Of a stretch of DNA of 64,000 bases, positions 1-64,000 are shown piece by piece. Every line of letters starts with the position of its first letter. Position 1 is the stretch's first letter. The notes under the pieces are model-generated. The model did no database searches. It saw nothing but the letters and a program-made list of their open reading frames with translations, and was not told where the DNA came from. Origin of the DNA: Bidens hawaiensis (taxonomy: Eukaryota > Streptophyta > Magnoliopsida > Asterales > Asteraceae); NCBI GenBank assembly GCA_021521415.1, contig JAIQDT010000841.1:558001-622000 (forward strand), read 5' to 3'. Position numbers and translations under genes: made by a program.

Positions 1-1
1 C

Positions 2-436
2 ATTTATTCTGTCTTTTCATTGGGATTTGTTTTTGTTTGTATATCGTTATTCTATATTCTATCGAATTCCCATTTTGTAGCTGCTGCGCAGCTCCTTATT
101 TACGTAGGAGCCATAAATGTTTTAATCATTTTTGCTGTGATGTTCATAAATGGTTCAGAATATTCCAAAGATTTCCGTCTTTGGACCGTGGGAGATGGAG
201 TAACTTCCGTGGTCTGTACAAGTCTTTTTGTTTCACTAATGACTACTATTCCAGATACGTCATGGTACGGGATTATTTGGACTACAAAAGCAAACCAGAT
301 TGTAGAGCAAGATCTGATAAGTAATAGTCAACAAATTGGGATTCATTTATCAACAGATTTTTTTCTTCCGTTTGAATTTATTTCAATAATTCTTTTAGTT
401 GCGTTAATCGGCGCAATTGCTGTAGCTCGTCAATAA
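2..436 (+). CDS. ndhG: NAD(P)H-quinone oxidoreductase subunit 6, 5'-truncated by window edge (plastid-derived)
   Basis: NdhG is a membrane subunit of the thylakoid NDH complex, which carries electrons from ferredoxin to plastoquinone in cyclic flow. The frame is open from base 2 to the TAA at 434-436. It holds the conserved [19 protein letters not shown] helix and the C-terminal [14 protein letters not shown]. About 145 of the usual ~176 residues are present; the start lies outside the window. It is followed by ndhE, as in plastomes. The frame has no lesion, but inside a NUPT it is unlikely to be expressed as a functional plastid protein. Confidence 0.92.
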
Positions 437-490
437 TAACTCTTTATAACTGGAAAAACCTTGTTATGAGCTATCACATGTCTTTCCTTT

Positions 491-538
491 TTTCTATTTG
501 ACTTTGTATATAAATTTCTATTTGACTTTGTATATAAA
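491..538 (+). repeat. 24-bp direct repeat, two copies, ndhG-ndhE spacer
   Basis: The unit beginning tttctatttgactttgta occurs at 491 and again at 515. Short tandem duplications of this kind are common in plastid spacers. The remainder of 437-671 is AT-rich spacer with no gene. Confidence 0.85.
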
Positions 539-671
539 ATAGAAATTATTTGTTAGTTCAATCTATTCCCAATATATTACTTTGTTGCATTACTCGTTAT
601 ATTCTAGTCAATCCAATTGGTTAAATTGTTGTTCATATTGAAATGAATCGAGATTTATAAGGAGTTGGTTA

Positions 672-977
672 ATGATGCTCGAACAGGTACTTTTTTTGAG
701 TGCTTATTTATTTTCTGTTGGTCTATATGGATTGATTACAAGTCGAAATATGGTTAGGGCTCTTATGTGTCTTGAACTTATATTAAATGCGGTTAATCTC
801 AATTTTGTAACATTTTCTGATTTTTTTGATAGTAGTCAACTAAAAGGATCCATTTTTTCTATTTTTGTTATAGCTATTGCAGCTGCTGAAGCCGCTATTA
901 AACTCGCTATTGTTTCATCAATTTATCGTAACAGAAAATCAACTCGTATAAATCAATCAAACTTATTGAATAAGTAA
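672..977 (+). CDS. ndhE: NAD(P)H-quinone oxidoreductase subunit 4L (plastid-derived)
   Basis: This 101-residue frame has the full family length, beginning [15 protein letters not shown] and containing the conserved [20 protein letters not shown] helix and the [19 protein letters not shown] segment. NdhE (the NuoK/ND4L homologue) is one of the small proton-channel membrane subunits of the thylakoid NDH complex. It lies between ndhG and psaC in the plastid order. No stop or frameshift is seen. The first of two adjacent ATG codons is used, as is usual for this gene. Confidence 0.95.
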
Positions 978-1011
978 TATTATAATATAAATTATCACAT
1001 TATAATTTTGA

Positions 1012-1047
1012 TAAATTAATTTCAATTAGTAAATTAATTTCAATTAG
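1012..1047 (+). repeat. 18-bp tandem duplication, ndhE-psaC spacer
   Basis: The unit taaattaatttcaattag is present twice back to back (1012-1029 and 1030-1047). The spacer 978-1239 otherwise holds no gene. Confidence 0.85.
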
Positions 1048-1230
1048 CATGTCTGCCATGTAAGATATGATCATGTTATCACAAAGATAAGAAATCAAAG
1101 TATTTTGGCACTGTCAATCCAGAAATAGAGAAAAAAACGGGGAACTCATCGATTCATCTAGTACTAGTATTTAAATATATAATTCATTTATCAATTTACT
1201 AGATTGAAACTTTATCGCGTTCAAAAATAG

Positions 1231-1485
<255 letters not shown>

Positions 1486-1526
1486 TACGTTACAGAAACC
1501 CCTACTTGAGTCCATTTTTTTACCGC

Positions 1527-1571
1527 AAAAACCTGTGCTCAAAAATAGATTATTTTTTAGCACAGGTTTTT
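1527..1571. other. 13-bp perfect stem-loop, psaC-ndhD spacer
   Basis: The arm aaaaacctgtgct (1527-1539) is the reverse complement of agcacaggttttt (1559-1571), with a 19-nt AT-rich loop. Such inverted repeats mark plastid 3' ends and processing sites between psaC and ndhD. Confidence 0.8.
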
Positions 1572-1598
1572 CTGGTCCAAGTGTATCTTGTCTTTACC

Positions 1599-3101
1599 AT
1601 GAACAAATTTCCTTGGTTAACAATAATTGTAGTTTTACCAATATTTGCAGGTTCCTTAATTTTCTTTCTTCCCCATAAAGGAAATAGGGTAATAAAGTGG
1701 TATGCTATATGTATATGCATGTTAGAACTTCTTCTAACAACCTATGCATTCTGTTATCATTTCCAATTGGACGATCCATTAATACAACTAGTAGAGGACT
1801 ATAAATGGATCAATTTTTTTGATTTCCGTTGGAAATTAGGAATAGATGGGCTGTCTATAGGACCCGTTTTATTAACAGGATTTATCACTACTTTAGCTAC
1901 TTTAGCGGCCTGGCCTGTTACTCGGGATTCTCGATTATTCCATTTCTTGATGTTAGCAATGTACAGTGGTCAAATAGGATCATTTTCTTCTCGGGACCTT
2001 TTATTTTTTTTCATCATGTGGGAATTAGAATTAATTCCAGTTTATCTACTTCTATCCATGTGGGGAGGAAAGAAACGTCTCTACTCAGCCACAAAATTTA
2101 TTTTGTACACGGCGGGGGGTTCTATTTTTCTCTTAATGGGAGTTTTGGGTATCGGTTTATATGGTTCTAATGAGCCAACATTAAATTTTGAAACATCAGT
2201 TAATCAGTCGTATCCTGTGGCTTTGGAAATAATATTCTATATTGGATTTTTTATTGCTTTTGCTGTCAAATTGCCGATTCTACCCCTACATACATGGTTA
2301 CCAGATACCCACGGAGAGGCGCATTACAGTACTTGTATGCTTCTAGCTAGAATTTTATTAAAAATGGGAGCGTATGGATTGATTCGGATTAATATGGAAT
2401 TATTACCACACGCTCATTCTATATTTTCTCCTTGGTTGATGATAGTAGGCACAGTACAAATAATCTATGCAGCTTCAACATCTCCTGGCCAACGTAATTT
2501 AAAAAAAAGAATAGCCTATTCCTCCGTATCTCATATGGGTTTCATACTTATAGGAATTGCTTCGATAACCGATACGGGACTAAACGGAGCTATTTTACAA
2601 ATTATCTCTCATGGCTTTATTGGTGCTGCACTTTTTTTCTTGGCAGGAACGAGTTATGATAGAATACGTCTTGCTTATCTCGACGAAATGGGTGGAGTAG
2701 CTATCCCCATGCCAAAAATATTTACAATGTTCAGTAGCTTTTCCATGGCTTCCCTTGCATTACCGGGTATGAGTGGTTTTGTTGCAGAAGTGATAGTCTT
2801 TTTAGGAATAATTACCAGCCAAAAATATCTTTTAATGCCCAAAATTGCCATCACTTTTGTAATGGCAATTGGAATGATATTAAATCCTATTTATTTATTA
2901 TCTATGTCACGTCAAATGTTCAATGGATACAAGTTATTTACTATTCCAAACTCTTATGTTTTTGATTCTGGACCGCGTGAGTTATTTGTTTCCATCTCCA
3001 TTTTTCTACCTGTAATAGGCATTGGTATGTACCCCGATTTTGTTCTTTCACTATCAGTTGACAAGGTCGAAGGTATTCTATCTAATTATTTTGATAGATA
3101 G
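1599..3101 (+). CDS. ndhD: NAD(P)H-quinone oxidoreductase chain 4 (plastid-derived)
   Basis: NdhD is a large antiporter-like proton-pumping subunit of the thylakoid NDH complex. I start it at the ATG at 1599, beginning [12 protein letters not shown], which gives the canonical 500 residues; the frame happens to stay open further upstream. Conserved stretches include [37 protein letters not shown] and [15 protein letters not shown]. In many plants this codon is genomic ACG, edited to AUG in the plastid; here the DNA already has ATG. Residue 251 is Arg (AGA, 2349-2351) inside the normally Gly-containing [13 protein letters not shown] helix. No stop or frameshift is seen. Confidence 0.93.
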
Positions 3102-3246
3102 TTTTATTAAATAAAAAAATAAAAAAACTCCTTTTTACGAGTTTATTGGCTAATGAAAAAAAAAAGTATTTTTATTCTCTTAAATTTTAAATAAAGTAAA
3201 AATAAAATATGAATTTCAATTTTGACCTAATATGCTTGGTCTTTGT

Positions 3247-3290
3247 GAGAACCGCGTGAATCACTATACTACTTGATTCACATGGTTCTC
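3247..3290 (+). terminator. Imperfect 17-bp stem-loop downstream of ndhD
   Basis: The arm gagaaccgcgtgaatca (3247-3263) pairs with tgattcacatggttctc (3274-3290) with two mismatches and a 10-nt loop. It sits about 145 bp after the ndhD stop, between the convergent ndhD and ccsA, where plastid 3'-end stem-loops are typical. Confidence 0.7.
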
Positions 3291-3362
3291 GCCGGTTGAG
3301 ATAAGATTTTTTATATACACCGTATTGCATTCTGTTTGTATTCGTAATAACTTTTCTTTAAT

Positions 3363-4330
3363 TTACCTAGAGGTTAACGTAAATGAACCATAACTATGTA
3401 ACCCTATTCCTAATAGATTGACCCCAAAATAGCATATCCAAATTATAAGAAAGCCTAGAGTTGCCACAACTGCGGAATTTGCTCCTTGCAAATTTTTATT
3501 TGTTCGAGTATGCAAATAAATTGCGAATACGATCCAAGTAATAAAGGCCCAAGTTTCCTTTGGATCCCAACTCCAATATGATCCCCATGCTTCATTAGCC
3601 CATACTGCTCCTGAAAGAATACCTATGGTTAAAAAGACAAATCCTAGGCTAATCACACGATAACTCCAATAATCCAATTGTTTAAGAAAATGGGCCTTGT
3701 AATAATTCTTATCAGAAAAAAAAGAAGTTTTTTTCAAAATATTGTTTCTTTCATTCTTGTATTGGATTTCACCAAATGAAAATGATGCATTTAATTTTAA
3801 TAAATTATTACTTTTAGAACTATAAAAAAGATTTCTAAATGTAATGACTAGAAGTGCTACTGATATTAATGATCCACAAAGAAGAGCCGCATAGCTCAAT
3901 ATCATCATACTTACGTGCATTATTAACCATTCCGATTGTAGAGCAGGTACTAATATTGTGGGTTTGTGTATTTCATTTAAAAGACCCGAAGTAGCAAAGC
4001 CTTGGGTAAAAATAGTACTTGAGGCAGTTATTGTGGTTAAATCATTTTTTCTTATTATGAAATAAGGGACTATATGAATAAGGGAGAAACTCCATGAAAT
4101 AAAAATTAATGATTCATATAAATCACTTAGGGGGAATGGCCTGAAGAAATCCAACGAGTGATTAATGATCCTGTTAGGCATAAAAAAGTAGCTATCATCC
4201 CCTTTTCTGTTGAATCATATGGTTTTATTATTTCATTGCCCAATAAGGTTATCAAATGAAGTGTAATTACAATTGAAACAATAGAAAAAGAAATATGAGT
4301 TAATAGATGCTCTAAAGTTGAAAATATCAT
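3363..4330 (-). pseudogene. ccsA: Cytochrome c biogenesis protein CcsA, frameshifted copy
   Basis: CcsA is the thylakoid membrane component of system II haem attachment to c-type cytochromes. The N-terminal frame (4330 down to about 4130, beginning [16 protein letters not shown]) runs through RWISSGH and then meets a stop. The rest of the protein, from [11 protein letters not shown] to the C-terminal [10 protein letters not shown], continues in another frame to 3363. The break is one missing base in the short T run of the coding strand, opposite 4135-4136. The haem-handling WWD region ([14 protein letters not shown]) and flanking histidines remain. Joined, the two parts would be about the normal length of ~320 residues. 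A single indel in a short homopolymer could in principle be a sequencing error, but other changes in the block favour real decay. Confidence 0.9.
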
Positions 4331-4432
4331 AAAAATGAAAAAGGGCGGGGGGGATCCCCTATATTAATTAAGAAAAAGAAATGGGAATTTTTTTTATTAT
4401 AGGATCTATTGGATATCTTTTAGAAGAAGGCA

Positions 4433-4512
4433 TTCCGCCACTCGGACTCGAACCGAGATTCTCTAGCACTACTTCCTAAGAGCAGCGTGTCTACCGATTT
4501 CACCATAGCGGC
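4433..4512 (-). tRNA. trnL-UAG: trnL-UAG, plastid-derived copy with stem changes
   Basis: This is an 80-nt leucine tRNA with a long variable arm. The sequence reads gccgctatggtgaaat at its 5' end, the anticodon loop is ctTAGga, and the T arm is cggttcgagtccg. Compared with the usual plastid gene, the 3' end reads ...tggcggAA, so the first acceptor pair is lost. One anticodon-stem pair has become G-U. The variable arm and D loop each carry a substitution. These changes suggest a non-functional nuclear copy. Confidence 0.85.
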
Positions 4513-4850
4513 TTGCTCGAACTCATAATAGCCTATTTATATTCAATCGTCGAGATCGAGATTGAACAAGTCAATTCAACCAAATCAGTTTTTTTAGTAA
4601 AGATTCAATTAGTAAATGATAAAAAAATGAGTTCAAAAGTCAATTTGAAGGTTCATTAGTTTCATTTTATTTAATTTTATTTACTTTTTTTGTCATTCTT
4701 TATGGTTTATCTAATTTCATAAATTGAAAAAAAAAAATTTCAATGAATTGAAAATATGTCTATTTTAGATTACTCCAAATTGACACATTTTTTGTACAAA
4801 ATAGTGCACAAATTAAGTTCTTTTTTTGATTGGACTGAAAATTAGTTTTT
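4513..4850. other. Plastid trnL-rpl32 spacer remnant, no gene
   Basis: Very AT-rich sequence with homopolymer runs continues in the plastid order toward rpl32, but it stops before any rpl32 coding sequence. It grades into the retroelement at about 4850. Confidence 0.6.
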
Positions 4851-7808
4851 TAGCTTGAAACTTATACCGTAGAAATCGCTAGTGAAACCTCGGTTAGGAT
4901 AATGAGAATTGTTAAGGATTGTAAGATAGAGTTAGAGGGACGTGAGTTCCCTGTTACCCTGTGTGTTATGGCCTTAGGAGGATTCGATGTGGTTTTGGGA
5001 ATGGATTGGCTATCTGAGTTTGAGGCTCAGATAGTAGGTTGATAAGGTTAAAGTCCTTGGATGGTGGCACGGTGACAGTTTATGGTGATAAAGGAAATTC
5101 AGGGCTTAATGTCATTTCGATGATAAAAGCCGAATGTTTGTTAAGGCAAGGGTGCGGTGCCTACCTGGCGTATGTTGTCGAATTTACGGCCGAGACGAAA
5201 GAAGTAAAAGTTGTTCCTGTTATGCACGACTACCCAGAAGTGTTCCCTGAGGACCTTCCGGGGTTTCCACCGGAGCGAGAGGTAGAATTCCAGATAGATT
5301 TAATACCAGGAGCACAGCCTGTCGTGAAAGCACCTTACCGCCTGGCACCATCTGAGATGAAAGAATTGATGTACCAACTACAAGAACTCCTCAATAAAGG
5401 TTTTATAAGATCGAGTGTTTCCCCGTGGGGCGCACCGGTGTTGTTTGTTCAGAAGAAGGACGGAAGTATGAGAATGTGAATAGACTATCGTGAGTTGAAT
5501 AAGCTTACGGTGAAGAACAGAATTTATGGATATGATGAATAGCGTATGTCGGCCAATGTTAGATAAGTCACTCATCATTTTCATTGACGATATATTGATT
5601 TATTCTAAGAGCGAATCTGACCACGCTGAGCATCTACGAGAAGTATTGGATATTTTTAAGGAAGAGAAACTGTATTCTAAGTTTTTGAAGTGCGCGCTCC
5701 GGTTGCGTGAGGTACAGTTTCTAGGTCACGTAATCAACCCTGAAGGGATTACTGTGGATCCGGCTAAGATTGAGGTAATAATGAATTGGAAGACTCCGCA
5801 AAACCCGACTGATATACGAAGCTTCTTAGGGTTAGCTATCTATTATAGGAGATTCATTAAAGGCTTTTCCAAGATAACCGCACCATTGACCGGAATGACC
5901 CGGAAGTCTATAGTGTTCAATTGGGGTAAGTTTCAGGAGGAGGCTTTTGAGGAATTGAAGAAAATACTCACACAAGCTCCAATCCTTGCTCTACCCGGTG
6001 GTAACGAGGATTTGGTTATTTATACTGATGCCTCGCGTCGTGGGTTAGGTTGTGTGTTGATGCAACAAGGAAAATTGATAGCTTATGCGTCCAGACAGTT
6101 GAAGGTTCATGAGAGTACCTACCCGACGCACGACTTAGAGCTAGCAGTAGTAGTGCATGTTCGCAAGATATGGAGACATTACCTATATGGTACTAAGTGT
6201 ACTATTTACACCGATCATAATAGTTTGAAGTACTTCTTTGGGTAGAAAGAGTTGAACATGTGGCAGAGGATATGGTTGGAGTTGATAAAGGACTATGACT
6301 GTGATATCAAATACTATCCTGGTAAGTCTAATGTGGTTGCTGACGCACTGAGCCGTAAGAATGAAGAAGTCATCGCAACAGTGAAGTCGTATAAGATGAT
6401 CATTAACTCAGATCTCTTCGGAGAAATCATCAAGGTACAGTCAAAGGTGCTTGTATATCAAGAAGGAAAGAATCTTCGGACATCAAGACGAGCTGATGAA
6501 CAACGCTCATGGTGTGAAGACTAGGTTTGACCGTATGTGGATTATGGAAATCTTAGAAGTCGAATCCTAGATGAAGCTCATAAGTCAAGATACTCGATTC
6601 ATCCGGGATCCACCAAGATGTATCAGGATCTTAAGAGAGACTACTGGTGGTCGGGTATGAAGAATGATGTAGTAGACTATGTTAGTAAGTGCTTAACTTG
6701 TTTGCAAGTCAAGGCTGAACACCAGAAACCTTATGGGAGATGTAGACTTTGGAGATACCTGAATGGAAATGGGAACACATCACCATAGATTTCATAACTA
6801 AGCTACCGCGCACAGCTAAACATCATGATACCATTTGGGTGATAGTGGACCATTTGACTAAAAGTGCTCACTTTTTGCCAATACGAGAGTCCATCTCATC
6901 AGAAACGTTAGCGAAAGTGTTCATAAAAGAGGTTGTGGCTAATCATGGAGTTCCGTTGTCGATCGTGTATGATTGAGGTACTCGCTTTAGTTTGAGATTT
7001 TGGAAGAAGTTCCATGAAGCTATGGGAACAAGACTGAACATCAGTACGGCGTATAATCCTCAAACAGATAGGAAGTCTGAAAGGACTATCCAAACCCTTG
7101 AGGATATCGTACGTGCTTGTGATTTAGATTTTGGAGGGAGTTGGGATGATCATCTGCATCTTGCAGAATTCTCTTATAACAACAGCTACCATTCAAGTAT
7201 TGCTATGCAGCCATTTGAGATGTTGTATGGTAGACGTTGTAGAACTCCTGTATGTTGGGAGAGATTGGAAGCCTAAAAGTTGTGCAAGAAACCTCGTCAA
7301 GGTTTGATCAGATCAAGGCAAGAATGAAGCTGCTCAAGACCGTCTAGAAATCGTATGCTGATAGGCGGCGACGACCAATTGAGTTTAACGTTGGTGACAA
7401 TGTGATGTTCAAGGTCTCGCCTTAGAAAGGAATTATCCGTTTTAGGAAGAAAGGAAAGTTAAGTCCAAGGTATATTGGACCGTTTAAGATCATCGATCGT
7501 GTGGGCGAAGTGGCTTACAAACTAGATTTGCCTGAAGAATTTAAGGAATCCACTTTACCTTCCATGTTTCTCATTTGAGAAAATGTCTAGCTAATGACAC
7601 TTCTCACGTGCCATTAGTAAACATTGAGGTTGATGAAGAGCTAAATTATATTGAGCAGCATGTAGAGATAGTTGACCGCAAGGAAAAGCAACTTCGTCAT
7701 AAAGTTATCCCCTCGGTAAAAGTGATATGGAAGCATCGTAAGGGATCAGATGCTACTTGGGAAGTTGAAGAAGAGATGCGCAAGTTTTACCCAGGATTGT
7801 TTAAGTAA
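4850..7808 (+). pseudogene. Decayed Ty3/gypsy chromovirus pol (PR-RT-RH-INT-chromodomain)
   Basis: The remnant starts abruptly inside the protease region. Order: aspartic protease tail with GMDWL (about 5000-5015); RT from YRLAPSEM (about 5336) to KLTVKNR (5520); RT palm from 5522 with FIDDILIYS (about 5580-5610); RNase [14 protein letters not shown] (about 6020-6060); integrase zinc region (HPGS... CLTC, 6600-6710); integrase core with DFITKLPR (about 6790) and [16 protein letters not shown]-terminal chromodomain ending ATWEVEEEMRKFYPGLFK (7808). Relative to intact relatives about 65 codons are deleted between 5520 and 5522, removing the first RT catalytic Asp region. Several stops (e.g. 5477-5479, 6243-6245, 6974-6976) and frameshifts (near 6740, 7275-7575) make it non-functional. 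Confidence 0.9.
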
Positions 7809-8012
7809 TAGTTAGGTTTCGGGGACGAAACATCTTTAAGGAGGGAAGACTTGTAACAGCCTAGTTTCGATAATAATAATAAAAGAAATTTCATTTATTT
7901 AATAATGTGACGTGTATCAGTTTAGAAAAATAAACTATTAGAGGTTGGTTTTGGAACTTAAAAGATGGAATAAGGGATGGTAACGGGCCTTAGGTCCATG
8001 GGCTTAAGGGAG

Positions 8013-8020
8013 TATAAATA
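8013..8020 (+). promoter_or_regulatory. Probable LTR TATA box
   Basis: TATAAATA lies about 160 bp inside the LTR. It is preceded by a segment (gggccttaggtccatggg) that is conserved in the inverted LTR fragment at 10186-10541, whose own TATA-like site is gtatttatac at 10351-10360. Confidence 0.5.
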
Positions 8021-9574
8021 CTCCTTAAACCCTAATTCTTTCCATTTTTCATCCATCTCTACACCATAGCTTAAATCTTCAAAAACACACACAAACATCC
8101 TATTATATCCCGAGCCAAGATCCGAAGGTAAAAACCCGAGCTTGTTAGTGTTAGAGCATCGTAACGAGCCAAAACCGACATCAAGACTAGATCCAGTTTG
8201 TAGACCGATTCATTTAAAGGTACGCTCTATAACGAAAACTTGTTCATCTCATTGGTATTCCTATATCTGTATATAAATGGTAAAAACGAATCAAACGCAA
8301 TGATTCTCGATAAAATTCGTTAACGTCTGGTGGGTTAATTAATCATATGTTAAGCTGTATGTATATATCGATCAAGAACTCTATTTAAACACGATGATTA
8401 ATTGTTTGGTGGACTAGGGTTTGAAGGCGTTGGGTACACGAACCCAATGATACCATATTCGTGTTGTTTCATCGTGATATGAGGATTAATTGGAAATATG
8501 ATATCTGTTGACTCTCATTGTTCATATCAATTTTGACTTTGACAATCGAGTCAACAAATAGATAAGTCTGATGCTCATTCGTCATGTCAGACGAATCGCT
8601 GGTCATTCGTTAAAAAATCATAATGAACAAGATATATTCGCGTGTGTTTCTCACGAATGACCTTATTCATTTGTTATTCATTCATTCGCCATGAGGAGAC
8701 AGCGAATGGAACCATTGGTTACAGATACATCTGTGTTCTTTTGTAACGAATGAGCCTTTAATTCGTCTCAAAGAAAGCACGAATGACCTTAGTTATTCGT
8801 TATACACTCATTCATCTCATTAAGATTCAGATCAAGCCATTCGTCATAACGAATGGGCATAACGAATGGGACCATTCGTCACAGCGAATGGTATAGCGGA
8901 TGATACTTAACCAGAATGAAGTTTTCATAGCGAATGAGATAGCGAATGGTGCGTAACCAGAAGCCATTCGTCATAATGAATGGGATAGCGAATAAGATAA
9001 TCATTTAAGATTTTTTTTTAATAAAAATTTTGTTAAGGACCGTTATTGAAAATAAAATTTTTCCAAGCTGAACTGCCAGCTCGGCCCCAGCCAGGGGCTC
9101 TACCCCTTGGACCCTGCTAGGGGTTGCCACCCTTAGACCCCGCTTCCAGGGGCGCTGCCCCCGGACCCTCGTTTGTTGAGGGTTATATTAAACTATAAGT
9201 ACGATATGGGTAGTGATAGTTAATTGATACGTGTAATTGTTATACAGTTAGCCGTGCCAGTTAAAAGAGGAGTTACCATTAACTTGGAAAGGAACCGAGT
9301 TCAGGTGAGTTTCTAGCCCCATTTTCTTGTTATTTTTTTGGGGCTGTGTGCATACTCGATATGATTAGTTAATACACTTATCTTAAGTGGTAAGTTTATT
9401 CTATTTGAATGTTTATGAACAAAGTATGTATGATATATGAATGTCTATGAATGATGTATGAATATTATATGAAAGTTATAGAAAAGACTAAGTGTATGTA
9501 TGAAAGTAATAAAAATAAATATAAAGAATAATGTATGGTTGTATGGTTGTATGGTTATATTTTGGTATGCTTAA

Positions 9575-9682
9575 AGGGTTGTAGACCCTAATAATATCTG
9601 CGAAGGATACAGGGTTGCAGACCCAAATAATATCTGCGAAGGTTACAGGGTTGCAGACCCTAATAATATCTGCGAAGGTTAT
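9575..9682 (+). repeat. Three 36-bp tandem repeats inside the LTR
   Basis: Units starting agggttgcagaccc occur at 9575, 9611 and 9647, with a broken fourth start at 9683. Each unit ends ctgcgaagg(a/t)ta. Confidence 0.9.
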
Positions 9683-10185
9683 AGGGCGAAAGGCTCTTTA
9701 AAATGAATAAATAGCTATGTATGTAATGTACGGGCTAAAATAATGAAAGTATAAAGGAAAGAAAGAAAGTATGTATGTATGAGTAAAAGAAAAGTAACAG
9801 GCTATGTATGTAATATGTATCTTCGGATACTTATTTATGTAAGTATGTGAATGTATTGTATGTTGCCTGATTAACTAGAACTCACTCAACGTAGCTGACT
9901 TTTAGTATGCACGCAGGTGAATAGGTGAGGCAGCTCGCTTGAATAAGGGCACATGGCATTTGACTAAAGATACTGGCATCTTGAGAATAATGTTGTGATG
10001 TTTTGAAATGACTTTTAAAATTATGTTTAAAGACAGGTGTTTAATTATTAAGGATATTTGAAGGATTTTGTAATATATGTTTGAAGTTTTATATTCCGCG
10101 AAAATTTTTAATTAACTCTGATATTTAGAACTGTGTTTATGAGTTGATCTAACGGTAAAGAGGGTACCGAGACCGGGGCCTTACA

Positions 10186-10541
10186 GTTCTACTATGTTGG
10201 GTTTAGCTGAGATAAATTATTTCTTACCTTTGGTTGGTCTTGGATCGTTGAATATATTAGAGTAGAGAATGTTTGGCTTACGTGTGTGTTTTTGATGGTG
10301 TAGGCTAAGGTGTAGAATGGATAGAAATGGAAAAGATTATGGTTTAAGGGGTATTTATACTCTCTTAAGCCCATGGACCTTAGGCCCATATTTCCTTTTT
10401 AGTCCATTATTAATTTTATTTAATTGGCCTACCATCTTCTATCTTTATTATTTTATTATTATTAATCTACTAACTGAATTTAATTCCCCCAATGAAAATA
10501 ATATATTAAATATTATACTTAGAAAATTCGGGATGTTACAA
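10186..10541 (-). repeat. Inverted fragment of a related gypsy LTR
   Basis: Read on the minus strand this begins TGTAACATCCCG (10541 downward). It then matches the start of the LTR at 7852 over the region around the TATA box: the stretches gggcctaaggtccatggg and agtataaatacc are shared with small differences. It is cut off exactly where the forward LTR ends, giving two related LTR sequences in inverted orientation with no spacer. Confidence 0.8.
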
Positions 10542-10622
10542 TAACGAATCTAACATTTCCATAGTAATAAATCATATTTTCAAACTTTTGATAGTTAATA
10601 AAACAAGAAAAAAAACGTTAAG

Positions 10623-10628
<6 letters not shown>

Positions 10629-10654
<26 letters not shown>
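10629..10654. repeat. (TA)n microsatellite
   Basis: About 13 uninterrupted TA units. Confidence 0.95.
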
Positions 10655-11468
10655 ATTCTTTTTTTAAATTTTAAATGATAAGACAATGGATATTTTCATT
10701 TTTTATAGTTGGTATTAGAAATATTACATACATTAATTGAAAAAGTTTTTTCCAAAGCATACATGTGAAGCATACATGTAGATTGATTAAAATTATATGT
10801 TAAGTCTTTGTTTAAAGTTATATGTTACACGCAATCAATATTTACAATTTTACATGAGAAATCATTCTCAGTTTGTTTTCTTTTAATCATGGTCCTAAAA
10901 AAGGAGGAAGATTTCTTTGGTTTCACTAACGCCTAGTTTTCAAGTACATTAGGTAATATCAAAATAAATGTTAACGATTTATAACTCATTTTAAGTTTGC
11001 TTCAAGCAAAGAAAAGACGTTAGATATATTTTGTATTTTAAAAAAATGCATGTACTATGTATACATTGTGAACTCAAAATATGACATTGACTTTTTTTAA
11101 TTTGAAAGTTTTTTTTTTCAATATGGTAATTTACTAATTATATGCCTTCTTTTTTTTCCAATTTGATCTTTGTTAAAAGTAATTTGAATTTGTAGCAGCC
11201 AAGAGGGTCAAAGAGATTCACAATAGAAAGTTGATTATTCGTTTCAAAGTTCATATTGTTTAGTTTGGATAAAGGAGTCGAAAGTTGTGGGTTATCAGTT
11301 TACATGCAATTTGTACAATATTGTCCTTTTGTATTACTAGATTAAATACGTGTTGACATATTGTTAGTTTAAATACTAGCTACAATATTATGGATTTGGA
11401 ACAAAGACCCGAATTTGAAAAAATTAAGTATCTTATTTTACAAGTTATTTGTTGATTTTATATATTTA

Positions 11469-11496
11469 GCTGTGTGTAACACGTGCTCTAACCTAG
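11469..11496 (+). mobile_element. Degenerate Helitron 3' terminus
   Basis: The sequence gctgtgtgtaacacgtgctc followed by taacCTAG and then T resembles, with mutations, the hairpin and CTAG end of the Helitron ending at 12852. The 5' end was not found. Confidence 0.4.
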
Positions 11497-12587
11497 TACA
11501 TAATAATTAAGTAGCAGCCATCAATTAGCCATCAATTACCTTAAGATTTTTTTTGAACGGACAACCAAAACTTTATAAAATAAACAAAACAAACATTACA
11601 AGCAAAATGTTTAGATATTTCATCAATTGTCATATATTTAAAGAGTACAAGTCATAAATAGAAGACATCAATTATCTTAAGTTGTTTAGATATTTCATCA
11701 GCTATCATAATGTTGAAGAATACTTCATAGAATTTATAAGAGCCGACGATACAAATGGTAAAGGTTCTTTTTATTTTTTTTATGTTGTTGCAGATAAGTT
11801 AAGTAAAAGATGTCAAAATTATGTTAGAGAACAAAGTAATAACAATGGATTGGATCAAATATGAAAGGAAAACTTTAGTGTGTAAAAACCTTTAGTAGAT
11901 ATTAGTCCTAGATCTTTTTAAATTCCATGCGATTGCCCATGGTTTAAAATTAGTAACTTGTCATTTGGCTAACACGTGTAACGAAGCCAGTGATGTTTTT
12001 GGAGTGATCGATACAACATAATATTGAACATTTTTTTTCCTCTGTTAAAAGATGAAAATTCTACAAATAACTACATCTATCATATGCAAAAACTTGAATG
12101 TCAAATTATTATCACAAACATGTACTGAACAGCCAGGTAGAATGTGTTAAGGCAGTAATTAATTAGATTTCAAGACAAAATTTAAGATTTACACTTTTGG
12201 CAATATATGATGTTTATGTAGAACCTAAACTTAAAAACGATGCTAAATGTCCATTTACATAAGAATTGGAGAACTTTTTATTTTTTGTTAGGAATGATTT
12301 TATGGTATGATACTGTATTTGTTATTAGTTCAGTTCAATCAGTTAGAACTTCCAAGCAAAATATATGTATCGACGATGCTAAAGATCAACTCAATGTGGT
12401 TATTTTTTTTAATATATATGAGATGGATTTGAAAACCCTGTAGCTGTTGCTAAAGAAATGATTATAGAGAATAGAGAACCTAACTCGGGGTGAGAACGCA
12501 TAATTCATAGACAAACCATTTAATGAAAATGTTTATAAAGAGACTATGAAAAAATCAAGGTTGAATTATTTGAAGCAGGTTACATTA

Positions 12588-12852
12588 TCTATCCTATATA
12601 ATAAAGGAATCCATTTTTTGCCAAGTGTTAATATAATATTTCTTTATTTCTAACTTTTCCCGCACAAAATATTAGGATAATATTGTTGCAATATCATTAT
12701 TTTAACTTTTTAATTTTTCTCTTACAAGGAAATATACTCGGATATATTTGAATTGTAACTTTAAGTTATTTATTTAATATTTATTTTTTTTCTTTATTCT
12801 TTTTTATTTTTAAATTATTCGGACCCGTGTAATACACGGGTTTTTAACCTAG
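12588..12852 (+). mobile_element. Non-autonomous Helitron, 265 bp
   Basis: The 5' end TCTATCCTATATAATAAA follows an A, and the 3' end CTAG precedes a T, which is the A|T insertion site of Helitrons. Seven bases before CTAG is a perfect 8-bp hairpin, ACCCGTGT (12823-12830) with loop AAT and ACACGGGT (12834-12841). The interior is AT-rich with no coding capacity, so it would depend on a Rep/helicase supplied elsewhere. All three structural hallmarks are present. Confidence 0.85.
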
Positions 12853-12906
12853 TTTTATATATAGTATCAAGCTATTTTTCAATTAAAAGTAGATTTAATC
12901 AACTTA

Positions 12907-14716
12907 GGGGCTGTTTAGCAACTGCTGAACCATTAAGAGGTCTGAATGATTAAGAGACTCTGAACCAGTAAGTGCTGAACCAGTGGTGCTGTTTGGTTGG
13001 ACCTCTGAATGACTGTGCAGAATGACTATTTTACCCCTTTGACTATTTTGTGCTAAATAATATATATTTGTTTAGTCATAGGCATAATAATTGTACTAAA
13101 TGATCAAACTTCGTTATAACCAAGCAAAATATATCATAAAACAAACTTTTATTATAATCAATCCAAATACATTTTAAAAATAGTTCAACAAAACACTGAC
13201 ACAAATAACTTAACAATACAATCACAAGTAGACAAAACCCTTCAAACAAACATAGCAACTATTTTAATATAACCAAAAACATCTTGCATATATATTTAGC
13301 TTTGGAACTTCTATTGCATATTTGCACATATATTGAGCAAGCCTAGAGCCCTTGACCAGAAAGTCATGTTGTTCACCTAAAGGATTAGCAAAACAACTTG
13401 ATACAAACATGATACAACAAACCCAGGTTAATATGAACTTGTTTTGACCCATTACTTGACCTGCCCATTTTTTACTTTTTTGAACAAAATATCATACAAT
13501 GCCGCGCATGCTACGCTCCTGCTTGCAACACATAAAAAGCACCAAGTAACCATGAAACACAATCATTAGAGCCTTGAGTAATTTGTAAAATAGAATAATC
13601 TATGAAAAATATAGGTGAATAACACTGAGAATTTAACACATTCAATGCACCTCTCTTTCATTTTCCCATACATAAAATAGTATTCCCATGAGATAGACTT
13701 CATAACAGTTTCGTTTTCTTTCTAGTTGAGGAAACAACTAATTTTACCAATCTTCATAGTAGTAGTATTCGTTATATGTCGTTCCTTCCATGTTACAACT
13801 CAATCAAGCTAAACAGATCTTGCTTCCAATGTTATGCCACTAACCCACCCTAATTCCCATGTCCATTCCAGCCTAACCCAACCAGCCCGTGACAGTATGA
13901 TAGAACCGTCCAAACAAACCGAACCCACCCAGTCCATCTTTGCAGAAAACTGCAGCCTAACGAAGGCTATCATAGTCCTAACCCAATAACAGTCATTACT
14001 TTAGCATATGCAAATCACATAACAAGAGATAAAGGTACTTTATAAGTCTGTTTCATAATATCTTTATAAAAAGAAAATACTTTATGAATCAAATCTTAAC
14101 AAGTATTATATAAAAAATTGGATTATAAATATTTTTGCATATTGATGTACAACCCTGAGTTTTAATATATACATTCATAAATCAACAAACTTGAAAGGAA
14201 AGGGAATGAGTTGGAGCAATTCTGCAAGTTTTGTGATCAAAAGGACTAGTCCAAATAAAATAAAATACCACTACCAAACACAATGAAAGAAAGAGTATTA
14301 TTTGAAGACTTGCATACACTCTACCAGACAAACATATTTAATGGATCCCGATTAAACCAATTCAAAACAATTAGAACCCAAGCAAAACGAACCATATCTT
14401 TTTGATTGATTAAATTCAAAGCAATTGGAAACAATAAACCGATTATATGACTATCAAGCTTAAGATAAGATGAAAACCTGAAGACAGAATACAGAAGCAG
14501 CGAGGTCCGGTAGTGAGGGACGGCAGTGTTCGCGGCGGAGTCCGACGGTGAGGTGCCAGGATCCAGCAGCGATGAGAGGATGTGAAGAAAAGGGAGACGC
14601 TGCTGATTGATTAACGAACTGTTGTTTGCGTTGAAAGAGGGATATATTAGTTCTTAGCTGAATGGGTAAGACCCCCATTCAGCCATTCAGACGTTACCTT
14701 TTCATCAACCAAACAT
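12907..14716. mobile_element. PIF/Harbinger-like DNA transposon relic
   Basis: The left end reads GGGGCTGTTTAGC preceded by TTA, followed by repeated ctgaatgattaagag and ctgaaccag motifs. The right end, read inward on the minus strand, has TGTTTGGTTGATG and CTGAATGGCTGAATGG. The motifs mirror each other like the long, loosely conserved ends of Harbinger-type elements with a TTA target. The right terminus is eroded (accaaacatc, without the expected gcccc), and no transposase frame is recognisable. A CpG-rich patch at 14500-14600 may be a captured 5'-exon-like sequence. Confidence 0.4.
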
Positions 14717-15506
14717 CATGAAGTATGAGCAATTAAGTCCATACACTCTACCCATCTGGTCTCGTCCTCTCTTACAAACTATTATGGCTTTTCAAATATG
14801 TGGTGCTTTAGCATAAACAAGTTTTTATACATTAAAATTGTTAAAAAAAAGTATCTGAAATTTACATTGTCAAAAGAAAATTTAAGAGAGCCCGTTATTT
14901 TATCAATTCAACTATATTTGCTAAAGGAATCCGATTATATTGCAATTAATTATAAAACAGAAAAAGAAAACTCAATTTGAACATATTTATGAAAATACAA
15001 AAACATATAGACCATATAACAAATTTTAACTTCGTCATTTATAAATTTTTTAGTGTGTTATTACCGGTTTCAAACCCGGATAGAGAAGAAATGTTTATAA
15101 TAGCGGAATCTGTAAACGAGCCATGCAATTTTACTTCTCTAACCCTAAGGATTGCAGAATTATTTCTTACTAGCATTGATTAAAAGGTTTCCTTGTCCAG
15201 GGTACTTTGTATTTTGTTCTTTTACCATGCAATATGTTTGAACTGTGTGTCACATGTCGAATGCATTGATTGTTAACAACTCACCACATTAAAAGTTAAA
15301 AGGTATGCCCATATATCCTTTTGACCCACCATATATCATTATATAATTAAGGTAGCCGCCTCCGGAGAAACAGAATTGGCACTAATGATGGATGGGAAAT
15401 ATTGGGAACATTCTCTAGCTAGAAAACACTTACTAGCATATACCCAAAATGATTTATAAATTTCCTTAAATGCAAAGAATAAGCTAAAATCGTGCAACAT
15501 CATGGA
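14717..15506. other. AT-rich upstream region of the PEBP gene
   Basis: I see no gene or recognisable element. It forms the distal promoter region of the PEBP gene. Confidence 0.4.
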
Positions 15507-15589
15507 TTACAGTTGATTATTGAGTAACCAATAAGCTTTATTCTTTATTCTTGATTTACAGTTGATTATTGAGTAACCAATAAGCTTTA
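15507..15589 (+). repeat. 49-bp-period duplication in the PEBP promoter
   Basis: The sequence ttacagttgattattgagta and its continuation to agcttta occurs at 15507 and again at 15556, identical over about 34 bp. It lies about 170-260 bp upstream of the TATA box. Confidence 0.9.
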
Positions 15590-15761
15590 GACATGTATAA
15601 CTTCCTAATATAGAAATACAAGTTTGCTTAAAGAGGGAATAGGATCTCTTTAACAAGCACTTAAAGAGAACTTTCCGAATTTGGTAAAACTTTATGCTGC
15701 TGAATCTCTTCAATCCTTTAAAGACTACCATTTTTTAGTCTCTGTTTGATATTTACTTCTC

Positions 15762-15769
15762 TATAAAAA
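15762..15769 (+). promoter_or_regulatory. TATA box of the PEBP gene
   Basis: TATAAAAA lies 108 bp before the ATG. A CT-rich tract (15829-15847), typical of plant 5' leaders, follows it. Confidence 0.65.
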
Positions 15770-15869
15770 GGCACTTATGCATCAAATACAACTCACACAT
15801 TTTCACACACCTAGTGAACTCCACCAATCTCTCTCTCTCTCTCTCTACATCATCACTTTCATCAACATC

Positions 15870-16669
15870 ATGTCCAGAATGGCTGAACCACTGGCAGTAG
15901 GAAGAGTGATAGGAGAGGTGGTGGACACATTTACACCAAGTGTCAAATTGAATGTGACCTACAATCTCAACAAGACTGTCTCCAATGGACATGAGCTCAT
16001 GCCTAATCTCATTACCACTAAACCTCACGTCGATATTGGTGGTGAAGACATGAGATCTGCATACACCCTTGTAATCCTCTTCATCTCTAGCATTATATAT
16101 ATGTTTATATAATTATATCTGTATGTTAACTTTGTCTTATTTCGACTTCAAGATCATGACTGATCCAGATGTTCCTGGCCCTAGTGATCCTTACTTAAGA
16201 GAACATCTCCACTGGTAAGATTTATAGATTTCGGTCTACAGTTTTCTAGTATATTTATTATATTCTTAAAGTGCCATTTAACTTTAACTGAATATGAACA
16301 AATTTTGGACCCCATTTTACGTTACAGGATCGTGACAGACATTCCTGGTACCACTGACGCATCTTTCGGTACATACATTTAATCATATGCATGAACCACA
16401 TTATTTTTCTTTAATGCATTCCACGCATAATCTGAATTGCACATAATGCAGGGAGAGAGATTGTAAGCTATGAGGCACCGAAGCCGGTAATAGGGATTCA
16501 CCGATATGTGTTCTTACTGTTCAAACAGAAAACAAGAAAATCGGTGACTCCACCGACTTCCAGAGACCGTTTCAACACTCGTAGCTTCAGTCAAGAACAT
16601 GGGTTAGGATTACCCGTTGCTGCGGTATATTTCAATGCTCAGAGAGAAAATGCGGCCCGTCGAAGATGA
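15870..16669 (+). CDS. TFL1/BFT-like: TFL1/BFT-like PEBP-family floral regulator, four exons
   Basis: Exons are 15870-16070, 16153-16214, 16328-16368 and 16452-16669, all with GT-AG introns. Exons 2 and 3 are 62 and 41 bp, the canonical FT/TFL1 sizes, and the joined CDS encodes 173 residues. Motifs: [18 protein letters not shown] (71-88), [12 protein letters not shown] (91-102), GIHRYVF (116-122), [15 protein letters not shown] and a basic C-terminus. His85, at the FT Tyr85/TFL1 His88 position, and Asp140, at the FT Gln140/TFL1 Asp144 position, are TFL1-type, so a floral repressor partnering 14-3-3 and FD-type bZIP proteins is inferred. The MSR start, IGGED, DASFGREIV and [11 protein letters not shown] wording looks closest to BFT. 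All residues appear intact. A retrotransposon begins 123 bp after the stop. A second in-frame ATG lies at 15879. Confidence 0.93.
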
Positions 16670-16733
16670 TATTCATCGTATTAAACATCTCAAATTTTAT
16701 TAATTATGCGTATATGCACTCTGCAGCCTCAAT

Positions 16734-16767
16734 AATAAAGAAGAGAAAAGTGATAATGTTGAATAAA
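16734..16767 (+). promoter_or_regulatory. AATAAA polyadenylation-signal candidates of the PEBP gene
   Basis: AATAAA occurs at 16734 and again near 16762, 65-95 bp after the stop and just before the LTR insertion. Original 3' flank resumes at 26153. Confidence 0.45.
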
Positions 16768-16792
16768 ACAATAAAACTAGATTTTATGTATG

Positions 16793-17723
16793 TGAAGAAA
16801 CACTAACCAGACCCCAGCCAGATTACTGGTAACCTGGGGGTTGGAGAGATGTTTCCCACGAGGGGTTAGACCCTTGGAAGATGGTTCTTCTGATAACCTG
16901 CAAAACAGACACCGTGAGCTCGTCACTGAGAAGGGGGGGGGTTCCTCCTTGTGACCACCCTCCGGCGTGAGAATCAGACTAGATTGCTCTTTAAATATAA
17001 AAGTATATTAAGAGATTGCTAGAGCAGATATCAGGTATAATATGATGATAATGTAGTCAGATATGATCATACCATTTGTGGTATTTATAGCCGAAGGTAG
17101 GTTTCCAAGGGGTTTAGCCGGCCCAACACGCTACCAACTGTAACCTATGCACGTGCCCTGCCTGTGAGTGGTGAATAGGTAGCGGCTGACACAGAGCAGG
17201 CGTGTCGTGCACTCTTCCTCTTCTGCCAACTACAGGCTAGGCACGTGGTATGGCAGGAGTTGGTGGGTAGGCGGCGGCTATTGGTCACAGTGCTGTGGCG
17301 TGCTGTCTGCCATGCTGTTGTCAGTGAGCTGTCGCATTCTTGGTCAGATCTTTTGTCTGTACCTCGTCAGGTATCACACAAAAGATCCTCCATCATACGG
17401 ACTGGCTCATTTAGGCGGGAGTTTTCCCCCTCCCGCCTTTGCTCATTCCTTCAGGTGACACTGGGGAGAGTTAAGTGCCTAGTGCGTGTAGCCATGCTGC
17501 GCGGGTGGCCTTCCCTCATGGCTTGTATCCGAGGCTGCGGGAACAGGCGGAGTCCTTCACCATGGGAGGCATTTCCTGCGGGACCAGCTTGCATACTGCG
17601 CGTAAGGACGTCACTTCTCTGAGCATGGTTGGTCCTGCGGATCCAGTTGGTCTCTGCGCAGACGTCCCTGTTTAAGGTGAGTCTTGCGGGTCCAACTGGG
17701 CTCTGCTGGGACCTACCTCTTCA
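16793..17723 (-). repeat. 3' LTR of the Tat-like element
   Basis: Nearly identical to 25222-26152. On the minus strand a TATA-like CTATAAATAC lies at 17081-17090 (25510-25519 in the other LTR). The open frames inside both LTRs (e.g. 17245-17622) are identical because the LTRs are, and look non-coding. Confidence 0.95.
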
Positions 17724-17736
17724 AGTCCCCCCAGTC
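17724..17736 (-). other. Polypurine tract of the Tat-like element
   Basis: Read on the minus strand, ctGGGGGGActt lies directly against the 3' LTR. Confidence 0.6.
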
Positions 17737-17882
17737 CAATGTTCTTCTCATGCGTGTTTAATAAAGTGAGGTGAACTTTTGGACTTAAAAAGGGTTTTGA
17801 AAAGGGTTTTGTAAGGTTTTCCATGGGAAGTCCTTGTCACTTGCAGAAATGCCCGAGTTTCCTGCTTGGTCTTTGGGTATGA

Positions 17883-18070
17883 TGCGGGTAGGTCTGTAAC
17901 CTCCTCGCAGGTCAGGAGCATTGAGTCCCAGTTGTGTGGATTCTCCATGAGGTTTTGGTAGTTTTGAACATAGTGATCAATTATGTTAAAACCACCAATT
18001 CCATCCTGGAGCTTCAAACAACGTAGTTCTCGACGTTCCCGCTATGCGGGGATGTTATTTCCTTTTCCGC
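17883..18070. repeat. Segment shared with the LTR of the chromovirus array
   Basis: This internal stretch matches 35724-35904 (and the equivalent places in the other two chromovirus LTRs) with interspersed differences. Shared blocks include tgcgggtagg, gattctcca, catagtgatca(a/g)ttatgtt, aattccatc(c/t)tggagcttca and atgcgggga. Confidence 0.75.
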
Positions 18071-18100
18071 AAGCATTGCCCAGAAGATCCTTCTTGGTTT

Positions 18101-18580
18101 CAATTCCCAGCGGAGCGCTAGGTATGTGAAGGGTTTTGCCTTAACACTGTACCTGCGCTCGTCTTACGGTTACTTTACTTCCAAGGTATTCCTGGCGTCA
18201 ATTCCCTGCGGGTGCTAGGTATGTGAAGGGTTTTGCCTTTACACTGTACCCGCACCTGTCTTATAGTTACTTGGTTGCCGAGGTACTTGGCTTCAATTCC
18301 CTGCGGGTGCTAGGTATGTGAAGGGTTTTGCCTTAACACTGTACCCGCATCCGTCTTATGGTTACTTGTTCGCCAAGGTTTTCTTGGCTTCAATTCCCTG
18401 CGGGTGCTAGGTATGTGAAGGGTTTTGCCTTAACACTGTACCCGCATCCGTCTTATGGTTACTTGTTCGCCAAGGTTTTCTTGGCTTCAATTCCCTGCGG
18501 GTGCTAGGTATGTGAAGGGTTTTGCCTTAACACTGTACCCGCATCCGTCTTATGGTTACTTGTTCGCCAAGGAAAGGGGG
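18101..18580 (+). repeat. About five ~97-bp tandem repeats
   Basis: The anchor caattccc recurs at 18101, 18199, 18294, 18391 and 18488. Each unit contains gctaggtatgtgaagggttt and ends near gccaagg. A T-run follows at 18595-18619. It lies between the 3' LTR and the antisense gene. Confidence 0.9.
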
Positions 18581-18594
18581 TATTTTCCCGCTTC

Positions 18595-18626
<32 letters not shown>

Positions 18627-18932
18627 GAATTTTGAAATTCGAAAGGTTGGTGGAAAGATAGGAACAGTCCAAACCTCTGAAACGTCGCGCGACGGTTTCT
18701 TCTGACTGTGTCAGGACGTGCAGGAAGTTATGGTGACGTGACATTATATGGTCATTCCAGACGCTTTTTCAGGCGCGTGGGCGCGATTTTTCGGGCGCGT
18801 GGCCGCGAAATTACTGGCACACGTCCTGTCAACAGCTGTTGCCAGTCTGCTTTTTGCCACGTGTCATAGTTTCATTGCACATTTGATTTCTCTCTCCTCC
18901 GCATTAAATTCACCGCATTAATTGCGATTACT

Positions 18933-18940
18933 ATATAAAG
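18933..18940 (+). promoter_or_regulatory. TATA box of the antisense gene
   Basis: TATATAAA lies about 130 bp before the ATG at 19064. A purine run and then a C/T-rich leader follow, a good plant core-promoter arrangement within the element. Confidence 0.65.
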
Positions 18941-19063
18941 GGGGGGAGGGTTATTTGCAATCCACACTTTCCACTTTCATCTCTTCTTCTCAAGTAATTT
19001 CCGGCGAATTTTTCTGTTCAGTAAAGCATTACCCTGAAATCTCTTTTTCGTCTTTCTTCCACC

Positions 19064-22041
19064 ATGTCTTCTCATGATGCTGATGACCAGAGGACTGCTG
19101 GCGAATGCCAGTGCTCTCTTCCTGTCGATCTGTACCAGTATATCGTCAGGAAGTTCATGCTCGAGTCTCTCGAGCCTGAGTTTCCTGAACCCCACCATAC
19201 TGTGTACGATGCCCCTAGTGGCAAGATCGGGGTTTATGCTGCATTCTTTGTCTACGGAAACCTTAGGTTTCCGTTGACAAAGTTTGTGTACCGTGTACTA
19301 GAGAGGCACGGTGTGCACCTGACAGAGGTGCACCCCATGGCCATTGCCAAGGTCCGGCACTTTGAGTGGGTGTGCCGGATACTGGGCCTTGAGCCCCTCG
19401 TTGACCGCCTGATGACCTTCTATACATGGAGGTGCATCCAAGGGTGGTACACTCTTACAACCCGTATCAAGGGTTTAAAGATTTGTACCACCGAGCGGAG
19501 TCTTCGCTCATGGAGAAGAGAGTTCTTCTTCATATCCGCTCGCGCCATCCCCATCGCCATGAAGTTCAAGAATGGCCAGGCGCTTCCGAACCTTCCCGCC
19601 CTCAACTACGAGGAGGCGGAATGGTTCTCGAAGATTTCCCGGGTCCAGTCCCCGGTTTTCCGTTTTCCGGAGTCGGCGATGGTGATGTTGGGGATGAGCC
19701 GGGTGTGGAAGGCGGCGAATGCGGATAAGGTTCCGATCGTCCTTGAATATGGTTCGAACTCTGTCCCTTATGGTACGTCTTGTTTCATTTTGCTGACTTC
19801 GATTTTTACTAACTTTCTTGTTAATTTCAGAGGGGAACGATCTTCAGTCGCTCCTGAACCCGCGGGAGGAAGATGGTCCCGCGCGGATGGGTACTCGTGC
19901 TCTGGACGAGAACGAGTTGCCCATCTTAGAGCAGACCGCGGGTCGGTTCGTGGAGGTTTACCCGCCAGGCCAAGAGATCCTGAGCCACCGACGGCCAGGT
20001 AAGCCTATCTTCTACCCTGAACCTCTCAATGCTGTGCCTGCTGCTGGAGTTGACATTTCTTCTTCTGAGGAATCCGCAGAAGGTCCTCCACTGGTGCGGA
20101 AGAAAAAGGCTGCCGTCGGGAAAGGCAAGGAGAGGGTGGCCTCTACGGCCGACCCGGTAGTCCTATCTGACTCGGAGTCAGATAATGCAGAGGTGGCGGG
20201 GAAGCCCGGTGGTGAGGAGACCACCGTTCCGGAGGCTGTAGCTGTTACCTCCGGGGAGGCAATGACGACGACGGTTGCCGGTGTCAAGAGGCCGGCACCA
20301 TCGAGTTCGCCCCCGCTCGTCCGTGCGTTCAAGCTCAAGAAACCCCGTGAGTACCCCCATAATTCTTGTCTAGATTTGTTGTTTCAAATAAATTTTTCTA
20401 ACACTTTTGCTTGTGCAGGTGTGGATGTTGACGCATTCCAGGGTGGAGTTGGAGCAAGTATTCCCCCGCCAATGACGGTAGGCTCGGTCAGCCTTCCCGA
20501 GGCGTCGACCCAGGCGTCTACGCCTGCTTCCGCTGGTTCCAGCCTTCCTGAGGCTGTTCCAGCTGAGAAGGTGTCTCCGCCGGCCGTGAGTGCAATTTTT
20601 ACAGCATCTTTCACGGAGCCGGCGGTTACTGTTGCTGAGGAGGTGGCGCCAACCATTGCTGCCACAGCGGCTGCCACTATACCTGCGCCACCGGCACCGA
20701 CGGCCGGACCATCAGGTATGCGCCAGGCTTCCCGCCGATCTATGCCACCTTCCCGTCTGCCTGACCTGTTGGATGGATTTCCTTTAGGTTCAGGTGATGG
20801 GTTTGGCGGCTATCGGCCTGTTATTGACCCTACAGGTACGTAGGGTTCTTTTTCCCTTACATATTTTTATCATCTTTTCCTAACTGCTTTTGTTTCTTTT
20901 GCAGTGTCGGATTCCAATGAAGTGTATGTTCCAAGATGGAACATACGCCGAGGAACAACCCTTCGCACCCCTGTGGAGTGCGTGGATTGGGCTCGCCACG
21001 CTGCTCCTCATGGTGCGTTGGGGGAAGCCATGGCTAGCTACCAGGAGGGTAGGCTAACCAATGAGCTTCGGGTTCTCCAGGCCCGGACGCAGCCCCGCGT
21101 CGAGCTGCTTTGTCGTGAAAACGACAAGTTAAAAGCAGCTCGCGCCAAAGATGTATCTGAAGCGCGGGCTCTTCGGGAGGAGAACCGGCAGTTGGCCGCT
21201 GCCGCAGCCGAGAAGGAGAAGGCATTCAAGGCCCTCGAGGTTGAAGTCCAGGCGCGACTCGAGGCCCGCTCCAAGGCTGCCCAAGCTGTGAATGAACAGC
21301 TTCGGCTGGCCAAGGAGACTGCGCGAAACTCAACTGAGAGGGCTGCCAAGGCTGAAGCTGTTGCTGAGCCGCTTCGCGAAGAGAATGAGCAGCTTAAATG
21401 CAAATTAAAGGCTCTTCAGCATGCTCATGACGCCTTGGCAATGGAAGATGCCAAGAAGCTGCAGGAGATCCTTGACCAGAGGGGGGTGCTTGACCGCACT
21501 GAAAGGAAACTCAAAAGCGTCGAAGAGGCTGCCGCCAAGGAAGTTCAACTTGCCAACCTTGATAAGAGCGGAGCCGAACGTGCTTACAAAGAGAGTCAAG
21601 CTACCCTCCAATGGCTGCTTCGAGAAGCGTTGCCTCAGGTATCTTTAACTTTTTCTTTACGCTTTCTGCTCGTAATTAGAAAATGTTCTAACTTGTATTC
21701 TCTTGTAGGTTGTGCGTCGGGTCCTTTCGGAGACCTCTTATGACGATGCGATGAGCACAGCCCTCAACGCTTCTCATGAGGATGGGGAGAAGACTGGCTT
21801 CCTGCTTGGTCTAGGGTTTGCTGAGAGAGGCTTTCCGCCCTCCAACTTCCCTTTATTCAATGTTAATACTGAAGCTGCTTATGACCAAGCTGTGAACCAG
21901 TACGCTGCCTTCCCGCATCCAGTGGTGGAGAAGGTGAACGAAGCTGCTGCTGCTGATGATGGGCTAAACATCCTTAAGGCTTTCCTTGGGCAGCCGCGCT
22001 CTGACGGTGCTGGTCCAAGCGGAGGTGGCCCTGAAGCCTGA
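19064..22041 (+). CDS. Five-exon antisense gene of the Tat-like element (Transposase_28-like N-terminus, coiled coil)
   Basis: Predicted exons are 19064-19772, 19831-20346, 20419-20835, 20905-21638 and 21709-22041. All four introns are short (58-72 bp) with GT...AG ends, and every junction keeps one frame, giving about 902 residues to the stop at 22039-22041. Residues about 55-125 (GNLRFPLTKFVYRVLERHGVH, then HPMAIAKVRHFEWVCRILG) resemble the plant 'putative gypsy-type transposon' domain (PF04195). The middle is Ser/Pro/Ala-rich with an acidic SDSESD patch and a basic KRPAP...KLKKPR stretch that could be a nuclear signal. Exon 4 encodes a long Ala/Glu/Lys/Arg-rich coiled coil (about 595-785). 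It is transcribed opposite to gag. Function is unknown; it has no catalytic motif I recognise. Confidence 0.8.
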
Positions 22042-22245
22042 TCCTGAAGATCCCTTCCCACTGCTAGGATAGACTTAGCTTTGTATAGATTTCTTTTAGG
22101 CGGGTAGTTACCCGGCCACTGTTGTAATATATCATTGAAATATACGATTGTTATTCCTTTCATTGGATTCTTTGCTTTATAAACTTATGACTTGCATACT
22201 TAGTTTAAAATAGCAATTTTCCAAGTGTTTAGAATAAGAACCTTC

Positions 22246-23001
22246 GAACGTGGTTGATAGTGGGTTAAAGTTTCGCTTCCTCCTTCGTGATTGTGCGGGT
22301 AGAACCGTCACTTGCACTTGGTAGGATGGCTAAACTTTTAACTTTTATCTAACCTGCGTGTAGGTTTTTCTTACTTTTTGAGGATAAGTTAACCTTTGAA
22401 CGTGGTTGATAATAGGTGTGAAGTTTTGCTTCCTCTTTCGTGATAGCGCGGGTAGAACCGTCACTTGCACTTGGTAGGATGGCAAAACTTTTACCCATAT
22501 CTGACCTGCGTGTAGGTTTCTCTTACCTTTTGAGGATAAGTTAACCTTTGAACGTGGTTGATAATAGGTGTGAAGTTTTGCTTCCCCTTTCGTGATTGTG
22601 CGGGTAAAACCGTCACTTGCACTTGGTAGGATGGCAAAACTTTTACCCATACCTGACCTGCGTGTAGGTTTCTCTTACCTTTTGAGGATAAGTTAACCTT
22701 TGAACGTGGTTGATAATAGGTGTGAAGTTTTGCTTCCCCTTTCGTGATTGTGCGGGTAAAACCGTCACTTGCACTTAGTAGGATGGCAAAACTTTACCCT
22801 TATCTGACCTGCGTGTAGGTTTCTCTTACCTTTTGAGGATAAGTTAACCTTTGAACGTGGTTGATAATAGGTGTGAAGTTTTGCTTCCCCTTTCGTGATT
22901 GTGCGGGTAGAACCGTCACTTGCACTTAGTAGGATGGCAAGACTTTACCCTTATCTGACCTGCGTGTAGGTTTTTCTCATCTTTTTAAGAATTTTGTTTT
23001 G
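22246..23001 (+). repeat. Five ~152-bp tandem repeats
   Basis: The anchor gaacgtggttgata recurs at 22246, 22398, 22550, 22702 and 22853, so the period is 152-151 bp. Each unit carries ccgtcacttgcactt and gacctgcgtgtaggttt. The frame at 22345-22650 on the minus strand is a by-product of the repeats. Confidence 0.92.
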
Positions 23002-23400
23002 AACCGTTCGACGCGCGGTTGTTGGTGCAGTTCCCTCGAATGATTCATGCGGGACAGACCGGCACTTTCATTTAATGGGATGAACTCTTTCAACTGACCT
23101 GCGTGAAGGTTTGCCACGTTATTGGGTTCGTGCGGGTAAGACCGCCTTCCCACGCAACGACTTCACGTAATGTGAATGTCGTCCAGTGTTGGATAGTTTT
23201 AACCGTTCGACGCGCGGTTGTTGACAGGTTATTATTCAGTTTCCTTAATGATTCATGCGGATAGACCGGCACTTTCATTTTTGGGTGCTGAACTTTTTCC
23301 CCTTCAACTGACCTGCGTGAAGGTTTGTCACGTTATTGGGTTCGTGCGGGTAGGGCCGCCTTCCCATGCAATGACTTCACGTAATTATGCGGTGAAAACC
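23002..23400 (+). repeat. Two ~199-bp tandem repeats
   Basis: aaccgttcgacgcgcggttg occurs at 23002 and 23201, each followed by matching sequence through ctgacctgcgtgaaggtttg. The unit shares phrases (gacctgcgtg, tgcgggtag) with the 152-bp array, so the two arrays may be related. Confidence 0.85.
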
Positions 23401-23697
23401 GGCATATTAGTGTCCAGAAAAGTATAAATGTAAAATCATCAGCTTCGATGTTCTAGAGAGAATCATTTCCATTAGAAGTGGCTCTTGGCCTTTTCTTTAC
23501 AAATTGGAATTGATTTACATGCAAACTGTGTAAATGAGCTCCCTTCCATGTTGTTGGGATGGGAGCGCCATCGAGCCGACACGCACCTGTTTCGGGATCT
23601 CGTTCTTTACGCAGCATGTAGTCTCTATTGAAGCTGATTTTTTATTCGTGTTTACCCCAGCCGTGGTTCTACACGCACCTGCCTGCCTGCTTAGCTT

Positions 23698-25152
23698 TTA
23701 TTTCGCCACGAGGTGCGCGAGCGTCCCATCTCTGACGAATGTTTCGACCATGTCTTTTACGTCTATGCATTCTTCAGTGTTGTGGCCTTTTGTTCTGTGA
23801 TAGTCACAGTACTTGCTCCGATCAGCATCGTGACGATGTCGGATTTCTGGAGGCTTTGGCCATGGGAGCTCTTCAGTAGCAAATATGTCAGTGACGCTTT
23901 TGGTAAGTGGCGTCCATCTGGGGTTCCGGTGCGGCTTTACATTATCCCTTTCACCCAATCGGTGCTGTAAGCCGGATGAGGTGTCAAAGTTTACCCTTGA
24001 CTGCCAAATGCCTTGCTTCCGTTTTTTGTTCAATCGGGCGGTGAGGACGTTGTCCTCTCTCGTCCTCTGGGTGTAAAGGTTTGTGCTCTGCGGAAGGTCT
24101 CTACCCAGTTGCTTCTCCGTTTCCGCATAGCGTTTGGCTGCTGTCATGATGCCATCCCATGTGGATGGCATTCCATCTTTACCCGTTAGGGTCCGGATAA
24201 GCTCTGGGTCCTGCGCGCCCTGGATGAAGGCTGCGCGAACAAGATCCTCGCTGATATTGCCCAAACTTAACTTCTTTGAGTTGAAGCGAGTGATGAAGTT
24301 TGGCAGAGATTCATCTTCTTCCCGTGTGCATTTGAGGATTGTCCATTGCTCCTCGGTATACTTTCGCTGCTGGCTGAAGTGTTGGCTAAACTTCTGCTGG
24401 AAGTCTGCCCAGTCGTAAATGTGGTTAACCGGTAAACGATCAAACCAAGCCCTAGCGGCCCCCACCAGCGTCATTTGGAACATGTAACACCACGTGGGTT
24501 CCGTCCAATTGCTAACGGTTGCCCCCGCTATGAACCTGTTCAAATGGTCGTCTGGATCAGATAGGCCGTCATATGTGCCTATGTTAGGCATTTGTTTAGC
24601 ACTCTTCGGGGCAATTGCTTCAGCAATGTCCCGTGCAAATTTGGACGTTCCTGCATTTGTAACGTTTGGTCTGAACGTTTTAGAGAAGTCTCGTGGACTT
24701 CCATCTATGCTTTTTGGTTTGAAGGCTTGTCCAAAATGCCTTTTCGGTTGGGTTTCCGTTTCTTTACGCTTCCCTTTTGCCTTATGACGAGGGTTCGCGT
24801 CGGAGTCGGATTCCTCCGAGTCATCCTCCCAGTATTCGAATTCGTCGGCCTGTTGCACGGAACGCAAGCGTTCGTTCAACTCAGCCTGGAGTTCCTTTTG
24901 TCGTGCCTCCGCCCATGCCTTGACTTCGTCGAGAGTCTGGCGGGGGAGTCTTCGTTTTTCAAACTGGGTATCGGTGGATCCCAGTAGGCGGTCATTTACT
25001 GCACTTGCCCCTGCTTTAGTAAGTGGGGTAGTGTTCGTAAAATTTACTTCACTTGCTCCGGCTTCGGTAGCCGGAGTAGTGTTTGTAAAAACTGTGTTGC
25101 CGGTATTCCCCCCAATAGCTGGGGTTGTGGTTACCGGAATTTCTCTAACCAT
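23698..25152 (-). CDS. gag: Gag of the Tat-like element
   Basis: I start at the ATG at 25152 (MVREIPVTT). The frame is open further upstream to the LTR border but has no ATG there. The product is about 484 residues. A duplicated Thr/Ala-rich N-terminus and an acidic patch (EYWEDDSEESDSD) come first. A retrotransposon Gag domain follows (GAARAWFDRLPVNHIYDWADF, then FITRFNSKKLSLGNIS). Near the C-terminus a zinc-knuckle-like CDYHRTKGHNTEEC (residues about 449-462) has spacing C-X2-H-X4-H-X4-C, with His at the usual second Cys, as in many Tat/Athila Gags. The frame ends soon after, with no protease, so it makes a stand-alone Gag. No stop interrupts it. Confidence 0.88.
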   Translation of the reverse strand: MVREIPVTTTPAIGGNTGNTVFTNTTPATEAGASEVNFTNTTPLTKAGASAVNDRLLGSTDTQFEKRRLPRQTLDEVKAWAEARQKELQAELNERLRSVQQADEFEYWEDDSEESDSDANPRHKAKGKRKETETQPKRHFGQAFKPKSIDGSPRDFSKTFRPNVTNAGTSKFARDIAEAIAPKSAKQMPNIGTYDGLSDPDDHLNRFIAGATVSNWTEPTWCYMFQMTLVGAARAWFDRLPVNHIYDWADFQQKFSQHFSQQRKYTEEQWTILKCTREEDESLPNFITRFNSKKLSLGNISEDLVRAAFIQGAQDPELIRTLTGKDGMPSTWDGIMTAAKRYAETEKQLGRDLPQSTNLYTQRTREDNVLTARLNKKRKQGIWQSRVNFDTSSGLQHRLGERDNVKPHRNPRWTPLTKSVTDIFATEELPWPKPPEIRHRHDADRSKYCDYHRTKGHNTEECIDVKDMVETFVRDGTLAHLVAK

Positions 25153-25210
25153 CTTTTGTATAAAGTTTTGAAAAAAACTGGAGAAAATTGTAGTTCTAGC
25201 TTTATGCACG

Positions 25211-25220
25211 GATGGCGCCA
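25211..25220 (-). other. Primer-binding site of the Tat-like element
   Basis: On the minus strand TGGCGCCATC begins one base after the 5' LTR. The first seven bases match the complement of a tRNA 3' end GGCGCCA, as in tRNA-Asp, used by related elements; the match is short. Confidence 0.5.
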
Positions 25221-25221
25221 A

Positions 25222-26152
25222 TGAAGAAACACTAACCAGACCCCAGCCAGATTACTGGTAACCTGGGGGTTGGAGAGATGTTTCCCACGAGGGGTTAGAC
25301 CCTTGGAAGATGGTTCTTCTGATAACCTGCAAAACAGACACCGTGAGCTCGTCACTGAGAAGGGGGGGGGTTCCTCCTTGTGACCACCCTCCGGCGTGAG
25401 AATCAGACTAGATTGCTCTTTAAATATAAAAGTATATTAAGAGATTGCTAGAGCAGATATCAGGTATAATATGATGATAATGTAGTCAGATATGATCATA
25501 CCATTTGTGGTATTTATAGCCGAAGGTAGGTTTCCAAGGGGTTTAGCCGGCCCAACACGCTACCAACTGTAACCTATGCACGTGCCCTGCCTGTGAGTGG
25601 TGAATAGGTAGCGGCTGACACAGAGCAGGCGTGTCGTGCACTCTTCCTCTTCTGCCAACTACAGGCTAGGCACGTGGTATGGCAGGAGTTGGTGGGTAGG
25701 CGGCGGCTATTGGTCACAGTGCTGTGGCGTGCTGTCTGCCATGCTGTTGTCAGTGAGCTGTCGCATTCTTGGTCAGATCTTTTGTCTGTACCTCGTCAGG
25801 TATCACACAAAAGATCCTCCATCATACGGACTGGCTCATTTAGGCGGGAGTTTTCCCCCTCCCGCCTTTGCTCATTCCTTCAGGTGACACTGGGGAGAGT
25901 TAAGTGCCTAGTGCGTGTAGCCATGCTGCGCGGGTGGCCTTCCCTCATGGCTTGTATCCGAGGCTGCGGGAACAGGCGGAGTCCTTCACCATGGGAGGCA
26001 TTTCCAGCGGGACCAGCTTGCATACTGCGCGTAAGGACGTCACTTCTCTGAGCATGGTTGGTCCTGCGGATCCAGTTGGTCTCTGCGCAGACGTCCCTGT
26101 TTAAGGTGAGTCTTGCGGGTCCAACTGGGCTCTGCTGGGACCTACCTCTTCA
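25222..26152 (-). repeat. 5' LTR of the Tat-like element
   Basis: Same length (931 bp) and ends as 16793-17723, with one substitution seen near 26008. It is the promoter LTR for the minus-strand gag. Confidence 0.95.
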
Positions 26153-28029
26153 GTATGAATCGGATTGGCATTTTGAAATATTTGTATTGGCGACTGTAAT
26201 ATATAAGCAATGAAAGTTTTCTAGTAATATGATGGGTTGGTTAAAAATACTTTAGCTTTGTGTTTGTTTTGGTCATTTGCATATGGTATTAATGGTACAT
26301 ATTAGGTAGGTAATGCCTGATAACGAAAAGACGAATTCCGAAATTAAATAAAGAATGAACATCTAAAGGGGATAAATGTTATACGAAAATGACATCTAAT
26401 TTCAAAATATCAAAACCAATTTTGTTGTAGCCTAATATATTTATCAGACAACATACGAGTTAGGTGTGAATGAACAAGTTTTGATGAATTAATTAGCTTC
26501 ATTTTTTCTTCCACTGGCTTCAAGATCGACGCTTGTAAAAGAGAAAAGATGCGTTAGACCAACTCATATCTCGCATATGGACCGGGTGTGAACTAAAAGA
26601 ACAATCTTTTCCTTTCAATTGCATATTACATGTGTGCCAAACATAATTGAATAAGCATGAATCTTGAGGCAACCCTGTATGGATGTGAATAAAAGAAAAA
26701 AAACAATTTTGTTGCAAAACATAAACAACTAGTAAATCCATAATTATTATTTTGAGACAAAAGCACCAATAAGTGTTTATACATGCATGTGAGTGTTTGA
26801 AAGATGAAAAAACTCAAATCCTAGCCTCAAGGAACCTTTACCAAAGATATACCCTTTTCTTTTTTTTTTTTTTCTTTTTTCTTTTTTTCATTTTACAAAA
26901 CCTGAAAGACCCATTATTTGAAAGATGAAGCACGTCCTTTTATTTTCAGATGCTACTGAAAAGTGTGTTTGAAGAGATTTTAAGAACACAAATGTTGAAC
27001 CAACCTGTGATTATTGTGAATCAGACGAACGAAATTTACCATGGGCATAGCAACCCCGGGGGTCCCTGGCAACACCCCCCACCCCCCTCCCTCTTTTTGC
27101 TCAATAGTATAAACTTATCCTTTTTCGATGGAAAAAAAGTTATACGTAGTGTAAATTCACCTGTTTTCATCGGTTTAATTATACGTTTTCATCCAAGATT
27201 CGCCAATTATCTTTACATAAAATATAAAGACCCATATTTGAAAAAAAGTAAATAAAAATAAAAACAGTTGAATTGTAATATAACTCTTGATGATTGGGCC
27301 ATGTCTGCTGCTATCGATTTGCATGTGACAGGTGTATTTGAAAAGGTTAAAATAGTACACGAATCTTGAAGCAAGCCTTAAGATTGTGAATTAAAAGAAA
27401 CAATCAATCTTTACAAAACATGCAAGGACCCATTCATTTTGTTCTAAAGTAATTTAAAAACCGACAAGCTAGCAACCCTTGATGCCTCAAGCTCGTCTTT
27501 TACATTGCAATTGCATTTGACGGGTTCCTTTCAAAGGTGAAGATATATTAATCTTCAAATTACAGAGCATAATAAATCAACAAAGCGGTTAATTAAACAA
27601 ACCTATAATTTTTGTTAAAATTATAACAAGTCATTAACCCAATAAGTTTGTGTTGCATTTGTGTGTTTTAGTTTTATAATTTCTTATTCATGTGAGAAAT
27701 GTGTTTGAAAGTGAGCATGGCATGTGATGGATGGACACAATGTTTGGCTGATTTCGGAGCTTACAAGACATTTGTAATTTGATGATAACCTTCTTATGTT
27801 CTTTTGTCAATAAGACACCTACATTTCTATTTATTTTCTAACACCTACTAGTTAAAAGTGGTTTATGGTATGATATTTTTTAGTAATCTCTTTGAAAAAG
27901 GGGCTCTCAATATACAGGTATATAATTTAGAATCACATCCTATATTTACCCTAAAATTATATAACTATACATAAATAATAAATGATAAATAATATCATGT
28001 ATACAAAATAAAATATATTGTCTAATCCT
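26153..28029. other. AT-rich sequence after the element
   Basis: The first part continues the original 3' flank of the PEBP gene. A T-rich run lies at 26857-26888 and a C-rich stretch at 27075-27090. No coding region is supported. Confidence 0.4.
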
Positions 28030-28540
28030 CCCTCATAATTCGAGTGGTCTGCATATTGAAATCCAGAAGGAACATGGAGAAACCGAACATAACCAATTTG
28101 ACCATTCTCCCGAACAAAGAGAATATCTATCTCAACATGTTTTGTGCGTTAATGTTGAACAAGAATTTTCGAGAAATAAATGGCTGAGACATTGTCATGT
28201 TAGACAATAGTTTATTTTGGAACAAGCACATGCATCTTAAGGACTTTGCACAACCAGATTGCCTCCGGAACAACATTAGCCACGCCCCTATATTTGCCCT
28301 CAACGTTGCATCGAGAAACCGCATGTTCTCATGTAAAAGACCATGAGATTAAGTTGTCTCCTAAGAAAATACAACATCCAAAGTTCGATCACCTAGAATT
28401 GGGACAGCAGCCCTAGTCTATATCTGAATTGAACGTCAATTCTCTAAGACAGAGAGACAGTGAACCTTTGACCGTATCCTAGAATTCCCTGGACTTGTCG
28501 AAGAATATCTGGGCTGGTAAAGGTTGGACACTAAAGTGTC
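28030..28540 (-). pseudogene. Ty1/copia RNase H remnant
   Basis: Across frames on the minus strand one can follow the copia RNase H pattern: a CCPNSR-like block, IFLGDNLISWS, then YRALANVV-like, EAIWLCKVLK, IVYCDNVSAIYFS and RTKHVEIDILFVRE. Stops and frameshifts are frequent, so this is a dead fragment. No LTR can be tied to it with confidence. Confidence 0.65.
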
Positions 28541-28643
28541 AGGTCAAACAATGATATAGAAACCTATTTGGATGTAGCTCACCATTCAAGGCATTAAGAC
28601 TAGAAGAACTTTTCATGGGTATGTTACAAGGTTTACAACCGGA

Positions 28644-30350
28644 CATTGAGGCATGATATCACACACGCCTTCAAGGGCCTAGCCGTGTGACGAACAATTA
28701 GTACCTGTTTTGTCAATATAGCATTGTTTAATTAAACACCCGTAGTTTTTACAATATTTGTTTTTTTAAAGCAAGTTTATAATATATTTCATTTACAAAA
28801 CTAGTTTAGACATTAGCTATCTACTATACCTAGAAATATTTATTTCCTTCAGCATCTATCCTTGACTATATAACTTTTGAAAATATGTCAGCTATCTATA
28901 TGCTAGTGAATAACGCTGAATTGACTCAACAATTTTCATAATTCGTTAAAGCACCATACCAGTAGCAGTCAACGACTCAATGGATCTCAATCTCATCTTA
29001 TTTGAACTAAACACACGAACAAATCACATCAGAGACAGTTACATGCCCCATGACCAATATGATTGTAGTGTGCCCAATGCGGTACATATATGTAAGGATC
29101 CAGACACGTATATTTTACCTTGAATATTTTAATTACTACCTTGTATCAAAACGTCTTTAACAATGATTTGAAACAATCCATTGTATATACGTAACTGACT
29201 CTTTAAAAATGGATTAATATCCATATAAGTTTAAAAATACTTTATAAATAGATTGAGTGTGTTCACTTTCTAAAAAGATAATACGTATTCACCTTATCGT
29301 CCTTTGATAATAATTGTAGCTAACTTTGAGACTTCATAATTATGTTCCTTCACCTAATATTGAAATATGCCATTTCAATATTCAGATCAACTACGTCATC
29401 TAATTTCAAACTTTTTAGGATTTGGTTTTCATAGTTTAAAACGTTATATAAAACATGTTTAACCTCGTTTTGCCGTTTAAAACTATTTTCAAAACCCCCA
29501 TTGAGAGAGTATCACAACAAATGGGCCTTCAGCCTTTTGTTTAATTAGTCATTATTCTTTCATTAAAAAAGTGACGTTTCTTCATGTTGAAATAACGTTT
29601 GTCAAAGCCTTTATGTATAAAACTAATACCAATAGTTTACTTTACAAAATTAAGGTTTGACTATACCCACGTCTAAGGTTTTAGCTTACATAATAATTCA
29701 CTAAGGCAATAATCATTACTAACAAGCTCAACAACTAGTTAGAATGGAAGGGGCACTCATGGGTATTACCCATGCACCGGTCAATCACGCACTGCTATCT
29801 CATTTCTACCATCTTGTACCCATAAATCACAAAATCACTTGCGACACCTACCCACAAATACCCTAGAACATTTATATGTAATAATAATAATTAACACACA
29901 TTTATGTTTTACAACATTCATATATTTTTTATGGCAAAGGTTTGCCATGAATTGCAATTTGGTAATTTACCCACATGGGTCGGGGTGGGTTTGATTTGTA
30001 GGTTGGAACCCATGAAGCTTACCATTGCATGTGCCCCTTCCCCTCTTATGAAATTGGGTAATGGCTTTGGATGATCAGGCAAAACCTTGACTTAAACAAA
30101 CGTTGGGACTTTGAAACACGACACACTTTGAGAACTCAAACGTAGGTTAAAGGTTACGGCTACAAGGCTCGGGAGTGTCGAGACTGGTTTACGAGGAATT
30201 CTAAGATAGGATTTCAGTTGGGGATGATTCATTCAAGCTCCTCATGCTCGCTAATTATAGTTGAATCTGGGACTCTCAGTGGATCGTTGGGAGTTTTCCT
30301 GAAGGACTAATGAGAATTTCATGGAGGTCTATTGGGCCGCCCCTGTTGCC
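28644..30350 (-). repeat. Diverged gypsy LTR relic, split by a MITE
   Basis: The left border atatcacacacgcc...gggcctagccgtgtgacga resembles the left border of the LTR at 54793 (tatcacacccggctcc...gggcctaggcgtgtgacta). Later blocks also correspond in order, such as ttgactatacccacgtctaag with gggctatacccctgactaag, and gacacactttgagaactc with ggcacacactttgagacta. The right border is uncertain. Confidence 0.5.
29746..30041. mobile_element. MITE, about 296 bp, with 11-bp terminal inverted repeats
   Basis: It starts GGAAGGGGCAC and ends GTGCCCCTTCC, a perfect 11-bp inverted repeat, with weaker inverted similarity inside (catgggtatta.../...aacccatgaag). No clear target duplication was seen and there is no coding capacity. 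Confidence 0.55.
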
Positions 30351-30959
30351 GAGTCATCGGACACACGTTAAGTCGTGTCATATATGATGTTTATCCAACT
30401 GTCAGTGAACCGTTGGCGGCGCTGCCGTAGGTACGTAAGGGCAGTGAGTCATTAACACGTGTCACACATTGATGAATAGTTATCTGTCACATGTCAGCTC
30501 GTATTTGACTGCTTAATCAAGTTAACAAACACGTAGCTGTCCTCCTCCCAATTTAAACATGGCGAACTCAGTAGATACAGTAGAAATAATACGTTGAAGC
30601 CACATATGCTACTCCAAAAGCCTTCAGATAAGAGGAATGAAGAGAACTGGTTGTACCAAGCGCGGGGAGTTTACTTAATCCTAATGAGACATCGTTTTAA
30701 CCTACACACATAATATTGGTTACCCTGATCAATGAAACGTTATAAAATGACGCCAAGACCATTTCAACGACTTTTTCTATAGTCGTGAACCAAGAATGCA
30801 ATTTTCATCGTTTTCTAATATGAATGACTGAAAAATTGTTGTCCAAGAGTACATTCCATAAGAAATAATCATTCCAAAAGGACGTGACGGCCCCGTTTCA
30901 TACCTTTCTCCTCATTTTAGACATATGGATGATAATTTTCAAGTACACAACAATAGAGA

Positions 30960-31640
30960 TTTTAATTATGTAGTTCCACAAACCACTTCTTCTACTCACA
31001 TAAGACCCAACTGAACCCCCACACACACCCGGCCAGCGGTCTTCTCCATACAATGATTTTTTAACCATATCCCAAGGAAGATCAAGATTGTTAAGGATAC
31101 TTCATCTCCATTTTCAAAGTAGATCACAGTTATAACTCTTTTAAACTTCATATGCCCAACTCTCCTTTTTCTTTTGTAGCCATCACCAAACCACATTTCA
31201 CATAAGAAACCTTTCTACTTTTACCATCCCCTGCCAAAAACAATTGACCATAACGATTCCAACTTTTTTTTTTCTGACATTAAGAATAATAAAAGAAATA
31301 AATACCTAGAAAACCCAAAACCGAATTAACATAGTTATTTTACATATATGCAACATATTACCTTTCCATCTCAAGAAACTTTTTTGGAATCTGTCAATGA
31401 TAATATTTTAGTCGCTAACCAACCTATATTCCTTCTCACCGAGAGACAATAAACACAAAACGAATCCTCTAGGCATTACATCGCACATTACTAGCCAATC
31501 GATCCACTTCGGTTTTTGGAACCCCCACAACGTATGAGCTGGATTTATGAATATAATCTTCAAACCCAAAGCAAGATAAAAATGTGTAGTAAGCATGTAT
31601 ACAACATGGATGTCATATCTAAAGACCATTTTCCATTAGA
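30960..31640 (-). pseudogene. LINE (non-LTR) reverse-transcriptase C-terminal remnant
   Basis: Minus-strand frames contain in order the pattern of a plant LINE downstream of the RT domain: KWIDWLVMCDVMPRGF, IIIDRFQKSFLRWKGNML, and ATKEKGELGI followed by SLKEL. Intervening stops and frameshifts show it is dead. A possible LINE tail lies further right near 32295 (ttctttttgaatggcgaaaa). Confidence 0.55.
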
Positions 31641-33972
31641 ACAACATCATCATCTAAAATAAATGGGACATATAAACATCACTTTTACCATATGAACACC
31701 TGTCAATAAGCCCACAACCACCATAACTTCCATAGCCACATGCAAACCGTCCATTGCTAGAATAATTAAAAATGGAATGGACACTGTTGATGCGGCCCCT
31801 CTGTACCTAAAACACAGGAGTCAGACTTTCGTTCATTAGCACCGATGCTTTTATCCAAGTGACCAATTTACTGCCAAAACCTATCTAATTCATCATTTTT
31901 CAAATAATCCCAACTTTGGGGAATTATAAGCTTTCTCAAAGTACATCACTATTACTATGTTTTTATTTTATTTTATTTATCTTCTGTACCAGATCGATAG
32001 CCACCTCATTCAATAGCAACGGGTCATTAAGAATTTGCCGACCTTTGACAATGCCGACATTTGATAGAAGTCATTTGCTCAAGGCTAACAACCGAGCCCA
32101 CGTACAACTTTGGCCAACCATTAGCCAACAATTTCGCAATAGTTTTATATTGCAATCCTATTTAAGTAATAGATCTAAATTCTTTCACAATTTTGGAATT
32201 ATTAAAGTAATAAAGGATTACATCCGGATGGAATAATATTAGTTTTCTTATAAAAATTGTTAACAAAAGCATACTACAATTTAAGAGAAGTTTTCTTTTT
32301 GAATGGCGAAAATTTAATTAAAAAACTAAACTAGCAAGATGCTAGAACATACCAAACCAACCAAAACTCCTAGACCAATTTAAGAAATTTTAAATACAGG
32401 AAGTTATAACTAATTTGTAGATAGATTAATTAATTTATAAAGCAAAAACTGAAAAGGAAAATTGTGGAACTTTTAGATACGGAAGACATAATTTTGCGAT
32501 AAACTTGTGAACCTCACTTTTGGACCAGGCCATACGTGTCTACTAAAGAACTGAAATGGTACAAAGGGCCCATGTTACACATCTGCCCGACCTCGTAGGA
32601 AAGGTTCTTTTAACCATTATTGATTTGGTGTTAAAAAATATATTTTTTATTTTTTTGAAAAAAATTTGGGTCTTTCTAACAAGTTTTTTTTATGAGATTT
32701 GTTTATTAGATAAAGGTTAAATGAAATATATAGAAAGGTAAAATTTCTTTTATTATATTTTAGATATTGAGATTTCTATGTTGGCTTTAAATTTAAATAC
32801 TTTGATTAGTGGTTTAGAAAGTGAAAACTTCTTAGGTCCCTGCAAGTTACAACAAGCAACGAGCCACCTTTATCAATTATCAAGACTAGCCAGTTGCTCG
32901 CGCGATGCAGCGGTGTACGCGCAAACGTAATTGGTGTTAGTATGTTTGTAACCTCGCAACGGTACGTACGTAACCCGACGGTGGTATGCATTTAACGTGG
33001 CATCGGACGTGTAGCCAGTGCTAGTAAGCGCGTCACATAACGCCTATACGTGAGCAAATTGGTATGTCATCCACATAACCGATGCTTAAACGCGCGTAAC
33101 TGGTGGCGACAAGCAAGAAGCAAAGATGAAATGTATAGTAATTTCAAATAAACTATTTTTAACCCAATCCGTATTGACGGACCAGTTCCGACCCGAATTC
33201 CGTTTTGACATGAACCCTTTCGATCTAAACTCATCCCAACATGAACTAAATTAACCCTTTTTGTATTAACATGTTCCAATCTAACCCGTTCTAACACCAT
33301 TAGCCGAACATGTCCGACCAGTTGTCGATAATAAACGGTAATCGCGTAACATGTTAGTTTTTTAAAAATAATAAACTATAGCAATGCTATACTCAAATTA
33401 AAGAGAATAAAATGCTCGTTTTTATGATGTAGTTTTTTGGAAAAAATAATAAAGATTTAAAAAGTTACGGTCGTTAAATAGTTGTGTGGGTAGTTGGTTT
33501 AGAATTAGGGGAAAATGTGTAACTATTTAATAAATTAATAAAACTTGATTGAAGTTTAAGGACCATTATTGTAACTTATTTTTGAATGAGCAAAAACTAA
33601 TTTGCCCCTACATTTTTAAAATTTTATGCATCATTACTTGTATAACATGTAATAAGAGTTGTACCTCTTAAAATTTAAAAGATCCCTAACTCCTATATTA
33701 TATATAGTATAAATATAGATATAGATAAACAAGTAGAGAATGCATTTGACTTAATTAGTTTATTAAACATAGGGAATATGTTTGACTTTTAGTTAAGAAG
33801 ATGAAAACTAGAAAGTTTATGAAGGGTAAAAGCTCATTTATTATGCATAAAGGTTTTTAATAAATATATAGTAAATTCGAGCCGCATGGTAAAAAAAAGA
33901 GAAAAAAAAATAGAAATACTTTTGTACTTTCTTATAGCTTAATAAGAAAATATGAGCTAAAGAAGTGTAAGG
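31641..33972. other. Intergenic sequence with old repeats
   Basis: No gene is supported. A CG-rich island of degenerate gcgcgtaac-like phrases lies at 32890-33110. 33160-33300 holds gacccgaa-type repeat phrases. The rest is AT-rich. Confidence 0.4.
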
Positions 33973-35338
33973 TAGTTGTCACACCCGGCCCTGAGCGGCG
34001 GAAACAGCCGGGCGCGTGCGAGTGGGGATTGATAAATAAGCACGGGCCATTGCAAACATTCAAGGTAAGATTTTCATTGCGCATGAAAAGTTTAATACAA
34101 ATACATTACATTGTTTAAAAAAATACATAAAAACATCCAAGTATAAAAACTGTTGAAGATTTCCACGCCATATCCCCTTGCGCGGCGGGAACAACCACGC
34201 GCATCGAAGGGATAGAACTAAAATCTTCCAAAAAGCTAGTTTTAGATGTTCAGCGTGAGGTGCTCTAAGTGTGACTCCATGCGCTACCTAGTTATCTCCT
34301 GAAAGACACGTAAAACATTTGAATCAGTATAAACTGAGTGAGTTCACAAGTTTTAGTAACTTGATAAATCGTATTGCATCATAATCTTGATAAAAATCAT
34401 TCTGAAACATAATTCTGATAGCATCATTAAAACACATGCTTGGTAAAACATAGTTCTATCAACACATTCTGATAAAATCGTTCCGCGGGTTACGCGCGAA
34501 CATTTCTGGGAACTGTGCTCGTCTGTGTAAGTGGCGCTGCCACTACGAGCGAAACAAGTAATACCGTCCCGCGGGTTACGCGCGGACACATCTGAAAAAC
34601 CGTGCTCGTCTGTGTAAGTGGCGCTGCCACTACGAGCGAATAATACTGTAATACCGTCCCGCGGGTTACGCGCGGACGTTGTGCCGGAAAACAAGGCGCT
34701 CGTCTGCGTAAGAGGAGCGACCTCTACAAGCGGGCTCAAACCCATAGTACTGCCCCATGACCATACTAGGCACTCGTCTGTGTAAGAGGTGCGACCCCTA
34801 CGAGTGGGCGGATCAAACCAGCAGTCCCTACCCTTAGAGTTCCAATGGTAAAGTGTTCACTTACTCGAGTTCTGGCGCACATACATCGTAAATCATAGCT
34901 AACCGTTTGCATTGCTCATCATGAAACATAATTTAAACACGATCGTTTACATAACTTGTAAGTATACCATGATAAAACATTATTTAAGTACGTGTCCCTC
35001 GCCCCGAAAACAGTTTAAAAATAGTGAAAACAGTGAAAATAGGGGCTGTGAGACTCACCTGTGGTTCTTGTTAAGGGATTAATCGAGATTCGGGTTTTCT
35101 TGGTGTTGGCCTTTGAATTGAAGGTCTAGAATACGATTAAATAACAAGAAGTATATATATTAAGATCAAGAAATAGGAGAATATAAGGGTTGGAAAGTAG
35201 ATCTCAAGGTTATATTCTCGGCTTACCTAGTAACAGGATCGGAAATGAAAACAACGGATGCTTGGGAGATGATTAGTGCAAGTTTGCAGTTCTTAAGAGA
35301 GAAGTTTGAAGTGTGTTTGGGTGATAACTTAGGTTACA

Positions 35339-35346
35339 TATTTATA
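35339..35346 (-). promoter_or_regulatory. Possible LTR TATA box
   Basis: TATAAATA on the minus strand, about 1 kb into the LTR. The same site is at 42417-42424 and 49497-49504, the last being in the 5' LTR. Confidence 0.35.
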
Positions 35347-35723
35347 GGCAAACTCAAGGGAACACAATCCCTTGCTTTAGGGGATTGTAATCTTTTCATA
35401 TCTAGGTGTAATGATGATAAAGTATGGAAATTATTATTATTTATTTAAGAGTGGAGTAGTGGATAAAAGATTTTGATTTGATTTGGTCAGGACATGCAGG
35501 TCTGGGGTTGGTGAGAATAGGGTGGCTGACAATTGACTTTTCATGTTACAGTGTGCTTTTTCAGGTACTTTTGTCAGTGTACAGTAAAAAGTGGAAAATC
35601 TCTGAAACACGCTACTGTTTCCTTTTGGGCGGGAGTAATCTCCTTACGTCTGGAGAATAGACTGAGTGTTCTGTGCGCATCACTTTGTGCGCATAGCTTT
35701 CTGCGTGAAGGACATTTCTTTGC

Positions 35724-35904
35724 TGCGGGTAGGCACGTAACCTTCTCGCAGTTAGGGACATTGAGTTTCATTTGTAGATTCTCCAGGTGGTCTTGGTATT
35801 TCAACATAGTGATCAGTTATGTTGAAGTCAATTCCATCTTGGAGCTTCAGACAAACTAGCTCTCAATGTTCCCGCCATGCGGGGAGGTTAGTTCCCTTCC
35901 GCAC
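35724..35904. repeat. Segment shared with the Tat-like element
   Basis: Counterpart of 17883-18070. It is also present at the equivalent positions of LTR 2 (about 42802-42983) and LTR 3 (about 49882-50062). Confidence 0.75.
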
Positions 35905-36050
35905 GCGCATAAACGATTTAGGATGCACCCGCCTTAGCATCATGCGGGATGGTCAACCCATTAGACAACATAACGTTAAGGTACATGAAAACATAAAGCC
36001 AAAACATTCGCGCATGGCGCATATAACATATGCCCACGCTGGTTCTTAAC

Positions 36051-36290
36051 ATGGCGCGCTCGCGCAGGGCGCACATAACAAATGCACGCGCTGACTCTAA
36101 TATGGTGCGCTCGCGCAGGGCGCACATAACAAATGCACGCGCTGACTCTAATATGGTGCGCTCGCGCAGGGCGCACATAACAAATGCACGCGCTGACTAA
36201 CATGGCGCGCTCGCGCAGGGCGCACATAACAAATGCACGCGCTGACTCTAATATGGCGCGCTCGCGCAAGGCGCATATAACATAATTACC
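36051..36290 (+). repeat. ~51-bp tandem repeats in LTR 1
   Basis: Four full units and a partial one of the form tggcgcgctcgcgcagggcg, continuing cacataacaaatgcacgcgctgac. The same array occurs in LTR 2 (43130-43369). LTR 3 (50209-50448) has a differently ordered set of variants. Confidence 0.92.
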
Positions 36291-36345
36291 TAATATTTAG
36301 GTTGATTACTTGGTTTAAGGGATTGGGAATTTACCGGGTGTCACA

Positions 36346-36358
36346 TTCTCCCCCTGTT
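36346..36358 (-). other. Polypurine tract, copy 1
   Basis: On the minus strand acAGGGGGAGAA directly precedes the LTR. Copy 2 is at 43425-43437. Confidence 0.7.
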
Positions 36359-36379
36359 AAGCGAATTTCGTCCCGAAAT

Positions 36380-39300
36380 TTAGGAGACGTTGCTGGCAGA
36401 AGCCATGCTCTGAAAGAGGTGTGGGTATTTCTTGAGTATTTGATCTTCTCTTTCCCAAGTGAATTCAGGCCCACGCCTTGATTTCCATTGAACCTTTACT
36501 AACTTGATTTTGCTTCTGCGTAACTTTTGTTCTTTCCAATCGGTTACTGCTATAGGTTCTTCTACGAAGTGCAGCTGTTTGTCGATGTGAATCTCTTCCA
36601 ACGGCAAAATCAACGTTTCGTCAGATAAGCACTTTTTGAGGTTGGACACATGAAACGTATCATGAACTCCACTGAGTTCGGCGAGTAAACGGAGTTTATA
36701 AGCAACCGGACCGATCCTTTCTAGGATCTCAAATGGTCCAATGTAGCGCGGATTCAACTTTCCTCGCTTGCCGAAACGGGGAACTCCTTTCCATGGAGAG
36801 ACTTTCAAAAGTACTCTATCCCCTACTTGAAACTCCAACGGTTTCCTTCGCACATCTGCGTAGCTCTTCTGTCTGTCGCGCGCTGTCTTAAGGCGATCCC
36901 GTATCTGAAAAATCTTGTCTGTTGTTTCTTGGATCAATTCTGGACCAGTCATTTGCTTGTCACCCACTTCAGCCCAGCACAGTGGGGATCTACACTTGCG
37001 CCCATACAAAGCTTCAAACGGCGCAGCCTTGAGGCTTGTGTGATAACTGTTGTTGTAAGAAAATTCAACCAATGGGAGATGAGTATCCCAGCTACCTCCG
37101 AAATCGATCGCGCACGCGCGTAGCATATCTTCCAATGTCTGGATTGTTCGCTCGCTTTGCCCATCCGTTTGAGGATGATAAGCTGTACTCATATCAAGAC
37201 GAGTACCTAAAGCCCCTTGTAACGATCTCCAAAATCTTGAGGTGAACCGACTATCTCTATCAGAAATGATGGACACTGGGACTCCATGTTTTGAAACTAT
37301 TTCTCGAATATACAATCGGGCTAACTTTTCCATCTTATCGGTTTCCTTGATCGGCAGGAAGTGCGCTGACTTAGTTAGCCGATCCACAATAACCCAGATC
37401 GTGTCGTAACCCCCAGGTGTCCTTGGCAGTTTGGTGATGAAGTCCATAGAGATTTGTTCCCACTTCCACATGGGAATTTCTGGCTGTTGAAGCAACCCTG
37501 ACGGCTTCTGGTATTCAGCCTTTACCTTCGAACACGTCAGGCACTTACTGACATACGTCGCGATGGCGCCTTTAAGATTGGGCCACCAATACAGCGTTTT
37601 AACATCTTGGTACATCTTGTCTGCGCCAGGATGTACGGAATACCGTGTCTTGTGAGCTTCGTTTAGTACTTGCTCGCGCAATCCTCCCTTGAGAGGGACC
37701 CATATACGGTTAGCAAAATATCGAGTGTCGTTCTCTTTGAGCTCCAAATCCTTAATCATACCCCCAAGGGATTCGTTTTTAACAAACTCTGGTTTCAAGG
37801 CTTCTTGCTGAGCGTCTCGGATGCGGGTAGAGAGATCTGTGTGAATGGTCAACCTTAGAGCCTTGACTCGTAGCGTTTTTATTCGCTCCTTCCTGCTTAG
37901 CGCGTCTGCTACCACATTCGCCTTTCCAGGGTGGTACTTAATTTCACAATCATAATCATTCAACAACTCCACCCATCTTCGTTGCCTCATGTTTAAATCC
38001 TTTTGATCAAATATATGTTGAAGGCTCTTGTGATCCGTAAAGATTATACACTTTGTACCATAGAGGTAATGGCGCCAAATCTTTAGCGCGAAGACAACCG
38101 CTCCAAGTTCCAGATCATGCGTTGTGTAGTTCTTTTCATTGGCCTTGAGTTGGCGCGAGGCATACGCTATGACTTTGTCTCGCTGCATAAGGACACATCC
38201 GAGTCCCTGATGTGAAGCGTCGCAGTAAACGACGATGTCATCCGTCCCCTCGGGCAGAGACAGAATTGGCGCACTACATAACTTCTGTTTTAACATTTGA
38301 AATGCTGTTTCCTGATTTTCGCCCCAAACAAACTTCTTGTCTTTCTGAGTTAGCGCGGTCAGTGGTAGAGCTATCTTGGAGAAGTTCCCAATGAAGCGTC
38401 GATAGTAGCCAGCTAGTCCTAGGAATTGCCTCACCTCAGTTGGGGTTTTTGGCGCTTCCCAGTTTTCGATGGCCTTGACTTTGGAAGGATCAACGTGTAT
38501 TCCTTTCTCGTTTACAACGTGACCGAGAAAGTGAACTTCTCTAAGCCAAAACTCACATTTGGAAAACTTTGCATACAACTTTTCTTTCCTCAACAATTCC
38601 AAAATCAATCTCAGGTGTTGCTCATGCTCGGCCTTGGTCCGAGAGTAAATCAGAATATCATCTATAAACACAATCACAAACTTGTCCAAGTATGGTTTGC
38701 ACACGCGGTTCATCAGATCCATGAATATAGCCGGCGCATTAGTTAGCCCGAAAGGCATCACTAAGAACTCATAATGGCCGTATCTAGTTCGGAAGGCTGT
38801 TTTCGGCACATCTTCCTCATGGACCCTAAGTTGGTGATATCCTGACCGTAGATCTATCTTCGAATAATAACTGGATCCCTGCAACTGGTCAAATAAGTCG
38901 TCAATCCTCGGTAAGGGGTACCGATTCTTGACTGTCAGCTTGTTCAGCTCCCTATAGTCAATACACATTCTGAACGAACCATCCTTCTTCTTAACAAACA
39001 GTACTGGAGCTCCCCAAGGTGAGAAGCTTGGGCGTATGAAACCCTTATCCAATAGTTCCTGTAACTGATTGGATAGCTCTTGCATCTCAGATGGAGCTAA
39101 TCGATAAGGCGCTCGAGCTACTGGCGCAGCTCCTGGGACTAAATCAATACGAAATTCTACTTGTCGCGGCTGCGGCAATCCGGGCAAATCTTCAGGAAAA
39201 ACTTCTGGAAATTCGCGCACTACTGGTAAGTCTTCAATTCTTCGCTCATCTCCTTTCTTCTCTACGACATGCGCCAGGAAGGCGTAGCACCCTTTCCTTA

Positions 39301-40822
39301 GGCACTTGCGCGCCTTTAGGCACGAAATCAGTTTCGTCGCAACTCCCCTTCTTTCCCCTTGAATTACCAAGGTTTCTCCGTTCAACAGTGGGATCCGAAC
39401 CTGCTTCTCATGGCAAATAACTTCCGCGCGGTTCTCGACTAACCAATCCATACCTACCACAATGTCAAAACTTCCCAAGTCTATTGGTAACAAGTTAATA
39501 TTGAACCCGTGACCTCCCATGACTATAACACATTGTTCAGTTTTTTCGTTCGCGCATAACTGCCTTCCATTGGCTAGTTCTATAGTATAAGGCGTGTCTA
39601 GCCTACTGGTTGCTAAGCCTAGGGAGTTTTTAAACTCAGCAGATATAAAACTTAGGTCAGCGCCAGTATCAAATAAGACAGATGCAAAATGGCCGTTAAG
39701 CAAAAACGTACCGGTTACCACATTCGGCTCTTCTTTAGCTTCACCCGCGCCGATCACAAAAGCTCTCCCGCGAGCTTGGTTTCCCCTTTGCGGGCAATCC
39801 CGACTGAAATGCCCTGGCTTTCCGCATGCGTAGCAGTTGTCACTGGCTCCAGCTTCTTTAGCACGGCAATTCATCGTCTTGTGCCCTGGCCTGTTACATT
39901 TGGCGCACGTGACGCTCGCGCATTCACTCTCGTGGTGAAACTTGCATTTGTTGCACCATGGGTAAGGCCCGCTGTATCCTTTCCTTGATGGCTCCGCGGC
40001 TTGGATCGCGTAAACCCTTGCGCTTTCCTGCTTCTTGAACGGTGGCTGCTTGGAGTCGGACCCTCGGTGGTGAGAGTTCCATTTCCTCTTGGAGTCAGAG
40101 GTTCGCTGCTCGTTTCCGCGCGTAGTCAACATACCCGCACGGACCGTATCCCTTGTAAGGGTGATGGCCCGCGCTACCGCCTCATCAAAGGTTGGAGGCG
40201 CTGCGGCGTTGAGCGGAACCCTAACAACAGGAGGTAACCCAAAAATATACCTCTCGATCTTCTTTTCCTCCGTGTTTGCCATGTCTGGCACCAACTGGCA
40301 AAGCTCGTTGAACCGGTTGTTGTAGGCGTCGATATCCGTTCCTACCATGGTGTGGTTCCAGAATTCCTGCTGCAGACTTTGGATTTCTGCGCGAGAGCAG
40401 AACTTTCTCATCATCATTTCCTTCAGTTCTTCCCAGGTCTTGTGAAGAGCAACTTCTCGCCCCAAAGTCTTCACTTGAAGCTTCCACCAAGACGAAGCTG
40501 CTTCTTGGAACATGCAGGTCGCGTAAAGGACCTTCTGGTTCTCACTACATCTGCTAATGGAGAGAACTGTCTCCATCTTGTCAATCCAGTTGTAGAGCCC
40601 AATGGCCCCTTCGGTACCCTTGAATGGCCAAGGCCTACAGGCCATAAATGTCTTATAGGAGCACCCTTTGTCCAAGGCTCCTGAATCGGGTTCTGGGGTC
40701 TCGTTCTGACGACCCTGACTTGATTCGGCCTTGCTGGCCTCATGTGTCGCAATCGCCTGCGAGATTATTTCCGCGAGTTCCTCGGGTGTCATGGTAATTC
40801 CCTTGGCTCTGGTTGGAGGCAT
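36380..40822 (-). CDS. gag-pol: Chromovirus Gag-Pol polyprotein, copy 1 (uninterrupted frame)
   Basis: I start at ATG 40822 ([10 protein letters not shown]); upstream in-frame codons lack ATG. Length is about 1480 residues. In order: Gag domain (about 60-230); two CCHC knuckles, [14 protein letters not shown] (306-319) and [14 protein letters not shown] (330-343); protease DTGAD (385-389); RT with [10 protein letters not shown] (655-664) and FIDD (719-722); RNase H with YCDAS (866-870) and TDHKS; integrase zinc region (H1057, H1064, C1094, C1097); DD35E core D1127, D1188 and E1224; C-terminal chromodomain (about 1411-1470, [17 protein letters not shown]). No stop or frameshift is seen. Residue 1380 is Leu, where copy 2 has Pro. 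The chromodomain places it among Tekay/Del-type chromoviruses, which target heterochromatin. Confidence 0.95.
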
Positions 40823-41040
40823 TCTCGCTTTAAAAGAGTGAAAATATATTAAACTTAGCGCATGTACTCTGAGCACATAATGTTCTTTATCTTTATTCAC
40901 TAGACACTGTGCGACCCGTATTCCTAAGTGTGTGTATAGTTTCTTTTGAAAATATTTTCTTTGAAAAAAAATATTTCATGCGATTCCCCAACGGTTATAG
41001 TCTAGGTTAAAACTTCTTTTCCTAGTTCGCTATAACCAGT

Positions 41041-41052
41041 GCTCTGATACCA
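41041..41052 (-). other. Primer-binding site (initiator tRNA-Met), copy 1
   Basis: On the minus strand TGGTATCAGAGC, the standard complement of plant initiator tRNA-Met, lies three bases after the LTR. Confidence 0.9.
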
Positions 41053-41055
41053 ATC

Positions 41056-43424
41056 TGTCACACCCGGCCCTGAGCGGCGGAAACAGCCGGGCGCGCGCGA
41101 GTGGGGATTGATAAATAAGCACGGGCCATTGCAAACATTCAAGGTAAGATTTTCATTGCGCATGAAAAGTTTAATACAAATACATTACATTGTTTAAAAA
41201 AATACATAAAAACATCCAAGTATAAAAACTGTTGAAGATTTCCACGCCATATCCCCTTGCGCGGCGGGAACAACCACGCGCATCGAAGGGATAGAACTAA
41301 AATCTTCCAAAAAGCTAGTTTTAGATGTTCAGCGTGAGGTGCTCTAAGTGTGACTCCATGCGCTACCTAGTTATCTCCTGAAAGACACGTAAAACATTTG
41401 AATCAGTATAAACTGAGTGAGTTCACAAGTTTTAGTAACTTGATAAATCGTATTGCATCATAATCTTGATAAAAATCATTCTGAAACATAATTCTGATAG
41501 CATCATTAAAACACATGCTTGGTAAAACATAGTTCTATCAACACATTCTGATAAAATCGTTCCGCGGGTTACGCGCGAACATTTCTGGGAACTGTGCTCG
41601 TCTGTGTAAGTGGCGCTGCCACTACGAGCGAAACAAGTAATACCGTCCCGCGGGTTACGCGCGGACACATCTGAAAAACCGTGCTCGTCTGTGTAAGTGG
41701 CGCTGCCACTACGAGCGAATAATACTGTAATACCGTCCCGCGGGTTACGCGCGGACGTTGTGCGGAAAACAAGGCGCTCGTCTGCGTAAGAGGAGCGACC
41801 TCTACAAGCGGGCTCAAACCCATAGTACTGCCCCATGACCATACTAGGCACTCGTCTGTGTAAGAGGTGCGACCCCTACGAGTGGGCGGATCAAACCAGC
41901 AGTCCCTACCCTTAGAGTTCCAATGGTAAAGTGGTCACTTACTCGAGTTCTGGCGCACATACATCGTAAATCATAGCTAACCGTTTGCATTGCTCATCAT
42001 GAAACATAATTTAAACACGATCGTTTACATAACTTGTAAGTATACCATGATAAAACATTATTTAAGTACGTGTCCCTCGCCCCGAAAACAGTTTAAAAAT
42101 AGTGAAAACAGTGAAAATAGGGGCTGTGAGACTCACCTGTGGTTCTTGTTAAGGGATTAATCGAGATTCGGGTTTTCTTGGTGTTGGCCTTTGAATTGAA
42201 GGTCTAGAATACGATTAAATAACAAGAAGTATATATATTAAGATCAAGAAATAGGAGAATATAAGGGTTGGAAAGTAGATCTCAAGGTTATATTCTCGGC
42301 TTACCTAGTAACAGGATCGGAAATGAAAACAACGGATGCTTGGGAGATGATAAGTGCAAGTTTGCAGTTCTTAAGAGAGAAGTTTGAAGTGTGTTTGGGT
42401 GATAACTTAGGTTACATATTTATAGGCAAACTCAAGGGAACACAATCCCTTGCTTTAGGGGATTGTAATCTTTTCATATCTAGGTGTAATGATGATAAAG
42501 TATGGAAATTATTATTATTTATTTAAGAGTGGAGTAGTGGATAAAAGATTTTGATTTGATTTGGTCAGGACATGCAGGTCTGGGGTTGGTGAGAATAGGG
42601 TGGCTGACAATTGACTTTTCATGTTACAGTGTGCTTTTTCAGGTACTTTTGTCAGTGTACAGTAAAAAGTGGAAAATCTCTGAAACACGCTACTGTTTCC
42701 TTTTGGGCGGGAGTAATCTCCTTACGTCTGGAGAATAGACTGAGTGTTCTGTGCGCATCACTTTGTGCGCATAGCTTTCTGCGTGAAGGACATTTCTTTG
42801 CTGCGGGTAGGCACGTAACCTTCTCGCAGTTAGGGACATTGAGTTTCATTTGTAGATTCTCCAGGTGGTCTTGGTATTTCAACATAGTGATCAGTTATGT
42901 TGAAGTCAATTCCATCTTGGAGCTTCAGACAAACTAGCTCTCAATGTTCCCCGCCATGCGGGGAGGTTAGTTCCCTTCCGCACGCGCATAAACGATTTAG
43001 GATGCACCCGCCTTAGCATCATGCGGGATGGTCAACCCATTAGACAACATAACGTTAAGGTACATGAAAACATAAAGCCAAAACATTCGCGCATGGCGCA
43101 TATAACATATGCCCACGCTGGTTCTTAACATGGCGCGCTCGCGCAGGGCGCACATAACAAATGCACGCGCTGACTCTAATATGGTGCGCTCGCGCAGGGC
43201 GCACATAACAAATGCACGCGCTGACTCTAATATGGTGCGCTCGCGCAGGGCGCACATAACAAATGCACGCGCTGACTAACATGGCGCGCTCGCGCAGGGC
43301 GCACATAACAAATGCACGCGCTGACTCTAATATGGCGCGCTCGCGCAAGGCGCATATAACATAATTACCTAATATTTAGGTTGATTACTTGGTTTAAGGG
43401 ATTGGGAATTTACCGGGTGTCACA
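41056..43424 (-). repeat. LTR 2 (middle LTR of the array)
   Basis: 2369 bp. It has a one-base deletion (gttgtgcggaaa for gttgtgccggaaa), an extra C in gttccccgcc and gagatgataagtg. It shares the 51-bp repeat array of LTR 1 but the gcgcgcgcgag and aagtggtcac variants of LTR 3, so it looks like a recombinant. Confidence 0.95.
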
Positions 43425-43458
43425 TTCTCCCCCTGTTAAGCGAATTTCGTCCCGAAAT

Positions 43459-46400
43459 TTAGGAGACGTTGCTGGCAGAAGCCATGCTCTGAAAGAGGTG
43501 TGGGTATTTCTTGAGTATTTGATCTTCTCTTTCCCAAGTGAATTCAGGCCCACGCCTTGATTTCCATTGAACCTTTACTAACTTGATTTTGCTTCTGCGT
43601 AACTTTTGTTCTTTCCAATCGGTTACTGCTATAGGTTCTTCTACGAAGTGCAGCTGTTTGTCGATGTGAATCTCTTCCAACGGCAAAATCAACGTTTCGT
43701 CAGATAAGCACTTTTTGAGGTTGGACACATGAAACGTATCATGAACTCCACTGAGTTCGGCGGGTAAACGGAGTTTATAAGCAACCGGACCGATCCTTTC
43801 CAGGATCTCAAATGGTCCAATGTAGCGCGGATTCAACTTTCCTCGCTTGCCGAAACGGGGAACTCCTTTCCATGGAGAGACTTTCAAAAGTACTCTATCC
43901 CCTACTTGAAACTCCAACGGTTTCCTTCGCACATCTGCGTAGCTCTTCTGTCTGTCGCGCGCTGTCTTAAGGCGATCCCGTATCTGAAAAATCTTGTCTG
44001 TTGTTTCTTGGATCAATTCTGGACCAGTCATTTGCTTGTCACCCACTTCAGCCCAGCACAGTGGGGATCTACACTTGCGCCCATACAAAGCTTCAAACGG
44101 CGCAGCCTTGAGGCTTGTGTGATAACTGTTGTTGTAAGAAAATTCAACCAATGGGAGATGAGTATCCCAGCTACCTCCGAAATCGATCGCGCACGCGCGT
44201 AGCATATCTTCCAATGTCTGGATTGTTCGCTCGCTTTGCCCATCCGTTTGAGGATGATAAGCTGTACTCATATCAAGACGAGTACCTAAAGCCCCTTGTA
44301 ACGATCTCCAAAATCTTGAGGTGAACCGACTATCTCTATCAGAAATGATGGACACTGGGACTCCATGTTTTGAAACTATTTCTCGAATATACAATCGGGC
44401 TAACTTTTCCATCTTATCGGTTTCCTTGATCGGCAGGAAGTGCGCTGACTTAGTTAGCCGATCCACAATAACCCAGATCGTGTCGTAACCCCCAGGTGTC
44501 CTTGGCAGTTTGGTGATGAAGTCCATAGAGATTTGTTCCCACTTCCACATGGGAATTTCTGGCTGTTGAAGCAACCCTGACGGCTTCTGGTATTCAGCCT
44601 TTACCTTCGAACACGTCAGGCACTTACTGACATACGTCGCGATGGCGCCTTTAAGATTGGGCCACCAATACAGCGTTTTAACATCTTGGTACATCTTGTC
44701 TGCGCCAGGATGTACGGAATACCGTGTCTTGTGAGCTTCGTTTAGTACTTGCTCGCGCAATCCTCCCTTGAGAGGGACCCATATACGGTTAGCAAAATAT
44801 CGAGTGTCGTTCTCTTTGAGCTCCAAATCCTTAATCATACCCCCAAGGGATTCGTTTTTAACAAACTCTGGTTTCAAGGCTTCTTGCTGAGCGTCTCGGA
44901 TGCGGGTAGAGAGATCTGTGTGAATGGTCAACCTTAGAGCCTTGACTCGTAGCGTTTTTATTCGCTCCTTCCTGCTTAGCGCGTCTGCTACCACATTCGC
45001 CTTTCCAGGGTGGTACTTAATTTCACAATCATAATCATTCAACAACTCCACCCATCTTCGTTGCCTCATGTTTAAATCCTTTTGATCAAATATATGTTGA
45101 AGGCTCTTGTGATCCGTAAAGATTATACACTTTGTACCATAGAGGTAATGGCGCCAAATCTTTAGCGCGAAGACAACCGCTCCAAGTTCCAGATCATGCG
45201 TTGTGTAGTTCTTTTCATTGGCCTTGAGTTGGCGCGAGGCATACGCTATGACTTTGTCTCGCTGCATAAGGACACATCCGAGTCCCTGATGTGAAGCGTC
45301 GCAGTAAACGACGATGTCATCCGTCCCCTCGGGCAGAGACAGAATTGGCGCACTACATAACTTCTGTTTTAACATTTGAAATGCTGTTTCCTGATTTTCG
45401 CCCCAAACAAACTTCTTGTCTTTCTGAGTTAGCGCGGTCAGTGGTAGAGCTATCTTGGAGAAGTTCCCAATGAAGCGTCGATAGTAGCCAGCTAGTCCTA
45501 GGAATTGCCTCACCTCAGTTGGGGTTTTTGGCGCTTCCCAGTTTTCGATGGCCTTGACTTTGGAAGGATCAACGTGTATTCCTTTCTCGTTTACAACGTG
45601 ACCGAGAAAGTGAACTTCTCTAAGCCAAAACTCACATTTGGAAAACTTTGCATACAACTTTTCTTTCCTCAACAATTCCAAAATCAATCTCAGGTGTTGC
45701 TCATGCTCGGCCTTGGTCCGAGAGTAAATCAGAATATCATCTATAAACACAATCACAAACTTGTCCAAGTATGGTTTGCACACGCGGTTCATCAGATCCA
45801 TGAATATAGCCGGCGCATTAGTTAGCCCGAAAGGCATCACTAAGAACTCATAATGGCCGTATCTAGTTCGGAAGGCTGTTTTCGGCACATCTTCCTCATG
45901 GACCCTAAGTTGGTGATATCCTGACCGTAGATCTATCTTCGAATAATAACTGGATCCCTGCAACTGGTCAAATAAGTCGTCAATCCTCGGTAAGGGGTAC
46001 CGATTCTTGACTGTCAGCTTGTTCAGCTCCCTATAGTCAATACACATTCTGAACGAACCATCCTTCTTCTTAACAAACAGTACTGGAGCTCCCCAAGGTG
46101 AGAAGCTTGGGCGTATGAAACCCTTATCCAATAGTTCCTGTAACTGATTGGATAGCTCTTGCATCTCAGATGGAGCTAATCGATAAGGCGCTCGAGCTAC
46201 TGGCGCAGCTCCTGGGACTAAATCAATACGAAATTCTACTTGTCGCGGCTGCGGCAATCCGGGCAAATCTTCAGGAAAAACTTCTGGAAATTCGCGCACT
46301 ACTGGTAAGTCTTCAATTCTTCGCTCATCTCCTTTCTTCTCTACGACATGCGCCAGGAAGGCGTAGCACCCTTTCCTTAGGCACTTGCGCGCCTTTAGGC

Positions 46401-47901
46401 ACGAAATCAGTTTCGTCGCAACTCCCCTTCTTTCCCCTTGAATTACCAAGGTTTCTCCGTTCAACAGTGGGATCCGAACCTGCTTCTCATGGCAAATAAC
46501 TTCCGCGCGGTTCTCGACTAACCAATCCATACCTACCACAATGTCAAAACTTCCCAAGTCTATTGGTAACAAGTTAATATTGAACCCGTGACCTCCCATG
46601 ACTATAACACATTGTTCAGTTTTTTCGTTCGCGCATAACTGCCTTCCATTGGCTAGTTCTATAGTATAAGGCGTGTCTAGCCTACTGGTTGCTAAGCCTA
46701 GGGAGTTTTTAAACTCAGCAGATATAAAACTTAGGTCAGCGCCAGTATCAAATAAGACAGATGCAAAATGGCCGTTAAGCAAAAACGTACCGGTTACCAC
46801 ATTCGGCTCTTCTTTAGCTTCACCCGCGCCGATCACAAAAGCTCTCCCGCGAGCTTGGTTTCCCCTTTGCGGGCAATCCCGACTGAAATGCCCTGGCTTT
46901 CCGCATGCGTAGCAGTTGTCACTGGCTCCAGCTTCTTTAGCACGGCAATTCATCGTCTTGTGCCCTGGCCTGTTACATTTGGCGCACGTGACGCTCGCGC
47001 ATTCACTCTCGTGGTGAAACTTGCATTTGTTGCACCATGGGTAAGGCCCGCTGTATCCTTTCCTTGATGGCTCCGCGGCTTGGATCGCGTAAACCCTTGC
47101 GCTTTCCTGCTTCTTGAACGGTGGCTGCTTGGAGTCGGACCCTCGGTGGTGAGAGTTCCATTTCCTCTTGGAGTCAGAGGTTCGCTGCTCGTTTCCGCGC
47201 GTAGTCAACATACCCGCACGGACCGTATCCCTTGTAAGGGTGATGGCCCGCGCTACCGCCTCATCAAAGGTTGGAGGCGCTGCGGCGTTGAGCGGAACCC
47301 TAACAACAGGAGGTAACCCAAAAATATACCTCTCGATCTTCTTTTCCTCCGTGTTTGCCATGTCTGGCACCAACTGGCAAAGCTCGTTGAACCGGTTGTT
47401 GTAGGCGTCGATATCCGTTCCTACCATGGTGTGGTTCCAGAATTCCTGCTGCAGACTTTGGATTTCTGCGCGAGAGCAGAACTTTCTCATCATCATTTCC
47501 TTCAGTTCTTCCCAGGTCTTGTGAAGAGCAACTTCTCGCCCCAAAGTCTTCACTTGAAGCTTCCACCAAGACGAAGCTGCTTCTTGGAACATGCAGGTCG
47601 CGTAAAGGACCTTCTGGTTCTCACTACATCTGCTAATGGAGAGAACTGTCTCCATCTTGTCAATCCAGTTGTAGAGCCCAATGGCCCCTTCGGTACCCTT
47701 GAATGGCCAAGGCCTACAGGCCATAAATGTCTTATAGGAGCACCCTTTGTCCAAGGCTCCTGAATCGGGTTCTGGGGTCTCGTTCTGACGACCCTGACTT
47801 GATTCGGCCTTGCTGGCCTCATGTGTCGCAATCGCCTGCGAGATTATTTCCGCGAGTTCCTCGGGTGTCATGGTAATTCCCTTGGCTCTGGTTGGAGGCA
47901 T
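43459..47901 (-). CDS. gag-pol: Chromovirus Gag-Pol polyprotein, copy 2 (uninterrupted frame)
   Basis: Same start, length (about 1480 residues) and domains as copy 1. The only protein difference I found is Pro rather than Leu at residue 1380, between the integrase and the chromodomain. At the DNA level I noticed two substitutions near 43762 and 43801. All catalytic residues (protease DTG, RT FIDD, integrase D, D, E) and both zinc knuckles are present. It is flanked by its own primer site and polypurine tract, so either copy could in principle give a complete transcript. Confidence 0.95.
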
Positions 47902-48119
47902 TCTCGCTTTAAAAGAGTGAAAATATATTAAACTTAGCGCATGTACTCTGAGCACATAATGTTCTTTATCTTTATTCACTAGACACTGTGCGACCCGTAT
48001 TCCTAAGTGTGTGTATAGTTTCTTTTGAAAATATTTTCTTTGAAAAAAAATATTTCATGCGATTCCCCAACGGTTATAGTCTAGGTTAAAACTTCTTTTC
48101 CTAGTTCGCTATAACCAGT

Positions 48120-48131
48120 GCTCTGATACCA
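48120..48131 (-). other. Primer-binding site (initiator tRNA-Met), copy 2
   Basis: TGGTATCAGAGC on the minus strand, three bases after LTR 3. Confidence 0.9.
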
Positions 48132-48134
48132 ATC

Positions 48135-50503
48135 TGTCACACCCGGCCCTGAGCGGCGGAAACAGCCGGGCGCGCGCGAGTGGGGATTGATAAATAAGCA
48201 CGGGCCATTGCAAACATTCAAGGTAAGATTTTCATTGCGCATGAAAAGTTTAATACAAATACATTACATTGTTTAAAAAAATACATAAAAACATCCAAGT
48301 ATAAAAACTGTTGAAGATTTCCACGCCATATCCCCTTGCGCGGCGGGAACAACCACGCGCATCGAAGGGATAGAACTAAAATCTTCCAAAAAGCTAGTTT
48401 TAGATGTTCAGCGTGAGGTGCTCTAAGTGTGACTCCATGCGCTACCTAGTTATCTCCTGAAAGACACGTAAAACATTTGAATCAGTATAAACTGAGTGAG
48501 TTCACAAGTTTTAGTAACTTGATAAATCGTATTGCATCATAATCTTGATAAAAATCATTCTGAAACATAATTCTGATAGCATCATTAAAACACATGCTTG
48601 GTAAAACATAGTTCTATCAACACATTCTGATAAAATCGTTCCGCGGGTTACGCGCGAACATTTCTGGGAACTGTGCTCGTCTGTGTAAGTGGCGCTGCCA
48701 CTACGAGCGAAACAAGTAATACCGTCCCGCGGGTTACGCGCGGACACATCTGAAAAACCGTGCTCGTCTGTGTAAGTGGCGCTGCCACTACGAGCGAATA
48801 ATACTGTAATACCGTCCCGCGGGTTACGCGCGGACGTTGTGCCGGAAAACAAGGCGCTCGTCTGCGTAAGAGGAGCGACCTCTACAAGCGGGCTCAAACC
48901 CATAGTACTGCCCCATGACCATACTAGGCACTCGTCTGTGTAAGAGGTGCGACCCCTACGAGTGGGCGGATCAAACCAGCAGTCCCTACCCTTAGAGTTC
49001 CAATGGTAAAGTGGTCACTTACTCGAGTTCTGGCGCACATACATCGTAAATCATAGCTAACCGTTTGCATTGCTCATCATGAAACATAATTTAAACACGA
49101 TCGTTTACATAACTTGTAAGTATACCATGATAAAACATTATTTAAGTACGTGTCCCTCGCCCCGAAAACAGTTTAAAAATAGTGAAAACAGTGAAAATAG
49201 GGGCTGTGAGACTCACCTGTGGTTCTTGTTAAGGGATTAATCGAGATTCGGGTTTTCTTGGTGTTGGCCTTTGAATTGAAGGTCTAGAATACGATTAAAT
49301 AACAAGAAGTATATATATTAAGATCAAGAAATAGGAGAATATAAGGGTTGGAAAGTAGATCTCAAGGTTATATTCTCGGCTTACCTAGTAACAGGATCGG
49401 AAATGAAAACAACGGATGCTTGGGAGATGATTAGTGCAAGTTTGCAGTTCTTAAGAGAGAAGTTTGAAGTGTGTTTGGGTGATAACTTAGGTTACATATT
49501 TATAGGCAAACTCAAGGGAACACAATCCCTTGCTTTAGGGGATTGTAATCTTTTCATATCTAGGTGTAATGATGATAAAGTATGGAAATTATTATTATTT
49601 ATTTAAGAGTGGAGTAGTGGATAAAAGATTTTGATTTGATTTGGTCAGGACATGCAGGTCTAGGGTTGGTGAGAATAGGGTGGCTGACAATTGACTTTTC
49701 ATGTTACAGTGTGCTTTTTCAGGTACTTTTGTCAGTGTACAGTAAAAAGTGGAAAATCTCTGAAACACGCTACTGTTTCCTTTTGGGCGGGAGTAATCTC
49801 CTTACGTCTGGAGAATAGACTGAGTGTTCTGTGCGCATCACTTTGTGCGCATAGCTTTCTGCGTGAAGGACATTTCTTTGCTGCGGGTAGGCACGTAACC
49901 TTCTCGCAGTTAGTGACATTGAGTTTCATTTGTAGATTCTCCAGGTGGTCTTGGTATTTCAACATAGTGATCAGTTATGTTGAAGTCAATTCCATCTTGG
50001 AGCTTCAGACAAACTAGCTCTCAATGTTCCCGCCATGCGGGGAGGTTAGTTCCCTTCCGCACGCGCATAAACGATTTAGGATGCACCCGCCTTAGCATCA
50101 TGCGGGATGGTCAACCCATTAGACAACATAACGTTAAGGTACATGAAAACATAAAGCCAAAACATTCGCGCATGGCGCATATAACATATGCCCACGCTGG
50201 TTCTTAACATGGCGCGCTCGCGCAGGGCGCACATAACAAATGCACGCGCTGACTCTAATATGGCGCGCTCGCGCAGGGCGCACATAACAATTGCACGCGC
50301 TGACTAACATGGCGCGCTCGCGCAGGGCGCACATAACAAATGCACGCGCTGACTCTAATATGGCGCGCTCGCGCAGGGCGCACATAACAAATGCACGCGC
50401 TGATTCTAACATAGCGCGCTCGCGCAAGGCGCATATAACATAATTACCTAATATTTAGGTTGATTACTTGGTTTAAGGGATTGGGAATTTACCGGGTGTC
50501 ACA
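48135..50503 (-). repeat. LTR 3 (5' LTR of the array)
   Basis: 2369 bp. Private differences include ctagggttgg and ttagtgacatt, and a distinct arrangement of the 51-bp units (50209-50448). It is followed directly by the right copy of the GTAGT duplication. Confidence 0.95.
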
Positions 50504-50668
50504 GTAGTGTTGGTAGGAAGTAATGATAAGCGGAATGAAATGAATTATTTCAAATGAATGAAATAAAACATGTTTGGTTGACATTCATCAATGGAATGAA
50601 TCAGTTTTAAGAAATGCAATTTCTTTCATATATATAATTTTTTATTCCTTTTAGTAGTAGTAGTAGTA

Positions 50669-50706
<38 letters not shown>

Positions 50707-51318
50707 TGGGTAAATTTAGAATATAAAGGGAGACAAAAATGAGAAGTGTGAGAACGATTTTTCTGACCACACAAAAAAACCTTTAAAAATAAATTTCAAA
50801 AAAATCATAACTCAAAATATAAATAAAATATGAAAAAAATAAAAAAAACTAAAATGTTTTCGCCATCATTCCCGTTCAAAAAAAATAAAAAATACGAAAA
50901 AAAATTGACGAAAATACACAATGGTGTGATAAAATACACAATTATGAAAATGAACAAAAGACACAATAATAACTAAAAAAGACACAATAAATCGCAAAAT
51001 ATAACACAATATAAAGAAAAGAAGACACAATGTCAAGGAAAAAAGACACAATCAATGACGAAAATAAGCATAAAACACAATGATAAACAAAAAGGCACAA
51101 CGACTTTTTTCACTTACCATTGTTTTTTTATGAGAACGAGAAAGAAGGTGGAACATTTTTGTATTTTTAATTTTTTCGTTTTTTATTATATTTTGAGTCA
51201 TAATTTTTTTATTTCTTTATTTCTAATTTTTTTGAGGGTTTTTTTGTGTGGCTATAAATCATTCCCATCTTTCTTATTTTTATTCCCCTTTATAAAATAA
51301 CTTGACCAATAATAATTA

Positions 51319-51362
<44 letters not shown>

Positions 51363-51690
51363 TCCTAGTGTTATTATTGTTATTTTTATCATCATTATTA
51401 TTTTATTATAGTATAAATATTATTAAATTATAACTGTTATTATATTTTTATTACTATATCGCATTATCTTATTACCGTTTTATTAATTAACAAAAAAATA
51501 CTACGATGGAATAGTTTACTATTTAATAAAAAAAATAATAATAAAGTGATGATGAATTTCATTCATATATGATAACCAAACAAGACAATTGAATAGTAAT
51601 AATTCATTTCATTCCTTTTTTCATTCCACTTCTTTGTTAATTCCATTCACTCGTTCATTCCATTACCTCATACCAAACAGATCCTAAACG
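50504..51690. mobile_element. Giant inverted-repeat (foldback/long-TIR MITE) element, left tip cut by the chromovirus
   Basis: The left arm (50510 onward: ggaatgaaatgaattattt, gtttggttgac, a TAG/TAA microsatellite at 50651-50705, gtgagaacgattttt, accacacaaaaaaacc) reappears as the reverse complement in the right arm (ggtttttttgtgtggc, tcgttctcataaaaa, a TTA microsatellite near 51320-51362, ataaccaaacaag, aattcatttcattcc). The arms approach 400-550 bp each around a centre rich in gacacaat motifs (50940-51090). The right end ccaaacagatcc is typical of such elements. Confidence 0.65.
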
Positions 51691-52839
51691 TTTGCATTTT
51701 TTATGTTATCCATTTTGGCTACTAAAGTTTCTTTTTGAATAAATTATATTTACTGGAAATAAATATTTTATTTATAAGGTTATTTGGTATGCATTCACAT
51801 TCTTTAATTCTACGTAGACCGTCATATAACCTACTTCACTTATTTCACTATCGATCTCATTCTTAGAAAAAGGTTTAACCTCGCTTCCTCCCCCCCCCCC
51901 CCAAAAGAAAAATGAAATTAATTTTAAAAAACTGTTAAAATAATAAGTGTGCGTTTAGAGGATTTTAAATCCAGTAAACACCTTAACCCATCTTGCATTT
52001 AACACCCCTTAACCCATGGTGGGGGGGGGGGGGGTTATACTCTTTAACCATTACCAAATCAGCCTTAACGCCCTGGCAATTCAAGCATACCTCATAGTGT
52101 AATCTTTATTGATGGCGTAATATTTATTGATTATATTTGGTTATAAAATGATATTTCTTATGTTAATTCAACCCTATCGATCCCTCTTGAGAAATGGCCG
52201 TGTTAAGTGATCTCATCTACGTTCGTTCAGTGTCATATTATTTATCGCCTTTCATCTTTAAGACAACGTTCTTTTAGAAAAAATAAATAAATGGCATCCA
52301 TACTCATTTTGCCATTTGTGGTGCAACGACAAGTTGAGAGGTCTCACACTCGCTAACCGTGGCACCACTTAAGTTCTTTATTTTTAACCTACTTTTTTTA
52401 GATCTAAAACAATCAAGTTGTATTAAAGGGTATTTGCCTACCTCTGCCTAGTGGTACCAAAATATTAAGTAAAGTTTTGTTTTTTCAAGTTGTGAGGTTT
52501 GCCTCGTGATTAACAATGGTTGTAATTTGTGAGTAAAATTAGAAGGTGTGTGTTGTCATTCTAAAAAACAATCAAGTTGCGTATGAATATGTTCCTCTAA
52601 GATGGATAAACTGTAAACCGATTGTTTTTTGTAGAACATATTTTCTCACATATAGTTAGTTGTATTTATTTCAAAGAAAAAAGAAATTTTTATAATTGAA
52701 TTACTCAGCGAAAACCCTCTCTTTTGGCATAAAATAAAAGTCAAAATTAGGATTTGTTCCCGTGTTCTTTATGGGCGGATGCACTATACATGCCTTATTC
52801 TCAAATTGAATGATGTGTGCCATCCTAGTTTTCAGGCGG
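51691..52839. other. Intergenic sequence with C and G homopolymer runs
   Basis: It contains a run of 13 C (51890-51902) and a run of 14 G (52021-52034). No gene was recognised. Confidence 0.5.
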
Positions 52840-52846
52840 GCAAAGT

Positions 52847-53430
52847 TTGACTCATGTCGCTTTTTTACCGTTACTTGACCCATTAAGATGTGATGAAATG
52901 ACATCACTACCCCCCAAAACTTCATATGTCGAGCAAATTGGATCCATAATGTCTCAATATTCTTCTTCTTCATCAACCACACAATCGAAGTCCCAAACAT
53001 ACGATCGATCTGAGGTGCGATGCTCTTGTGGTGTAGTGGCTTGTTACCGGATTTCCTAAACCGAAGCAAACACGAGTCAACGATTCTTGTGCTTTGTAAG
53101 TGTGAAATTAGTTTGATTTTATGATTATTGTGTTGTGTAAGTAAAAAAATAATTAACTTTTATTATTCTTGTGCTATGTAAGTTCAATTTTAGGTTAATG
53201 ATGTGTATATTAACGCAATAAGGGTTAGTACAATGTTAGGTTGATGCTGTGTTCATAGGTTGCATTCATTACATAAGGGGAGTTGTGGATGGCTAAAGTG
53301 GGCTAATAATCCCACTTGTCCCAGTTGTGAAAAGGTAACCAAGGCTATGATGAAGATGATGAACAAGAAAGATGAGTTTGCAAGAATGAAAACCAAAGAA
53401 GTAACAAGATTGAAGATTGTGTTATGAATT
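52847..53430 (+). pseudogene. GRF-type zinc-finger protein relic
   Basis: A frame with a Ser-rich lead (SSSSSTTQSKSQTYDRSEVR) runs into CSCGVVACYRIS. After a stop it continues TEANTSQRFLCF, the pattern of a plant GRF zinc finger. A second block (53290-53425) reads NNPTCPSCEKVTKAMMKMMN, like the second half of such proteins after an intron. A stop in the finger and shifted frames indicate a relic. The GRF motif is shared by some small host proteins and by DNA transposon genes, so the source is open. Confidence 0.45.
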
Positions 53431-54792
53431 AGTTGGTTGTTGTTCCTTGGGTATGTTTGTGCTTATTGATTAGTGGTGTAGTTTGTATTTGCAGTATGGG
53501 ATAATGTAATGTTTGTACTTGTAATTATAGTTTATGTTAAATCTTTATAGTTTGTTTTTAATCTATTTACATGATTTGTTTAGCACATTATCAGTCATGA
53601 TGTAGCCATGATGAAATGATAGATGTTGAGAAGGATGCAGGGCAGGTGTAAAAAAATGTTTTTAAGGTTGATAAGGATGACATTGAGGCGGGTTAATTGT
53701 AAGACCAGGTAGTTGATGTTGACAAGGAAGCAGGTCAATTGGGAACTGTTGGCCTGTTTAGTGCAAGAAGTTGGATTTTTCAGACCAAGTGAGAACATGA
53801 AATGGAGCCGGTTCATGATTATAACCCTGAGATTTTGAAAGCTTCTTATGACTATACAATGGAGCAGGGGAAATATTACTATCATGATCCATATGAAGAC
53901 GAGCACGACTGGGACTCTGACTGGTCAAATAAAGATTGTCATTGGAAGTAGAAGTGAAATTGATTTGTAGTTATGTTTATACTTGATTTGTAGTGTAATG
54001 TTTGACTTGGAATCAAGTGGTTTAATAAAAGTGTTTGGATGATGTTGTTGATATGTGTTATGTTTTTTGTCAAACCATCATAGTGCATAACATAGCCTTA
54101 AAGTGTGAAACATGTAAATGCAAACCTAAAACAACAAAGCACAATTAACATACCCCTTAAATTGTCATACATCAAACCTTCATAACAACAAACATTTATT
54201 GAATCAAACACTCCTATAAAACCATAAGTTTTTAAAATGTCACCTAAACCACAATTGTTTTAATATTGTCTAGCAAAAACCACCCGCGTCAACCATAACA
54301 ACTAACCATGTTGACTTTCTTTGGCTTGACTTGGTTAGGATGCTCCTTGTGAGGACCTGAAGAAAACTCTACCATTTCAAACTCTACCCCATTCTTGTCA
54401 GTCTCCCTTCTGAAGAAAACACACGTTGAACCTCGTTTATTGTCATCTTCCTCTTCTTAGAAGCTGCCATCGTCTTATTCTCATCTAAGGCCTTCTTCCT
54501 ACTCTTTTTTGGGCTGCCTAATCTATGTGAATAGGAAAAAAATCAGACTCCTTAGCTACTATGAATTGTTGCACATACCAGTTTTTTTGCTACTTACATG
54601 CTTATGATGTTTTGGTAGAGTTAACGTTGTTGGGAATTTTGAACAAGTCCCCATCTCAAGCCCTCGGATTGCAATGATTTGGTGCGTATGCACTTTCTAC
54701 CAAATATCTAAACAATATGCTTGACCAACCCACTTTTCCAGTGGACCAATATGGATTTTATTTTGTGTCATGTTAAATAATGTTGCAACCCT
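53431..54792. other. Unassigned repeat-like sequence
   Basis: An acidic, Tyr/Asp-rich reading (HDYNPEILKASYDYTMEQGK on the plus strand, about 53815-53875, then DPYEDEHDWDSDW) and a basic minus-strand reading near 54420-54520 look like fragments of an old DNA-transposon gene. I cannot name it. Confidence 0.3.
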
Positions 54793-56656
54793 ATCACACC
54801 CGGCTCCATGGGCCTAGGCGTGTGACTATTAGTTGGTACATGTTTTGTAAATATATCAGATTTAAGGTTGTAAACGGAAGTTTTGGATTAAAATATTATT
54901 ATATTCAAAAGTCAGGGATTAATCACCCGATGATGTTACAAAAGTGTTTAACTGGTAAAATTATAATTTACAACATATGCATTATAAAAACTTCATTTGA
55001 GCCATCAAATCGCCTAATGGCTAACAACCAACTCCAATCGCATATTGTGATTACATGTAAAATAGTTTTATAAAATACGACAGCAACATGTGCTGGTGAA
55101 CATGCTGACTTTAAAACATTTATGAAAACCTTTAGATCATACTCGAAACATTTAGCGGCCCTCTAGTCTGGAGTACCAATTATATCTCATTAGTCAAACC
55201 CAAACAGCCTTATAGACTGGCTCAATGATACGGGAACTTGTATCACACGTGGTGGGGTACATCTACCCTCTGCCCACATATGTATGGAGCTAGCCACACC
55301 TACAACTAGGCTAAATGGCAGCAGATACTAAAGTTTTAGGGATATATTATCCCATGTAAACTTTAGATTCTAGGTAATTGACTCGATTAAAGAGTTTTAT
55401 AGATATGAGTGTATTCACCTTTTTTTATCAACGTTTTCACTGATTTATGCTTTGAGTTACCTCGGACCTATAACACGAGAATAACATTGTATAAATATCT
55501 AGATCAAAATATCTAGCCTCAGACATTTAGTCTTGTTCGCATAACAACATTGATAAATCATTTGTTTATATAAATTATTTGGACTTTTGTCACCTTTGTT
55601 TATTTACCATTTATATGTTACGTTTTTTCTTCATGAAGAAACGCTAATGTAGGGTTTCTTCTTCAAGTAGAAACGTTGATTTGACTATATCTCTTGTATG
55701 TAAATTTCTATGTTTCTTAATTATAAAAAAACGTTATTTTAACTATAATCTTGGCTTATGAAAAGCTATGTTTAACTTATGTTTGATCAAGGTTTGGGCT
55801 ATACCCCTGACTAAGTCTATGTCAATATAATAAACTACTTAGATAGAACCCCTATCTTAACAAGGTACTTTGGATGAAATGCCTAGGCTTTGAGTAGGCA
55901 GCACTCCTACTAATCATCGGGTATATGTGGGAAAAAAATCAACAGAACTTCTAATACTTTGCACGTACTTGGAGAATACGAACTCATCGGATCGTTGGGG
56001 ACTTGGCACACACTTTGAGACTATCTATGGTTTTGTGAGTGTTATTAGGATGTTATGGTCGTTCATCCCGATCTCCCTTTTATAGACAAAATTCTGAGTT
56101 TGGTTGCGCATCGCAATGGGGTATAAACACCATCGCGTAATGCGATTGGGTTTAGCCGCCTTTTATTAATTTAATACATCGTGTATCGCGATGGATGAAA
56201 AGGTTTGGTCATCGTGTATCGCGATGCCGTCCACAGGGGTTGCATCGTCAACCCTAGAACCGCCATGTGTCTCCACTGGTTGGAAACGTGTCACACAACC
56301 GTGGTGACCATGTCGGCTATTGCGAGACTTAATTTTTCTTTCTTACCAAACCGAACTACACATTTCCAAGGTGACATCGATAGTAATACCTTATCTTCTT
56401 CCAGAAACTCTAATGGTTTACGGCGTTTATCTGCATAACTCTTTTGCCTATCTTGAGTTGTGGTCCTGAACTTGTTCCATCGCTTAGCGCGACACCATTA
56501 ATACATTGGGTTTTATGTGTCTCCCATCGTGTATCTGATGGGCTTCTTTCTGGCCCATCCCGTAGCGCGATGGGTCCGAATTTAATATTTTATTCATTTT
56601 CAGTCCTTGATCTTTTGTAACTTGTCAAAATTTGCCCGAAAGTTTCAGGATGTTAC
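54793..56656 (-). repeat. 3' LTR of an older chromovirus
   Basis: On the minus strand it starts TGTAACATCC (56656) right after a chromodomain remnant and ends GCCGGGTGTGATA (54793). It is the same family as the relic at 28644. The motif atcgcgatg recurs at 56105-56225. Confidence 0.6.
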
Positions 56657-56889
56657 ATTCTCCGAACCTTGGAAATAATCTTGTCCTCGAAGTTAGTTAA
56701 AACAAATGTGGGAATTTCTTTCTTATTTTGGGTTCTGACTCCCAGGTAAACTTTGGACCTCTTCGGGAGTTCCATGTTACTTTGACTAACTTTAATTTCC
56801 GCCTCTAAGTGTCTAACTTTAAAATATTCTATATGTAGAGTTTGTTCTGCAAATTTTCGATTTTTATTAATTTCGGCATCTTTCAAGGT
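56657..56889 (-). pseudogene. Chromovirus pol C-terminal (chromodomain) remnant
   Basis: On the minus strand a reading through a frameshift gives LVKVTWNSRRGPKFTWES followed by a degenerate end, matching the C-terminal chromodomain of Tekay-type elements. It ends just before the LTR at 56656 and is cut on its upstream side at 56889 by a copia LTR. Confidence 0.65.
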
Positions 56890-57971
56890 TGTTAGGATCA
56901 AGATTCGACAAAGGAAAGATTGGAATCTTCTCAACCTCCTCAGAAATGGCTAAGTATGAAAACCAACCAAACTTGGCACTTCGAGCAAGCCTAGACTTAT
57001 TCAAGCAAGGTATTTCACTCTCGAGTAAATTTATCTTCTAGAATTCTTCTAAGTGTATGTTCGAGAAAACTACACTTCATCAAGCAAGGTTGTTCTTCAA
57101 GTCAATCAAGGTTTGTTTTAGAGCAAACCCTTGACTTAACCAAGCTAAAACCAAGTATTTTGGTTGATCGAGCAAGGTTTATTAATAAACAATGGTCCAA
57201 GCACACTTGAAGAAAGTTATTGAATAAATTACTCTAAGGACTTCCAACGAGTAAGGTTCAACCTCGAGTAACCTACAGTGTCACCAACACACTTAACTTG
57301 TTAAATAAGTTAAAGACAAAAGGTTGAAGGGATCAATGAAGAACAAGTTTGCTCGTAGGATACTATCGAGCAAAGTTTGGTAATATCATGAAGATTGAAG
57401 TATGCTTGAAGAATATTTTCTTAGGAAAATATTCTAAGTAAAGCTTACTCGGAGAACTGTTCCAAGCACACTTATGGTTACAAGGTCTGCTCGAAAAGGA
57501 TAAAAGCTTACAAAGCTTACTTGAAGACCTTTATACACTTGTAATATTTATGAATATGTTTGAATATGTAATGTATCAATCATTAGGGTTTCTATAAGAT
57601 GTCAAGTGTGTCTATTTAAGGAAACTTTAGGGCACATTTATGACAACGGACACAAAGCGAATATTGTGATTTGACGGCTGACACTTTCTCGTAAAAGAAT
57701 ATCTTTGTACGGAAAGCTGCCTAAAATAAAAAAATTCCACCTAGAAACCCTAATCGATTTTCATTGTATCCTTCACAATATTAATGGAAATATTTGAGTT
57801 ACTTTGTGTGTTTGTTTCATTTATGTTCGTCCAGCAACATTTTGAATATTATTGATTCCGCCTTTAATGTTCATTGGATCTTCACAAGGGCAGAACTCGT
57901 AACTGTCTTGTCAACACGTTGTTGTTAGTTACGAGACTGATTGTTGTAGTTGATAGATTGGTCCTGAAAAG
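56890..57971 (+). repeat. Ty1/copia 5' LTR
   Basis: It starts TGTTAGGATC at 56890, inside the chromovirus remnant. A tRNA-Met primer site follows at 57972. It contains repeated cgagcaaggtt-type phrases. The exact 3' border could not be fixed because no CA end lies directly against the primer site. Confidence 0.6.
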
Positions 57972-57983
57972 TGGTATCAGAGC
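57972..57983 (+). other. Copia primer-binding site (initiator tRNA-Met)
   Basis: TGGTATCAGAGC at the start of the copia internal region. Confidence 0.85.
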
Positions 57984-59442
57984 TTCGTCTCTGCACTTGT
58001 GAAGATTTGTTGCTGATTGTGAGATTTACTGAATATTCTTCTGATTTTGAAGATGAAGAATGATGATGTTAGCTGAACACTGTTCCATTAATTTGTGACG
58101 TCAGCTTCTTTGTTTTTTCATTTTCTCAAATCTACTGTTTATTGAGGTTTAAAAGTTCTCTATTCTCATATTTACTTTCATTATTTCCTTTTTGAGCCTA
58201 GATCTTGACCTAATCCATCCGGTTTCATAAGATCTGAGTATTTCATCCACATATTTGATTGTTTTTCTAAAGTTTGTCAAGTTTTGAGTAAATTTTGATT
58301 TCTAAAATCTTTTAAAAATATCAAAAACATGGCTGGGAGTAATGGATTATCAGGAAGTGTCTACTAACAAAATCCCAAGATTGTTAGGACAGTAGAATAA
58401 TATCAAGTGGAAGGTTCTGTTTGAGGCAACTGTTTGCCATAACGACGTTGACATGTGGAATTCAATCAAAAATGGCCCACATGTTCCTTATGGCACAAAC
58501 AACAATCATACCTTTGAAAGACAGATGAAAACGAATGATGACAGAGCCTTGTCTATGCTGAAACTTGGCCTATCATGGGAGATCTTGAGAAGTGTGGCTC
58601 ATCACACTATAGCAAAGGAAATGTTTGATGCAATTGTTGAAATGTTTGAAGGAAATATTGAGCTTAAATACATCAAGAAAGACAGATTGAAGCAACAGCT
58701 GGATATATTTAAGTTCAAGGAAGGAGAGAGATTGAAATATGTTTTGCAAAGGTTTGTTGCTATTGTCAATGAAATCAGAACCACTGACCTTGCAATAACA
58801 GATTTTGACCTAAACAAGAAGCTGTTATCATCTTCGTCTGGAGAATTGTACACTGCAAGCATGTTCATCAAGGAAAAGGCAAATTTCCCTACATTCAAGC
58901 TTGATGATATTATCTGCTTTTTACAAGCTGCTGAGCATGAAATGATTGAGAATCATATGTTTAAGGAAGATAAACCAAGCTTCCAAGTTGCAAATGCTCT
59001 AATTGCATCAATGGGGAATCTGTCAACAAAGAACCAACAGCAAGTCCCTATAACTAAAGAACCTATTGAGTTTAATGATGAAACTCCAAGAGTTTTTGTT
59101 GTTGGTTAGTCTAGCAATCAAAGTGGGCAGTCAAGGTTTAATGTGCAACTGATGGATGATAGTGATACTTCCTCAATGGCAAGTGGACATGCTCCCTATG
59201 TTACTAGAAACATTAATCATGGAAATGATTATGAAGCTCTCTTCTCAATGTTCACTGATTCTTACAAAGCATTTGTGGCCAAGAATTTAATTTACACAAG
59301 TGTAGTGCAAGAAGATATTGAACAAATTGATGCTGATGATTTGGATATGGATCTCAAGTGTCAAGCTGTCATGTTGGCTATGAGAAGTAAAAGGCTATAC
59401 AACAGAACTGGTAGGTCTTTGGTTTCTGGACCAAATGACATA

Positions 59443-60080
59443 CAGTAGAAACTCTATAAAATAGTACACTTGGGACTACCAAAATTTTTTAATTAAAAGA
59501 GTTATTAATTAATCGATAAATTAATAATTATTAATTTATATATTAATTAATATTTTATTAATTTATAGTATAATACTTAGTTTACAAACACCTTTCAAGC
59601 TTCCACTTAATTATTGTATACAATGCATGTATATCAAATGAATGGCCCAATTTGAAAGAAACCTTCAATCTCCCACCTTATGATGAAAGTTCTACAATGG
59701 AGCCCCCTTCGCGAAACGAAGCTATTAAAGCGGCGATCACATTGAACAATTTCTTGTTGAGTTATGAGGAAACAACACCAGAAGTTCTTACCATGCTAAG
59801 GAAAATTAGAGACGAGATTCAAGGGGAAATTGATTTCAACAAAAAACAAAAGACAATTGAGTCATTTTTCAAGAAACCTTCATAAATCATTCATGTAATA
59901 TGCTATATATAAGGAATTATTAATTTATATTTTATATGGGGTCTAAAGAAATTATCAAAAATGTATTATCTTATAATTTTAGCGAATTATTAATTTAGCA
60001 CCCTATACCCGAGTCGGGACTGGCAAAAAATATTATGAGTTTATTAAATAATCGAGTATTAGTTTATCGAGTTTCTACTG
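59443..60080 (+). mobile_element. pogo/Emigrant-like (Tc1/mariner superfamily) DNA transposon, 638 bp
   Basis: The terminal inverted repeats begin CAGTAGAAACTC at both ends and match at about 22 of 25 positions. They are flanked by TA on each side (59441-59442 and 60081-60082). The termini resemble plant Emigrant/Lemi-type pogo elements, which have CAGTA... ends and TA targets. Removing the element and one TA leaves the host gag frame uninterrupted, confirming the borders. It keeps a short coding remnant but no catalytic domain. Confidence 0.85.
59652..59885 (+). pseudogene. pogo-like transposase C-terminal remnant with a PIP-box
   Basis: The frame is open upstream of the apparent non-ATG start. 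It encodes an acidic, helical stretch and ends KKQKTIESFFKKPS, where Q66, I69, F72 and F73 form a Q-x-x-I-x-x-F-F PCNA-interaction box. Drosophila Pogo transposase is known to bind PCNA through such a motif at its C-terminus. The DNA-binding and DDE regions are missing, so this is the tail of a transposase in a deletion derivative. Coordinates follow the longest readable part. Confidence 0.55.
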
Positions 60081-60199
60081 TAATTGGGTTTGACAAGTCC
60101 AAAGCAATTTGCTATAATTGTCAAATACCAGGTCATTTTGCAAGAGAATGCAACTAGCCAAGACAGTTTCAAAACAATAACCAACAAAGAAACCAGTTC

Positions 60200-61340
60200 C
60201 AATTCCAAAATCAGAACACTTGGGATATTATTATCAAATGACTTATTATCAAGCTCGGAATCTTGGCGGCTATTTAAAAGTTTCTTAGTTATTCCCCAAA
60301 CTCTCACAAGACTAGCAGTTCCCCGGCTTATTGTCAAGCTCGATATTTGAGGATTGATTTTAAGGATTCTTAATTTATCAACCAAGTCCTTACAAGAATG
60401 GCGATTTCTCGACTTATCATCAAGTTTGGGGTTTTTGTGTCTATTTTAAGGTTCACTAAGGTTTCACAAGACTAGCAATTTCTCATCTTGTCGTCAAGAT
60501 TAGCACTTAGGGTATCTTTTAAGAGTATTTTAACCTTCCTCATCAAGTGATAATTGCGACATAACATTAGTTATTAAAAACCAATCACATGCTTTACTAT
60601 CATTATTAAACTTCAATCAAGATTCATTATAAACCAAGATGATACTATGAAAGTTTAGCCACTAATAAGCATAATGTAATTTATCAAAGTAATAGATACA
60701 AACGTGATCAAATTGAAACAATCTACCATCTTTAATGCTAATGACTTCACATAAAAGCTTATCTCCTTAATCTTCAAGGGTTAGATAGATGCGATTAATT
60801 CCCTTAATAATGGTGGTGAAAATAGGTGGGTGGAGAGTATTGAATAAGAAAGAGCATTCAGTTTACACGATGTCCAGGTCCTCTGAGCACGACTGTGTTA
60901 AACAGGGCACGACCGTGTCGCCATTTTTTGTCCTGCTGCATTAATTGTCCATATCATATCGTACTCAAGGTTAACACGGCCGTGTTGCGTTACACAACAG
61001 TCCAAACTTCTCCAATTAGTTTTGTCTTTTTCTCTTGTACTTGAAGGCATGCCTGTCTTGGAAAGACGTGGCCGTGTTTTACTTCAGAACCTTCTATTTT
61101 GTATTTTCTTCCTTCTTTTGATAACATATGATGCGTTTTCGTCAACATGACCATGTCTTGATTTCCTGTTTTTTGTATTTACTTCGTATGCTCTACGCAT
61201 GGCCAAGTCTTGATTCACCATGGGGTGTGTTGAGTCAGTTTTCAATTGTTTATCTCTGTTTTTTCTTCGTATTTCAGATTTTTTATTTCTTGGGACTATA
61301 TTTACCTATAGATAGAAATTATAAACATTAGTGTTTATTT
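60200..61340. repeat. Old LTR-like repeat with ~80-bp degenerate units
   Basis: Phrases like acaagactagca(g/a)tttc followed by tcatcaag recur at about 60306, 60391 and 60467. Palindromic cacg(g/a)ccgtgt motifs recur at 60890-61080. No coding region is supported. Confidence 0.4.
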
Positions 61341-61724
61341 ATTCTAATATAGTTGTCGAAATTACACTTATTCAGAGATATTTTAGTGCTGAAAAGATGT
61401 ATAACTTCTTATACACCATAAACCAACTCGTTTTGACCTGAATCTCGTCCCGACTTGAAAGCGTTCTAACCTTAAACCACTGTTGTAAAAATCGCGACTA
61501 GTCGTCGAGTACTCAATGAGTAATCCCCGCCTAGGCCGAGTTCTCGGTGAGCCATCCCCGAGTACTCTCCTATTATCTGACCTAAACCTTTTGTCTCGAA
61601 CTCGTAATGGGTCGATCCAAACCGAGTTAACTCTATTTTTGTATTGACCCGTTCCAACCCTTATCAAAATTATATGTATCATAGCTAAAGTAACAAAAAT
61701 TTAAGAGTTTGTTCCCATTTATAT

Positions 61725-61753
61725 GATAATAATAATAATAATAATAATAATAA
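61725..61753. repeat. (ATA)n microsatellite
   Basis: About nine ATA/TAA units. Confidence 0.9.
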
Positions 61754-61757
61754 TATA

Positions 61758-62570
61758 ACTAGCGTTTTACTCGACGCAGTGAGCAGGCAGGTCGATAAAG
61801 CCCCTGGCGATAAGCCGATAATAAACACAAGTGTCTTTTGTCTTGGACGTTGAGGCGATAAGTTGACGTGAATTTGGTTAGTTTCAGTTAAGTGTGTTAT
61901 GATACTGGATTAAAAAGAATTAAAGAAAAACATATAAAATTTGAGGCGGAATAACTGGGTAGCGTCGGTCAGTAAAACTCAAGCACTGGGAAGACCCAAG
62001 CATTGTCGGTCCCCGTCGTTGAGGTGGTGAGTCTACGCAAATTCGGTCGATTTCCGTCACATTCGTTACAGTGCCATAATTAAAACAAAAAATTGCATTT
62101 GGTAGGTTTTCATTACGTTCTTTATTGTACCGAAATTAAAACAAAATGTGGTGAATCTACATGAATTCGGTCGGTTTCCATGAATTTGGACATTATCGGT
62201 TACTCTCGCTACGATATAGAAACCGTTGGTAAAACCTAAACGTTAAAACCCAAAAATAAAATTCGACAAATTACCATATATTTAAAATATATATAAAAAA
62301 GAAATATATTTTCGGTGTTTATTTGGTCGGTAAACCAAAGCGGTGGTAAAACCCAAGCATTATCGATCCTAGGCGTTGAGGTAACTTGACAAGAGTTTGG
62401 TCGGTTTCGATTACTTTAGTTATGATACCAGAGCTAAAAGAACGGCAAAACTGCATCAGGTGGTAAAAATAAGCGTTGGTAAAACCCAAGCGTTAGAGCT
62501 ATGAGTTTACATGAATTCGGTCGATTTTCATTAGATTCATCATGGTACCAAAACTAGAAAAAAATAAATA
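61758..62570. repeat. Degenerate minisatellite-like region
   Basis: Phrases gttggtaaaacccaagcgtt, gaattcggtcggtttcc and aaaattaaaacaaaa recur in order at irregular ~150-200-bp intervals. The left border actagcgttttactcgacgc may be an eroded Helitron 3' end in minus orientation. Confidence 0.45.
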
Positions 62571-62658
62571 AATAAAAATTTAAGGACCAATATGGTAGCG
62601 CCAAATTGACAATTAGCATCATCAAACTTTTTAATTGTTATATATGAATATAATAATA

Positions 62659-62688
62659 CTAGTTTTTTGATCCCCCACGTTGCGGGGG
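62659..62688 (-). mobile_element. Helitron 3' terminus (minus strand)
   Basis: Read on the minus strand: CCCCCGC, loop AAC, GTGGGGG (a 7-bp hairpin with one G-T pair), then atcaaaaaa and CTAG followed by T. This matches the Helitron 3' signature. The 5' end lies to the right and was not found in the window. Confidence 0.65.
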
Positions 62689-63430
62689 AGCATCTGATAA
62701 AGAAAAAGAAGCCAGTTCAGATGTTGAGTCACAATGTGTTCACGCATTTGTTGGTGTGATTTTGCCCAAAACCTAGTGTTATCAATGAACCTTCTCCTCT
62801 AGCAAAACCAAAAAAAGTATAAACATGAACGGTGAAAACACTAAAAACACATTATGAAAGTTATAATACATACTCCTTAAAAACACATCCAAACTCAAGA
62901 ACTGACTTAGGCGACATAATATATGATGTAATCTTCAAACTATAGAGTCTCATACAGGGCGTATGAGATTACACGGGGTTTGCTGTAAATGGGTTCAGGT
63001 CAACCCCGCAAAATCGTTTAGCTAAATGGGTCTCGTTTGACCAACCGCCTAATTAGTGAGACGGTCTGTCTAAAAGCATACCGAATTTTATGAGTTTGAC
63101 GAACCACCTAATTATTGTGGGTTGTTATTTCGTTTAATTAGTCAGACGGTTTGTCAAAAAAATTTGGTTTTAGACGATGAGTTTGACACGAGCTCGTCAG
63201 AATTAGACAATCAGTTTGACGTGAGTTCATGTCATGTCAAAAAACAAAAACTAAAAAAAAAAACTTTCAGGTCAAATGGGTCGTATTCGTGTCAATTTTT
63301 CAGGTTCGTGTGGGGTTGGACCCGCCAACCTGTCAATACGACCTGCTCAAAACCAGCATCTGCAAAAGCAAAATTGAATATATTTTACCAAAAATCAAAT
63401 GAAACCCTAATTCCCAAAACTAAATGCACA
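62689..63430. other. Possible Helitron interior, no gene recognised
   Basis: Repeat phrases of the type ttagtcagacgg(t)ttgtc occur at 63050-63160. No coding region is supported. Confidence 0.35.
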
Positions 63431-63454
63431 AACAAAAAAATAACACGTGAATCT

Positions 63455-63585
63455 CACCTGTAGTAGTGGGATCATGAAAGCTATCATCAGAATCAACACT
63501 ATAATCAGAACTATTAGTAGGAATATTGAGCCACTTGTTAACAACCATAGGCCACAAAAACTCTACACAACTGTAATCCCAACAT
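63455..63585 (-). pseudogene. Possible N-terminal exon fragment of an inositol polyphosphate 5-phosphatase-like gene
   Basis: On the minus strand a frame reads EFLWPMVVNKWLNI, followed by an Asp/Ser-rich stretch (SSDYSVDSDD), then ends at a GT splice-donor-like site (cag|gtgaga, near 63460). The (F/L)WP..V..KWLNI pattern followed by acidic residues recalls the N-terminus of plant type I inositol 5-phosphatases. There is a stop upstream and no in-frame ATG before the motif, so it is at best a fragment. Sequence to the right (63690-64000) looks like a 5' leader. Similarity is judged from memory of the family. Confidence 0.35.
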
Positions 63586-64000
63586 TTTTCAACTTAATTT
63601 CTGATATGCAATTGGAGATCATACAGACACAAACATATGTTTTGGATTATTATCCCCAAATCAATTGTGCAGTGAATGTGTGATTAACTGTCCACCGTCT
63701 TGCGATGTCGCCTAGGGTTCATCAATGGAACCCAAAAACACACAAAAATCGTTCACCGACAAACAATCACCATCTCAGTTGTCGTACGTTGTCCCCTAGG
63801 GTAAACCCAGCAACAACACAGATCAATCCGCCACAGTTATAATCAATCACCTCCAGCACCAAATGAGTAGAGAGAGAGGCACGATATCGCTACCCAAGTA
63901 GGGAGAGATAACAGAGACACCGTCTCCATCGCCATAGACGGCCGGTAATGGTTGTTCGTCGGTCAAAACCAATGAAACCACTGCCGGAAGCCACCGGCAA

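Follow-up and report, generated by a model that had tools for sequence, protein, structure and literature searches.

The window analysed here, a stretch of 64,000 nucleotides from Bidens hawaiensis contig JAIQDT010000841.1, contains an LTR retrotransposon in minus orientation at positions 16793-26152 (Table 1). The initial annotation of this DNA had described perfect target site duplications and almost identical LTRs, and both were recovered: GTATG is present on either side, and the two LTRs differ at a single position, which makes this copy very young. The start of the primer-binding-site-like sequence, TTGGCGCC, also occurs in L056, a pol-bearing relative in the same genome.

Table 1. Features of the element, in coordinates of the window
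Feature	Position	Strand	Evidence
3' LTR, 931 bp	16793-17723	-	LTR comparison, 1 mismatch in 931 positions; GTATG duplication at 16788-16792
Polypurine-tract-like ACTGGGGGGACT	17724-17735	-	By inspection
Tandem array, 5.0 copies of 97 bp	18091-18572		Repeat analysis
TATA box (TATATAAA) of candidate promoter for the antisense gene	18932-18939	+	Kept in copies
Exon 1, TRP28 (PF04195) domain	19064-19772	+	Profile match; omega-like 0.12-0.13
Intron 1, 58 nt, phase 1 (predicted)	19773-19830	+	GT..AG
Exon 2, low-complexity, basic NLS-like stretches	19831-20346	+	NLS by inspection
Intron 2, 72 nt, phase 1 (predicted)	20347-20418	+	GT..AG
Exon 3, Pro/Ala/Ser/Thr-rich	20419-20835	+	Omega-like 3.3 (shared changes), 0.60 (singletons)
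Intron 3, 69 nt, phase 1 (predicted)	20836-20904	+	GT..AG
Exon 4, coiled coil	20905-21638	+	Hydrophobic period 3.53
Intron 4, 70 nt, phase 0 (predicted)	21639-21708	+	GT..AG
Exon 5, conserved C-terminal part	21709-22041	+	Aligns with L053 and L057 C-termini
Tandem array, 4.9 copies of 152 bp	22239-22985		Repeat analysis
Two diverged direct-repeat copies, 82%	22998-23385		Repeat analysis
Remnant resembling integrase C-terminus, 21 codons, between gag and repeats	23516-23578	-	Alignment with L057
gag, 484 aa from first ATG	23698-25152	-	PF03732, E 2.6e-10
Primer-binding-site-like TTGGCGCCATCCGTGC, adjoining 5' LTR	25206-25221	-	Sequence likeness
5' LTR, 931 bp	25222-26152	-	1 mismatch to the other LTR; GTATG duplication at 26153-26157

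As had been annotated, gag is uninterrupted. Its frame comprises 507 amino acids if counted from a TTG, matches PF03732 and carries near its end, by inspection, a zinc-knuckle-like C-X2-H-X4-H-X4-C motif; it stops approximately where a protease would begin. No significant Pfam match was obtained for 10 frames hand-picked from the 44 listed frames of at least 40 amino acids, and the element showed no significant match to the chromovirus-like pol found elsewhere in the window. When pol of Retand relatives was used for comparison, the best match outside gag was a short stretch on the minus strand (23578-23516), which aligned to residues 593-613 of the 613-residue integrase ORF of L057. The raw E value of this match was weak (0.043); its score was reached by none of 1000 shuffles against L057, but by 85 of 1000 against L053 (not significant). 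We read this remnant as what seems to be the scar of a pol deletion. The initial statement that pol domains are lacking holds for domains, whereas a 21-codon integrase-like scrap of pol seems to have been left.

On the strand opposite gag, five predicted exons form one frame of 902 codons and all four predicted introns have GT..AG ends, in agreement with the gene of about 902 residues and four short introns in fitting phases that had been proposed. The introns (58-72 nt) contain 30-33% GC and the exons 54-61%. A spliced-ORF search returned 2781 nt on the plus strand (with intron 2 retained) versus 609 nt on the minus strand, and the same search of 60 dinucleotide shuffles gave 1245 nt at most and 730 nt on average. 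The TATA box was present in all eight fetched copies that reach that far (L039-L043 and L045-L047).

The profile search that had been suggested for exon 1 did yield a match to PF04195 (E 1.8e-5), albeit with 25.3 bits, just below Pfam's cut-off of 26.2; the homologues P0001-P0003, L053 and L057 passed this cut-off. An alignment search with the antisense protein retrieved P0001-P0003 and P0005, whereas nothing was found by a protein search restricted to its residues 1-245, by a PDB sequence search or among the viral and prokaryote contigs searched for relatives. The plant mobile domain had no match in six TRP28 proteins, and a structure prediction for exon 1 (mean pLDDT 37) was not used. Basic stretches like those of exon 2 were also seen in L057 and P0001. 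The hydrophobic period of exon 4 was reached by none of 500 shuffles, which were scanned on a coarser grid.

Among the relatives, L057 encodes reverse transcriptase (RT), RNase H, a second RNase H (RVT_3) and integrase, together with the same antisense gene with three introns. A second RNase H situated between RNase H and integrase is a mark of the Retand lineage; in the present element this part of pol is deleted. The gag of the element is 43.6% identical to that of L057 over 335 amino acids and 27-36% identical to those of L053-L056. It should be noted that these relatives were called Retand from the TRP28 gene and the order of pol, not from an RT tree. With regard to introns, a phase-1 intron lies 3-4 alignment columns away from intron 1 in both L057 and L053, and another lies in the part of L057 that corresponds to intron 2, which is poorly alignable; no counterpart of intron 3 was seen in L053 or L057, and intron 4 is matched in both alignment column and phase by an intron of L057 but is absent in L053. 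The long ORF of L053 was also considered as an intronless gene, a reading that was rejected on account of an in-frame phase-1 intron at the site of intron 1. That some intron positions are common to two pol-bearing families suggests an old spliced gene.

Three features of Retand elements were found in the element: an antisense TRP28 ORF (at 25.3 bits, below the cut-off), a gag related to those of L053-L057, and internal tandem arrays of 97-bp and 152-bp units. About half of the PRAREs have been reported to contain such arrays, with units of 8-100 bp, a range exceeded by the 152-bp unit. An antisense TRP28 ORF between pol and the 3' LTR was reported for 97% of Retand clusters in one survey (PMC11963269) and for 23% of elements in another study (PMC6317226). 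On the basis of these sequence similarities, the element can be classified as a pol-deleted Retand derivative and its antisense gene as the TRP28 accessory gene typical of Retand elements. Because the gene is typical of this lineage, it is not a unique acquisition made specially by this non-autonomous element.

In the host genome, 88 gag matches, the best ones, were scored. No stop was present in 87 of them, and all 88 frames ended at 494-566 amino acids without running on in frame into pol (the scoring covers best matches only, and pol in another frame would escape it). The integrase-remnant stretch occurred beside gag in all 30 loci that were read (30 of the 88 scored, window included), and these showed no pol match beyond the C-terminal part of gag itself. 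In one of them, L022, position 23426 is followed directly by 17977, and 23425 to 17978, including the antisense gene, are lost; L017, L022 and L036 aligned over part of a 2236-base segment, and L017 and L036 continue in the element.

The analysis of selection used 10 copies hand-picked from the 88 best gag matches, all in the second half of that list; the choice thus favoured an intact gag and not the antisense gene. L044 had no match anywhere in the element and was dropped, leaving nine copies and the window. The antisense gene was present in 9 of the 10 fetched copies, in which it lies 2.7-3.1 kb from gag, and was intact in seven of the nine, the exceptions being L040 (frameshift; omitted from the protein alignment and kept in the intactness and selection counts) and L046 (stop). 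GT..AG was retained in all 36 introns of the nine copies, and some sites are shared with other families, as expected from the initial argument that introns survive if the genomic RNA is the opposite strand. All 45 pairs had dN/dS below 1 (median 0.25), and mean dS (0.056) was similar to intron divergence (0.047). Shared changes were synonymous in 53 cases and nonsynonymous in 45, against an expected 30 and 67 (p 3e-6), and singletons in 58 and 31, against 28 and 60 (p 1e-10). The stop class of these counts comprised one singleton, the stop of L046, and one shared change, which we take as an artefact of codon background, as no copy has a stop there. Exon 3 showed no clear sign of constraint. 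For gag, omega-like values were 0.09 (shared) and 0.27 (singletons), both biased low because the sample consisted of the window and 29 loci ranked by protein score. With dN/dS of 0.25 and most copies intact, the antisense gene therefore appears to be under protein-level purifying selection within a family that has no pol of its own. A dN/dS test across family copies had been set beforehand as a possible refutation of the view that the antisense protein is useful to the element; this test came out in favour of that view, as far as keeping the gene is concerned.

Several other explanations of these data should be considered. Selection could have operated in parents that had pol; copies without pol would then be recent or re-supplied by recombination, and the gene would be useless to the pol-less family. 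Such a history would fit the diverged block around exon 4 and intron 4 shared by L040-L043, on the basis of which subfamilies seem to recombine and could import sequence selected elsewhere, as well as the coexistence of non-autonomous and autonomous Retand groups reported in Papaver (PMC12582370). However, every gag locus read has the same remnant, the spacing in the nine gene-bearing copies is that of pol-less elements, none of the 88 best gag frames runs into pol in the same frame, and singletons (omega-like 0.25) are as constrained as shared changes (0.38). On balance, we consider a purely parental origin of the constraint unlikely, while granting it some weight. The youth of the window copy (one difference in 931 bp of LTR) might instead suggest that nothing keeps the gene and that the copies have merely had no time to decay. 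This is refuted by dN/dS well below 1: copies differ by dS of up to 0.114 with nonsynonymous changes strongly depleted, and the exons of eight of nine copies have changed in total length by a multiple of three whereas introns vary freely in length, leaving this idea hardly any credence.

It is also very unlikely that the antisense transcript, rather than the protein, is what matters, through double-stranded RNA or interference control, a possibility raised for antisense ORFs in PMC7264820, since the constraint acts at the amino-acid level and differs by domain, being strong in exon 1 (0.12-0.13) and absent in exon 3. Finally, five exons and a TATA box resemble an ordinary gene, as they would if a host gene had been captured in antisense; this is extremely improbable and is refuted by the presence of the gene in other Retand families, including published elements (PMC11963269) and at least two pol-bearing families of the same genome, where its position and orientation are unchanged.

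We consider it likely, as a whole, that the element belongs to a pol-less Retand-derived family that borrows pol and provides its own Gag and a spliced, family-specific nuclear TRP28 protein. This young and successful family would have arisen from Retand (Tat clade, Ty3/gypsy) via loss of an internal segment reaching from protease almost to the end of integrase, the antisense gene being inherited when pol was lost. Mobility would depend on reverse transcriptase and integrase from a pol-bearing relative; no such helper element was found, the gag of L057 being only 44% identical. Both Gag and the accessory protein would still be made by the pol-less element, the latter from an antisense gene that presumably has a promoter of its own and yields a spliced transcript; its introns would escape removal during retrotransposition, as the genomic RNA represents the opposite strand. 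With its TRP28 domain, basic nuclear-targeting-like stretches, long coiled coil and conserved C-terminus, the protein would most probably be a dimeric, nucleic-acid-associated factor that acts in the nucleus, is specific to its own family and helps expression or integration of that family's copies. Such a family-specific nuclear factor would account for the retention of Gag and the accessory protein in an element without pol. The own promoter and nuclear localisation reported for the antisense gene of Grande (PMC7264820) count for this explanation; on the other hand, a trans-acting nuclear protein would not obviously be selected copy by copy. Sequence does not discriminate between regulation, packaging and silencing evasion, the functions suggested as examples at the outset.

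Retention of an intact, constrained gene in a pol-less family implies that the protein has a value for the element that does not depend on its enzymes. It is quite possible, although we stop short of calling it likely, that the antisense ORFs of Retand elements in general belong, as exons, to a single ancient spliced gene. Together with Gag, its protein would form a family-specific, home-made core, and all of pol could be borrowed. If this is true, pol-less families would be a natural experiment separating self-supplied from shareable retrotransposon parts. The spliced structure would show experimenters the real protein, of which exon-by-exon ORF calls would clone a fragment, and the question becomes testable, since pol-less copies that have an intact antisense gene could be compared in mobility with those that lack one.

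Among known systems, the Retand lineage shares with the element the antisense TRP28 gene towards the 3' LTR, the tandem repeats located there and a related gag, and differs from it in having pol. The antisense gene is modelled here as one spliced gene, whereas the 2025 survey (PMC11963269) lists ORFs obtained with ORF Finder separately, and the word intron does not occur in it; the ORFs that it names after domains such as SMC and polymerase III gamma/tau seem to resemble exons 4 and 2-3. Because that survey used RT as bait, it could not have sampled pol-less families. Both there and in PMC7264820, Retand antisense genes are described as having no known function. Maize Grande gene23 is similarly an antisense accessory gene with its own promoter and a nuclear protein (PMC7264820); the likeness is one of organization. 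The gag-only, non-autonomous layout is that of TR-GAG elements (PMC9784723), with two LTRs flanking gag and no other retroelement domains; in contrast to these, gag is not the sole coding region here, given the 902-codon antisense gene under selection. The Papaver Retand Group I sublineages are also non-autonomous and encode mainly GAG and PROT only (PMC12582370), PROT being kept there and not here. Wheat Quinta with Cereba, along with Sabrina and WHAM, offers a further parallel, in which an element lacking RT and integrase keeps gag and is thought to depend on an autonomous partner (PMC11302176); Cereba, which bears a CR motif, belongs to the centromeric retrotransposons and not to Retand. 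In Quinta, the gag ORF additionally specifies a domain of unknown function, whereas the extra gene of the present element is antisense and predicted to be spliced.

Retand pol-less family members were examined through the element in this window (see table), whose 931-bp LTRs differ by a single mismatch and which is flanked at either end by the target duplication GTATG. Its gag matches PF03732 in the Pfam search (E 2.6e-10), and two tandem arrays lie inside. The initial annotation had placed a five-exon gene on the strand opposite to gag, and our splice-aware model agreed with it at every predicted junction. This gene model is far beyond chance: the spliced-ORF search gave a frame of 2781 nt, versus 1245 or less in 60 shuffles. 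The introns are AT-rich and the exons GC-rich. Within the element's 3' region, 195 bp match a portion of the LTR of the other gypsy element at 79% identity on the same strand, and a weaker match in inverted orientation links these two regions as well; this is a small module common to different elements.

Features of the window and their positions
Feature	Position	Strand	Basis or content
Complete LTR element	16793-26152	minus	LTRs, target duplication, gag, repeats
PBS-like and PPT-like sequences	in element	minus	sequence resemblance
Five-exon antisense gene	inside element	plus	spliced-frame model
Intron 3 of antisense gene (predicted)	20836-20904	plus	spliced-frame model
Integrase-like remnant	23578-23516	minus	between gag and repeats
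195-bp stretch of element 3' region	17880-18074		match to gypsy LTR
Its match in the gypsy LTR	35721-35906		same strand
Tandem gypsy element	33977-50503		LTR-internal-LTR-internal-LTR
Plastid-like sequence	20-4181		long open frames
Fragment of another gypsy polyprotein	5526-6245		RT and RNase H matches

In the 3.47-Gb host genome, 88 gag matches were scored, 87 of them without a stop. All 88 frames end at 494–566 aa, and therefore none continues in frame into pol. Thirty of these matches, the window included, were read as loci: the remnant adjoins gag in all 30, no match to Retand pol was found beyond gag's own end in any of them, and in 27 the alignment is unbroken from the PBS to 22986 (2236 bases). 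The antisense gene was lost in one of the 30 (L022), a further deletion derivative in which 23425 to 17978 (window coordinates) is gone between gag and LTR, taking with it the antisense gene and the repeats. With the LTR as query, 2612 first-look candidates were obtained, 40 were scored and 41 matches resulted; counted by hand, these form 16 pairs spaced 7.8–8.5 kb, including that of the window. The LTRs of the C6709 copy likewise show one mismatch in 931. Assuming 1.3e-8 substitutions per site per year, a single LTR mismatch would correspond roughly to 40,000 years and the highest dS between gene copies (0.114) roughly to 4 million years.

The gag frame ends two residues past the portion that aligns to Retand gag, about where protease would start, and the remnant resembles the final 21 residues of the integrase ORF of L057, a pol-bearing relative (raw search E 0.043). 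Its score was reached by none of 1000 shuffles against L057, yet by 85 of 1000 against L053, another such relative. We read the remnant as a probable scar left when protease through most of integrase was deleted; on its own it is moderate evidence for this.

In ten copies, sequence was retrieved where the antisense gene should lie; the gene was present in nine and intact in seven (frameshift in L040, premature stop in L046); GT..AG was retained in 36 of 36 introns. With expectations that take the mutation type and cytosine context of each change, shared changes (S53 N45, expected 30:67) gave an omega-like ratio of 0.38 and singletons (S58 N31, expected 28:60) one of 0.25. Constraint was tightest in exon 1 (0.12 shared, 0.13 singletons); the corresponding values were 0.42 and 0.27 in exon 2, 0.28 and 0.16 in exon 4, and 0.13 and 0.42 in exon 5. 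Constraint was not clear in exon 3 (3.3 and 0.60), where the excess among shared changes was not significant (p 0.11); it should be noted that the selection tests assume independent changes, so that p values are too small for copies that are related and recombining. Pairwise dN/dS, proposed in the initial annotation as a check, was indeed below 1 in 45 of 45 pairs (median 0.25), and mean dS (0.056) was near intron divergence (0.047). Four copies (L040-L043) have in common a block from exon 4 to intron 4 that differs from the window by ~5.5% in exon and 16–20% in intron sequence, which suggests recombination between subfamilies.

Exon 1 had been expected to match PF04195 (TRP28); the domain was matched, at 25.3 bits, slightly below the Pfam cut-off of 26.2 in the window copy. 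Homologues of the protein were four Asteraceae proteins (P0001-P0004), of which P0001 aligns to exon 1 and, in a second, weak match (E 0.03), near the beginning of exon 4. The hydrophobic period of exon 4 is 3.53 residues, reached by 0 of 500 shuffles, and exon 2 contains basic stretches. TRP28, the low-complexity part, the 'VYVPxW' motif, the coiled coil and the C-terminal part follow one another in the same order in L053 and, less clearly, in L057. In a 2025 survey, antisense TRP28 ORFs occur in 97% of clusters of recently active Retand, and further antisense ORFs are listed there under the names of domains such as SMC and polymerase III gamma/tau (PMC11963269). Because exons 4 and 2-3 encode coiled-coil and Pro/Ala-rich stretches, we infer that several of these separately listed ORFs may be exons of one gene. 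The word intron is absent from that survey, and no report of introns in Retand-type antisense genes was found in the openly licensed literature.

In L057, RT, RNase H, RVT_3 and integrase are spread over several frames, in the order described for Ogre and Retand (PMC6317226). The L057 antisense gene has four predicted exons, separated by introns of 67, 80 and 70 nt: the first (phase 1) lies three alignment columns from that of the window, the second (phase 1) 44 columns off in a poorly alignable part, and the counterpart of window intron 4, also phase 0, falls in exactly the same column. A phase-1 intron is predicted in L053 four columns from window intron 1, with the same donor and acceptor in its close kin L055 and L056; introns 2-4 were not predicted in L053, where the remaining frame is continuous. 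The family of L053 has RT and integrase; RVT_3 was absent among the matches of the three frames scanned, and the RVT_3 frame of L057 aligns to L056 at 49%. Since predicted intron 4 is common to one other family and intron 1 to two, despite exon 1 identity of about a third, the best explanation for these positions is an ancestor that was already spliced, followed by losses or gains. Intron 3, seen solely in the window's family among the families compared, has no counterpart in the two relatives examined and may be a recent gain; it carries net insertions of ~46 nt in L042 and ~25 nt in L043.

Gag and the antisense protein were retained in this family and pol was not. Pol might be borrowed across related families, whereas Gag, which picks RNA, would have to match its own family, as would the TRP28 protein. 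The view we favour is that the antisense protein is a coiled-coil factor which would act in the nucleus in association with nucleic acid and help copies of its own family to be expressed or integrated. This view is based on the basic stretches of exon 2, on a TATA box 125–132 bp ahead of the start codon, which is conserved in the eight copies reaching that far, and on Grande, whose antisense protein is reported to be nuclear and to have a promoter of its own (PMC7264820).

Elsewhere in the window, the tandem gypsy element contains two gag-pol frames of 1506 aa, its LTRs measure ~2369 bp, and one target duplication (GTAGT) lies at its two outer ends only. We read it as chromovirus-like; no chromodomain match was found in it. 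The long open frames of the plastid-like sequence correspond to NADH dehydrogenase chain 6, a proton-translocating NDH subunit and a cytochrome c assembly protein; this sequence would therefore have been inserted into the nucleus from the plastid or stem from a join made in assembly.

Judged by the openly licensed literature searched, the following are new: a Retand family that lacks pol and retains the antisense gene, evidence for protein-level selection on that gene inside such a family, and a splice-aware model with predicted introns common to Retand families. Retand itself, TRP28 antisense ORFs and gag-only non-autonomous elements are already known, as are gag-sharing pairs such as Cereba/Quinta, described in PMC11302176.
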